DNA of 47,680 nt from Candidatus Bathyarchaeota archaeon (GTDB lineage Archaea; Thermoproteota; Bathyarchaeia; Bathyarchaeales; Bathycorpusculaceae). How positions within the stretch are numbered: the first letter of the stretch is position 1; each line of letters begins with the position of its first letter. A model generated the notes under the pieces. That model was given only the letters and a program-made list of their open reading frames with translations, made no database searches and was not told where the DNA came from. The position numbers and the translations under genes are program-made. The stretch lies in contig JALHSY010000181.1 in the NCBI GenBank assembly GCA_022865455.1, forward strand, positions 1-47,680, given 5' to 3'. Shown here one piece after another: positions 1-47,680 of this stretch.

Positions 1-99
1 AGGGCAGATACTATGGACGAGCTTAAGGAAACACATGACAAGATAAGGAAATTGGAGAAAGTCAGGCAAACATTGACAATGGTCGCGCACGAAGGGTAG
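1..99 (+). CDS. C-terminal end of a truncated ORF, helical tail
   Basis: The reading frame is open from the first base and ends at TAG 97-99, giving 32 residues that are charged and helical (DELKETHDKIRKLEKVR). The start lies outside the window. The tail vaguely recalls the coiled linker before the H-box of a histidine kinase, but it ends just where an H-box would begin, so no function is assigned. A pyrimidine-rich, T-rich tract follows the stop. Confidence 0.45.
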   Translation, partial: RADTMDELKETHDKIRKLEKVRQTLTMVAHEG

Positions 100-102
100 A
101 AA

Positions 103-125
103 ACCGTTTTCTCTTTTCTTCTTTT
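103..125 (+). terminator. T-rich archaeal-type terminator
   Basis: Directly after the stop codon at 99 lies a run of T clusters (gttttctcttttcttctttt). This matches the oligo-T transcript ends known in archaea. No hairpin is needed or seen. Confidence 0.4.
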
Positions 126-199
126 GACGCGCACTATCTTGTTGCAGGTAAGAGATTGTTGTAGGATTTCACGACCAGATGTTTCGCCTATTGCTTGGT

Positions 200-566
200 C
201 TAGGCTAGTTGTTCATTTTTTCCTAGCCACAATGTGGAGACTTTGCTTCTGGTATTTGTGGTGGGGTCGCTTAGTTCGAAACTCACGCTTGAACTTTGCG
301 CGGGCGGTATCAGAATCAGGATACGAGTCTCGTTTGACTTGTTTTGGACATAGATTGAGACTGTTTTTGTCATTCGAGGTGCAAGAGTTCCCCAGTCTAT
401 TGAAGAAACACGCTGAGTACGGTTTCTGTTCCAAAACACTTCCATGTATGGATCTGTCAGCAGTGCTGAAACGTTGTGGATTGATGGTGTCGGAAAGAGA
501 TGCAGCGCATAGACTAGGAGCAGTATGCTTAGCACTAGAATTACGGTGCGGTACTTGCTGAACATT
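200..566 (-). CDS. small signal-anchored secreted protein (WG-x-L family, copy 1)
   Basis: About 121 residues starting MFSKYRTV. An ATG further upstream is possible, but GAAGGA lies about ten bases before 566 and the same arrangement recurs in the paralogue at 2051, which decides the start. Residues 5-25 form one hydrophobic signal/anchor segment. The ectodomain has the family hallmark S-x-D-W-G-T-L-A-P followed by a beta strand SIYVQNKSNETRILIL, as in the copies at 837, 3711 and 46246. The C-terminal half is less conserved and lacks the FSFDI strand. The function is not known; a TasA/AbpA-like fibre subunit is a hypothesis. The gene and its upstream region are duplicated at 1932-2217. Confidence 0.65.
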
Positions 567-732
567 TGCTGTTGTCCTTCTAACATATGAGGTGACAGGT
601 CATAGATGTGATTTGTCGAAAAATGTTCTATCAAACACGGAGGCACTGCCAAGCACTATAATCACCTTTGAGTGTTCTTCAACCGCTGTCTAGATTTGGG
701 AAGCAGAATGGTTGGAGACACAAGCATCGTTG
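446..732. repeat. segmental duplication, copy A
   Basis: This stretch matches 1932-2217 in the same orientation, by eye at roughly 80-85 percent with a few small indels. It covers the first third of the secreted gene at 200-566, its ribosome binding site and about 165 bases upstream. The ends are sharp: the match starts at gtatggatctgtcagcagtg and stops after acacaagcatcgttg. Confidence 0.85.
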
Positions 733-785
733 GCGCGGGGGATGTGCATCTGGTACTGTATTTCTGTAGTTCAGAGAAACAGTAA

Positions 786-795
786 TATTTATTAA
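786..795 (+). promoter_or_regulatory. TATA box of the gene at 837
   Basis: The sequence tatttattaa lies about 45 bases before the ATG. The same block (attaagactyaa or similar) recurs before the paralogue at 3711. A Shine-Dalgarno-like aggtg at 822-826 follows, so this transcript should have a short leader. Confidence 0.5.
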
Positions 796-836
796 GACTT
801 ACGATTCACGTTTACGACAACAGGTGAAAAACGGGA

Positions 837-1280
837 ATGCAAAAAGTTGTAGAAGGAACCGTCTTGGGAGTCGTTGCAGCAGCCATAGTTTCTGTTGCCT
901 TGGTTGCAGCGCTGCTCAGCGCGAGTCAGACGATGACAAACGCTGGGACTGTGACGGGAAAAGGTGTAGGAGTTTTCTGGGACAGTGCCGGCACGAATAA
1001 GACTACATTGATTAGCTGGGGGACTCTGTCGCCTGGTGACACGAAGTCTTGCTTAGTGTACGTGAAGAATGTGGGCAACGATCCAGTTACTCTTAGCATG
1101 ACCACCAGTGCGTGGGTTCCATCAAACGCTTCAAGCAGCATAAGTCTTGTTTGGAATTGTACTGGCTACGTTTTGCCATTACACAATGCTTTCGTGGCAT
1201 GTAATCTGGTTTTGAATGTTTCATCAAGTACAACCGGAATAACCGACTTTAGCTTCAACATAACAATAGCCGGAACATAA
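837..1280 (+). CDS. small signal-anchored secreted protein (WG-x-L family, copy 2)
   Basis: 147 residues. A hydrophobic segment (about 8-30) ends in ALLSASQT, followed by a beta-rich ectodomain. Family marks: GVGVFWDS (about 43-50), SWGTLSPGD, VYVKNVG, W-x-PS-x-AS, LVWNCTGY, and a terminal strand FSFNITIAGT. Several N-x-S/T sites fit a glycosylated surface protein. Start: ATG at 837 with aggtg ten bases upstream and a TATA box at 786. The layout (N-terminal anchor, single beta domain, terminal strand) resembles TasA/camelysin and the archaeal bundling pilin AbpA, but this is analogy only; a family search would be needed to claim homology. Confidence 0.8.
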   Translation: MQKVVEGTVLGVVAAAIVSVALVAALLSASQTMTNAGTVTGKGVGVFWDSAGTNKTTLISWGTLSPGDTKSCLVYVKNVGNDPVTLSMTTSAWVPSNASSSISLVWNCTGYVLPLHNAFVACNLVLNVSSSTTGITDFSFNITIAGT

Positions 1281-1449
1281 AGTCAGCCTCAAAACCCTCA
1301 ACCTTTCTTTCGATCAGAAGACGATAGACAGCATATCTCCGACAGCTGCTTTGTTGCAGAAGAAACTCGGGTTAGGTGACATCGAGACTTCGCTAATATA
1401 GGGAAAAGATGCTGTCAGTATTATTGATATAGAAGATTAGATGTATAAG

Positions 1450-1457
1450 TTTATATA
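1450..1457 (+). promoter_or_regulatory. TATA box of the gene at 1507
   Basis: A clean archaeal box A, tttatata, lies 50 bases before the ATG at 1507. The G-rich leader ggtgaaaggacggagagtgg carries a Shine-Dalgarno-like sequence. Confidence 0.55.
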
Positions 1458-1506
1458 AGAGTTAGGTAGTTGGTCAGATGTTGGTGAAAGGACGGAGAGT
1501 GGAACG

Positions 1507-1806
1507 ATGGAGAAGGAAAAAAACGCGTCTTCTATGAATAGTCTACCCTCGGAAGTGCTTCATGAGCCACAATTAGATACTATCCTGATGGTTGAAAAAA
1601 CTATTCTGGATTCCGATGATTATCCCACGCGGATGGAGCTTTGGAGAAGACTGCCAAGGAAAGTGCAATATCAAACGTTCGGACGTATATTGGACTACTT
1701 TGAAGCTTCTGGAAAGATAGCGTTCGACGGCAAGAAGATCATATACACAGGTGTAAACAACCCCAAACTTGAAGCTTTGATAAGGTCAAGCGTGAGAATC
1801 CGCTAG
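1507..1806 (+). CDS. small winged-helix DNA-binding protein
   Basis: 99 residues. After a polar N-terminus (1-25), residues 30-95 look like an archaeal winged helix: helix LDTILMVEKTIL, then DYPTRMELWRRLPRKV, a recognition helix QYQTFGRILDYFEASGKI and a wing with FDGKKIIYTG. The 'PRKVQYQTF..IL.Y...SGKI' pattern is common in small archaeal transcription factors. It has its own promoter and lies between two members of the secreted family, so local regulation is possible but not shown. Confidence 0.75.
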   Translation: MEKEKNASSMNSLPSEVLHEPQLDTILMVEKTILDSDDYPTRMELWRRLPRKVQYQTFGRILDYFEASGKIAFDGKKIIYTGVNNPKLEALIRSSVRIR

Positions 1807-1880
1807 TTACGTTGTTTTGTACCCGAAGGTCTTATCGTATTCTTTATGCGACATAATATCCAATATGTGAGGGCAGAAAT

Positions 1881-2051
1881 TCACAATAGTGTAACATGAA
1901 CGGTATCCTTCAGGATGGCCGCGCGCGCCACGTATGGATCTGTCAGCAGTGCTGAAACATTGTGGAATGATGATTTTGGAGAAGAATGTAACGCATAGGC
2001 TAGGAGCAATATGCTTATCGCCAGAACCAAAGCGTAATACTTGCTGTACAT
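1881..2051 (-). pseudogene. truncated secreted-family gene (copy 3)
   Basis: 56 residues starting MYSKYYALVLAIS. The signal/anchor and the stretch HNVSALLTDPYV are kept and match copy 1, then the sequence diverges (ARAAILKDTVHVTLL) and stops. The whole WG-x-L ectodomain is lost. The break coincides with the end of the 1932-2217 duplication and an unusual gcgcgcgcc at 1921-1929. The ribosome binding site (aaaggacaacaacaaATG) and a TATA-like atatttatg upstream are intact, so a signal-peptide-only product could still be made. Confidence 0.75.
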
Positions 2052-2217
2052 TTGTTGTTGTCCTTTAAGCCTAGTTACTAACAAGTCATAAATATGATTT
2101 ATCGAAAAATGTTCTATGAAACACGTCTGCATTGTCAAGCACTATAGTCACTTTTGGGTGTTCTTCAACCGCCGTCTGGATTCGTAGGCAGAATGGTTGG
2201 AGACACAAGCATCGTTG
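1932..2217. repeat. segmental duplication, copy B
   Basis: Second copy of 446-732. It contains the start of the truncated secreted gene, its promoter, and on the far side the last 50 or so bases of the DUF457-like gene ending at 2165. The original order was therefore probably DUF457 gene then secreted gene on the minus strand. Confidence 0.85.
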
Positions 2218-2905
2218 AAGCATTAACGTGAGCTTTCAGAGTGTGTTCAAATCGTTTGCTTGGACGCGTGCGATCAGATTTCGAAATGTGGGCGGTAGAA
2301 GCGCGTCGAGTTCTTGCTGCGTGAACGATGACGAGCACAATCGAAACTGCGAAGACGAACATGTATACTAGGTGGGGGGCCACCAACAAGACAGGGACGT
2401 CCAATGGATATCTGGCGAAAGTCGGCAGCAGAACGGTTGCCGTGGGTATTAGCAGGATGAGATTTGATTTGTGAGGTTGCAATAACGTCTTTACGTCTTT
2501 CGTTTTTAGCATAAGGATCATTGCCACTAGAAAAGCTGCTAGCTCGGTTGCCGTGTTTTCTGGGCTCATTATGCTTATGCCGATTCCGTAGTACTGCGTT
2601 GTAAGTGGCCAGAAAAGCTGAACGTGGCCGCCAATGAAATAGTCGGCAACCAGTGGGTGTTGTATTATGGCCAGGTAGTATGGCACGGCCTTGGCACGGT
2701 ACCTGATGAAGAGCGGAATGAAGAGCACCGTTAGCAGTATTACTGAATGTACTGGGCCTCTGTGTTGAAGGAAGGGAAAAAGTATGTCAATGTCGGGGAT
2801 GACAGAAAGTGTGAGTACGGCTGGAATGTTGATGTTAGTTCTTGTTATCCGTGATGATGCCTTCGCGAAGATGTATCCGAGCGAGAAGTGCCCGACTGCG
2901 AACGT
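2165..2905 (-). CDS. DUF457/YdjM-like membrane metal-dependent hydrolase with ACG start
   Basis: Conventional start rules give a 187-residue ORF from GTG 2728, but the same frame continues upstream into a convincing N-terminus: TFAVGHFSLGYIFAK, PDIDILFP, HRGPVHS. P-D-x-D and H-R-G-x-x-H-S are the hallmark metal-site motifs of this family, so the real protein is about 246 residues with several membrane helices. No ATG, GTG or TTG precedes the conserved region. The codon before FAVGHF is ACG, and a perfect GAGGAG sits seven bases ahead of it (GCGAGGAGAATAAAAACG). Either translation starts at ACG or the gene lost its ATG recently. The C-terminal tail runs into duplicated sequence. Confidence 0.6.
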   Translation of the reverse strand, partial: TFAVGHFSLGYIFAKASSRITRTNINIPAVLTLSVIPDIDILFPFLQHRGPVHSVILLTVLFIPLFIRYRAKAVPYYLAIIQHPLVADYFIGGHVQLFWPLTTQYYGIGISIMSPENTATELAAFLVAMILMLKTKDVKTLLQPHKSNLILLIPTATVLLPTFARYPLDVPVLLVAPHLVYMFVFAVSIVLVIVHAARTRRASTAHISKSDRTRPSKRFEHTLKAHVNASTMLVSPTILPTNPDGG

Positions 2906-3223
2906 TTTTATTCTCCTCGCACTGTAGACTTGCGTGCGGAGCTAATAAGGTTAGACTTTTCATGCTACCCCTAACGCGATGCAGACGTGTCTTCTGATAG
3001 GTTTCTCGTGGTCTGTTTATGTTTTCTTTTCCGGCTCCGCAGTGTTGGTTTCCGGTTTCTCTTCTGTTTCGGTTGCCAGTTCTTCTATGGGTGGTGGAGG
3101 TTTCGCGCGCTCATGGCGAAGATGAATCAGTTTTGATTAGGTTGTTTGTGTGAATGCTTCCGTGGTTTTAGGTGTTTCCTTGTCAAAAATGGTAAAGCTC
3201 CTTGAGACTTGAGAGGTAAGTTG
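2906..3223. other. intergenic stretch with a coding remnant
   Basis: No complete gene is seen. On the minus strand a 39-codon frame (3136 down to the stop at 3017) reads IHLRHERAKPPPPIEEL and then Glu/Thr/Pro-rich residues ending EPEKKT. It looks like the cytoplasmic tail of a lost protein: it has no start codon and no homologous body upstream. Confidence 0.4.
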
Positions 3224-3631
3224 TTATGTATATTTTTCTCCATAATGGAGTGCGACTATGTATTTGTCCTTTATGTCGATTATTGAGTCTGCGTTGAGGT
3301 CTGCTCGTGGATCCCAATTCGGCGTTTGTGGAGTGGAACCGAATGCTTTTGCCAAGATGAATAGGTCGCGAACGTCGACTACGCCGTCTTGGTTCAAATC
3401 CCATGGGAAGTAAACGCCCTGTTCGAAAATGATGTCAAAGCTGAAACTAGAAATTCCTACGATACTAGAGGACACTTGTAGACTTTGTTTGACTTGGACA
3501 GTTTCGTTTGTTCCAATTTTGTTGTTCACACAAGTCCAAGAAAACTGTAGGTGATTGGAAGCGTTGGGTGGGTTCCAGTTTGCGGGTTTCAGAATCAGTG
3601 TGTGGTTGGCTTGCAGCGTTTGTAAAAGCAT
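3224..3631 (-). pseudogene. N-truncated secreted-family domain fused to a dockerin-like tail (copy 4)
   Basis: 135 residues, with a stop codon 11 codons upstream of the first ATG. Residues 1-68 match the second half of the WG-x-L family (NWNPPNAS, SSIVGISSFSFDIIFE); the signal anchor and WG-x-L strand are absent. Residues 74-130 are a dockerin type I-like pair of calcium loops, DLNQDGVVDVRDLFILAKAF and DLNADSIIDIKDKYIVALHY. Without a signal peptide the product would stay inside, so this is probably a 5'-deleted gene. The 5' break lies next to the promoter of the divergent intact paralogue at 3711. Confidence 0.65.
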
Positions 3632-3676
3632 GTAGGTTTTCTTGATGTGTATTTGTGTTGTTTAAGTGAACAATAA

Positions 3677-3686
3677 TGTTTATTAA
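3677..3686 (+). promoter_or_regulatory. TATA box of the gene at 3711/3714
   Basis: tgtttattaa, nearly identical to the box at 786, is centred about 32 bases before ATG 3714. That spacing puts the transcription start within a few bases of the start codon, so the mRNA is likely leaderless, unlike that of the copy at 837. Confidence 0.5.
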
Positions 3687-3710
3687 GACTCAATACACAC
3701 GTTTCACACC

Positions 3711-4172
3711 GTGATGGAAATGCCAACAGAAAAAGGTAATATTCTGGCGGTTCTAGTCATCGCAGCCTTAGTCGTCGCTACCACAACCGTCTCTGCTCTC
3801 CTTTCGGCAAGCAAGACATTCTCTAATACCGGAAATGTGAAAGCCGTTGGGGTTGGAGTGTACGTGGACAGCGGTTGCAGCCAGCCACTTTCATCCATAA
3901 ATTGGGGAACGTTGACTCCAGGTTCAACGAGTAACTTCACGGCTTACGTTCGTGACGAGGGCACCACAGCATTGGTTCTAAGCAAGACAATTGGTAACTG
4001 GAACCCGTCATCTGCTTCAAGTTACATAACGCTGAATTGGAACCGTGAAGGTTATGTGCTAGGTTCAGGAGCGACTGTTCAAACGATATTTACTCTCTTA
4101 GTCTCGTCAAACATCAGCGGAATCTCAAGTTTCAGCTTCGACATAACGATAACTGGAACAGAAAGCACCTAA
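3711..4172 (+). CDS. small signal-anchored secreted protein (WG-x-L family, copy 5)
   Basis: 153 residues from GTG 3711, or 152 from ATG 3714; the latter fits a leaderless mRNA. Hydrophobic segment about 11-31 (NILAVLVIAALVVATTTVSAL), then SASKTFSNTG, GVGVYVDSGC, INWGTLTPGST, AYVRDEG, NWNPSSAS, YITLNWNREGY and the terminal strand SSFSFDITITGT. It aligns along its full length with the copy at 837. Likely an extracellular beta-sandwich anchored by its N-terminus or polymerised; the function is not established. Confidence 0.8.
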   Translation: MMEMPTEKGNILAVLVIAALVVATTTVSALLSASKTFSNTGNVKAVGVGVYVDSGCSQPLSSINWGTLTPGSTSNFTAYVRDEGTTALVLSKTIGNWNPSSASSYITLNWNREGYVLGSGATVQTIFTLLVSSNISGISSFSFDITITGTEST

Positions 4173-4277
4173 AACCTAAACTTCCCAATTTCTATGTACC
4201 CGTTGTGTCTTGATGATTGCTCTTTGCTTTTGTTGTTGTGTTCAGTTGGAACATGGCGCATGTGCTTTTTGAGTCTT

Positions 4278-5852
4278 CTACTTCTTTTTGATCATACGCA
4301 GAATGTTTTCCTCGTATTTCAGTAATGGTTTTGCAAAGAGTTTTAGTAATGGTATCTTTTGTGTGATACGCTTAGCCATTTGGATTTCAGGAATCGTCAT
4401 TATTCCTGCGAGAGGCGTTAGCGTTGCGTAGGTGATTAGATATAGAAGTCCTCCGATTGGAACATTGAAGAGCGCGGGCAAATGCGTGAAATGAAAAACA
4501 AGAAGGGGTATGCTGCATACTGCTGAGATCAAATAGATCCTGACTATTGAGCGGACGTCAAACTTTATTTGGAAGTTTTTTCTTGCGATGTATGCGCCGT
4601 AAATCGTGCTCGCAGTGCTTGCTATGAGGGACGCGATTATTAGACCTGGAACGCTGTACGTTTTAGTAAGTGCGGGCGATAGGACGATGAGTGCGATCAA
4701 GGCGATTATGCTTGCTTTTAGTGTTGTTTTTGTTTCCCCGAGGCCGTTGAAGAAGCTTGAGAGTGTGAGATAACCTAGTCCCACGAGAAAATATGTCAAG
4801 CAGAAAATTGCCAAGAATAATGAGGCAGGTTGGTATGTTGAACCGTACACTATTTCGACTATTTCGTTGGAAAGCAGGATTAGCAGGAATGCTATCGGGA
4901 GTATGATCATGGCTGTGTATTTGTTTGCGAGTTTGAAGAAGCCTTCTATTTTGTTGTTTGTTTCTGAATCGAGTTTTGAGAATGCGGGAAGCAATGCTGT
5001 TGTGATTGGAACTGACAGAACCGCGACAAGTGCGGTGAAGTTTGCGGCTGCTTTGTAGTTTCCAATGTCAGTGTCAGTTGTGAAGATAGCAAGTATGAAG
5101 TTTTGGTAAAGTGGAACGAAGCTTGTGAGAAGCACTGATATGTAGAGCGGTGCTCCATAACGCATCAGAGTTTTCAAATCGTCTGAAATATTGTAGCTAT
5201 CTTTGACGTCTTGTTTTTCTCGTATCATAAGGAAGAGAAGGGCTATACCTGCGATTGCTGCGACAATGTAGCTTGTCACGTAGCCTATTATGGCACCTGC
5301 GACGCCAAATCCTAGGAGAACGAGTGATATTGAGATTATGGTTTTGGCAAGTGCTTGTACGTTTGCTGAGAGTGCGTTGTATTCTGTTTTATCTAGACCC
5401 ACGAAGGCTGATGTTGCGGTTGAGAATATCACTTGGAAGAGTATTGAAGTGGATGCTATTCTGATGTAGAAGGCAAGGTCTGGTCTTTGGAGGAAAAATG
5501 AGCTGAATATATCCGCAAAAACGTAGTTGATGATGAAGATAGCTATTCCTGTGGATGCTCTGAGTAGTAGTCCATATTCGATTATTCTTGCTAGGCGCTT
5601 GGTTTCGCCTTTTGATTTGAGGCTTGCTGTGAATTTGGTTATGCCTTGGTTTATGCCTAAGTCGGTGAATGTTAAGAGAAGAGAGGGAATGACAAGTGCT
5701 AGGGTGTATTGTCCATATAGTTCTGGGCCTAGAAATCTTCCTGTTAGTATCGAACCGATCGCCAGAATCACGGTTGAAAGAGCCGTTCCTGAGATTAGGA
5801 AGAAGCCGCTGCGTGCTGAGTCCTCTGCGACTTTGATTAATTCGTCTGCCAT
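4278..5852 (-). CDS. Wzx-like polysaccharide flippase (MOP superfamily)
   Basis: 524 residues with about 12-14 hydrophobic helices, the usual size for an O-antigen/lipid-linked oligosaccharide flippase. The N-terminus SGFFLISGTALSTVILAIGS-x-x-TGRFLGPELYGQYTLAL is typical of the family (helix 1 and the G-R-x-L-G-P-x-x-Y-G loop). It should move lipid-linked glycan across the membrane. It stands alone with ATG at 5852; a TATA-like catttaatac lies near 5918-5927. Its first 83 codons are repeated in the chimeric pseudogene at 7731-8639, and a separate C-terminal flippase remnant lies at 44738. Confidence 0.88.
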   Translation of the reverse strand: MADELIKVAEDSARSGFFLISGTALSTVILAIGSILTGRFLGPELYGQYTLALVIPSLLLTFTDLGINQGITKFTASLKSKGETKRLARIIEYGLLLRASTGIAIFIINYVFADIFSSFFLQRPDLAFYIRIASTSILFQVIFSTATSAFVGLDKTEYNALSANVQALAKTIISISLVLLGFGVAGAIIGYVTSYIVAAIAGIALLFLMIREKQDVKDSYNISDDLKTLMRYGAPLYISVLLTSFVPLYQNFILAIFTTDTDIGNYKAAANFTALVAVLSVPITTALLPAFSKLDSETNNKIEGFFKLANKYTAMIILPIAFLLILLSNEIVEIVYGSTYQPASLFLAIFCLTYFLVGLGYLTLSSFFNGLGETKTTLKASIIALIALIVLSPALTKTYSVPGLIIASLIASTASTIYGAYIARKNFQIKFDVRSIVRIYLISAVCSIPLLVFHFTHLPALFNVPIGGLLYLITYATLTPLAGIMTIPEIQMAKRITQKIPLLKLFAKPLLKYEENILRMIKKK

Positions 5853-6038
5853 TAGCCTATTCCACTTTGAACATTCACTTTATCCACATTGCTGTAAGGG
5901 CAATCTGTAGCGTCGTATTAAATGTTATTTCACCATAGAAAAAATCGTAGACAATTATGGCGCGCGATATTTCGGGATTAGAAGCATTCCTTTTAAAGGA
6001 TTACAACACAAGGATAGTAAAGAGAGAAGGTAAGCAGT

Positions 6039-6710
6039 ATGAATTCTAAAATGAGTTCTGTATTAGGCCTAATTGTCATTGTGACAGTTTCGTTGATTCT
6101 TGTTGGGCACGTGGATGCAGCTGATTGTGGGTTAAACTTGCCCTCAACGCCGGTGACAATTGAAGTTTGGAATGGCACAGAGAGCTATTATGAGACGCTG
6201 TTAAGCAACGTTCCTTCAGGTTACGACGTGACGAATCGTACCTACCTTGGATGGTGTGTCGACAGACGGTGTGTGATGCCGCGAAGTCCAGCGACTCATC
6301 AAGTGACTTTGTTTTCCAGTTGCAATCCGCCATCGGATCTGGCGGGTCAGAAGTGGGACATGGTCAACTATGTCTTGAATCACAGGCAAGGAGTAGCGGA
6401 GGATGTCCAGCAAGCCTTATGGTACTTTGTTAATTTGGTAGGCAACTATTCTCCTTCAAGTCCTACGGCATGGAGTATGATTAACGATGCAAACTTGAAC
6501 GGCGAAGGCTTTGTCCCGGAAACCGGTCAAGTAGTAGCAGTCATTTGCTATACAACGGATTCTAAAACTCAAATCACTATTATCGAGGTTGACAATCCGC
6601 CGCCTATACCAGAGTTTCAGTCATTCCTTGTTCTGTCACCATTCATGATTGCGACATTGCTGGCAGTCATAGTTTGCCGAAGAAAACGCGTTGGCATGGA
6701 AAGTAGATAG
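6039..6710 (+). CDS. secreted protein with PEF-CTERM-like archaeosortase signal
   Basis: 223 residues. A signal peptide (about 6-27, ending HVDAAD) precedes an ectodomain with GWCVDRRC (about 71-78), KWDMVNYVLNHRQG and DVQQALWYF. This Cys...Q-x-A-x-W-Y-F layout recalls Cys-Gln thioester surface domains, but that assignment is tentative. The C-terminus is tripartite: PIPEFQSF, a hydrophobic helix (LVLSPFMIATLLAVIVC) and a basic RRKR. That is the architecture of PEF-CTERM/PGF-CTERM sorting signals read by archaeosortases, one of which is encoded at 11378. ATG 6039 is preceded by gagaagg and a TATA-like ttttaaag near 5991. Confidence 0.75.
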   Translation: MNSKMSSVLGLIVIVTVSLILVGHVDAADCGLNLPSTPVTIEVWNGTESYYETLLSNVPSGYDVTNRTYLGWCVDRRCVMPRSPATHQVTLFSSCNPPSDLAGQKWDMVNYVLNHRQGVAEDVQQALWYFVNLVGNYSPSSPTAWSMINDANLNGEGFVPETGQVVAVICYTTDSKTQITIIEVDNPPPIPEFQSFLVLSPFMIATLLAVIVCRRKRVGMESR

Positions 6711-6712
6711 TT

Positions 6713-6989
6713 TTATGCCAAATTAATAGTGGCGGCACTGTGTATCAGATACTGGCATGCGGGTTCTGTCAAGTCCCTGTCGGAGTTCTTACGCTGTAAA
6801 AATTCGCCAGCTGTTTTCATAACATAGATTATTGTTGAGTCGGAGTCTATCTCTTCAAGCAAGCTGTCAATTTTTGTGATTGCAGAAGCAAGTTTTTCAA
6901 GTTGAAGGAAAGAGCATGGTGTTGTCGATCTTTTTATGTCCGAGGTACTGCGTCACATGTAGTATATTCTTGGCATAATTTTCTATCAT
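6713..6989 (-). pseudogene. tyrosine recombinase (integrase) C-terminal scrap
   Basis: From an ATG at 6989 the frame reads ENYAKNILHVTQYLGHKKID then NTMLF and stops at 6897. LGH followed by N-T-x-L-(Y) is the box II signature of tyrosine recombinases, but the nucleophilic Tyr is replaced by Phe. A plus-one shift recovers LQLEKLASAITKIDSLLEEI and a further 40 or so open codons to TAA at 6713, which I do not recognise. The N-terminal domain and the rest of the catalytic core are missing. The ATG overlaps the TGA of the toxin-like gene (ATGA), so the deletion joined the two reading frames end to start. Confidence 0.6.
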
Positions 6990-7348
6990 TTGATTTTTCT
7001 AATTTTAGCTGCTTTTTCCCTGACTATAATGAATTTACCTTTTGGATTTGTTGATTCTAGAGTCTTGATTAGGAGTTTGAATCTCTCCTCTGGATTTGTT
7101 GTGGTTGTTCTTATTAATATTACACCGCTTGTTGGCTTTTCCAACCTGAATATCAGCTTCCCGAAATCTTTATCATCGGTTATTAGGATTCTTTCTTCAC
7201 CCTCAGCCTTACTTAGAACTTCTTCATCGGATGATGAGGGCTTCCAGTCTCCAACAAATATGGCATCATATCCAGCTTCGACTAAAAGAGTTGCTAGTCG
7301 TTTACCAGTGCACTCATCAACAAGAAACTTGAACAATTCACTCAACAA
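6986..7348 (-). CDS. DUF5615 PIN-like protein, probable toxin
   Basis: 120 residues from TTG 7348. It has the Mut7-C/DUF5615 pattern: FLVDECTGKRLA (Asp11) near the start, EAGYDAIFVGD, then EERILITDDKDFGKL (Asp58, Asp59, Asp61). These acidic residues form the PIN-type metal site of predicted RNases. It overlaps the upstream DUF433 gene by 11 bases, the standard order of these antitoxin-toxin pairs. It is probably translated by coupling, since its own start is TTG with no good ribosome binding site. RNase activity is inferred from the family. Confidence 0.8.
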   Translation of the reverse strand: MLSELFKFLVDECTGKRLATLLVEAGYDAIFVGDWKPSSSDEEVLSKAEGEERILITDDKDFGKLIFRLEKPTSGVILIRTTTTNPEERFKLLIKTLESTNPKGKFIIVREKAAKIRKIK

Positions 7349-7583
7349 CTATCGGTACTACTTCCTCGCCGGCTAATACCCTCGCCGCATATTCTAATGC
7401 AGCCTTTACATCTTCCTCCTTTAAGTTAGGATATTCTTCAAGAATCTCCCTTAAACTCATGCCTCCAGCGAGCCTTTTAATAATGGCATCAACGGGGATC
7501 CTAGTACCCTTAATAACAGGCTTACCAACCATAACCTTAGGATTTACGACTATTCGATTTAGGAGCTTCTCTTCGGGTTCCAA
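7338..7583 (-). CDS. DUF433 antitoxin-like protein
   Basis: 81 residues from TTG 7583. The DUF433 core is complete: VVNPKVMVGKPVIKGTRIPV, then a helix-turn-helix-like stretch MSLREILEEYPNLKEEDVKAAL. Such proteins pair with DUF5615 or VapC-like toxins and are thought to neutralise them and repress the operon. The TTG follows a ggtgtgaatc leader, and TATA-like taatattt/aatataat sequences lie 10-45 bases upstream. The pair sits beside an integrase scrap, consistent with arrival on a mobile element. Confidence 0.82.
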   Translation of the reverse strand: MEPEEKLLNRIVVNPKVMVGKPVIKGTRIPVDAIIKRLAGGMSLREILEEYPNLKEEDVKAALEYAARVLAGEEVVPIVVE

Positions 7584-7730
7584 GATTCACACCACGAATT
7601 ATATTGCCCTGCCCAAATATTAAGATTCTCCACGCTTTTATGTCAGTTTCAAGGTTCTTAGAGTGACTCCTTTGATCCCGCCGTTGAAGTAGACCACGCG
7701 CACGAAAGGTGGTAGGGACTCATCGGAAGT

Positions 7731-8639
7731 TTAACTTTCTGGCTTTTTCACTATTAGCGTCTACTGGCGTGATGTTTGGGTTTCGTTGTCTTTTACTATG
7801 ACAGTTATGATGTATGTGCCTGCCGAGTCCGGGCTTGCTTCAAACAGGTAAGTGGAGATGTATACGCCTGCCTGATTCTGTACCGGTGTGCCGTTTACCC
7901 ACCATTCAATTGTTGAGGCGTCCCCGTCAATATCGGAACATGTAACGTTGAATATTTGGTTTTGTGTTTCGTTGATTGTTGGGTCTGTTAGGGGATGATT
8001 GGAAGTGATTTATGGTGGAGTGTTAGAAATTGTTATAATTGCTTCTTGTGGGGGTCCGTAGTCTTGGCCGTCGTATGGTGTGCAGATGATTTTGATTTGG
8101 TCTCCTTGCACAGAGTTTTCCGGTTCAAGTGTTTGGTTGGTTGCTCCTGCAATGTTCACCCAGTTGCCTTCTTCGTATTTTTGCCATTGATAAGTGAATG
8201 TGACGGTGTCTCCGTCAGCGTCGTATGGTGATGTTGGATTTGCTGTTAGCGTGTCATTGGCGTATGCTGGATCAGGTGTTATTGTAACGCTGCTGATGGA
8301 AGGTGGGCTGTTTTGTATTGTAACATTGGTTGACGTTTGAAGCGTTCCAAAGTCTGTTCCGTCTTTTGGTATGACTGTGAAGTACCATGTTTCGCCTTTT
8401 GCTTTGAGGCTTGCTGTGAACTTGGTTATGCCTTGGCTTATGCCTAAGTCGGTGAATGTTAAGAGAAGAGTAGAAACGACAAGCGCCAGGGTGTATTGTC
8501 CGTACAGTTCTGGGCCTAGAAATCTTCCTGTCAGTATTGAACCGATCGCCAGAATCACGGTTGAAAGAGCCGTTCCTGAGATTAGGAAGAAGCCGCTGCG
8601 GGCTGAGTCCTCTGCCACTTTGAACAGGTCGTTCGTCAT
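7731..8639 (-). pseudogene. chimera: flippase N-terminus fused to Ig-like surface-protein repeats, with nonsense codons
   Basis: Codons 1-83 (from ATG 8639; a GTG at 8651 is also possible) match the flippase at 4278-5852 at about 90 percent DNA identity. At KGET the frame switches without interruption to WYFTVIPKDG and Ig-like sequence matching the C-terminus of the 2029-residue protein (TITPDPAY, FTYQWQKY, GDQIKIICTPYDGQDYG). The three genes share the 12 bases tttcgccttttg at the junction. The Ig part continues in frame after TAA at 8010, then through a TAG (7761) where the paralogue has Trp (RQW), to TAA at 7731. Two nonsense codons in one frame mark it as decayed. Confidence 0.8.
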
Positions 8640-8647
8640 TTGTTGCT

Positions 8648-9298
8648 TCACGCAGCGTTAGCAGGTTTTTGGTTCTTGTAGTCTCTTATGACTGCGGTCG
8701 TGGAGAACACTATGGTTAGTGCGAGGAGGCTTATCAAGATTGGAGCTAGGCGTATCCCCCACGGCGTGTAGTTCAAGAGTAAGCCCACTATAGGGACCAG
8801 CGCAAGGCTCATGCCGAGGCTTAGGGCTACTCGCTCTATCGTGTCTAGGTTTTTTTCAGATGTTTCGAGGGTGCGTGCCAAACCCCGTGCGAATGGAAGG
8901 TCTTTTGGAAACAGGGCCTTTATGAAGCTGTATCCCGGTAGCCATAGAACGAAGATTGTGCCTAAGACGTATCTTATGTAGACCCACGGATACAAGTCTT
9001 CGGGTATTGCGAAAACCACGGCAATTGTCGTTGCCACGGTTGCGAGTGTGACCCAGTACCACGTGGCTGAAGTCTGCAGGTAATCGGCGAGGCTTGTTGG
9101 CTTTGGTTTGGGCTGGGCTGAGAAAGTTATTTTTCCTTCATCTTGAAGTTTCATGATAGATTCGAGTATTTGCCGCTCTGGGATTGGCTGTCTTTGTTTC
9201 ACTAGGTTTGCGAGCTCTTTGACGGTTGCTGGTCTATTGTTTTTCAAGACGTCAAGTATGGTTTCGGCAAGGCGGTCTTTTTCTGAATTGCGGTCCAA
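8648..9298 (-). CDS. DUF1616-type membrane protein with N-terminal winged helix
   Basis: 216 residues. Residues 1-60 are a cytoplasmic winged helix (AETILDVLKNNRPATVKELA, PERQILESIMKLQDEGKITF). Four membrane helices follow at about 79-98, 107-126, 157-177 and 184-204, including FVLWLPGYSFIKALFP, which is typical of DUF1616. The protein stops after helix four, without the extracellular half normally present. It overlaps the start of the chimeric gene by four bases if GTG 8651 is used, so it was once translationally coupled to a flippase. Its role is unknown; the setting suggests envelope glycan export or its control. Confidence 0.75.
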   Translation of the reverse strand: MDRNSEKDRLAETILDVLKNNRPATVKELANLVKQRQPIPERQILESIMKLQDEGKITFSAQPKPKPTSLADYLQTSATWYWVTLATVATTIAVVFAIPEDLYPWVYIRYVLGTIFVLWLPGYSFIKALFPKDLPFARGLARTLETSEKNLDTIERVALSLGMSLALVPIVGLLLNYTPWGIRLAPILISLLALTIVFSTTAVIRDYKNQKPANAA

Positions 9299-9456
9299 AG
9301 CGTTTAGCCTAGAGGAAAAGTGAGATATGTGTCATATAAGGGTGATTACAAAAATGAAAAGATGTAAATTATGTCTTTGGATGTTTTTAATGTTTGGAAA
9401 TGGGATAGAGAACAGTGCGGTTTTAGTTCGATGTTGCGTCTTTTGCTGTTTTGGCC

Positions 9457-10182
9457 TTATTTCTTCCTGCGTTTGACGGCGTAAAGCCCTAGAGCGCTGA
9501 ACGATGACAGTGCTATCAATGCTGGTGCTGCGTCTGGAACTACGAAGCCTGGTTGTGTGGGAGGCACTTTCATGTCGAATTCTGGGACGCATTGTATGCC
9601 GCAGCCTGTGGAACATTGTGACTTGCCTATTATGAGGACGAGCATTCTCGGGTGTGTTGAGGGCAGTGTGACAGTGAATGTCTGGATGGTTCCGTTTATG
9701 GGGTTTGAGAGGAATGGACCGTACACGTACCATAACCATTGATCTGCTGTGTTGTTCACTCCGATGTGTTCTTGCAGGGTTGAGACTTTGTATCTTCCGC
9801 CGCTAGTTGTGCCACTTGGAGGCACATTATCACTGTTTGTTATGACGCTGGTGAAGTTTGATTTCGGAAAGCTTGTTGAGCCTCCTGTCCATGTTACTGT
9901 GACTGGTCCTGTTAGGCCTTGATAGGATGCGTTTGTCATGACTAATAGTATGTTTGGAGAATAGGCTGTATGATGACCTGTGGTGTTTGTTCCGAAGGTT
10001 GCGGGGCTTGTGAGCATGATTGGCAATGGGTAGTAGCTGCCGTGTGGCCAGATTCTTATTGTGCCTGTGCCAGTTCCGCAGAGTGGGGTTGGTCCTGACC
10101 CTGCGTTGGTGGTTCCTGCGTACAGCGACGCAGCTATTAACGCAACTAGAACTATGGACGCTAGTATGTACAGCTTTTTCAT
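9457..10182 (-). CDS. secreted protein with tripartite C-terminal sorting signal
   Basis: 241 residues. Signal peptide 1-27 (KKLYILASIVLVALIAASLYAG); the ectodomain is rich in Gly, Thr and Pro with N-x-S/T sites. Four Cys cluster in QCSTGCGIQC and near PLCGTGTG. The C-terminus is PGFVVPDAAP, a hydrophobic helix (ALIALSSFSALGLYAV) and KRRKK: a short motif, membrane helix and basic end, as in archaeosortase substrates. The PGF is reminiscent of PGF-CTERM, but the placement before VVPD is unusual. It lies just downstream of the archaeosortase operon but has its own promoter. The function of the ectodomain is unrecognised. Confidence 0.75.
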   Translation of the reverse strand: MKKLYILASIVLVALIAASLYAGTTNAGSGPTPLCGTGTGTIRIWPHGSYYPLPIMLTSPATFGTNTTGHHTAYSPNILLVMTNASYQGLTGPVTVTWTGGSTSFPKSNFTSVITNSDNVPPSGTTSGGRYKVSTLQEHIGVNNTADQWLWYVYGPFLSNPINGTIQTFTVTLPSTHPRMLVLIIGKSQCSTGCGIQCVPEFDMKVPPTQPGFVVPDAAPALIALSSFSALGLYAVKRRKK

Positions 10183-10212
10183 TTTGATTCAACCAATAGT
10201 GTTTCTCATTAC

Positions 10213-10222
10213 TATTTAATAA
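10213..10222 (-). promoter_or_regulatory. TATA box of the gene at 9457-10182
   Basis: Read on the minus strand, attaaatagt/ttattaaata lies about 33-40 bases before ATG 10182. No Shine-Dalgarno sequence is evident, so a near-leaderless transcript is likely. Confidence 0.5.
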
Positions 10223-10305
10223 GTCAGTATGCCGTTGGCTTCTAGAAGATTTGTCCATTTTTCTATTTGTTCGATACGTTGGTGATAGTGCGTATGACAC
10301 GTGTA

Positions 10306-10518
10306 TTATGGGTTTAGGATTATGCTGGCGATTCTTATGGCTACGGTTGCCAAGAAGACAATGGTTAGTGCTGTTGTGGCGTTTTTGAGTTTTTTCCTGT
10401 CTATTCTCATGTTTATTTTCCCGTAGTATGGTGATAGCAGCTCTAGGGTTATGAGCAGTATTATGCTTGTTACGGCTGCGAGTAGACTTACGTCCCAGAA
10501 TCCGAGAGGAAACATCAT
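10306..10518 (-). CDS. small two-helix membrane protein of the archaeosortase operon
   Basis: 70 residues with two hydrophobic segments (about 9-29 and 49-67) separated by a basic loop NMRIDRKKLKNA. The start overlaps the stop of the upstream gene by four bases, so the two are translationally coupled. Not recognised as a named family. The operon position suggests an accessory of the archaeosortase or of the 274-residue partner. Confidence 0.7.
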   Translation of the reverse strand: MMFPLGFWDVSLLAAVTSIILLITLELLSPYYGKINMRIDRKKLKNATTALTIVFLATVAIRIASIILNP

Positions 10519-11339
10519 TGTTCTTTCTCTTCCTCCACGAGCACGCGGTAGTCGATGCTTATGCTCTTGCCGTTTTCACTTGTTCCTTGATTTTCTATGA
10601 TGATGGGCTTGCCTGTGGCTTTTGCCAAGGCGCACGCGATGGCGCTGCTTAACGGACAGCCTATGCCCGTGTGGAGTCTTGAAAGATTTTCAGTTTGCTT
10701 TGTTAGGCTTGCGTAGGCTGGGCTTTCTATTTTAACGTGGATCTGGTTGCTTTCGCTTGTCATTTCGAAGCTTTGGGCCATTTCTAAGTCTTCAACGAGG
10801 AGTTTTGGCATGTTTTGTTGCAGGAATGCCAAGTCTTCTTTGGTGAAGGTGGTTCCAAGTGTTTTCTCGAAGAGTTTTGTGAGTTCGGCGCCTGGAGGTG
10901 TTAGGATCATGGCTTGTAGGCGTTCTGAGAATACTTGGTTTTCCTGTTCTTGTGTTTGTTCAGGTGTTGGGAGTTTTGCTATTTCTTGTTTTGGAATGTA
11001 GGCTTTGTTCTCTTCCGGGTCTCTGAGGTACTTGGGAGGTAGGTACACGGCTTTTCCAGTGTAGTGTAGTTCTGTCATTATTTGGTCTAATGATTCGAGA
11101 GATGAAAGTGCCGTTGCTTCTAAGAGATTGCTTCTTACGTATTCTTCGGTTTGAATATAAGAGAGAATGAGGCCCCAGAAGAGCAAACCAAGACCTATGA
11201 AGGCGAGAATCGAAGAGGAGTAAATGGTTGACACGACTAAGGCTACTGCGCCGGTGCCTGCTAAGGTCCAGCCGGTCACTTTCATTGGATTGGTCTTTCG
11301 CTTGGTCCATTTTTCCAGGGCTTTTTGAGACGTGTGCAT
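10515..11339 (-). CDS. conserved membrane-anchored protein of the archaeosortase operon
   Basis: 274 residues. A basic N-terminus precedes two close membrane helices (about 20-40 and 44-62). The rest is a soluble domain, probably cytoplasmic: a charged middle with KEDLAFLQQNMPKLLVEDLE and a C-terminal TGIGCPLSSAIACALAKATG followed by KPIIIEN and ISIDYRVL. The function is unknown. It lies 38 bases after the archaeosortase and overlaps the next small membrane gene, so the three form one operon. A role in sensing or assisting the processing machinery is a guess. Confidence 0.7.
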   Translation of the reverse strand: MHTSQKALEKWTKRKTNPMKVTGWTLAGTGAVALVVSTIYSSSILAFIGLGLLFWGLILSYIQTEEYVRSNLLEATALSSLESLDQIMTELHYTGKAVYLPPKYLRDPEENKAYIPKQEIAKLPTPEQTQEQENQVFSERLQAMILTPPGAELTKLFEKTLGTTFTKEDLAFLQQNMPKLLVEDLEMAQSFEMTSESNQIHVKIESPAYASLTKQTENLSRLHTGIGCPLSSAIACALAKATGKPIIIENQGTSENGKSISIDYRVLVEEEKEQ

Positions 11340-11377
11340 ATTTAGTTCTCTTTTCTTGGTTTATGCTTCGCGAATTC

Positions 11378-13426
11378 CTATCTCAGCTTGATTTGTGCTT
11401 TCCAAGTTTGTGTTGGTTCGTCTCGTTGATTGGTTATTTCGCTCTCCAGTATTCCGGTTTTCTCCAGGTTCTGCAGCTTTTGTAGCAGTTGGTTTTGGTC
11501 GGTTGCTCGTCTGGTTAGGGTATTGTATTGAGTTGCGATGTTGTTCAGTGTGGGTGTTTTATTCTTCGGTAATGCTTTGATGGCGTCTATTATTTGTCTG
11601 TTTGGTTTGGAGAGTTTTTGGTAGGTTTTTGCGTTAGCGATTCTAAGTCTTCTTGATTCTAAAGCATACATTGCTATGATGGCGATGATGATGCTACTTG
11701 TTATTGCGACGGCGGAAAGGCCGTTTTGGGATATTATCATGGTCACTTGTGACCATGTTTTGATGGGTTGCCAGTAGTCGTTTATTGCCCTGGCGATGGC
11801 TGTCAGCTTGTCTTCGGTATTTGTTAGGTCGTCGGGGTTTTGGGGGTAGATTATGATGCTGATCATTACGTGTTTTTGCTGGGAGGTTGAGTTGACCGAG
11901 AAGGTTGCGGTTTCGTACCAGTAGAGGACTGCTTCAGTTTGACCGGTCGCCAAATCGTTGAATGCAAAGAAGCGAGCTATCAGTGGAGGATTTTGTGACA
12001 GTTGGATGTCTTCGAGTTTGATTTGGTTCACTGTCGGCTGTTTTCCACGTGATAATGGCCAGGTTATCAGGCATGTTTCCCATCTGTGAAGAGAAGAGAG
12101 TGTGGAGGATATCTGTATTGTTGCCCATACGGCGTCTTCAGTGTCGTTTTCGGGTGAGTATAGGTAGATGACTGCGAGGTCTTGTTTGGCTCGGGCTTCG
12201 AATTCTGTGTCGCGGTACCAGAATGAGAGGTCGTAACCTTGTAGCTGTGGCAATATATCTGTTGAGATCTGTTCTCCGGAGGGTGTGCTGGCGGTCACTA
12301 TGGGAGCGTTTGTTAAGACGAAGACTGGCGCTTGAATAGACATGAGGAGAATTACGCTTAGGATTGTGCAGGTTATTTTTGCGATGTCGCTCTTGTGTAG
12401 CATGTTTCTTGCTGATTTGATTATTCTGCCGCAGGCAAAGCAGAATGACTGGTTTGATTGCGTGCTGGGGATGCATTGGGGGCATTTTTCGGCAGGTTTG
12501 GCGAATATTTGTGTTTTGAACGCTTTTTCTGATATGGCCAGGAGTAAGAGCGTTCCAAGGAATACGAGTATCCATCCGCCTAGCAGGTGAAAGATTTGGA
12601 GGGCTAGGTCGATTCCGAATTGGTAGCCTATCAGTAGTATTATTGTGATTCTTGCTATGTTGAGTAGGTAGACGAGGGGGATCCCGATCATGAGTATCGT
12701 GAGTTTTTTCCATGGCTTGTCTCTGATTATGTAGGCCACGAAGGCGGCGAAGATGAAGAATCCGATTAGGCTGTAGATGCCTGAGCAGGCTATGTCTACG
12801 GAGAACGTTAGTGTTGATGTGTCTGGTCGGGTGATGATTATTGATGGGTTGCCGTATGCGTCGCTGGTGAGAGATGAGGGTATGCCCATGAGGCTTACGA
12901 GTGCGTTGGAGGCTTCTGAGCTTACTGTTGATAGTGTTGCGCCGATTGTGTACAGGATGTCTGAAGGTGGAGGGATCAAGAAGGCTAAGAAGGCCATTGG
13001 AAAGGCTAGTTGTCGTAGGGTTTGAGGGTTAAACAGTGTGAGGCACAGGCCAGACGCGAAAAGTGGCAGTGCGAGCAGGTGATATTCGAGCGGGGTGAAC
13101 GTGTATGATCCGTGCCAGTAGAGGAGTACGGCTGTTATGGACAGCAGCACGCCGGCGATTGCTGGCAGGTGCCTGGTTTCTCTTGGTTGATTTCTGTTCT
13201 CGAGTGGGATGACTGCAGCGAGCATTTTTCTTTTGCGGTATACAAGATAAGCGAATAGGAATGGTATGGCTAGTAGGTAGCTGGTTGTTTCGCTTTGGAG
13301 GGCATCAGTGAATATTATTGCTAGGTCTTGGCTGAAGAGGGCTATTGTAGCTATAAGTACGGTTGCTATTTTCAAGCCTAGCGTTATGCGAGTTTCCGTA
13401 AATATAGGCCAGCTCTTTCGTAGCAT
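11378..13426 (-). CDS. archaeosortase/exosortase fused to zinc ribbon, EpsI-like domain and winged helix
   Basis: 682 residues. Residues 1-300 are the polytopic exosortase core with the catalytic set Cys214 (DIACSGIYSL), Arg259 (LNIARI) and His280 (QIFHLLGGW). A four-Cys zinc ribbon follows (Cys315, 318, 329, 332), a membrane helix at about 350-372, an extracellular EpsI/DUF3485-like domain at about 375-560 (GYDLSFWYRDTEFEA, HRWETCLI), another membrane helix at about 568-590 and a cytoplasmic winged helix at about 603-680. Family members cleave C-terminal tripartite signals of surface proteins by transpeptidation. Candidate substrates lie at 6039 and 9457. The start has gaagggag upstream and a TATA-like box near 13485. 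Confidence 0.88.
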   Translation of the reverse strand: MLRKSWPIFTETRITLGLKIATVLIATIALFSQDLAIIFTDALQSETTSYLLAIPFLFAYLVYRKRKMLAAVIPLENRNQPRETRHLPAIAGVLLSITAVLLYWHGSYTFTPLEYHLLALPLFASGLCLTLFNPQTLRQLAFPMAFLAFLIPPPSDILYTIGATLSTVSSEASNALVSLMGIPSSLTSDAYGNPSIIITRPDTSTLTFSVDIACSGIYSLIGFFIFAAFVAYIIRDKPWKKLTILMIGIPLVYLLNIARITIILLIGYQFGIDLALQIFHLLGGWILVFLGTLLLLAISEKAFKTQIFAKPAEKCPQCIPSTQSNQSFCFACGRIIKSARNMLHKSDIAKITCTILSVILLMSIQAPVFVLTNAPIVTASTPSGEQISTDILPQLQGYDLSFWYRDTEFEARAKQDLAVIYLYSPENDTEDAVWATIQISSTLSSLHRWETCLITWPLSRGKQPTVNQIKLEDIQLSQNPPLIARFFAFNDLATGQTEAVLYWYETATFSVNSTSQQKHVMISIIIYPQNPDDLTNTEDKLTAIARAINDYWQPIKTWSQVTMIISQNGLSAVAITSSIIIAIIAMYALESRRLRIANAKTYQKLSKPNRQIIDAIKALPKNKTPTLNNIATQYNTLTRRATDQNQLLQKLQNLEKTGILESEITNQRDEPTQTWKAQIKLR

Positions 13427-13739
13427 TTCTGGTTTCTCCCTTCAACATGAGTTTTTGTCTAAGGCGAAATTGCTAGGGCATAAATAATAAGGGTTGTTTC
13501 CGCGCTGAAATGTCGCGTGAGCGTGCTTGCATTTGCTGTTGCGCTACTCAGTTGTTTTTTTATGTGCGTGTACTTGCACGAATCTTTCAAGTTACAAGTA
13601 CACACGCAATCTTGTGTGAGCTAATGCTTTTCGTGGGTTGAAGCCTTTACTGTAGGTTTTGCGGTGGATGTGTATTTTTGTTGAGCGTTTCAACGGTAAG
13701 GTTTAATATGTATTAATACGTAAGATGAACTGACTGAGC
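13427..13739. other. divergent intergenic region with promoters and an inverted repeat
   Basis: No gene is seen. It holds a minus-strand TATA-like ttattattta (13481-13490) for the archaeosortase operon and a plus-strand tttaatatg (13702-13710) for the GH5 gene. Between them, gcgtgtacttg (13566-13576) pairs with acaagtacacacgc (13594-13607), an imperfect inverted repeat with an 18-base spacer that could be an operator or a transcript hairpin. Confidence 0.5.
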
Positions 13740-15134
13740 ATGCACTACTACAGGAAAATTGTTGGAGTACTCGCTTCGTTCTTGGTTATAGTTCTGGCGA
13801 CTATTCCTGTTTTCAACGACTCAGGAGGTCCGTTGATGCCGAGAAATGCGAGTATTCGCGGTACAGGGCTAGTTGAGGCTGTAACGCATAAAGAAATGGT
13901 GCAGTATGTCTCAGGAGACAGGATTTTTGATGGCAATGGAAGTGAGGTTATCTGGAGGGGGGCTGGAGGAAGTTATATCTTTCACGCCGGAGACCGCTAT
14001 CAAGAGGCTTGGCAGCTGCATCTTCCAGAGATTCAAGCTATGGACTTGAACACGATTAGGTTGGCTTTTGCTTTCTCGGATAGTGGAATTAACCCTGAAT
14101 ATGGAACGCCAAGCGCTGACATATTGGATTATGAGAAGCTTAACTGGGTTCTTGGCTTTCTTGACCACTATGGTGTTAAAGCCATTCTAGATTGCTGTAA
14201 CTGGAAGGATATGGCGGGGGATTTCGGTTCGCAAAAGCTGATAGATGATTGGGTTGCTCTTGCAAGGCGTTATCGTGGGGACAATCGAATAGCAGCTTAT
14301 GAACTTTTTAACGAGCCTGAACCAGACACTTGGGATGCTTCTGTTACGTCCCGAACGGATGTGATAAAAGCCTATGCGAATCTGACGGATATGGTGCGTG
14401 CTGTGGATCCGGAGCATATTGTCATTTGGCAATCATTTGGATACCTTGCCTATACTTGGGACATTGACAAGTTCGCGGAGGTTTTGCAGCCGTATTTGAA
14501 GCCAAACATTGTTTTTACTTTTCATCGTTGGCTTCATAAGGAATGGAGCTTTGATGTTTGGAATCCTGAGCAGATGTCATACATTTCAGTGGAGTACCTT
14601 GTTAGGGTCAGAGAAAAACTGAATGTGCCTTTTTGGCTGGGAGAGTTTGGGAGCTACTCGCCCTTTAACTTTAGCAATACAGAATATCAGTGGACTGAGC
14701 AGACTCTGTGGCGATGTGAAGAGCAAGTTTTGGGATGGAACCTGTGGATGGGGAGAACAGACATTAGTAAACCATGGAACTATTATTTGTCATTCTTTCC
14801 GTTGAAGGTGTTCAATCATAATCTCGTTCGTCAGCCTTGGAATCCCCCGGACCCAAGCTTCGTAGGCTATGTTGTTGATTGGAAGGGTGTGGATAGGTTT
14901 GAACCGTATCGGGTTGAGTTGTGGCATAATGGGGATTATGTTACATTGAAACATGGCATAGTTGTTCGAGTTATTGTGAACCATAGGTTGCCTGATGGCA
15001 CTTTGGAGGTTGTGTCTGACCAAGAATTGGCTTTAACAGAGGAGACAACAATTAAGAATATTGAAGGCACCGTAGAATATTCGGGAGACTGGAACACCAA
15101 AATTTACCCAGTTGGATATGTAGGAAGTGTGTAG
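13740..15134 (+). CDS. secreted glycoside hydrolase family 5 enzyme
   Basis: 464 residues. An N-terminal hydrophobic segment (about 7-25) is a signal peptide or anchor. The (beta/alpha)8 GH5 domain spans about 60-370: NTIRLAFAFSD, then ELFNEPEP with acid/base Glu192, FTFHRW with a conserved His, and FWLGEFGSY with nucleophile Glu302. It should hydrolyse beta-linked glucan or mannan outside the cell; the substrate cannot be told from sequence. About 90 C-terminal residues form a small beta domain. No sorting signal is present. It is followed on the same strand by the carboxypeptidase, but after 276 bases and with a separate promoter. Confidence 0.88.
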   Translation: MHYYRKIVGVLASFLVIVLATIPVFNDSGGPLMPRNASIRGTGLVEAVTHKEMVQYVSGDRIFDGNGSEVIWRGAGGSYIFHAGDRYQEAWQLHLPEIQAMDLNTIRLAFAFSDSGINPEYGTPSADILDYEKLNWVLGFLDHYGVKAILDCCNWKDMAGDFGSQKLIDDWVALARRYRGDNRIAAYELFNEPEPDTWDASVTSRTDVIKAYANLTDMVRAVDPEHIVIWQSFGYLAYTWDIDKFAEVLQPYLKPNIVFTFHRWLHKEWSFDVWNPEQMSYISVEYLVRVREKLNVPFWLGEFGSYSPFNFSNTEYQWTEQTLWRCEEQVLGWNLWMGRTDISKPWNYYLSFFPLKVFNHNLVRQPWNPPDPSFVGYVVDWKGVDRFEPYRVELWHNGDYVTLKHGIVVRVIVNHRLPDGTLEVVSDQELALTEETTIKNIEGTVEYSGDWNTKIYPVGYVGSV

Positions 15135-15330
15135 CTTAAACACAATTTCCGCATAAAAAGCGTATGATGTTTGCATCTATTTAGCTGCTTTTTTGCACGC
15201 ACTTAGTTCCGCCAGTAACAATAGACATGGCTTCTCATTGTTTTTACCTTATCAAATGAGACTGAAACTTGGTTAAATTCTTCAGAGTTAGTAGTTTTGT
15301 GTATTTTTGTTGAACTGGTCGTCAAAAGGA

Positions 15331-15340
15331 TTTATTAAAT
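15331..15340 (+). promoter_or_regulatory. TATA box of the carboxypeptidase gene
   Basis: tttattaaat, close in sequence to the other TATA boxes of the secreted-protein genes, lies about 75 bases before TTG 15411. A ribosome binding site aaggtg at 15400-15405 then precedes the TTG. Confidence 0.45.
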
Positions 15341-15410
15341 AGTAATATAGAATAAACATACGATTACAATAAGTAGAAGAAATACTATCCGAATATTATA
15401 AGGTGTTAAT

Positions 15411-17894
15411 TTGACACCAACTATTTCAAAAGATTTCGGAAAAACTGCTTTTTTAGTTGCTATTCTAATCGTTTCTATTGTATCGGTAAGTTATGGTTTA
15501 CAGCGGTCTGTTGTTATGTCATCGAGTGGTTCGATTTATTATCCACCAGAGGAGAGAGTTCTTCTAGAGGATGAGTTTGAGAAAGGAGACTTCAGCGTTT
15601 GGAATGGAACTTATACAACGGTAGGCGATAATGCTACCGTTATTTCGGTAAATCCGTATGAGGGTGTTTATCATAGTAGTTTTCAAACAAACGCAATAGT
15701 GTCTGGTGTGAAGTACGCTTACTGCTACGAGGAAATGGCGCAAGCGGTTAGTGAAGTTTATGCGAGGGGGTACTTCTACATGGTTGAAGGATTACCACTT
15801 GATGATAACAGCGATAGATTTTGGTTGATTAGTTTTGAAGTTGATGGTTACACTCAGTCCGCTTTCCGAATTTGCCGGTCTGGGGGAATTGACAAATTTG
15901 AGGTTGCAGGGTATAATGGAAGTTCTATTATCAGTAAAGGTACCGACGCGATTTACCCTGTTGAGGGAAGATGGTATTGCATTGAATTTTACATTAAAGT
16001 ACATGGCGCAAACGGCGAGTACCGAGCGTGGATTAACGGTGTCGAACGAATAACAATCACAAACATTGACACGACGTGTTATGGGACGGGCGTGAGTCGC
16101 ATTTGCTTCGGTCTGGCGTCCGTTGCAAACGTGCAACATTATGTCGAAGTTCGCCTTGATTCCGTAGTTGTAAGCACTCGCTATGTTGGCCAGTTGAGAT
16201 ATGATTTTGGTGTGATAGGCTCGGTTGAGGAAAATTCAGCTATTAGAAACTTTTATTGGCTTTTTGGCAACCAAAGTATAAGCTATAGAAGCCTTTCGCC
16301 AGTGGAAATCACAAGATTTGAAGATGTGGAACGTTTTGGCGGTTTGGTAATTTGGACAAAGCAGGGTGGTTATAATGCTACAGCGGTTAAACAATTTGCT
16401 CAAATACGTGTTGTCATTTCACATTTATGGGATTTCTGCACCATTTTTTATCCAAGTTTGAGTAACAGCACGCAAGTGGTGTCAACTAATACTGTTACCT
16501 ACGTTGCGGATTGGGGTAACTTCCGTAGGGGCGACCTTGTTGAAATGCGAAACGAAACTGGCAACATTGATCGGCTGACAACTATTCTTAATTCCGATCT
16601 ATCGAGCTTTAGTAATATGACGACGATTGCGCGTTATGATGATAACAGAGTCGCCTTCTTCCATATGAATGGCATAGAATCCAGAAGTGGGTTCTACGTG
16701 ATGGATCTTGATGCAACGACACCTGAAACTGAGTGGGCTGGGATTTGGCATCTTTTTCCAGCGATTAAGATGGTTAGGGATTTTCCAACGGGTGAGTATG
16801 CGCGTTGGTTTGCGATTGGTATTGATTGGCCTAGCATTACGTGGGTGTACAGTTGGATGACCAACTTTACTAATGCTAACAGTGATGTCGTTACTATGCG
16901 AAGCATAGGAACGTCCGTGCAAGGGCGACCTATAAATGCCTTATTTATTGGCAACGGAAGCAGGTATTCGATTGTTGACGGAAGCATCCACGGAAACGAG
17001 AAAAGCACAAATTTTGCTTGTTTGAGGTTAGCTGAAGTGATTGTTGAGGATTATCGTGTTGGTGGTTATTGGAGTAAACGATTGGAGGAATACACAATAA
17101 TAGTTATTCCAGTCTTGAATCCTGACGGTTTTGTTGCTAATAGTCGGTACAATGCTAATGGAGCGGATTTGAATCGTCAGTTTCCGCCAGGTGCCAATAC
17201 AACAGAGCCTGAGGCTTGGGCTTTAAGGTGGTTGATGGGGAACTATACGCCAACAATCTACATTAATAACCATGAGGGTAGGCATATGCAGCCCAACAAA
17301 ATATTTTACGGTCCCTATCAGGGAGAAACTCAAAAGAACTTTTCAATGGACAATATACGTTGCGCCATCGCTGCTTTTGCAGAACTACAACATTGGGGAT
17401 ATTATACAGATGAAGGACTTAATTTGTGGATAGGCAAAGTGCAGGGTCCTTATCAAGGAGGGTCAACTTACTCTATAGCTTATGCGAGTTGGAAACATCA
17501 AGCGTCAAGTATGCTGGTTGAAAGTTTCGTGTGGAGCTCAAGTTACAACGGTACAAACTATAAAGCTAGGCAAGGCTTGTACGCAATAGACTACTATGTA
17601 TGCCTTGCGCTTTCATTCATTTCGCATTTTGACAAGCTTATAGAAAGCAATTTTACTGTTTATAGCAATGCGAAAATCGAGTCCACAGCTTGGTTAGGGC
17701 AACTACGCATTGAGATTGATGGTAGCGAGTTGTCAACGTCAAGTCTTACTAAGATTTATGTCGGTGATAGAGGCAAACCCGTTAGCGTGAAAATTGACGG
17801 AGAGGAAAAAGCTGAAGGTGACGGATGGGCTTTTGACTTAGGAATTATAACAGTAACGAGTGCCGAAAATCTCATCGAGGCTACTTGGAGTTAA
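15411..17894 (+). CDS. secreted zinc carboxypeptidase (M14 family) with N-terminal beta-sandwich
   Basis: 827 residues. TTG is chosen as start because aaggtg precedes it and because the first ATG (codon 36) would delete the signal peptide (about 11-30). Residues 50-260 form a LamG-like beta-sandwich (LLEDEFEKGDFSVWNG). The M14 domain spans about 460-740: zinc ligands His527 and Glu530 in SIHGNE, substrate-binding Asn588-Arg589 in DLNRQFP, third ligand His621 in NNHEGRH, and catalytic Glu704 in SMLVESF. A short C-terminal beta domain ends the protein. It should trim peptides, or modified ends such as amidated or glycan-linked peptides, outside the cell. Its stop faces that of the giant surface gene 15 bases away. 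Confidence 0.88.
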   Translation: MTPTISKDFGKTAFLVAILIVSIVSVSYGLQRSVVMSSSGSIYYPPEERVLLEDEFEKGDFSVWNGTYTTVGDNATVISVNPYEGVYHSSFQTNAIVSGVKYAYCYEEMAQAVSEVYARGYFYMVEGLPLDDNSDRFWLISFEVDGYTQSAFRICRSGGIDKFEVAGYNGSSIISKGTDAIYPVEGRWYCIEFYIKVHGANGEYRAWINGVERITITNIDTTCYGTGVSRICFGLASVANVQHYVEVRLDSVVVSTRYVGQLRYDFGVIGSVEENSAIRNFYWLFGNQSISYRSLSPVEITRFEDVERFGGLVIWTKQGGYNATAVKQFAQIRVVISHLWDFCTIFYPSLSNSTQVVSTNTVTYVADWGNFRRGDLVEMRNETGNIDRLTTILNSDLSSFSNMTTIARYDDNRVAFFHMNGIESRSGFYVMDLDATTPETEWAGIWHLFPAIKMVRDFPTGEYARWFAIGIDWPSITWVYSWMTNFTNANSDVVTMRSIGTSVQGRPINALFIGNGSRYSIVDGSIHGNEKSTNFACLRLAEVIVEDYRVGGYWSKRLEEYTIIVIPVLNPDGFVANSRYNANGADLNRQFPPGANTTEPEAWALRWLMGNYTPTIYINNHEGRHMQPNKIFYGPYQGETQKNFSMDNIRCAIAAFAELQHWGYYTDEGLNLWIGKVQGPYQGGSTYSIAYASWKHQASSMLVESFVWSSSYNGTNYKARQGLYAIDYYVCLALSFISHFDKLIESNFTVYSNAKIESTAWLGQLRIEIDGSELSTSSLTKIYVGDRGKPVSVKIDGEEKAEGDGWAFDLGIITVTSAENLIEATWS

Positions 17895-17909
17895 TCTGTC
17901 CGGGGCTAA

Positions 17910-20900
17910 TTATGGCTGTTGTTCTACAGTCAGGGTCCACTGGTGCGATGTTTGGGCCAAGCCGTCTGATACAATTACGGTTACAACATATGTGCCAGCT
18001 GAATCAATACCAGCCTCGAATGTGTATAGATCACCTGTGTGAACTAATGAGCCGTTTACATACCATTCGATAATAAGTTCGTCTATGTCTGGATCTAAGC
18101 AGGCAGCGTTGAATAGTTGCGTTTGATTTTCATAGATTGTTGGGTCGCTTTCTGGGAAATATGAAACTATTTCCGGTGGAGAGTTTGAGATTGTTATGGT
18201 GGCTTCTTGTGGAGTTCCGTAGTCCTGGCCGTCATATGGGGTGCAGATGACTTTGATTTGGTCTCCTTTTTCGAAGTTTTCTGGTCCTAGTGTTTCGTTG
18301 GTTACTCCTTGAATGTCGTACCAAGTTTCGTCGGTTGTGTTGTATTTTTGCCATTGGTAGGTGAAGGTTATGTTGTCTCCGTCTGGGTCGAATTCTGTTG
18401 GGTTGGCGGTTAGTGTGCTGTTTGTGTATGCTGGGTCAGGGGTGATTGTGAGGTTGGTGATGGATGGATGCGTGTTTTGGATTAGAACGTGTGGCGATTC
18501 GTATGTGTCACCTGGTTCTTTTCCGTCAGAAGGTCTTACTGTAAAGTGCCAAATTTCGCCTTTTGTGGTTAGGTAGTAGGGGACAATTAAGGTGTTGTCT
18601 AGTTCTGCTATATGTGTGCCGTTTCTGTACCATCTGACTTCTGTTTCTGTTAGGTTTTCTGGGTCGCCATCAGGGTCGAAGTATGTGTAGCTTGCTGTTG
18701 GGTCGTCGTTTGTTCTGGGAGTTGTTGGGAGTATTGTGAGGTCTTTTGCGGTTGGTTTGTTGTTGTAGCCTACTGTTATTGTGTTTGAGGATTTTGTTTT
18801 TCCGTCTTGGTGGCTGTCGTTTGGTGTTATTTCGCATCGCCAGGTGTCGCCTACGTTAGTTTCTTCATAGACTATGGTAGAGCTGTTGCTTAGGCCGTCT
18901 TTGGTTTCGTTATAGCGTTGGTAGATTTGTTGTGGTGATAGGCTTGTTGGATATATTCTTACTTCGTCTATTATGCCTTTGAAGTAGTCGAACCAGCCTA
19001 TGTATAAGGGATTTGGGCCGCTTGGTTGGATGTTGTAGTTTAGGGTTGTTGACTCTGCGGTTGTTTTTGTGGCTACTGCAAAGCCATTTACGTATAGTGT
19101 TAGGGCTGTACCTTTCTTGTAGGTGAGTACTACGTGGTACCAAGTGTTTATTTGGAGTGTCATGTTGTAGGTGATTTGGTTGTGGCCGCTTATCATCGAA
19201 CTGCCTGTGGCTGTCCAAATGCTTGCGAAGATCTTGTTTCCGCTTATGCCTATTTCGTAGCTGGGAATTCTGGCTATGGTTCTTGTGCCGCTTTGGGATG
19301 CTGTAAGGTATATCCAGTGTTCTATGGTGATTTCTGACCATTGTCCTCCTCCGTCTAGGGCGCTGCTGCCTGGGATTTGTATGAAGCCTCTGTTGAAGTT
19401 GTAGGCGCCTCCGACTTTTCCGTTACTGGTCCAGGTGACGTCTCTGACTATTATGCCGTTGTTGTTATAGCCAGAATAGTCTTTGACTGTTGTTGTGCTG
19501 TTTGTGTCGAAGGGCATTAATAGGTTTGTTAGCGATGTGTCGTTTCTGTACCAGTTGTAGATGTTTGTGACTTTGTCGCCGTCTGCATCTGTGGTTGTTT
19601 GGTTGTAGCAGATTATGTTGTTTCCGCTTTTTACTAGTATGGGGTCTGCTTGGGTTGGGGGTTCTGTTGGCAAGGTTGTAAAGGTGAATGTAATGTTTGT
19701 CCAGTGTGTGCCATCTGTTACGCTTACGGTCCACGTGTAAGTCTTGGAGTATTGAACTCCACTTACGTTTACTGTAAATCTGCCACTGTTAACGTTAATG
19801 CCGGTGTCCGAGCCGATGTCGGGGTATGTAGCGGCGGTATAGTTCATCAAGTCGTTTTGATAGTCTGTTATGTTGAAGCTAAGCTGTGTTAAGGAAGGTG
19901 AAATGTTGATTGCATTGTGTGGTGGTGATGGTGCAAAAACTACCGGTGCTTCTGGAATAGTTTCTTCGTTTCCTGTTGTATGGGATGTTGTTGGGTCCTT
20001 TTGGTTGTTATAGCTTGTTTGAATCCAAGCAGCAGAGCGAGCAACATTGGATATTCTTACTTCATCTATTGTGCCCTTAACCCATCTCTGATTTACATCG
20101 CTTATAAGAAGCGGATTCGTTGTTGAAATGATGGTTTTTCCAGCAGCGAAAGTACGGCTGAGCCTTTCAACGCCGTCAAGATATACTTTCATCACTTGTG
20201 CTTGTGTGTCCACAGTGGCTACTAAGTGATGCCATGTGTTCCATTTCCAGCCAATATTTCCCTCGATAGACTTTGTTGTGTCGTCGCTGAACTTGAGGTA
20301 CCAGTAAGTGCTTCCTTCGCCAGAACCCAATCTTAGACAGTACTGGCTATATGTGCCTTTGTTGACTAGGTTGATGTAATTGCCTGTTGATGATAGATTT
20401 ATCCATAATTCGATGGTTATGGCCGATGACGGGTTCAAATTAGGAGAATTGTTCACCCTTATGTAATCGTTTATTCCGTCGAACACGTCTGCTCCGTCAA
20501 TCTTTCCCGCTGCACTTTTGGTAATGCCGCCGTAGGCTGTTCCATGGTTGTCATCGTTTGTTGAGTCATATCGTGTTGTAGAACTTTCTTCTAGGTGCTG
20601 TACCATTGTGAAGTTGGAATCCCATACTGCATAAGAGTTTTGCTGGTTTAGTGCGTTGGGATTGTTATAGTACATGTAAATTTTTGTGTCTGTTGTTGAT
20701 GAAATTGAGGGTATTTTCACCCAAGCGACTAGCCGGCCTGTGTTGTTGTCGTAAAGTTCTATTTCGTGTGCGAGCTTATTGGAGTTGCTGTCTGTGAAGA
20801 CGATGTCGTCGCCGTCGTTTTGTGCCTTATATGGTAGGTCGGCATCTGTGATATCAATGAGTATTGGGAAATTGTTTTGATCAGCGATGACCTTGTTGCG

Positions 20901-23900
20901 GTCTATCGTTATTTGCTTGCGGTGTTGCCAAGCATTGTTCCACCATGGAGAGAGAGTTTGTGTTGTGAATGTGTAGGTTGTGTTTGTCCAGTGTGTTCCG
21001 TCTGTTGCGGTTACGGTCCATGTGTAGGTTGTAGAGTAGCGCAGGTTGCTTATTGGTAGGGTGTATCTCCCGTTTCCTTTGTTCATTTCGCTTGCGGAGC
21101 CTATGTCCGGGTTTGTTGTGACCGTGTAGTTCATTGGATTGCGTTGGTAGTCTGTTAGTGTAAAGCTTAGTTCGGAAAGTGAAACAGGTACTTCGGTTGC
21201 GCCGTTTAGGGGCTGTGGAGATGAAACTACTGGTGCTGGTCCGCCTTGGGGTTGCACGTATTCTGCTGCTCCAAGCCGGAACTCGCTGTAGAATTGTACT
21301 TCGGTTCTTGGTCTTGGGTTGGGTCGGCGTGCAGGCGTGTCAAAGGCGTATATGTCGCCGCTTTGGGTTGAAACGATTAGTTCGTTGTAGCCGTCGCCGT
21401 CTATATCCTGTGCCACTGCGTAGTTGAGTGTTCCAGCGAGCATTGATATTCCGTCTATGTTTCGGATTTCTCCTTCTTGGGTGATGTCTCCTGAGAGGCC
21501 TACTATTCCGTCTATTACACGGTATGTTTTGTCGATTATGAATATGCTTTTGTAGTTACATGCGATGATTTCCATTATGCCATCGCCAGTTACGTCCGCG
21601 ACTTGTGGACCGTAAAAGTTCTTTCCTATGTAGATTCTTGCGTCTATTTGCCATTTTACGAGGTCCCAGATAACCAAGTCGTCTGAAGTTTCGTCATGTG
21701 GATCAGCCATTAACATTTCTAGGTTTCCGTCGCCGTCTATGTCATAGACGCTTGGTTGATAGTGGGTGGGTGCGTCTTGTGGGATGCCTCGGGTTATTTT
21801 TATTGTGCTTCCGTCTGTTGCGTTAAGCACGGCTAACCCACCCTCTAGGTCGCCTATTATAATGTCTAGTATTCCGTCTTTGTTTACGTCAGCTATCATG
21901 GGGATTTGGCTACTACACAAGATTTCTGGGCGGTACCACCTTAATGTTAAGTTTCTAGCCCAAAAAGATACTACTCCTCTGCCATAGTCGTTGTCCCCAT
22001 ATTCTGGACTGTTCATGTACATGTGCCTATCGCCCATATAAAGTTCAAATTCTCCATCCCCATCGGTGTCCGCGATGGACAAGCCGCCGCTGCAAGGACG
22101 CCATGCAAAAGTTTGATGCAAAATGTTTCCATCGTAACTTAAGGCTGTGATCCTGCCTTTGCCGCTTAAACCATTGGATGTGTCTTCTGAGCCAACGAAA
22201 ATTATTGGATGACCATTTCCATCAATGTCGAAAATCACAGGGCTTGAATATATTTCTCTTCCTAAAACTGGCACTGTCCAATATGTGCTACCGTTGTTGG
22301 CATGTAGAGCAAGCAAGCCAGTAGGGTTCTCCAGTGGCACAACTATTTCTAGGATGCCATCGTTGTTTAGATCGACCATCTGGGGTTGAGCGTGATCACC
22401 GATGCTGCTATCAGAAACATTCCATATTCTACTTCCATCAATCCCATTTAGCACTATAACTCCGCCCTTTCCAGCATAAATGACCTCGTCTATGCCATCC
22501 CCGTCAGTGTCAGCTGCTAGTACTCCAGAAACGCCTCTATAGCCGGTTCTAGCCATCCATTTTTGCTGAAGTATTTTGGTTGTTGTTGTTAAACTGAAGG
22601 TTTTGTTTGTCCAAGCTTCTCCGTTATTAACGGATACGCCCCAGTAGTAAGTGGTTCCAAGGTTTTTCATCTGAGCTGCAATTACAGAATACGTTCCAGA
22701 CGGAACATTCTCGTAAATTCCAATGTCAATCCACGAGTTTGCCACTCTTTCTTTGAAAATTATGGTCATGTTTTTACTGCTTGGATCAAACACCTTAACG
22801 GATAGGGTTGGATTAGTGTATGTGTCTGTAGCTTCGTTCCTAGGGTCTTCATAAACTAGTGGTGAGGATAGATTCGGATTGGGCTCTTCATATCCAATCG
22901 TGTAGAATGTTGTGGGGTCTTTTTGGTTGTTGTGGCTGGTTAGTATCCATGCTGGCGAGCGAGTAACGTTTGAGATGCGCACTTCATCAACTGAACCTTT
23001 CACAAATCTTTGGGTTGCATCGCTGACAAGAACAGGACTTGTCGTCGCAATGATATTCTTGCCTTGACCATGACCAAAAGCCTCACCATATTTTTCGATA
23101 CCATCTAGGTAGATTTTTATGGTTTGTGTCTGAGTGTCTAACATGGCGACCAAGTAATGCCACGAGTTCCAAGACCATCCGACATTGCGTTCGACAGATT
23201 TTACTGTACCGTCACTAAACTTCACATACCAAAAGGTTCTTCCCACTTCAGGGCCCAACCTCAGATAGTACTGGCTATATGTGCCTTTGTTGACTAGGTT
23301 GATGTAATTGCCTGTTGATGATAGATTTATCCATAATTCGATGGTTATGGCCGATGACGGGTTCAAAGTTGGATTATTAGCCACTCTTACATAATCGTTT
23401 ACGCCATCGAACACGTCCGCACCATCGATCTTTCCCGCAACATTTTTAACGATACCACCATAAGCTGTACCATCATTCGCTTTGATTGTGGAATCATATC
23501 GACTTGATGTACCGGATTCTTCTAAATGCTGAACCATGACAAAGTTGGTATTCCAAACAGCCGAGGCATTTTGCTGATTCTGAGCATAAGGATTGCCATA
23601 GTACATGTAAAGTTCTGTGTCGGCAGTTGAGGAAAGGATTGGTATTTGCACCCATGCAACTAAGTGACCTGAATTTCCATCATAAAATTCTATTTCGTGG
23701 TTGAGTGTAGTGTTATGGTCGATTGTAAAGACGATGTCCCCGCCGTCGAATTGAGCCTTTGCCTTTGAATCGGGGTCAACAATGTCTATGAGGACGGGAA
23801 AGTTCTCTAAATTGGCTATTACTTTGGTGTGGTCTATGATTATCTGTTTTCTAAAGTTCCAGTTTTCATTCCACCATGGGGGTTGAGACCCTGCAGGTTG

Positions 23901-23999
23901 TATAAGGAGCGATAATGGAATAACAATTGCACTAATTATTAAGATAAAGGTGAGTGCTACGCTATGGAGTTTCCTTTTAAAAGGTCTTGCCTTACCCAT
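17910..23999 (-). CDS. 2029-residue surface protein: DUF2341, LamG, FG-GAP propeller, Ig-like repeats
   Basis: Signal peptide 1-38. DUF2341 at about 42-135 (WWNENWNFRKQIIIDHTKVI) is followed by LamG at about 165-355. An FG-GAP/VCBS propeller at about 485-915 has eight D-x-D/N-x-D-G calcium loops (for example DTDGDGIDEV, DVNKDGILDI, DIDGDGYNEL). A linker with fibronectin-like TYTWTVTATDGTHW follows, a second DUF2341+LamG at about 1018-1340, a third LamG at about 1490-1690, and Ig/PKD-like repeats to the end. The stretch 20339-20439 is identical to 23267-23367. No C-terminal sorting signal or anchor is present, so it is secreted or held by partners. Likely an adhesin or glycan-binding surface protein. 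gaggagag precedes ATG 23999. Confidence 0.85.
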   Translation of the reverse strand: MGKARPFKRKLHSVALTFILIISAIVIPLSLLIQPAGSQPPWWNENWNFRKQIIIDHTKVIANLENFPVLIDIVDPDSKAKAQFDGGDIVFTIDHNTTLNHEIEFYDGNSGHLVAWVQIPILSSTADTELYMYYGNPYAQNQQNASAVWNTNFVMVQHLEESGTSSRYDSTIKANDGTAYGGIVKNVAGKIDGADVFDGVNDYVRVANNPTLNPSSAITIELWINLSSTGNYINLVNKGTYSQYYLRLGPEVGRTFWYVKFSDGTVKSVERNVGWSWNSWHYLVAMLDTQTQTIKIYLDGIEKYGEAFGHGQGKNIIATTSPVLVSDATQRFVKGSVDEVRISNVTRSPAWILTSHNNQKDPTTFYTIGYEEPNPNLSSPLVYEDPRNEATDTYTNPTLSVKVFDPSSKNMTIIFKERVANSWIDIGIYENVPSGTYSVIAAQMKNLGTTYYWGVSVNNGEAWTNKTFSLTTTTKILQQKWMARTGYRGVSGVLAADTDGDGIDEVIYAGKGGVIVLNGIDGSRIWNVSDSSIGDHAQPQMVDLNNDGILEIVVPLENPTGLLALHANNGSTYWTVPVLGREIYSSPVIFDIDGNGHPIIFVGSEDTSNGLSGKGRITALSYDGNILHQTFAWRPCSGGLSIADTDGDGEFELYMGDRHMYMNSPEYGDNDYGRGVVSFWARNLTLRWYRPEILCSSQIPMIADVNKDGILDIIIGDLEGGLAVLNATDGSTIKITRGIPQDAPTHYQPSVYDIDGDGNLEMLMADPHDETSDDLVIWDLVKWQIDARIYIGKNFYGPQVADVTGDGIMEIIACNYKSIFIIDKTYRVIDGIVGLSGDITQEGEIRNIDGISMLAGTLNYAVAQDIDGDGYNELIVSTQSGDIYAFDTPARRPNPRPRTEVQFYSEFRLGAAEYVQPQGGPAPVVSSPQPLNGATEVPVSLSELSFTLTDYQRNPMNYTVTTNPDIGSASEMNKGNGRYTLPISNLRYSTTYTWTVTATDGTHWTNTTYTFTTQTLSPWWNNAWQHRKQITIDRNKVIADQNNFPILIDITDADLPYKAQNDGDDIVFTDSNSNKLAHEIELYDNNTGRLVAWVKIPSISSTTDTKIYMYYNNPNALNQQNSYAVWDSNFTMVQHLEESSTTRYDSTNDDNHGTAYGGITKSAAGKIDGADVFDGINDYIRVNNSPNLNPSSAITIELWINLSSTGNYINLVNKGTYSQYCLRLGSGEGSTYWYLKFSDDTTKSIEGNIGWKWNTWHHLVATVDTQAQVMKVYLDGVERLSRTFAAGKTIISTTNPLLISDVNQRWVKGTIDEVRISNVARSAAWIQTSYNNQKDPTTSHTTGNEETIPEAPVVFAPSPPHNAINISPSLTQLSFNITDYQNDLMNYTAATYPDIGSDTGINVNSGRFTVNVSGVQYSKTYTWTVSVTDGTHWTNITFTFTTLPTEPPTQADPILVKSGNNIICYNQTTTDADGDKVTNIYNWYRNDTSLTNLLMPFDTNSTTTVKDYSGYNNNGIIVRDVTWTSNGKVGGAYNFNRGFIQIPGSSALDGGGQWSEITIEHWIYLTASQSGTRTIARIPSYEIGISGNKIFASIWTATGSSMISGHNQITYNMTLQINTWYHVVLTYKKGTALTLYVNGFAVATKTTAESTTLNYNIQPSGPNPLYIGWFDYFKGIIDEVRIYPTSLSPQQIYQRYNETKDGLSNSSTIVYEETNVGDTWRCEITPNDSHQDGKTKSSNTITVGYNNKPTAKDLTILPTTPRTNDDPTASYTYFDPDGDPENLTETEVRWYRNGTHIAELDNTLIVPYYLTTKGEIWHFTVRPSDGKEPGDTYESPHVLIQNTHPSITNLTITPDPAYTNSTLTANPTEFDPDGDNITFTYQWQKYNTTDETWYDIQGVTNETLGPENFEKGDQIKVICTPYDGQDYGTPQEATITISNSPPEIVSYFPESDPTIYENQTQLFNAACLDPDIDELIIEWYVNGSLVHTGDLYTFEAGIDSAGTYVVTVIVSDGLAQTSHQWTLTVEQQP
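20339..20439. repeat. 101-base internal repeat, copy 2
   Basis: Identical to 23267-23367 in the same gene and frame. It encodes part of the second LamG domain (ITIELWINLSSTGNYINLVN). The flanking DNA of the two LamG copies is visibly more diverged, including at synonymous sites. Confidence 0.85.
23267..23367. repeat. 101-base internal repeat, copy 1
   Basis: Identical partner of 20339-20439, lying in the first LamG domain of the giant surface protein. Confidence 0.85.
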
Positions 24000-24093
24000 T
24001 TAACTTCTCTCCTCTCGCCATAATTTTATTGCCAGACTTTGATAATAACCTATCTACTTAGGTACTTTGCAGAACAATTTTGAAATTCATTTA

Positions 24094-24777
24094 TCAATTG
24101 CGTGTGTCGGTGTTTCTTCTTCTGTTATGGAATATCAAAAACCATCCGAGGGGCCAGGGTAAAAGTTTGAAGATTTTTAAGTCGTGGTATATGTTTCTTC
24201 TTTGGGTGTTTGTGAAACCTGATTTGGCGAACCATAAGATAACGTTTTTTAGGGTGACTTTTAAGTTGACAGAGGCGTACCTGCTGCTTTTTAGGATTAT
24301 TGACGAAAATCTGTGTGGTATGAAATATAGGAGAGGGAATTTTGTGTGGGGTTCCATCAGCCATTGCAGGTTGGGGAGTTGTGTTATGCAGAAACCGTTT
24401 TGCTTGGTGATTCGGCTTATTTCGTTGATGGCGGTTAAGGGATGATCAAGATGTTCGATGCAAGATATGAAAAGGATTGTGTCGAAAACCTCGTTTTTAA
24501 ATGGCAAATGATGAGCATCAGCTACAACTGGATGAAATAATCGAAGCCTATTCGATTTGAAAGCCCGTCTATCTATGTCTAATCCAACAATGAATACTTT
24601 TTTCTTTTTGCACAAAGTATTAGCTATGTATCCTGTTCCAGTACCGATATCCAAAATGGTTTTACCCTTACCATCGGTAATCAAGGAAGAAATTACTAAA
24701 GAATAACTAAGGTTACGCTTGTCGTATATGTTTATCCTCCGTAAAATCGAAACAGTCAAATTATAAAGAAGAGACAT
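24094..24777 (-). CDS. class I SAM-dependent methyltransferase
   Basis: 227 residues. Motif I ILDIGTGTGYIANTL (about 41-55) binds SAM, motif II VGLDID follows (about 64-69), then the acidic ADAHHLPF and motif IV region FDTILFISCIEHLDHP. The fold is that of UbiE/Methyltransf_11 enzymes. As the last gene of the minus-strand glycan island it may methylate a sugar or lipid carrier, but the substrate is not visible. ATG 24777 has aagggaac upstream. Confidence 0.85.
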   Translation of the reverse strand: MSLLYNLTVSILRRINIYDKRNLSYSLVISSLITDGKGKTILDIGTGTGYIANTLCKKKKVFIVGLDIDRRAFKSNRLRLFHPVVADAHHLPFKNEVFDTILFISCIEHLDHPLTAINEISRITKQNGFCITQLPNLQWLMEPHTKFPLLYFIPHRFSSIILKSSRYASVNLKVTLKNVILWFAKSGFTNTQRRNIYHDLKIFKLLPWPLGWFLIFHNRRRNTDTRN

Positions 24778-25168
24778 GGTTTGTTCCCTTTTTGGTGTAA
24801 GACATTATCCCTCTTGTCTAAAAGCAGCATCCACAAGGGGTTCTTCAATCTAAGCTCATATGTTATTAATTAACGATGAATCGCTGTAGTGCGCGCGCGC
24901 AAAATATGAGTAAATGGGATCAATGGCAAAAACCGCGAAACACCTAAAAGCCTAAGTGATTTAGGCCTCGGTTTAGGTCTTGCATACGCCCTCCCACTCC
25001 CCAGACGAAGCCCAAGTTAAGGTCTCATCGAACATCTCTATACCAAGCTCGCGGAGTCTACGTACCATTTGGTTGTAAGGTGAACTTTGGCGCGTTCAGT
25101 GTTGCTTCTCAGTTAAGATTAATTTCGTTCAATAAGCGGGTTAGTACACAGAAATTTGCAAGACGAAT
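24778..25168. other. gene-poor stretch with an ORF remnant and nested hairpin
   Basis: No intact gene. On the minus strand a short frame (SPYNQMVRRLRELGIEMFDE, then TLTWASSGEWEGV, stop at 24973; first ATG 25068) has protein-like composition but no recognised family; a mobile-element or enzyme tail is possible. Just beyond its stop, gcctaagtgatttaggc (24950-24966) is a perfect hairpin nested in outer cctaaa/tttagg arms. A gcgcgcgcgc run lies at 24892-24901. Confidence 0.4.
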
Positions 25169-25363
25169 CTAGGGCTTCTGCATGACACCTACACGTTTTA
25201 TAATAAAAGGTTTGACGTTAAAACTTGTGGCAAAATCAAGAAAAGCGTCGTTTAATCTTATATCATCAGTGACCAAAAAACCGCCTTTGCTTATGTAGGG
25301 CCAAAACATGGATAATCCATAGTTACGGTGAGTTACTATTCGTTTTTGCATATAATCTCGCAA
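25169..25363 (-). pseudogene. C-terminal fragment of a Methyltransf_24-like methyltransferase
   Basis: About 64 codons. Residues 20-64 read FWPYISKGGFLVTDDIRLND then AFLDFATSFNVKPFIIKRVG, the characteristic tail of class I methyltransferases that place a 'GG..v.DD' strand before the C-terminal sheet. The SAM-binding half is gone, and upstream sequence is occupied by the coding end of the next gene, which overlaps by 41 bases. The first residues are out of family. Probably a deletion remnant. Confidence 0.65.
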
Positions 25364-26981
25364 GCCCGTTTGAATAAATCAAGCTACTGTTCCCTTCGAT
25401 AAAACTCAAATTGTAGTAATATAGTTGTCGAGGCAGATACTGTAAACTTAAATCACCACTTTCAAATTTCATCTTGGCAATATCAGACGGTGCGCGTTCA
25501 TCGATAATAAGCATTGGTATGGGTTCTTTTGCATAGAAGGGAATAGCAAGAGCTTGATCTATTTCGATGGAAATCTGCCTTCTCACTTTTTCGGCAATAA
25601 ACTTGAATGAGGATATCTCGTCTGGATGCATAAACAAAGCATAGGTAGAATAATACAAGTTTGACACCACAAACGTTCCAATTACAAGAAAAGGAAGAAT
25701 CATCTTAAGCATTTTCTGAACTCTACTTAATGCCAGAAATTTGACATTCTGTTTCATTATCGCGTACGAAGCCAGAATGGAAATAATAACGCCGCCGTAG
25801 AAGAGAATACGGCCCACCCCAAATGTAGCTGGGGTTAAGTAAATAACAACTGTTCCTAGTAGGACCCCGAGAGCCAGCAAAAAAACTAGTTTAACTTGCA
25901 TTCTAGACCAAAACAATATCAACCCAAGAATACTCGCAAAGGCTAAGGACGCGTAGACTCCGTAACGATACAATCCAAGAGCTGGTGTAAGTGATCCTGC
26001 CAAAGGGCTAAACAAAATAGAACCTGCTCTCGCGCCAAAAAGCGTTTTTCCACCCCTCATAACTAGAGCGAGGAAATTTGTTGTATCTCTAAACACTGCA
26101 TCTGCAACAAAGCTGTTCCAAGAAATAAACAAAACGACTGCTAATAAAAGGAGTATTAAAGTCACAAAGTGCTTGCCTCTGAGTTTTGATGGTACTATTC
26201 TAGGTCCGCCTACAAGAACGCAGAGCAAGCAAGTAACAGTCATTGCTGCAGAGAACACGTGAGTTATCGTTAATGCTGGAAGCAGGACCAACAAGGCAAG
26301 CAGCAAGCTTCGGTCAATTTTGAACGAGCTTTTCACGTTGATAATCAAGAAAAGGATGAATAGGCATAGACCTAGTAGCTGTGGCGAATAATGGGCGCCA
26401 TTCAGAAAACTAAAATTGAATGTAAGGCAGATTGTCGGGACCAGCCAACCCATTTCTACAAGCGCACTTTCCGTTTTTGCAAATAACCTGCCAACTGCAA
26501 ACAAGAGAAAAGCGACTAAGATTACCAAAAAGGAGGCCAATAGCATGCTTGTTTCTATTATCGGAAGACCAAGTACTTCGGAAACAACCCCCGATAATAT
26601 GAAAGCCCCAGGGTACTGGAAATATCCAGTATTGGTTGAGAAGTTTCCGTTATCTATAATATACTTAGCTGTCGTTCCGTGGTAAAAGGTATCCCAATAG
26701 AAGATACTTGGATACTGCACTATCGGAAAGACTACATAGAGAAGGATGGCTAAAGCAAAAGGAATAACCCACGACAAGCGTTTGTCAAACTTCCTAATGA
26801 GAAAGAATCCGACAGGTAAAAACATTAAATAAATCCATGTAGATAAAGGAAACATGTAGACAATATCACCAGTAGAGAAGATCGATCGATTGAAATCCAA
26901 TCTTAATTGTAGAATGCCTAGGAACAAGACGAGAGTGCAAAAGCAAGCCACTATCAAATATGCTTGCACATTTTTGTTCAA
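25323..26981 (-). CDS. polytopic membrane protein, glycosyltransferase (GT-C)-like
   Basis: 552 residues with about 12 hydrophobic helices and a C-terminal soluble domain (about 440-552). The first large outer loop after helix 3 contains FYWDTFYHGTTAKYII, an acidic D-x-x-x-H motif where GT-C enzymes (PMT/ArnT/Stt3-like) have their catalytic acid. This fits use of a lipid-phosphate sugar donor, but the family is not certain. TTG 26981 is taken as start because ggaaaggagag lies just upstream. A neighbouring DPM-like GT2 (39788) could supply the lipid-linked donor. Confidence 0.7.
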   Translation of the reverse strand: MNKNVQAYLIVACFCTLVLFLGILQLRLDFNRSIFSTGDIVYMFPLSTWIYLMFLPVGFFLIRKFDKRLSWVIPFALAILLYVVFPIVQYPSIFYWDTFYHGTTAKYIIDNGNFSTNTGYFQYPGAFILSGVVSEVLGLPIIETSMLLASFLVILVAFLLFAVGRLFAKTESALVEMGWLVPTICLTFNFSFLNGAHYSPQLLGLCLFILFLIINVKSSFKIDRSLLLALLVLLPALTITHVFSAAMTVTCLLCVLVGGPRIVPSKLRGKHFVTLILLLLAVVLFISWNSFVADAVFRDTTNFLALVMRGGKTLFGARAGSILFSPLAGSLTPALGLYRYGVYASLAFASILGLILFWSRMQVKLVFLLALGVLLGTVVIYLTPATFGVGRILFYGGVIISILASYAIMKQNVKFLALSRVQKMLKMILPFLVIGTFVVSNLYYSTYALFMHPDEISSFKFIAEKVRRQISIEIDQALAIPFYAKEPIPMLIIDERAPSDIAKMKFESGDLSLQYLPRQLYYYNLSFIEGNSSLIYSNGLARLYAKTNSNSP

Positions 26982-27025
26982 TGATTTTCTCTCCTTTCCA
27001 CGCAGCGCGCTATTGTGTTCTCAAT

Positions 27026-28132
27026 TCATATGGCGTCAGAATCGCCCATAGTGAAAAACCATTCTTTCTCAACTCTACGATAAAGTTTTGTAAACTCATC
27101 GTCACTAGTGTTGATTCGGCAGATCAGTTTTTGGGAGGCGGAACTATCATTAATAAAACCCCCTTTTGAAAAGCAATCAAAGGACAATTGATTTCTCACC
27201 ATCCAACAAGTCACTAGATCGACATTCTCTCCAACAAAATAGTTGAAAGCCGATTGAAGTAGGCAATGAATTGCCTTTTCTGACCCTGCGAAAATATCGA
27301 CAATATAACCTCTTTTCCCTCCTAGCGAGCCATGAGTTTCTGTTGACAAAACAACATATCCTTCTATTTTGTCTTGTCTTTTCACAATTTGGATTACGTA
27401 GTCAGAATGTGGTTTCATTACGTACCTCCAATTCAAGTATTCTGAAGTTCTAGCTACAAGAAGATGATACTGTTCTGAAGTTACCTCCCAGAATTTGTCG
27501 ATTTGTTCATCAAATGAGGTCACCACGTGAATTTTGAAGTCGCCTGCGCGCGGAAAGTTCTTCCAGTCTTTGACATGTGAAGTTTTTATCGAGCTTTTAA
27601 TTAAACCAATGAGTTTTGATATGAACTCAGAATGTGGCCGACTAATAAAGCTGGTGAATTTCTCCATGAGGAAGATAAGGAAACCTCTTTTGCTCATAAC
27701 TTTAACAAGAACGGAAATTTCTGAAACATAAAACCATCCATATTTAAGATGCCCACGATAGGCAGGTTCATTCGGCACACCGTAAGAAATCACGACTCCT
27801 TCATCTTGTGCGTCTTGCATTAACTTTTCTCCGATTTCAAGGAACATTCCCCTACCCCTATAATCTGGGCAAACTGCTAAATCTACTGCTTGTGAACCTC
27901 GGACTATGCATTCTCCGACCTTAATTTTTACGCATGCCAGTCCCATATGCCCAACTATCCTACCTCCAGAATCGCCAAAAATCTGAATAAACCCGAAAGG
28001 ATTGTCCCTGTACTCCCAGTCCCAACGCTTGAGGTCGAATTTGACTCTTGGAAAAACCGAGTTCATAAATGCTATGTAACTCGTTTCGTCACCCTCAATG
28101 TATGGCCTTATTGCCCAATGGCGTTCATTCAC
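27026..28132 (-). CDS. GNAT-family N-acetyltransferase
   Basis: 368 residues. The N-terminal GNAT domain has motif A LAVCPDYRGRGMFLEIGEKL with the acetyl-CoA loop R92-G-R-G95, followed by VISYGVPNEPAYRGHLKYGW. The C-terminal half (about 190-368) looks like a second, degenerate GNAT-type fold (WRYVMKPHSDYVIQIVKR), as in two-domain Eis/FemAB-like proteins. In this island it probably N-acylates an amino sugar. ATG 28132 has aggtg ten bases upstream. Confidence 0.82.
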   Translation of the reverse strand: MNERHWAIRPYIEGDETSYIAFMNSVFPRVKFDLKRWDWEYRDNPFGFIQIFGDSGGRIVGHMGLACVKIKVGECIVRGSQAVDLAVCPDYRGRGMFLEIGEKLMQDAQDEGVVISYGVPNEPAYRGHLKYGWFYVSEISVLVKVMSKRGFLIFLMEKFTSFISRPHSEFISKLIGLIKSSIKTSHVKDWKNFPRAGDFKIHVVTSFDEQIDKFWEVTSEQYHLLVARTSEYLNWRYVMKPHSDYVIQIVKRQDKIEGYVVLSTETHGSLGGKRGYIVDIFAGSEKAIHCLLQSAFNYFVGENVDLVTCWMVRNQLSFDCFSKGGFINDSSASQKLICRINTSDDEFTKLYRRVEKEWFFTMGDSDAI

Positions 28133-28278
28133 GTACTTTCACCTAGTAGGTACACATGCGGAGGATAAACAAGACTTCTTGCAAGCACCTCTTCAATTGA
28201 ATTGAAATAGGTTAGTTATTTCGATTTCGGAAAAGGCGCTATGCGAAACGAGATGAATATTTTCCATGTAATAGCATG

Positions 28279-29388
28279 CTAATGGCTGATGACTCTAAAC
28301 GATGTGTTTTCCGGAATGTTTCCTAGAGTCCAGATGCCTTCACCCTTGTCTATTAGTTCGCTTTCTATTCCTTGTATTTTGCAAGTGCCAAGAGTCCTAA
28401 ATGATAGGCTCCTTATGGGTAATTTTGTCTTCATGAACATTTCATTTTTGTCGATCCGTCGAACCAGAATATTGTGGAAAGTATAGAGCCACTCCGAGAC
28501 TTCATTAAGGCTGGTTTTCCAGACATCGAAACTTTCCACGTAGTCTAGGAAGACATTCAGAGCTTTCAACAAGGCATTATGCGTAACGTGCTCCTCCCAA
28601 TCGAAGAAAAACTCCCAGTAGTGTTGACCGAGACAGAAAAGATCATTTTGGGCACGGCGTATCAAAAATTCTTTCTTTGCAACCTCAAATAGCGTATCGT
28701 AGCCTGTTCTAAAACCCAGATGATGAGAGAAGGCAGGCATATTGTGATAGAACTCTGTTATGTCGTCTACGAATTTGTAAGAGGGCAACCTGCGAAGTCT
28801 GGTTTTGCTTAGGACGCGATTAACCAACGATGGCGTGCGCGTGCGTAATAATGGCGATCTGCAAATGCTCATTCCCCTCTGTCTTAGCGAATCAAGAGCT
28901 GAATCAGAGCCTCGGTCGTAGGGGAAAACGAAGACTTTGGGCTGAAAACTGAAGGTTTCAAAGAACATTTTGACCGCATCATCAAGTATCCTCTCTATTT
29001 GACCAATATCTCCGGTCAGAAACTCGCTTCTTTCGTGCGAAAGCCCATGAAGGGTCATATCGCATACCCTCTTTTTCCTGCCTTCAAGGAGGAATGACAC
29101 GAGTTCTAGATTGTCTCGAATTTTGTGATTTCCTGCGGTGCCTCTAGCAAATGGTGGTATACACGGCTCATATTCAAGACTGAAGGGCGGTTTCTCAAAG
29201 CCCGAGCCAGGAAAAGGGGAAATATCACCTGATATGTAAGGGATAACAGAAAGAGTTACGACGAAACCTTTGCGCCATGCATGAGAGTAAAGATCAGAGA
29301 GCATTTCGCTACGTGTGAAAAAGGAGATGTCATCATCTCTGATAAGAAATGGGGTTTTCCCTTCAGGCCATTTTAGCAGTTCAAGCAT
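28279..29388 (-). CDS. polysaccharide deacetylase-like protein
   Basis: 369 residues. The NodB/DUF2334-like fold shows an early metal motif FLIRDDDISFF (Asp18-20), then a histidine pair in MTLHGLSHERSE (His114, His118) and FVFPYDRGSDSALDSLRQRG near 170. These match the D/H-x-x-x-H metal site of carbohydrate esterase family 4 enzymes. It could remove N-acetyl groups from a cell-surface glycan intermediate, paired with the acetyltransferase next to it. ATG 29388 follows ggggaatatt. Confidence 0.75.
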   Translation of the reverse strand: MLELLKWPEGKTPFLIRDDDISFFTRSEMLSDLYSHAWRKGFVVTLSVIPYISGDISPFPGSGFEKPPFSLEYEPCIPPFARGTAGNHKIRDNLELVSFLLEGRKKRVCDMTLHGLSHERSEFLTGDIGQIERILDDAVKMFFETFSFQPKVFVFPYDRGSDSALDSLRQRGMSICRSPLLRTRTPSLVNRVLSKTRLRRLPSYKFVDDITEFYHNMPAFSHHLGFRTGYDTLFEVAKKEFLIRRAQNDLFCLGQHYWEFFFDWEEHVTHNALLKALNVFLDYVESFDVWKTSLNEVSEWLYTFHNILVRRIDKNEMFMKTKLPIRSLSFRTLGTCKIQGIESELIDKGEGIWTLGNIPENTSFRVISH

Positions 29389-29422
29389 AATATTCCCCAG
29401 ATTTTAAACTTCGAATCAAATG

Positions 29423-30412
29423 CTAGTACTTGCTACGCCAAAGCAAAGGTAATGGAAGTTGTGCAAGCAGCCTTCTTTCATCATATTTAAAACATCTCTG
29501 CCTATGATTTCTTAGAGTCAATATTGTTCTTGCATGCCTTAAAATCCATAAATAAGCTTTAGCCAAAGAAGAAAAATGACATGTCCGCAATAGGACAATG
29601 TTGTGGAAGACATCGTTCAATATCCTAAAAGGCAAGGCACAAAGTACACCTGCAACGGAAAAGTTTAGCAAAACCAATAATACACGGTTTCTGTACATGA
29701 AGAATAGTCTCTGGGGGGGAATGCGTTCCCTATCGCCCTGATGCCGAACCTTAACGAGCTTTGTGCAGGCAATTTTATAACCCAAAGACCAAAATTTCAT
29801 GGCAAAGTCAACATCCTCAGATTGAATGACAAAGAGCTCTTCAAAAGGTCTTAGCCCGACTTCGAACATTCGAGCAATGGACTTGACACGGACAGCAATG
29901 AATGCCGCTGAGGGGCATAATGAATACCAAACCGAACTTGCAGGTTGTGTTTCCAAGCTCATGAACGTGCCATTGCAATAGAGCAGTCCCCCATAAATGG
30001 GTCTTCCCGCAAGTTTGAGTGCAGGGGATAAGACAGCGCATTCTTCAGGAAGCGATTTGAACAGATTAACCAATTTACCTATATCTGAAGCATTTTCTAT
30101 CATTATATCATCATCTGAGAGGATGCAATAATCATATTTATTAGCAATGGAAATGAGAAGCGCCATGTTTCGTTTTTGACATACTGAATTACTAGAAGCT
30201 TCAAAATAGCATATTTTTTTTCCCGCTCTATCGTTTATGTCATTTATTAGGTCCTTTATATCAATAGCATTATGAGATATCACGAACAAGTCTAAACCGG
30301 ATAATTTCGTCAAATTCTCAATAACGCGAAAAGCGATTTGTCTCCCCTTTGTAGCTATCAGAAACAAGGCAACTTTTTTGCTGTTCGTATCTGTATTCAA
30401 ATGGTCCATCAT
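29423..30412 (-). CDS. glycosyltransferase family 2
   Basis: 329 residues, GT-A fold. The nucleotide-sugar/metal motif is Asp100-102 (YCILSDDDIMI), the acceptor-side acid is in IQSEDVDFAMKFWSLGYKI, and a C-terminal membrane-associated helix follows (VLLVLLNFSVAGVLCALPF). It probably adds one sugar to a lipid-linked glycan at the inner membrane face. The start is ATG 30412 or 30409. It faces the nucleotidyltransferase gene across a divergent promoter region. Confidence 0.85.
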   Translation of the reverse strand: MMDHLNTDTNSKKVALFLIATKGRQIAFRVIENLTKLSGLDLFVISHNAIDIKDLINDINDRAGKKICYFEASSNSVCQKRNMALLISIANKYDYCILSDDDIMIENASDIGKLVNLFKSLPEECAVLSPALKLAGRPIYGGLLYCNGTFMSLETQPASSVWYSLCPSAAFIAVRVKSIARMFEVGLRPFEELFVIQSEDVDFAMKFWSLGYKIACTKLVKVRHQGDRERIPPQRLFFMYRNRVLLVLLNFSVAGVLCALPFRILNDVFHNIVLLRTCHFSSLAKAYLWILRHARTILTLRNHRQRCFKYDERRLLAQLPLPLLWRSKY

Positions 30413-30644
30413 TGATGATAACTACTCCTCAAGGATTAAGCTGACTTTTAAATAATTGTTCGTCCAGTTGCTTCAAATAGATACCTGAATCTATCAAACA
30501 AATAATACTTATCTTAAGAAGCTAAACTCAGGAAGTTGAACTCATAGCAAAATTGGAGACTAAAGACTTTAGCGCACTCAAAATCTTCATAACCAAAAAC
30601 GATTTGTATAATCCTGTAGACATAAACAAGATTCAAGGGATAAC

Positions 30645-31661
30645 ATGAACCTAACTGTAGAGCTTCTAAGAGTTCTTGGTTCGCCATTTGAACCCACCAC
30701 GTTCTCAACAGATCAAGATAAACTAGTTGAGCTGTCTCGTATATCTGCCGGAAACAGAATGCTTTTTTTCTATCTTCACAAAATTGGCCCGAAAAATCTG
30801 GGGGAACTTGTTGGTCTTTATAAGAACGAGCAGACGAGCTACATAAGAACTAACGACGCAATTGCTCGCGCCTCGAAGATCCTAACGGACGCAAATATTG
30901 AGCACGCATTTTTCAAAACAATAAGACCTTACACCTCAACAACTGTTGATTTAGACATACTCATCTTCGGAGGAGATGGCGATCACATTAAATCTGTGAA
31001 GGTTATGAAAAATGCCGGATACAAACTAGTCACGCATGGACCAAGATCAACAACCTTGCTAGATAAAGAAGCAAATGTAGGAATAGACTTGTACTCTGAA
31101 GTCGCTGTAAGCTTCATAACCTATATGGATAAAACAACATTATCCCCCTGCGTCGCAACCACAAAATTACCAAACGGTGAACACGTCAAAATTCTACAAC
31201 CCGAAGCCGACTTATCATGCATCATTGCTCACTCCATAATAAAAGAACAAATGTATACACTATCAGAATACTATACATTCATTCACTATCTCAAACAAAT
31301 GAATATTAACAATTTTCTTCAGATAGTCAAACAAAATAATATAACATCGGCAGCAAGGACACATGCTTCGATCACCGCATTACTCCACAAAGCAGCATAC
31401 AGAACAATGCCTGAAGAGCTTCAACGAATAGTAGAAAGTTTAGGCGAAGAAAACCTTGAGACAACAAGGCTTATTCGAAATGATTTTGAAACACCGCATA
31501 AATATCATCCAATAACTGTAGCTAAGTCTCTACTGGAAATAACAAAGGGAAGAAAGAGCAGAAACAGCATGGTCATGCAAATCTACCACATGCTAAACCC
31601 AAACTTCACCAAAAAATTCCTAAAAGACCTGCTACAACACATAAAAAGAGAAACGTACTAA
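30645..31661 (+). CDS. nucleotidyltransferase-like protein (NTP_transf_5 type)
   Basis: 338 residues. Acidic residues Asp102 and Asp104 (TVDLDILIFGGD) and Asp148 (NVGIDLY) give the three-carboxylate set of the polymerase-beta-like nucleotidyltransferase fold. The C-terminal half is helical. Members occur in polysaccharide clusters, with unknown substrates. It is the only plus-strand gene of the island. Its stop overlaps that of the convergent kinase gene (ctaa, 31658-31661), so the pair shares no spacer. Confidence 0.75.
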   Translation: MNLTVELLRVLGSPFEPTTFSTDQDKLVELSRISAGNRMLFFYLHKIGPKNLGELVGLYKNEQTSYIRTNDAIARASKILTDANIEHAFFKTIRPYTSTTVDLDILIFGGDGDHIKSVKVMKNAGYKLVTHGPRSTTLLDKEANVGIDLYSEVAVSFITYMDKTTLSPCVATTKLPNGEHVKILQPEADLSCIIAHSIIKEQMYTLSEYYTFIHYLKQMNINNFLQIVKQNNITSAARTHASITALLHKAAYRTMPEELQRIVESLGEENLETTRLIRNDFETPHKYHPITVAKSLLEITKGRKSRNSMVMQIYHMLNPNFTKKFLKDLLQHIKRETY

Positions 31662-32413
31662 CTCATCCGTTTTTCAACAAAATCCAAAATACGTTGATGA
31701 GCCTCTTGAACAGAAAGCCTCGACGTATTAACGTAAACAGCTCCAACCACTATTGCCAGCTTCTTGTACAAACGTCTATGAAACTCCGTATACTCACGAG
31801 GCCCAGCAACCTCCCTACGTCTTGACAAAATCGTCCCATAATCAGCATCAACAAACACAAAAACAGTCCCCCTTGGAACAAGCCTCAACAAAAACCTCGC
31901 ATGCCAACCCTCAGCAAAACCCTCGTCACCCAAAAAATAGGCAATACTCGCAACACTATCAACAACAAATCTCTCAGCAACGACCACACGACCCAACAAC
32001 AAAGGCAAATAAACCTGCAAGACAACAACAGGAACAATACTAACAACCTCAATCGTCGCCCAAATCCAACGCGACAAAAACCCCCTCAAAATAGGGGGAC
32101 TCATAGTAATCGGACTAACCGCACCATATCGACTCTCATTCAAATACGAAACCGCAAAACCAGCCCGCATTTTCCTAAGCATGCCACTCCTATCATCACA
32201 AAGATTCAACTTGTAAAACAGCATCCACAACAAATAAGCAAACGTGTGTGTCGAACGAACCCAAGCTCTCTTAACCCTAAAGCCCCTATTCCTCAAAAAG
32301 CCAACCAAAAGCTCAGCCTGTGTAGACTTACCCGCCCCATCAGGCCCAAAAAAGGCAATAAATCTAGGAAGTCCGCTAGTGGAATCATTGAAAAGCCAAT
32401 TATCCCCATGCAT
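31658..32413 (-). CDS. thymidylate-kinase-like P-loop kinase
   Basis: About 251 residues from ATG 32413, chosen because gggg lies seven bases upstream and because the extra 26 residues of the longer frame are not conserved-looking. The P-loop GPDGAGKST (about 23-31) sits in the usual TMK position, FVFVDADYGTILSRRRE near 205 supplies the lid Arg residues, and a hydrophobic stretch (VVSIVPVVVLQVYLPLLL) is odd for a soluble kinase. It probably phosphorylates a sugar or lipid precursor rather than dTMP. The coding strand is very G/T-rich. Confidence 0.75.
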   Translation of the reverse strand: MHGDNWLFNDSTSGLPRFIAFFGPDGAGKSTQAELLVGFLRNRGFRVKRAWVRSTHTFAYLLWMLFYKLNLCDDRSGMLRKMRAGFAVSYLNESRYGAVSPITMSPPILRGFLSRWIWATIEVVSIVPVVVLQVYLPLLLGRVVVAERFVVDSVASIAYFLGDEGFAEGWHARFLLRLVPRGTVFVFVDADYGTILSRRREVAGPREYTEFHRRLYKKLAIVVGAVYVNTSRLSVQEAHQRILDFVEKRMS

Positions 32414-32584
32414 TAGTTTTCCCCTTAAAACACAAGTCATCAGTCTATCGTAAGCAAGCATTTTCCAACAGATTAGCAACATCATTCCCATCTAGAATCT
32501 TCGTTCCCATCCACTTTTTCATAGCTCCTCTCTCCACGCCATTATCAAGGACATAATTAATCAGACCTACCAAGGTGCGGTCCG

Positions 32585-33886
32585 TTACGATTTAGAGATA
32601 ACTTTCATCATTTTGCCACTCTTATCGACTGGGATCTCATTGACAAAATGCACTTCAACCTCTACATCAGAATCCAAATTTAGCACTTTTCTAATATGCC
32701 CCACCAATTCGGTTTCCATACTTCGCTCATCAACATTCACATTTACCTTTTTAACATCAAATCTGAGTGAATTTTGTCTCTCTTGAACAACGCGCCATTG
32801 TTCAATACACTCGAACAACCTGAACAGCTGCATCGCATAAATAAACGCAAGAGGTGATAAAGGACGACCATCAGGAAGATACAGGATTGAATCGCTTCGC
32901 CCTTCCACCATTTTCATCAAAGGAAAATTAACACCACAGCTACACCTTTCTTCCGCTGAACCCACTCCATTATCGCCAACCGCATATCTAATCAACGGCA
33001 TTGCATAATTGAACAAACTAGTGCAAACCACTTCCCCCCTTTCTCCAGGGGAAACTTCTTCACCGTCCTTGTCCACAAACTGAATTATCAACGCATCCGC
33101 GTCTATATGATATGCAGTTTTATCAGGGCATTGCCAAGCCATCCTTTCAAATTCATTTGTGGCATATTGATCGTAAAGTGGTGCATCAAACACCTTTTCT
33201 ATCAGCCGCCTATAAGAATAATCTATCAATTCAGCACCACTAAACATGACTCTCGGTCTAATCGCATCCACTCCCTGCCTTTCAACCTCTCTCGCCAGCA
33301 AATACAGAGAACTTGAATAACCCTCTAACACGTCCGGCTTCAATTTCGCAACCGAAATCAACTGCTTAGACGGACTATCGTAAACCGAAAGCGTATTCAT
33401 CGCATAGATTTTCAACAGTCGCGAAAGCCTCTGTATTTTTTCAAAACGGTATGGCGACGTAATTACAACCCAATTATCTCTCATTTTTTGTCCACAAAAA
33501 ATATTGGCTCGCAAGTGTCTTGCTTTTCTAAACTCGTCCTCAACAGGGCTCAAATACAATGTCAAAGGCTGTCCAGTGGATCCGCTTGTGAAGACCTTTT
33601 TGAGCATGTTCCTGTCAAATCTCGTGGAGACCATCTGCGAAATGTTCATTCTAAATTCGCCTTTATTCATGATTGGTAGCTTGTTTAGGTCTTTGGCAGT
33701 CTTAATGTCGCTTGGTTTCAATCCAACTTTTTTGAACTTGTCATGCCAATACGGAACATGACTGAAGGCATAGTTTATTACACGTTTGAGTTCTACAGTC
33801 TGGTGCCTAAGAAGTCTATCACGACTCCAATACAAGTGCTTCTTGACAGCGTATAATCGATAAGCCGCTCGCAAATAATTAACCAT
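32585..33886 (-). CDS. CapK/PaaK-like adenylate-forming enzyme (copy 1)
   Basis: About 433 residues starting MVNYLRAAY, aligned with MPNL starts of the two paralogues; GAGGAG upstream fits. AMP-binding P-loop FTSGSTGQPLTLY (about 101-113), the signature YDQYATNEFERMAW near 238, WQCPDK, and a CxCG motif (RCSCGVNFP). The C-terminal A10 lysine motif is DKSGKMMK. The family includes phenylacetate-CoA ligase and capsular CapK; in glycan clusters the natural acid is usually unknown. It probably activates a carboxylate for attachment to a sugar. Confidence 0.82.
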   Translation of the reverse strand: MVNYLRAAYRLYAVKKHLYWSRDRLLRHQTVELKRVINYAFSHVPYWHDKFKKVGLKPSDIKTAKDLNKLPIMNKGEFRMNISQMVSTRFDRNMLKKVFTSGSTGQPLTLYLSPVEDEFRKARHLRANIFCGQKMRDNWVVITSPYRFEKIQRLSRLLKIYAMNTLSVYDSPSKQLISVAKLKPDVLEGYSSSLYLLAREVERQGVDAIRPRVMFSGAELIDYSYRRLIEKVFDAPLYDQYATNEFERMAWQCPDKTAYHIDADALIIQFVDKDGEEVSPGERGEVVCTSLFNYAMPLIRYAVGDNGVGSAEERCSCGVNFPLMKMVEGRSDSILYLPDGRPLSPLAFIYAMQLFRLFECIEQWRVVQERQNSLRFDVKKVNVNVDERSMETELVGHIRKVLNLDSDVEVEVHFVNEIPVDKSGKMMKVISKS

Positions 33887-33914
33887 GCATTGGACTCTCC
33901 TCATGTTTTACATG

Positions 33915-34991
33915 TTAGCCCAGATAGACGCTTTCAAGCCGGTCTGCAACATCCTTCCATTCCAGAATTTTTTTCCCAATCCATTTTTTGCCATTATTCT
34001 TGTTCGGACCAAGGTCCAAAACCTTTTTCGCAAGCCTCGCAAACCCGTCGATATCAACAGGGAAATTTACACCAAAACAGTTTTCCTCGTCTATCCACTC
34101 TGTAAGGGCAGAAGTCCTAGTTAATATACAATGTTTTCCCGCAACTAACGCTTCGGCAACGACAATTGAATAGGCTTCGTATCTAGATAGCAATGCAAAC
34201 AAGTCAGCATCCACATATTTTTGCAGAAGTTCATCACGTGGCAGGTCTTGATAGAATTTGACTCTGTCGCTGACTTTCAGTTCCTTCGCACGTGTTTCCA
34301 AAGACTGCCTCAAAGGTCCCTTCCCGACAATTTCAAGGATGACATCGTCGTCTAGTTTTGGAAGAACTTCAATAAGATACTGGGGTCCTTTATAACTGTA
34401 TAACGTTCCGACATAGAGCATCGATTTAAAGTCACGTCTGTTTCTTTTAAGATTAGAGAACTCATTCAGATTTAAGCCGTTTGAAATGACAATAATCTTG
34501 CTTGAGTCAAGCTTGAATGTTCTTTCAAGAATGTACTTTTCATACTCGGATACTGCGACAATCTTGTCTGCCTTAAGTAATGTTCTTTTCCCGAAGGGTT
34601 TGAGCAGTCTTAACAGTGAATCGCGAAAAACAGTATGTCCGTGTCCATGAAAATGTGTTGAAGCGATAAACCTGTTGCGCTTTGCCAGAGTGCAAAAATG
34701 TAATGGAAAACTGTGGTATCCATGCCCATGAACTATATCGAACTTGCTTTTGCGCAATCTCAATGGCAACTCTATGGAAAACCGGTAGGCTCCACCCAGA
34801 TAATAGTGTTTGAACCTTTCAACTCTGACTCCGTCAACGTATTCTATTCTTGGAAAACTCTGTTTAGGCTTAGTCCCGTAGACGGTGACGTTGTGTTTTC
34901 TAGCCAAAAACTTTGAAACATTGTTTACATATTCTGCAATACCGCCTTCCGGTGTTCCGAATGGCTGTGTGCAAACCTGTAAAATGTTCAT
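33915..34991 (-). CDS. glycosyltransferase family 4
   Basis: 358 residues, GT-B fold. The N-terminal acceptor domain starts MNILQVCTQPFGTPEGGIAE; the donor domain has MLYVGTLYSYKGPQYLIEVL near 195 and the EX7E signature Glu272...Glu280 (YEAYSIVVAEAL). It should be a retaining nucleotide-sugar transferase acting on a growing glycan. It lies between CapK-like copies 1 and 2, with short gaps of about 30 bases on either side, so co-transcription is likely. Confidence 0.9.
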   Translation of the reverse strand: MNILQVCTQPFGTPEGGIAEYVNNVSKFLARKHNVTVYGTKPKQSFPRIEYVDGVRVERFKHYYLGGAYRFSIELPLRLRKSKFDIVHGHGYHSFPLHFCTLAKRNRFIASTHFHGHGHTVFRDSLLRLLKPFGKRTLLKADKIVAVSEYEKYILERTFKLDSSKIIVISNGLNLNEFSNLKRNRRDFKSMLYVGTLYSYKGPQYLIEVLPKLDDDVILEIVGKGPLRQSLETRAKELKVSDRVKFYQDLPRDELLQKYVDADLFALLSRYEAYSIVVAEALVAGKHCILTRTSALTEWIDEENCFGVNFPVDIDGFARLAKKVLDLGPNKNNGKKWIGKKILEWKDVADRLESVYLG

Positions 34992-35021
34992 TCAATCACT
35001 TCTTAAGCTAACGCACCAGCT

Positions 35022-36350
35022 CTAACTAAACGCTGGAACATGAGAAACGACCACGTTTAATTTTCCCCTTCCAGACAGAGGAAACTCGTCGACAAATTTC
35101 ACTTCAAAAGTTACTTTCGACAAATCTACTTTCTCAACCTTTGGCAAACCTTCCAAGATGTTGGCTAATAGCCAGCTTCTAATTCTTTCTTCATCAACAT
35201 CTTCTTTTGTCTTCTTCACATAGACTTCAATCAGATTTTTGGTTTTCTGAATAACGCGATATCGGTCAATTTCTTCAGCAAGTGTAAAAGCCTTCAAAAT
35301 TTCGATAAAACTCATCGGGGCAACCACGTGTCCGTCTGGGAAGACTAGAAAAGAATTGCTGCGTCCTTCAACGACTTTCATTAGAGGCAGTTTTCTTCCA
35401 CATGGGCATTCCTCGTCCATTGGTACTCCAATGTCCATTGTGCCGTATCGAATGAAAGGCATGGCATAATTGAATAGACTGGTGCAAACAATTTCGCCTC
35501 TTTCGCCCGGCGCCACTTCTTCGCCATTTTTATCGACAAACTGCATAATGACAGAGTCCTCATCAATATGATAACCCAAGCGTTCAGGGCACTGCCAAGC
35601 AGTTCTATCAACCTCAGCGCAGCCGAATTGATCATAGTACGGTGCATTGAAAACTTTCTCTAAGTAATTCCTGGAAGCTTTGTCAATTAGGTCTCCTGTG
35701 CCGAAAATTATCCTTGGATGAATCGCCTCTATATTTCTCGCTTCAGCTTCTTTAGCTAAAAGCCATATCACACCTGAAAAACCATCCAAAATGTCAGGGC
35801 TCAGTCTTGCAATTGCTTGCAGCTGTGAGTGCCTATCCCATGTGACTGGAACGACTTCTCGGATAAAAACTCCAAAAAGACGATTAAGAAAGGAGGTTTC
35901 AATTGCCCGTTCAGCAACATCAATCGCCACCCAACGATCTCGAAGTCTCTGCCCGCAGGTGATATTGGCTCTGAGGTAGATCGCTTTTCGCCAATCGTCC
36001 TCTTTTCCGCAAATGTAAACTGAGAAGGGTTCGCCAGTTGAGCCCCCAGTTGTTAGACTTTTAAGTTTTTGGTCTTTGAAATCTTTCGAGATCAAATCGT
36101 CTCTGTCGTGTTGCCTCATTTCCTTCTTTCTGATAATTGGCAGTTTGTTAAGGTCATGTGTATTTCTAATGTCTTCCGCATTGACTCTCGAGGCCTTAAA
36201 CAAATCGTGATAGAAGCGAACATTTTCAAAGGCGTACTTCACGACTTTTCTTAACTGTTTGTTCTTGTATTTTTCCAGTTTGTCCCTGCTCAAGTCGAGT
36301 CTTCTAATTGCCCCAAAGAGATAGTAGGATATTCTTGCAAGGTTAGGCAT
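35022..36350 (-). CDS. CapK/PaaK-like adenylate-forming enzyme (copy 2)
   Basis: About 442 residues from the MPNLARISYY start, which matches the start of copy 3. Motifs: LTTGGSTGEPFSVY, YDQFGCAEVDRTAW, WQCPERLGYHIDEDS, CPCGRKLPLMKVVEGR, and A10-like SGRGKLNVV. Copies 2 and 3 share the GCAEVDRTAWQCPE core and are closer to each other than to copy 1. Same general reaction: ATP-dependent activation of a carboxylic acid, probably to acyl-AMP or acyl-CoA. Confidence 0.82.
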   Translation of the reverse strand: MPNLARISYYLFGAIRRLDLSRDKLEKYKNKQLRKVVKYAFENVRFYHDLFKASRVNAEDIRNTHDLNKLPIIRKKEMRQHDRDDLISKDFKDQKLKSLTTGGSTGEPFSVYICGKEDDWRKAIYLRANITCGQRLRDRWVAIDVAERAIETSFLNRLFGVFIREVVPVTWDRHSQLQAIARLSPDILDGFSGVIWLLAKEAEARNIEAIHPRIIFGTGDLIDKASRNYLEKVFNAPYYDQFGCAEVDRTAWQCPERLGYHIDEDSVIMQFVDKNGEEVAPGERGEIVCTSLFNYAMPFIRYGTMDIGVPMDEECPCGRKLPLMKVVEGRSNSFLVFPDGHVVAPMSFIEILKAFTLAEEIDRYRVIQKTKNLIEVYVKKTKEDVDEERIRSWLLANILEGLPKVEKVDLSKVTFEVKFVDEFPLSGRGKLNVVVSHVPAFS

Positions 36351-36379
36351 GAGAATCACTCTTAACATGCAACAATCTG

Positions 36380-37705
36380 CTAAGTAATATTTGGCAACTC
36401 AGGAAGTTCGCAGATCACCGACCTCAGCCTTCCAGTTTTGTCCATCGGAATTTCTTTCACAAATTTTACGACTATATCCAAGGAAGCTTCGTCAACCTGC
36501 AAGCATTTCCTTATATGTTGAACAAGTCTTTTTTCCAAACGTTCATTTGAGACGGATGTGTCTTTTGTCTTCACGTAGATTTCAATTGATGCCCATTTTT
36601 TCTGAATAACCCTAAAACGGTCGATCTCGTTTGCCTGCTCAAAATAGCGCATAATTGTCCAGAAAGTCATGGGAGACAGTAATCTTCCATTGGGAAGCAC
36701 GAGAAACGAGTCTTTGCGTCCTTCGATGATCTTCATAAGCGGAAGTCTTCTGTTGCAGGAACAATCCTCGCTTAATGGCACTCCAACGTCGCCTATGGAA
36801 TATCTAATGAAAGGTTGCGCATAATTAAAAAGGCTTGTATAGATGATTTCTCCTCTTTCTCCATCAGACACTTCTTTCCCGTCTTTGTCAACAAACTGTA
36901 TTATAACACTGTCCGCATCCATGTGGTACCCCGCCTTTTCAGGACATTGCCAAGCGGTTCTGTCAACTTCTGCGCAGCCTAACTGATCATAAAACGGAGC
37001 TTGAAAAATCTCTTCAATGTAACGACGTGAACTGGAATCCACAGAGTCAGCGGTTCCGAAAATGATTTTTGGGCGTATCATTCTTGATCCTGTTTCTACA
37101 ACTTCCTTGGCAAGAAGAAAAAGCGATCCACTGTAGCCGTCTAAAATGTCCGGATTGGCTTTACTAACGAGCTCAGCCTGTTCCTCAGGCTTGGTAAATA
37201 TTGATATACATGTTTGAGAAAAAATCCCAACTTTCTTCTGAATACTCGTAGTATCATAGAAATGATGAGGGGCAGTTAAAACGACCCAGCGATCTCTTGG
37301 TCTTTGGCCACAGCTTATGTTGGCGCGCAAGTATATTGCCTTCCGCCAATCGTCCTCAGTTCCGCTAATGTAAAACTCGAATGGTTCCCCAGTGGAGCCA
37401 CTAGTTCTCAACTTTTTCAGCTTATTAAAATCAAACCTCGCTGACACAAGTCTTAACGGGGTCTCGTACTTTAGATCTTCTTTCTTCACTACAGGTATCT
37501 TTTCAAGATCTTCTATTCTCTTAATGTCGTTTGGAGTTATACCATTTCTCTTGAAAAGTTCGCGGTAGAAAGGGACAGTTTCATATGCATTCCTGATTAC
37601 GAATCGAAGTCGCTTCTCTTGATACTTCCTAAGCTTCTCTTTTTTCCAATGTACTCTTTTAAGCGCTGCAGCAATGTAATATGTTATTCTGAGAAGATTA
37701 GGCAT
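36380..37705 (-). CDS. CapK/PaaK-like adenylate-forming enzyme (copy 3)
   Basis: About 441 residues from MPNLLRITYY; ggag six bases before this ATG decides the start over the in-frame ATG four codons earlier. Motifs: LRTSGSTGEPFEFY, YDQLGCAEVDRTAW, WQCPEKAGYHMDADS, CSCNRRLPLMKIIEGR. The C-terminal A10 motif reads DKTGRLRSVI, so the lysine of the G-K pair is Arg. In adenylate-forming enzymes that lysine drives adenylation, so this copy may be altered or regulatory. It lies only 16 bases after the dehydrogenase gene. Confidence 0.82.
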   Translation of the reverse strand: MPNLLRITYYIAAALKRVHWKKEKLRKYQEKRLRFVIRNAYETVPFYRELFKRNGITPNDIKRIEDLEKIPVVKKEDLKYETPLRLVSARFDFNKLKKLRTSGSTGEPFEFYISGTEDDWRKAIYLRANISCGQRPRDRWVVLTAPHHFYDTTSIQKKVGIFSQTCISIFTKPEEQAELVSKANPDILDGYSGSLFLLAKEVVETGSRMIRPKIIFGTADSVDSSSRRYIEEIFQAPFYDQLGCAEVDRTAWQCPEKAGYHMDADSVIIQFVDKDGKEVSDGERGEIIYTSLFNYAQPFIRYSIGDVGVPLSEDCSCNRRLPLMKIIEGRKDSFLVLPNGRLLSPMTFWTIMRYFEQANEIDRFRVIQKKWASIEIYVKTKDTSVSNERLEKRLVQHIRKCLQVDEASLDIVVKFVKEIPMDKTGRLRSVICELPELPNIT

Positions 37706-37721
37706 TGTAATCTCCATGCGA

Positions 37722-38780
37722 CTATGCTGATTTAGAAATCTTGTCTATAGCGTTGCAGATTTCCGCAACCACCCTTACGGTTTCTCTTGCTTCATTTCGG
37801 CTGACCGGAGGTTCCGTGTCATTGATTATGCTTTTCAAAAAATGTTGAATAAATCCGTAATGAGCACTGACTTTTACTCCTCCAGTGGCAATTGTCAACG
37901 CATTTTTAACAGTTGTTCCAATTAACCCAAAAGATTGACGCGCAATTCCAAGATTGCTTTTACCTATAGAGTAAGGAGTTTCGGTTCTGCGGCCATGTTT
38001 GATTATGCTTCTTGCCCAGAGATCAACCTGCAACCCCAATTTTGTCCCAACAACATTGAGCGTATCGCCATGATAAGGAGGATTGCACGAGGCCATTAAA
38101 GACCCTACAGCCTTTTCTGCTTTGATTAAAACTTTTATTTCATCAGCTTTCATCCAAGAAAAATGAAGCTTTTCAGCTATAACGCAAGTGGGCACAATTT
38201 TCCCAAGAAACAATTGCAACAAGTACACAGGATGCGGAATAGTCTCAAAGAAGATTCCGCCGGGAAGCTTATGGCACCAATGATTTTTGTCGAGACAGAG
38301 CTGATAATCTCTCGTAACAAATGTGCCAACATCAACACTTACTAGATCGCCAACAGCGCCTTCGTCTACTAAACGTTTTGCCTTTCTGACTATTGGATTA
38401 AAAATATTCTGGTGCACGACGCAAAGCTTTACATGTTTCTTGTCGGCAACTTCGTACATCCTATCAACGTCTTCAACGCTCATTGCAAGAGGCTTCTCAA
38501 CCAGCACATGGCGCCCAGACTCCATAGCTTCCATTGCCAGTTGAGCATGTGTCTGAATTGGAGTGCATATATCAACAACATCAAGTTCATCCTTCAACAT
38601 TGCCGAAAGGTCGTTATAATAACGATCTATGCCAAAACGTCTAGCAACATTCTTCCCCGTTGATTCATTCTTGTCACAGATCGCTACAACTTTTACATGT
38701 TTAATTTTCTGGAAGACTGGTAAGTGCCTGTACGCTACTATATGGCCGCCGCCAACTACGCCGACCTTAAGTTTTGCCAT
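37722..38780 (-). CDS. Gfo/Idh/MocA-family sugar dehydrogenase
   Basis: About 352 residues from MAKLKVGVVGGG; agaaggg is correctly spaced. Rossmann loop G7-x-x-G-G-G12 binds NAD(P); HVLVEKPLAMS carries the conserved Glu95-Lys96-Pro97, with the catalytic His region at LPGGIFFETIPHPVYLL. Members oxidise or reduce UDP- or free sugars. In this cluster it may make a keto or uronic acid sugar used before N-acylation or activation. Confidence 0.88.
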   Translation of the reverse strand: MAKLKVGVVGGGHIVAYRHLPVFQKIKHVKVVAICDKNESTGKNVARRFGIDRYYNDLSAMLKDELDVVDICTPIQTHAQLAMEAMESGRHVLVEKPLAMSVEDVDRMYEVADKKHVKLCVVHQNIFNPIVRKAKRLVDEGAVGDLVSVDVGTFVTRDYQLCLDKNHWCHKLPGGIFFETIPHPVYLLQLFLGKIVPTCVIAEKLHFSWMKADEIKVLIKAEKAVGSLMASCNPPYHGDTLNVVGTKLGLQVDLWARSIIKHGRRTETPYSIGKSNLGIARQSFGLIGTTVKNALTIATGGVKVSAHYGFIQHFLKSIINDTEPPVSRNEARETVRVVAEICNAIDKISKSA

Positions 38781-38962
38781 CATTAAACCCTTCTGCAACT
38801 GAACCATCTACCTTTGCAAATGCTTTCATATTAAATCACGCGCTAGTATAAATTCGAATTATAACCTAAGGATGTATTTATGGCATTTCCTCTTCTAATC
38901 CAAAAAGTTTCATGAAAGGCTCTGTTGGGCGTCGCACAAGAGATTCACTCTTCAAACCTTAG

Positions 38963-39730
38963 TTAGGCATAAGTTTGTCGCCAAGAAGCGCTTCGGTCTC
39001 CCCTCGCATAATCAACATAACCTGAAAGGATTCCCTTAGTCCAATAATAGCCTTTCCTGCCCAAAACAAGCAGTAACGGAGAGGCAAAAGGCAAAAGCGT
39101 GTAGAAAAGCCTCACCATAATTGGCGGCTTACTCATTGAAAGGGCCTGATATATCCCACCAACAGTTCTACGCTTGTAGACTTCTTCCTGCCTGGCCCGT
39201 GAGGTCCGCTTAGTTGTAACGTAACATTCCTCACAAAAAACCGTCTTTCCCCCATTTTCTAAAACCTTAAACAGAATGTAGCTATCTTCAGCTTTACACC
39301 CCTTCAAAGGTGTTATACTTTTCAGAAACCGATACTTAATCAGCATTAACTCGCCACTTGCTGCGATCGGAATTCTTTTTCTCAAAGGATCCAAGAAGGA
39401 ATAAAAAGTGGACTGTGGACCACGTCTAACGTTGACCTTTGCAAAAACCAAAGAAACACTTGCATCACTCATCATTTGCAGGGCGTCCTCAAAATTGTGG
39501 ATTTCAGTGTCAACATCGTTGAACGCTACAACCTCAGTGGCGGATGGCACGTAGTTCAAACCGAAATTTATGGCGTCGAACTTCCCTTTCGGCTGTCTGT
39601 AGAGTACGTTCGGGCGGTTCGTTTTTTCCCCGCAGACTATTACGTAAGGATAGCCCATTCTCTCGAGTTCCACGGATTTTTTCTCAACCAGAGACGCGTC
39701 CCTGGCCAAGACCACAAAGAAAACCCGCAT
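38963..39730 (-). CDS. glycosyltransferase family 2 (membrane-associated)
   Basis: About 255 residues from MRVFFVVLAR; the frame is open 15 codons further up to a GTG at 39775, but those residues do not look like GT-A fold. DXD motif Asp72-Val-Asp74 (AFNDVDTEI), then GELMLIKYRFL, CKAEDSYILFKVLENGG (acceptor base) and a hydrophobic pair of helices near the C-terminus (RLFYTLLPFASPLLLVLG). Typical of processive or membrane-bound GT2 enzymes. It follows the DPM-like gene closely and is probably cotranscribed with it. Confidence 0.78.
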   Translation of the reverse strand: MRVFFVVLARDASLVEKKSVELERMGYPYVIVCGEKTNRPNVLYRQPKGKFDAINFGLNYVPSATEVVAFNDVDTEIHNFEDALQMMSDASVSLVFAKVNVRRGPQSTFYSFLDPLRKRIPIAASGELMLIKYRFLKSITPLKGCKAEDSYILFKVLENGGKTVFCEECYVTTKRTSRARQEEVYKRRTVGGIYQALSMSKPPIMVRLFYTLLPFASPLLLVLGRKGYYWTKGILSGYVDYARGDRSASWRQTYA

Positions 39731-39787
39731 TGTTGTCACGCAGCCGAATCGAAGAAGCTGTAATCTAAACGTCACCGTGAAAGGCTT

Positions 39788-40489
39788 TCAAAAGCTTTCT
39801 ATCAATATTCTCTTTAGAATGGTGAAGCCATGCCTAAACTTCAGCTTTTTTTCTCCCAACCTCTGCCTGTAATGGATTGGGATTTCCACTATGCCGAATC
39901 CCTTCCGCTCCACCAAATGGTTCAGCTCAACTTCTATGTCGAAACCCTTCGACTTGGGCTTCCAATCCTCAAGTATCTCGCCGCGCACCACCCTCAAGCC
40001 CGTCAACGGATCATGCAGGCCGACACCGTTAAGAAGATTGTGAGTCAAAGCCAGCAGTCTGTTCCCAAAATAAAACATGTTGTTCATGGCTCTCAGGTGA
40101 AAATGGTCGTTGAACCTGTTTCCACAGACCATGCCAACGCTCGGATTCTCCTCAAGGATACCAATCATGTGCGGCAGGTACTCGGCAGGGTAAGTGAAAT
40201 CGGCATCAATCAAAACCACATATTCCGGGTGCAACATCCTAATGTGCTCAAGGGCAGTGGCTACCGCATCGCCCTTACCAAGTCCCTTCTGAAAGATGAC
40301 CTGAGCACTTAATCCCTCTGCGATTTTCGCTGTGCCATCAACGCTTCTCCCATCAACAACCAGAATAGACGGTTCACTAACGAACTCCCTGATCTCGCCT
40401 AACGTGTGGAAGATCCCTTCTTCTTCGTTCAACGCGGCAATCAACACCAGCGTTGAAGGACCGCTATTTTCTATTCTGGTTTTCATCAC
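39788..40489 (-). CDS. dolichol-phosphate sugar synthase-like GT2 (DPM/Ppm type)
   Basis: 233 residues. LVLIAALNEEEGI at the N-terminus, SILVVDGRSVDGT, metal motif Asp95-Ala-Asp97 (VLIDADFTYPAEYLP), GNRF and LTGLRVVRGE are diagnostic of DPM1-like enzymes. There is no C-terminal membrane pair, as in soluble DPM1. It should transfer a sugar from a nucleotide donor to dolichyl phosphate, supplying GT-C enzymes such as the one at 25323. It heads the minus-strand island; a TATA-like gttatattt lies at 40525-40533, about 36 bases before the ATG. Confidence 0.88.
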   Translation of the reverse strand: MMKTRIENSGPSTLVLIAALNEEEGIFHTLGEIREFVSEPSILVVDGRSVDGTAKIAEGLSAQVIFQKGLGKGDAVATALEHIRMLHPEYVVLIDADFTYPAEYLPHMIGILEENPSVGMVCGNRFNDHFHLRAMNNMFYFGNRLLALTHNLLNGVGLHDPLTGLRVVRGEILEDWKPKSKGFDIEVELNHLVERKGFGIVEIPIHYRQRLGEKKLKFRHGFTILKRILIESF

Positions 40490-40524
40490 TTAACACCGAG
40501 AGTACGTTGAATTTTCTCGCGCGC

Positions 40525-40533
40525 AAATATAAC
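40525..40533 (-). promoter_or_regulatory. TATA box at the head of the glycan island
   Basis: gttatattt on the minus strand is placed 36-44 bases before ATG 40489, the expected distance for an archaeal box A with a short leader. A second A/T box lies near 40635-40648. Confidence 0.45.
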
Positions 40534-40695
40534 GCGTATTTCAACATACGACATATGTCTGCCAATTGAAGTCAAACGAGACGGGTGAAGACAGACAAAC
40601 ATGCGCCCTCTCCAATCCACTCTACTAAAGGGTGAAATATAAATAATAAGGATGTGACTTCTAGAACGATTTTCTATGCTAAGAACCTAGAAAAC

Positions 40696-41292
40696 TCAGG
40701 TCTTTGTTACATTCAGCCATAGACCCACAAACCGGTTGTGAAACTGAAAACCCGAAGTCGTCGCGTTGTAAAGCCACAACTCAAAGAACAGCTGGTAATA
40801 GAACCCGCTGTTTGCTTGGTCCCACGCCGCGTACTCGTTAACATCAATGCTTAATCCATCCAAAGTCAACGCTTGAATCCTGCTCGTATTACCATCAAAG
40901 GAGACATCGCCAAACGAAAAGAGCACTTGTCTCTCGCCAGTTTCCTGATCTCTGACAAAAAACCGATACTCAAACAGCGTAGGCAGGCTGCTCGGCGTCT
41001 TGTTCAGATTATCCGGCAAGGATTCAGTCTGATTTCGGAGCTTAACGTAGACAACGTAATATTCCGAACCGCCCATGTGATTACCCACGCCCAAATAAAC
41101 CTTGTAAGTCTCATTCGCGCCCACGTTGAACGGGTAACCCTCAGCCATGTGACCTGGACCCAGAATCCAAAGCTCTGAGAAAGCCTCGCCCCCAGGCAAC
41201 CTGACAAACATGGCCAGCGTAGGAGACACAATGATTAAAGCCAATCCGATACAGGTTAGCACATATAGCAGCCTGTAATCACTAAGATTCAT
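40696..41292 (-). CDS. DUF1616-type ectodomain with a single membrane helix
   Basis: 198 residues. One membrane helix (about 8-29) is followed by an extracellular beta domain with ELWILGPGHMAEGYPFNV, KVYLGVGNHMG, YYVVYVKLRNQTESLP and a terminal WLYNATTSGFQFHNRFVGLW. These are the conserved strands of the C-terminal half of DUF1616 proteins, here without the usual four-helix N-terminal part (compare 8648). N-x-T sites support an outside location. It is five bases after the upstream gene, so it is the third gene of a small operon. Function unknown. Confidence 0.75.
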   Translation of the reverse strand: MNLSDYRLLYVLTCIGLALIIVSPTLAMFVRLPGGEAFSELWILGPGHMAEGYPFNVGANETYKVYLGVGNHMGGSEYYVVYVKLRNQTESLPDNLNKTPSSLPTLFEYRFFVRDQETGERQVLFSFGDVSFDGNTSRIQALTLDGLSIDVNEYAAWDQANSGFYYQLFFELWLYNATTSGFQFHNRFVGLWLNVTKT

Positions 41293-41297
41293 CCAGT

Positions 41298-41792
41298 CTA
41301 CCTCAGCTCTGGCCTCAAGCCAAGAACACGCTTTTCATACCTGTTCTTCAGAAATCTCCAACCAAGCAAGCTCAAAACAAAGAAAACGCTCAGAACGACA
41401 CTTGACAGGGCTACCGTAAAGAACAACGCGTTGCTGCTGGCCTGCGCTGCTTGACCTTTCAAGCTTGCTGCCTGAGACGCGATCCCCAATGCTTCACTGC
41501 TACAGTTGGACGCGGACGAATAAGCCCTATCGTAGTCGCCTATTCGATAAGCGTTGTGAGCGTCATCAAGCAAGCCGCCTGCAACCCGAAGACTCGCGAC
41601 CAACTGGGTGACGTTTCCTCCCGCCTGTTCAGCCTCGGCAACAGCCCCGTAGGCGGAAGCCAACCCACCATCAGCGTTGGCCACTGCCGCTTGCGCCTCA
41701 GACTGATCAAGTGCAGAGCAAACGTTCAAGCGCATGACAAGAACAAGAGTGAGCGCAACAATACAAGCAAGCGCGTAGTCTCTCTTCAGCAT
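41298..41792 (-). CDS. membrane-anchored Ala-rich helical surface protein
   Basis: 164 residues. Signal peptide about 6-27; an alanine-rich helical ectodomain (about 29-115) with a TPR-like AYRIGDYDRAYSSA; a membrane helix about 120-143 and a basic tail RFLKNRYEKR. Not a recognised named family. It is flanked by two-base and five-base gaps, so it is translated from the same message as the winged helix and the DUF1616-like ectodomain. Confidence 0.72.
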   Translation of the reverse strand: MLKRDYALACIVALTLVLVMRLNVCSALDQSEAQAAVANADGGLASAYGAVAEAEQAGGNVTQLVASLRVAGGLLDDAHNAYRIGDYDRAYSSASNCSSEALGIASQAASLKGQAAQASSNALFFTVALSSVVLSVFFVLSLLGWRFLKNRYEKRVLGLRPELR

Positions 41793-41794
41793 AG

Positions 41795-42121
41795 CTAGAC
41801 GCCCTTCAGCCCAAGCAAATCCTCAAGTGTTTTTCTCCTAGAGTTAACCTCTTGCAGTCTTTTTTCCACAAATTTATGATGCCTCGCGTAGTTCCTGTAG
41901 ATCTCCAAGAATTCCTCTCCCTTAGACGTAAGCACGTAGCAACGTTCTTTTCGTTCCGAACGTACCAAGCACGCAACTAACACATGGTTCAGATACTTAG
42001 TAAGAAGCTTATAACTCAAGTTAGCACGGTACATAATATGGGTCTTCTTGGCCCTTCCGTTCTCACTTATGACATCAAGCATGTCCGCTATGATGTCCAG
42101 TCTACTTCTATAACTACTCAT
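41795..42121 (-). CDS. archaeal winged-helix regulator
   Basis: 108 residues. The winged helix at about 6-75 (RLDIIADMLDVISENGRAKK, THIMYRANLSYKLLTKYLNH, then a wing CYVLTSKGEEFLEIY) matches the small archaeal PadR/MarR-like regulators that pair a 'K-T-x-I-M-Y-x-A-N-L-S' recognition region with a basic C-terminal helix. As first gene of its operon it may autoregulate it. Confidence 0.85.
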   Translation of the reverse strand: MSSYRSRLDIIADMLDVISENGRAKKTHIMYRANLSYKLLTKYLNHVLVACLVRSERKERCYVLTSKGEEFLEIYRNYARHHKFVEKRLQEVNSRRKTLEDLLGLKGV

Positions 42122-42203
42122 AACTCATTCCCCAGAAATGACCATCGAAGCAAGAACCGAAACTGATTCAGCTATTCTTCACGTTTCAAGATGGCTCAAC
42201 TAG

Positions 42204-42596
42204 CTAATAATGAAGCCAGCCCCTGCCGCCCTTCTTCAGTTGCTGCCTCTCCTTCTCACACTTAGACTGACCATTAACATAGGTTCTGGCTCTCGAATGA
42301 GCAGCCCCGTTCAATTCTGCCCGAACAAACTTGCCCCATCCACCAACATCAGGATCAGGAGAATAGACCAGACCCTGAGAAGCCCAAACCTCCATTATCT
42401 GCGAAAAACTCGGAGCCTTAGCATCCCTAGTCGCAAATATAACGTGGCCGCGACTCATAAAAAGCAACGGGTAATCACGAACAGAAACCCCTTCAGCCCT
42501 AACCCTATCATCAAACCGCTCCGTCCACAAAAGCCCCCACTCCTCCTTAAGCCTACTCCGAAACGCATCCCGCTCATCACGAGTCTTACTCTCCAC
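42204..42596 (-). CDS. hypothetical protein, 130 residues
   Basis: GTG start at 42596, overlapping a preceding short frame's stop (TAGTG). The composition is charged and Trp-containing (WGLLWTERFDDRVRAEG, DPDVGGWGKFVRAEL), with a basic C-terminus (KKGGRGWLHY) that could bind nucleic acid. No family is recognised. The coding strand is strongly G/T-rich compared with the glycan genes. It lies between the winged-helix operon and the AbrB module. Confidence 0.5.
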   Translation of the reverse strand: MESKTRDERDAFRSRLKEEWGLLWTERFDDRVRAEGVSVRDYPLLFMSRGHVIFATRDAKAPSFSQIMEVWASQGLVYSPDPDVGGWGKFVRAELNGAAHSRARTYVNGQSKCEKERQQLKKGGRGWLHY

Positions 42597-42632
42597 TAAC
42601 CCAATCCCTCCCTGACAGGAGCGGAAACGAAG

Positions 42633-42668
42633 ACCTTGTCACTAACGTTCACCTTGTCACCAACGTTC
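42633..42668. repeat. tandem 18-base direct repeat
   Basis: accttgtcactaacgttc is followed directly by accttgtcaccaacgttc, one mismatch. On the minus strand it falls in a short frame as two copies of a six-codon unit (VNVGDK, VNVSDK) that ends at the TAG overlapping the 42596 start. It may be a tiny coding remnant or an operator. Confidence 0.6.
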
Positions 42669-42746
42669 ACACGGTCGTCCTCGACTTCTCCTTCCTCAAC
42701 CCTTCAAGTCGGAACTCTAGTACTTAAACGATATTCTATATAACAT

Positions 42747-42986
42747 CTATGCGAATGTTCTAGAACAATAATCGATTGATCGATCGCGGTTTTGGTCCCA
42801 GTAGGCCTCAACGCCTATTGTGTAGATCGTGCCTATGCTTGGGAAATGCAGGTTGTGGTATCTGCCTAGCCACGAAGACACTAATGCGCTTACGGCTATC
42901 GTTGCCACTGCAACAATTGCGATCAGAAGCGCCGTTTTCCATGAGCGGCGAATCGTATTGGAAAAGAAATCGATCGATTTTCTCAT
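42747..42986 (-). pseudogene. truncated secreted-family gene (copy 6)
   Basis: About 79 residues from MRKSIDFF. A basic N-terminus, a membrane helix (about 16-38) and SIGTIYTIGVEAYWDQN are typical of the first third of the family (compare YGTLRFVGVSAYWDNAC in copy 7). After YWDQN the sequence becomes unrelated (RDRSIDYCSRTFA) and stops, so the WG-x-L beta domain is missing. A longer frame with 30 extra N-terminal residues overlaps the divergent AbrB promoter and is rejected. Confidence 0.65.
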
Positions 42987-43048
42987 TGGATTTGTCAAGA
43001 CCTGAGTAACGAGGCTCGTGTTTTGTGTAATACTATGTTGACAATTGC

Positions 43049-43056
43049 TAAATACC
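43049..43056 (+). promoter_or_regulatory. TATA-like box of the AbrB module
   Basis: taaatacc lies 32-39 bases before ATG 43088, so transcription could start close to the start codon of the AbrB-like gene. Confidence 0.35.
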
Positions 43057-43087
43057 TTATCGTTGTGAATTGTCATTGTGAAGTTTC

Positions 43088-43249
43088 ATGGAGGAGTTTG
43101 TTGCGAGGGTGTTTAAGGATGGAAAGGTTACGATTCCAAAGCGTTTGAGAGAGTTGTTCCGTGTTGATGATGGGTGTTATGTTCGTTTGGCTTTGGTTGA
43201 GGTGCTTGTGAAGGAAAGTGAGGGCGTGGCTAGGAGGAAGGTTGGTTGA
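43088..43249 (+). CDS. AbrB/MazE/SpoVT-type DNA-binding protein
   Basis: 53 residues, too short for most gene finders. The swapped-hairpin core is clear: ARVFKDGKVTIPKRLRELF followed by RVDDGCYVRLALVEV. Proteins of this type dimerise and bind DNA, either as antitoxins or as transition-state regulators. It is followed after 13 bases by a four-Cys protein on the same strand, so it probably controls this small module. Confidence 0.82.
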   Translation: MEEFVARVFKDGKVTIPKRLRELFRVDDGCYVRLALVEVLVKESEGVARRKVG

Positions 43250-43262
43250 GGCGAGGTTCTAG

Positions 43263-43793
43263 TTGAGCGCTTTGAAGCATGGGTTCTTCAAGGCAGGTTT
43301 TATGCTTTGTGACAGGTGTGTTTTGAATGCGCGCTGCGAGTCTTTCGTGCCTGCAAGCGAATGCTCTGTTGAGAAGAAGGGGTATGATTTGTTGGTGTCC
43401 GAGCTGATAAGACAGTACAATCTTGAAGGGTTGGCGGATGAGATTATGGTTCAGCGCTTGGCAATGTACCTGATTCGCATTGCAAGGGCTGAAGCTTACG
43501 AGGCTAATGTTGGTTTTTCGGACGCTTCTGTCGCCTGGGGCAAATACATAGCGGGTTTGGATGAGAACGTGCGGGGTTTGATGAGGGAGTTGACGATTTC
43601 TAGGGCTCAGCGTCAGAGGGTGGAAAAGGACGACGTGATGGTTGATTTGGATCAGTTGATGGTTAGGTTGAATAAGAGTGCGCGGATTTTTCGGAGACGC
43701 TCTCCGAGGGAGTATGTGCTTGGAAGCTGGACTAAGTACAAGATGCGGTTGAGGCATGAGCGGAGAACGAGATGGCGTGATGCAGAGACCTAG
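43263..43793 (+). CDS. four-cysteine protein of unknown function (terminase-small-subunit-like?)
   Basis: 176 residues; the ORF start shown is probably TTG, with the next ATG at codon 14. An N-terminal metal-binding motif C16-x2-C19-x5-C25-x8-C34 (CDRCVLNARCESFVPASEC) precedes a helical body (DLLVSELIRQYNLEGLADEI, RGLMRELTISRAQRQRVEKD) and a basic C-terminus (LRHERRTRWRD). A short CxxC zinc knuckle plus helical body is seen in some phage terminase small subunits, but this is a weak resemblance. It overlaps the next gene. Confidence 0.6.
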   Translation: MSALKHGFFKAGFMLCDRCVLNARCESFVPASECSVEKKGYDLLVSELIRQYNLEGLADEIMVQRLAMYLIRIARAEAYEANVGFSDASVAWGKYIAGLDENVRGLMRELTISRAQRQRVEKDDVMVDLDQLMVRLNKSARIFRRRSPREYVLGSWTKYKMRLRHERRTRWRDAET

Positions 43794-44640
43794 GAAGTTG
43801 CCGAAAGCCGCGGTTAGGCAGTTGATTGACTACTGCTTGAAAAAGGAGCGGCAGACGGGTGTTTCTGCGGCGAAACAGATGAAAGAGTACCTGTTGCTGA
43901 TGAAGAAGTACGTGGAGTATTTTTTCAGCGAAGACTGGCCAGAGAAGATCGTGAACACTGGATTATATATGGGGGATGATGAATGGGATTTCGTGTTTTC
44001 CACGAATGGGTATTGGGAGACGAGGGAGCGGTTCATAGTTGCGTGCTTGCGAAGAAACGTAACACTGAATGAGTTTTACGCGGATGGTTTCGACTTTGAC
44101 TTTAGAGTGAATGGCTATTTGTTTTGCCTCGGTTGCGTGGTCAATGATTCAACAAAACTCAGGGATAAGATATTGATATTGGATCTTTACCGAAGAGAGA
44201 ATGAGGCGAAGGTCCAGTCTGGAGAAGCATCAGAATCTGAGCTGGAGACTTGGGCGCACAACCGTAAACCTGAAAACGTGAGAAGGGACAAGATGCTGGA
44301 TGTTGAGTTGAGGCTTTATGAGGAGATTGGACGCGCTGAGGGAAAAATCTGCGCTGATAACAACAGGTGCTGGTGTCCGTACAAGGCTAAATCCACGAAG
44401 CTGGCGGATTGCGGAGGCACAGCCAAGAAGATCTGGGAGCTTGTGGAGTTTTATGATGAACATTGGAATGGCTCGCTGTATTCTACGCCTTCCGCTGGAG
44501 AGAGACAGTTTTACCATCTCGATGAGCTTGGCTTCATGGATGTCACGGATTATGATGATATTATCAAGGCTTGCAGCGACGGAAGAATGATCAAGATAAA
44601 GAAGGAATACGACGACTACCAAGAAGGAATACCATACTAA
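43756..44640 (+). CDS. hypothetical protein, 294 residues, Cys-containing
   Basis: The start is ATG 43756, or ATG 43780 (MQRPRKLPKAAV); both overlap the previous gene, indicating coupling. The basic N-terminal helix region (LPKAAVRQLIDYCLKKERQ) is followed by an acidic, aromatic middle (YMGDDEWDFVFSTNGYWETR) and two Cys clusters: LFCLGC near 134 and CADNNRCWCPYKAKSTKLAD with a following CGG near 200-220. A possible zinc or Fe-S protein. No family recognised. Part of the AbrB-led accessory module. Confidence 0.6.
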   Translation: MSGERDGVMQRPRKLPKAAVRQLIDYCLKKERQTGVSAAKQMKEYLLLMKKYVEYFFSEDWPEKIVNTGLYMGDDEWDFVFSTNGYWETRERFIVACLRRNVTLNEFYADGFDFDFRVNGYLFCLGCVVNDSTKLRDKILILDLYRRENEAKVQSGEASESELETWAHNRKPENVRRDKMLDVELRLYEEIGRAEGKICADNNRCWCPYKAKSTKLADCGGTAKKIWELVEFYDEHWNGSLYSTPSAGERQFYHLDELGFMDVTDYDDIIKACSDGRMIKIKKEYDDYQEGIPY

Positions 44641-44737
44641 CGCAAAGATCAGTCAAAGAAACACAGGCTACCTTATTCGAACGGAGATCCGCAAATTGGC
44701 AGGTTTAATAGCTTGACTTAGCGGTCACGATTACAAT

Positions 44738-45430
44738 CTAGAGTTGTTTTTTAGAACCGAAAACGCTCTTGGCTATCCTTTCGGCTATTGTCAGTGGTAT
44801 GTTGATCAGTTTTGATATTAGTCCCAGGCCAGAGAACATTGTTCTGAGGTTGTTGATGTCGGTCTGGGTGAGGGCGCCTATCGCGGGGGCTGTGAAGATG
44901 TAGACGGCTAGGAAGATTGTTATGCCTATTACAGGTCTGACCCATTCGACCAGATTGACGAAGTTTAGCGATGCATAGGTTGCTAGTGCTGCGATGGCTG
45001 AGGCTGCGAATATTTTGGCGGAGGATTTGAGGTCTGCTTTGACCCTGTAGTGTTTCCATGCCCAGTGAAGGCCCCAGAACATGCTTGGCAGTCCAGCGAG
45101 GAGACTCGCAAGTATGAGGCCTATTATTCCAAATGTTGGGATCAGAAGAAAACCTAGGGGAAGACCGATTGCCAGTGTCAGTATGCTTTGTTTCATGAGT
45201 GTTTTTGTTTCTCCCACGCCGGTTAAGAGGGCGCTTAGGCTCAAGCTTCCCAAGACAGCAAACAAATTGCCTATAACGTACAGGGTTAAGAAGAAAGGCG
45301 CATAAACATGTCGTTCTCCAAACAACGTGGATATCATGGGACCTGATAAAGCCATTATGGCCATAGTTGCAGGCACCAGCAGAATGGCAGTGTGTTTTAC
45401 GGATGAGGTGAAGACGGTCTTCAGGCGATA
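44738..45430 (-). pseudogene. C-terminal remnant of a Wzx-like flippase
   Basis: An open frame runs from just after two stops near 45433 down to 44738. It reads YRLKTVFTSSVKHTAILLVP, MALSGPMISTLFGERHVYAP, LLTGVGETKTLMKQSILTLA, and then membrane helices ending KSVFGSKKQL. This aligns with the last 200-230 residues of MOP flippases (compare SSFFNGLGETKTTLKASIIA in the gene at 4278). The first 280-300 residues are missing. An ATG inside (45376) would give a 212-residue product, but half a transporter is unlikely to work. Confidence 0.72.
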
Positions 45431-45730
45431 TCCAGTCTCCCTCTATAACTACCCAAACGTACCCCTCGAAAAACCGAATCACTCAAACATTCTCAAGAAT
45501 CTCTTCAATGCATATCAGCTAAAGGCTTTCTTTGGGATCGATTAGCGCCCTAATAGTCGCTTGGAATTTTTGCGATGTTGAAGAAAAGAAGCTGAAAAAC
45601 CGATTCTGATAGAATCGCAGTGGCTAAGGTCAAATTCGTGTTCTGAATCGGAAGACGCACAAACCTTTTTTGAGCGCGCCGAATAGGAAGTGGATGGAAG
45701 AATCCTAAGATCTAGGAGGGAAGCCCAAAA

Positions 45731-45913
45731 GTGCGTAAGCATAGACTTAAGGTAATACTGTATCCTATAGCTGTCTTCTTCTGGTTGATTGGATGGGGGC
45801 TTTTCTTCTTTGGCTCCGAAGAACAGAACAAGCCAAGAAAGACTATGGGAGATGCCAAGAAGGAAATCGAAATCGCAATGCCCATGTTGAAAGAAGTCCG
45901 TCCAAACTCTTAG
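45731..45913 (+). CDS. small single-helix membrane protein
   Basis: 60 residues: a basic N-terminus MRKHRLK, one membrane helix VILYPIAVFFWLIGWGLFFF (about 8-27) and a charged cytoplasmic tail (EEQNKPRKTMGDAKKEIEIA). The pattern of basic-in, helix, then soluble tail is consistent. No family named. A second, even smaller hydrophobic frame starts five bases later. Confidence 0.6.
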   Translation: MRKHRLKVILYPIAVFFWLIGWGLFFFGSEEQNKPRKTMGDAKKEIEIAMPMLKEVRPNS

Positions 45914-45917
45914 TGTG

Positions 45918-46019
45918 ATGTTGCTCGTACGCTGGCTTGTGTTGCCGCACATATTCTACACAGTCATATTTTCAATGGCCATGGTACTTGCTGTTCCCAG
46001 AGTGTTCAAGACATTCTAG
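45918..46019 (+). CDS. putative 33-residue hydrophobic microprotein
   Basis: ATG 45918 (or GTG 45915) opens a frame MLLVRWLVLPHIFYTVIFSM, then AMVLAVPRVFKTF and TAG. Almost all of it is one hydrophobic helix with basic ends. It starts five bases after the stop of the previous membrane-protein gene, which suggests coupled translation. Short chance frames of this kind occur, so it is only a candidate. The rest of the stretch to 46245 holds nothing recognisable. Confidence 0.35.
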   Translation: MLLVRWLVLPHIFYTVIFSMAMVLAVPRVFKTF

Positions 46020-46245
46020 TGCATTAGAACTAGCGTTGACCTATAGGCATGTGTTCTCCGTGGCAAGGTTCTCACCCACACGACCGCGCCAAGTCAAGCA
46101 TTAACACCATTTCGGGTTTTGCCAAGGCACATGACCTTCTTTGCCGGCTCGCCTGACGTTTTCCATCGGGACTTGACTAACTAATCAATTTCGCTTCTCA
46201 AAAAATGTTAAGAGCATTGCAGGCAATGCTGTTTTCCGATGCGCG

Positions 46246-46803
46246 ATGGCAATGAAAGAAGAATCTAACGACATATGCAACGAAGGAAGTGGCAAACAAG
46301 GATCAACGGCAAAGGCACAAGACTCGGTTTGGAAAAGGCTGTCCCTCATAAAAACGCAACATGGAAACTCGCTCAAGCTTGCAGCTGCAACAATATCTCT
46401 GATACTTCTCTGTTTGCTTGCAAGTATGACTCTTGCCCAGACCTTTCAACGGAGCATCAACAGCTACGGCACACTGAGATTCGTTGGGGTAAGTGCATAT
46501 TGGGACAATGCTTGTACAAGTGAGGTAACGTCCATACCATGGGGGGCTATCGTTGCGGGAACCTCAGTCGATAACGTTGTGTATGTCAAAAACGTTGGAA
46601 CAGCAGCAGGAACGCTTTCAATGAGTTATGGCAACTTTACCCCTGCAGTTGCAGCCTCTTACTTGACATTGACGTGGAACTGCAGCGGCTACATTCTCTC
46701 TCCTAACGCGGTGACTTGTGCCAAACTCACCTTAACCGTGCAGCCGAACATAGAAAACGTGACAGATTTCAGCTTTGATATTCTCGTGCAAGCCTCAGTC
46801 TAG
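46246..46803 (+). CDS. small signal-anchored secreted protein (WG-x-L family, copy 7)
   Basis: 185 residues. An unusually long polar N-terminus (about 1-42) precedes the membrane segment (about 43-65, LKLAAATISLILLCLLASMT). Then INSYGTLRFVGVSAYWDNAC, SIPWGAIVAGTS, VYVKNVGTAAGTLSM, LTLTWNCSGYIL and the terminal strand TDFSFDILVQASV. The ectodomain aligns in full with copies 2 and 5. The N-terminal extension is either cytoplasmic or an overextended start; no ribosome binding site decides between ATG 46246 and the ATG two codons later. Confidence 0.78.
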   Translation: MAMKEESNDICNEGSGKQGSTAKAQDSVWKRLSLIKTQHGNSLKLAAATISLILLCLLASMTLAQTFQRSINSYGTLRFVGVSAYWDNACTSEVTSIPWGAIVAGTSVDNVVYVKNVGTAAGTLSMSYGNFTPAVAASYLTLTWNCSGYILSPNAVTCAKLTLTVQPNIENVTDFSFDILVQASV

Positions 46804-46938
46804 GCAAACGCTCGCGCCCACGTAAGTTAAGGGCTTCGTAGACATAAGGGATATCTCTCCTGGGCCAAACAGCATTGATGAATAGCGTAATTGCGGCACA
46901 TTTATCTTGACCCCGAAGAACGTTAAGAATAGATTTCA

Positions 46939-47680
46939 GTGTTGAGCAGTGGCGTTGACCAAGAAAACGTGACGAGGGTACTGTCTGCGCTGTCCCACCC
47001 CCTAAGAAGGCAAATCCTGCAGTATCTGAGTGAAAAAGAGGAATGCTCCTTTACGGATCTGATGAACGCTCTCAAAGTGGACACTGGAAAGCTAAGCTTC
47101 CACATCAAGAACTTGGAGGCTTTTCTTGAACACACACCAGCAGGCAAATACAGATTAAGTAAGGTAGGAGAAAACGCCATAGTTCTCATAAAGGATCTAG
47201 AATCGTGGTCTGTAGAGGTCCAAATTGCGACAAAAATAACCTCGCTTCCTTTGGCCAACTTCAAAAAACGAACAGTGGCCTTTCTGATTGACCTCGGCAT
47301 CGCTTTTGCGATATTCATGGCCGTACCCAACGTTTTTTCTTCAATAACGCCTGGAGGAGGGATTTTTCCAAACTTCAGCATAATACTCTTTCTCCTTCTG
47401 CTATGGATGTATCTTACTCTCCTCGAAGGGTTCGCGGGCCAAACTTTGGGAAAACGAATAGTAGGGTTAAAGGTTGTGGCAACAGGAGGAAAGAGGGTGT
47501 TCTATGACCATGCAGCTGTAAGAAATTTCGGAGTGGCCTTTCTTCTTCCCGTCGATCTACTCATTGGGCTCCGTCTTAGGGACAAAAGATACATCAGATA
47601 CTTCGACAAATTCTCCGGAACCACCGTCATTGACCTTCGGGCTGGTGGTTCCGCAAAAAGCCCCCAGCTAACAAACGCCA
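46939..47680 (+). CDS. ArsR-type winged helix fused to RDD membrane domain (runs off the end)
   Basis: Starts at GTG 46939 (or TTG 46942) just after an in-frame TAG; open to the window edge, at least 247 residues. Residues 8-85 are an ArsR-like winged helix: RVLSALSHPLRRQILQYLSE, then EECSFTDLMNALKVDTGKLS and FHIKNLEAFL. Residues from about 108 are an RDD domain: FKKRTVAFLIDLGIAFAIFM, EGFAGQTLGKRIVGLKVV and VRNFGVAFLLPVDLLIG, with the R...D...D positions of the family. Such fusions are candidate membrane-tethered regulators; ligand unknown. Partial at the 3' side. Confidence 0.82.
   Translation, partial: MLSSGVDQENVTRVLSALSHPLRRQILQYLSEKEECSFTDLMNALKVDTGKLSFHIKNLEAFLEHTPAGKYRLSKVGENAIVLIKDLESWSVEVQIATKITSLPLANFKKRTVAFLIDLGIAFAIFMAVPNVFSSITPGGGIFPNFSIILFLLLLWMYLTLLEGFAGQTLGKRIVGLKVVATGGKRVFYDHAAVRNFGVAFLLPVDLLIGLRLRDKRYIRYFDKFSGTTVIDLRAGGSAKSPQLTNA

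Follow-up and report, generated by a model that had tools for sequence, protein, structure and literature searches.

A probable chimeric pseudogene joining a flippase remnant to a surface-protein tail in an archaeal exosortase neighbourhood

The 47,680-bp stretch of DNA analysed here (the window), from an uncultured Bathyarchaeota archaeon, is one whole contig of a 2.01-Mb, 257-contig assembly. It contains a minus-strand open reading frame, 7731–8651, that begins as a flippase and ends as a surface protein. How such a hybrid arose, and whether it is still a gene, are the questions addressed here. Translation shows the flippase N-terminus passing into Ig-like sequence with the frame unbroken, and blastn aligns 5602–5836 with 8389–8623 (93.6% identity over 235 bp) and 18048–18565 with 7887–8401 (71.5% identity over 523 bp). 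The halves match two different genes, and the joint is sharp. The Ig-like half runs co-linear with the C-terminus of a 2029-aa protein and ends almost at the same point (Table 1). Numbered from the ATG at 8639, premature stops lie at codons 210 (TAA, 8010–8012) and 293 (TAG, 7761–7763), where the 2029-aa protein has Glu and Trp, respectively; the terminal stop is at 7731–7733. A preliminary description of the locus had reported 83 flippase codons running in frame into Ig-like repeats, followed by the two nonsense codons, and both observations were borne out. We interpret the ORF as a chimeric pseudogene made of a flippase 5′ remnant and a surface-protein 3′ end. The explanation as a whole, in which the donor of the 3′ end was a paralogue since lost and the rearrangement was of duplication or insertion type, has in our estimate a probability of about 0.65.

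Table 1. Position, strand and supporting evidence of the features at and around the hybrid.
Feature	Position	Strand	Evidence
Flippase-derived half, codons 1–83, two hydrophobic segments	8391..8639	-	94% DNA identity to 5602–5836
Ig-like half of hybrid	7731..8396	-	58–61% aa identity to residues ~1810–2027 of 2029-aa protein
12-bp microhomology CAAAAGGCGAAA at junction	8390..8401; also 5603–5614, 18554–18565	-	Sole exact 12-mer common to flippase and 2029-aa genes
2029-aa surface protein, Ig-like C-terminal repeats paralogous to hybrid 3′ half	17910..23999	-	Pfam DUF2341, Laminin_G_3, FG-GAP; divergence analysis
DUF1616 protein directly upstream of hybrid	8648..9298	-	Pfam PF07760; same direct upstream neighbour of intact flippases in G067 and G068
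Intact MOP-superfamily flippase, 524 aa, keeps ancestral downstream neighbours	4278..5852	-	PF01943; 55–57% aa identity to G067/G068 flippases behind DUF1616
SipW-like small secreted protein, convergent with flippase	3711..4172	+	51% aa identity to equivalent ORF in L055/L056; no Pfam match, named by inspection only
DUF433/DUF5615 (antitoxin/PIN-like) gene pair in inserted stretch	6986..7583	-	PF04255, PF18480
Putative secreted, possibly sortase-substrate-like gene in inserted stretch	6039..6710	+	54% aa identity to L055:3334–3972, ~51% to L057:5179–5862

Pyrrolysine read-through of the TAG was considered and rejected. A search for a pyrrolysine system found no PylRS above the cut-off, the weak matches being like those in controls, and the TAA would still stop the hybrid. 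As far as can be told the TAG is a stop, read-through being unlikely, and the hybrid carries two in-frame inactivating mutations with no alternative decoding above the cut-off. By themselves the two stops are not decisive, because simulated neutral decay from the 2029-aa sequence gives ~4 stops when 16% of positions are substituted and 6.5 when 30% are.

An exact search of the window found the 12-mer tttcgccttttg exactly three times, at the junction in each of the three loci (Table 1), in agreement with the preliminary description. Codon-shuffled controls gave an expectation of ~1.2 shared exact 12-mers between the whole flippase and the whole 2029-aa gene, and of 0.03 for the local 300 x 700 nt region. 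Since the local expectation is only 0.03, the position of the 12-mer at the joint exceeds ready chance. It falls within codons for KGE in both partners; in the homologue from the outgroup G115 these residues are conserved and the DNA is not identical (AAAGGTGAA). The 12-mer would thus favour a microhomology joint; it does not amount to proof, the true source of the Ig half being absent.

The two halves differ in their divergence. The flippase half is 91% identical to the intact flippase over 83 codons, with dN 0.05, dS ~0.23 (0.17 for codons 9–83 alone) and dN/dS ~0.2. The Ig half is 68% identical to the 2029-aa gene, with dN 0.29, dS ~1.2 and dN/dS ~0.25. Fourfold sites differ at 7 of 43 positions (16%) in the flippase half and at 29 of 60 (48%) in the Ig half (Fisher P=0.0008), whereas direct origin from the 2029-aa gene demands equal silent-site divergence in both. 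The preliminary statement that both halves had diverged from their sources needs refining, as the amounts are very unequal. Indels in the Ig half relative to the 2029-aa gene are in frame only, with sizes of one, two and five codons, and identity to the G115 homologue is alike for the Ig half (114/216 residues) and the 2029-aa protein (113/211). By these comparisons the Ig half has been under purifying selection and has evolved no faster than its paralogue. Its dN/dS, in-frame indels and equal outgroup distance suggest that it evolved as a working protein tail after the split from the 2029-aa gene, and the first two of these add weight to the case for a constrained past.

Because the halves are unequally diverged and the Ig half is constrained, the 2029-aa gene was probably not the direct donor; a paralogue of it, now absent from the assembly, is likelier, and on the simplest reading that paralogue had served as a working gene for a long time. 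Illegitimate recombination between two genes 13 kb apart, as first proposed, keeps its site and its class of mechanism and probably loses the present 2029-aa gene as partner. A search of the organism's own genome (2.01 Mb, 257 contigs) found no closer Ig donor besides the hybrid and the 2029-aa protein, a search of 163 genomes of the order found only separate Ig proteins and no fusion, and the postulated paralogue was not seen anywhere among the genomes searched. The 2029-aa protein also has an internal duplication (19963–20828 and 22885–23759, 72% DNA identity) of DUF2341/laminin-G type sequence.

Direct recombination of the present flippase with the present 2029-aa gene is unlikely, although several features suit it. 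The 2029-aa gene and the exosortase operon share a strand, with the gene upstream. This geometry suits a tandem duplication in which flippase codon 83 was linked to the 2029-aa tail and the remainder of the second copy was later lost. The two genes have the 12-mer in common, the gene that precedes the exosortase in the related genome G068 sits here between the two flippase copies, and the likeness of the flippase halves could be due to gene conversion. The threefold difference at fourfold sites and the purifying selection on the Ig half, free of rate acceleration, speak for a different donor, and no further duplicated sequence ties 5853–7731 to the flank of the 2029-aa gene.

The flippase copies bear on how far the divergence test can be trusted. 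They share an uninterrupted identical stretch of up to 62 nt (P=0.025), which hints at homogenisation by gene conversion. If this is real, the flippase half makes the event look younger than it is, and the test of unequal divergence could be weakened. Of the 23 nucleotide differences between the copies, 10 are derived in the intact copy, 7 in the hybrid and 6 fall to neither by a rough majority count over the distant outgroups G068, G067 and G044; the hybrid's flippase half has not decayed much faster than the intact copy. Codon 56 of the hybrid encodes Ser in place of a Pro conserved in all compared flippases, and third positions are biased, with G in the hybrid where the intact flippase has A. 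Codons 1–8 are unusually far from the flippase (8 of 24 nt differ, versus 15 of 228 in the rest). The sequence TGTTCAAAGTGG, found upstream of the intact flippase (5862–5873), recurs in hybrid codons 5–8 (8615–8626; P 0.004), perhaps as the trace of a small deletion by which the start of the hybrid was rebuilt.

Gene order in relatives indicates where the flippase belonged. In G068 (L055) the order is a homologue of the 6039–6710 gene, exosortase, a kinase-like gene, a small secreted protein, DUF1616, an intact flippase, a convergent SipW-like gene and a homologue of the window's 2165 gene. G067 (L056) has DUF1616, flippase, convergent SipW-like gene and 2165 homologue, up to the contig end. 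Only these two genomes, members of a single other genus (g19), show this ancestral order. In the window it is the hybrid that comes after the exosortase-to-DUF1616 block; the intact flippase stands 2.5 kb downstream, followed by the SipW-like and 2165 genes. The hybrid thus occupies the site behind DUF1616 where a flippase had been expected, and where both relatives keep an intact one. The first account placed it there correctly but did not notice that the remaining half of the ancestral neighbourhood is with the intact flippase. A ~250-bp flippase direct repeat brackets ~2.5 kb of other genes; between its copies lie the Ig tail, the DUF433/DUF5615 pair and the inverted 6039–6710 gene. The G068 homologue of that gene precedes the exosortase and has the operon's orientation, so the window's copy has moved and been inverted.

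Other relatives show the DUF1616-flippase pair at a second kind of locus. In G009 and Ast373 (L064, L069) a flippase directly follows the homologue of window 40696–41292 (minus strand), a gene of the glycosyltransferase cluster that encodes another DUF1616 protein (PF07760). G044 has a homologous DUF1616 gene and, ~2 kb further along, a SipW-like gene, with no flippase detectable in the interval; the G044 flippase sits in a cluster homologous to window 32585–42596, which holds glycosyltransferases. The pair is recurrent at two kinds of locus, so it was sound to expect a flippase behind DUF1616. The spacer upstream of the intact flippase is not significantly similar to the DUF1616-flippase spacer of G067 and G068 (P 0.08–0.12), and the stretch between 5853 and 8389 yielded no convincing trace of a second exosortase-DUF1616 block. 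The only genome of the same genus, G001, had no match to the hybrid, the DUF1616 gene or the 2029-aa protein.

Further features of the window touch the same gene families. The operon kept in G068 spans 8648–13426 (minus strand) and comprises the exosortase, kinase-like, small secreted protein and DUF1616 genes; the 682-aa exosortase family protein scores above the cut-off only for the general exo_archaeo model (TIGR04178) and below all specific exosortase/archaeosortase cut-offs. At 44751–45482 (minus strand) lies a C-terminal flippase fragment, ~30% identical to residues 290–509 of the intact flippase and with two TAG codons in the matched stretch. This is probably another flippase pseudogene; the glycosyltransferase genes close by mark a place at which some relatives have their flippase. 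Three related small secreted proteins, SipW-like by inspection (837–1280, 3711–4172 and 46246–46803, plus strand), match one same gene in relatives, and a direct repeat of ~290 bp (442–732 and 1928–2217) is 81.5% identical.

An assembly or strain chimera, with a joint present in no cell, is improbable, and the preliminary description had also thought an artefact the less likely case. The assembly is of metagenome type and fragmented into 257 contigs, and the flippase halves differ by ~6–9%, as two co-occurring strains might. Yet the joint contains no Ns, and the flanks on either outer side belong to the ancestral neighbourhood. Assemblers normally use k-mers longer than 12 bp, and the 12-bp overlap falls below that length.

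The best explanation, a chimeric pseudogene with a lost paralogous donor, would run as follows. Hybrid codons 1–83 would be the 5′ remnant of a flippase at its ancestral place behind DUF1616, and the rest the 3′ end of a second surface-protein gene. The joint may have been made by illegitimate recombination at ~12 bp of microhomology. An event of duplication or insertion type would have split the DUF1616-flippase-SipW-like arrangement and left the direct repeat. The DUF1616 side would have stayed with the hybrid and the SipW-like side with the intact flippase, the fusion being the novel joint. The two nonsense codons would have been gained afterwards, flippase function staying with the intact copy. 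Candidate routes are a tandem duplication with subsequent deletions, a duplication with a later microhomology deletion, and single-crossover integration. For the last, circular or foreign DNA carrying the flippase 5′ fragment with the Ig tail, the DUF433/DUF5615 pair and the 6039–6710 gene would have entered the resident flippase, its joint made elsewhere. This would produce the direct repeat at once around a stretch with a toxin-antitoxin-like pair, and would fit the intermediate divergence of the flippase copies and the third-position G-for-A bias; it is nevertheless very improbable, as no integrase, replication gene or donor element was found and the 6039–6710 gene belongs to the same neighbourhood in relatives.

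The hybrid is unlikely to encode a working product. Its first 83 codons correspond to the N-terminus of MOP-superfamily polysaccharide flippases (Polysacc_synt, PF01943), with two hydrophobic segments in the first 70 residues by hydropathy and a match to profile positions 2–70 of 274 only. Unlike those flippases it lacks all later helices of the full transmembrane set and hence cannot transport. Under the topology known for the MOP superfamily, the joint would fall on the cytoplasmic side. The Ig domains, following a two-helix hairpin, would therefore lie in the cytoplasm and not be displayed. DNA searches of 91 genomes of the family found separate flippases or Ig proteins only, and no fusion occurred among the matches in GTDB genome contigs; an intact, conserved fusion, which would have told against decay, was thus seen in none of the genomes searched. 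Given the cytoplasmic Ig domains, the two stops and the absence of the fusion from every relative searched, a functional gene is unlikely, and the hybrid very probably could not work. There is only a slight chance that it was once a new gene, a flippase-derived membrane hairpin anchoring Ig-like domains, and was recently inactivated. The frame kept across the joint, the dN/dS of the flippase half and the constraint on the Ig half agree with such a past, but separate histories before fusion account for the constraint and a random joint is in frame one third of the time; the predicted topology and the lack of the fusion in the relatives searched also weigh against it.

The hybrid resembles microhomology-mediated chimeric pseudogenes formed at tandem-duplication or deletion joints in its joined truncated 5′ and 3′ genes and its later nonsense mutations and, as far as the 2029-aa paralogue can stand in for the true Ig parent, in its short exact homology. 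Unlike these, its joint is in frame and its 3′ donor is apparently no longer present. Over ~215 residues it is homologous to archaeal surface-protein C-terminal Ig-like repeats, such as those of the 2029-aa protein and of an 849-aa G115 ORF; unlike those proteins it has no signal peptide or remaining protein, and it has two stops. Nothing specific to such a hybrid was found in the literature.

The hybrid is an ordinary kind of event, well preserved, and a fossil of local DNA rearrangement, with no new kind of gene. Its biological weight is modest. Comparing silent-site divergence between the halves of a chimera can expose a wrong guess at the donor. The hybrid records the reshuffling of cell-surface gene neighbourhoods in uncultured archaea, in which an exosortase/flippase operon was rearranged and one joint was preserved.
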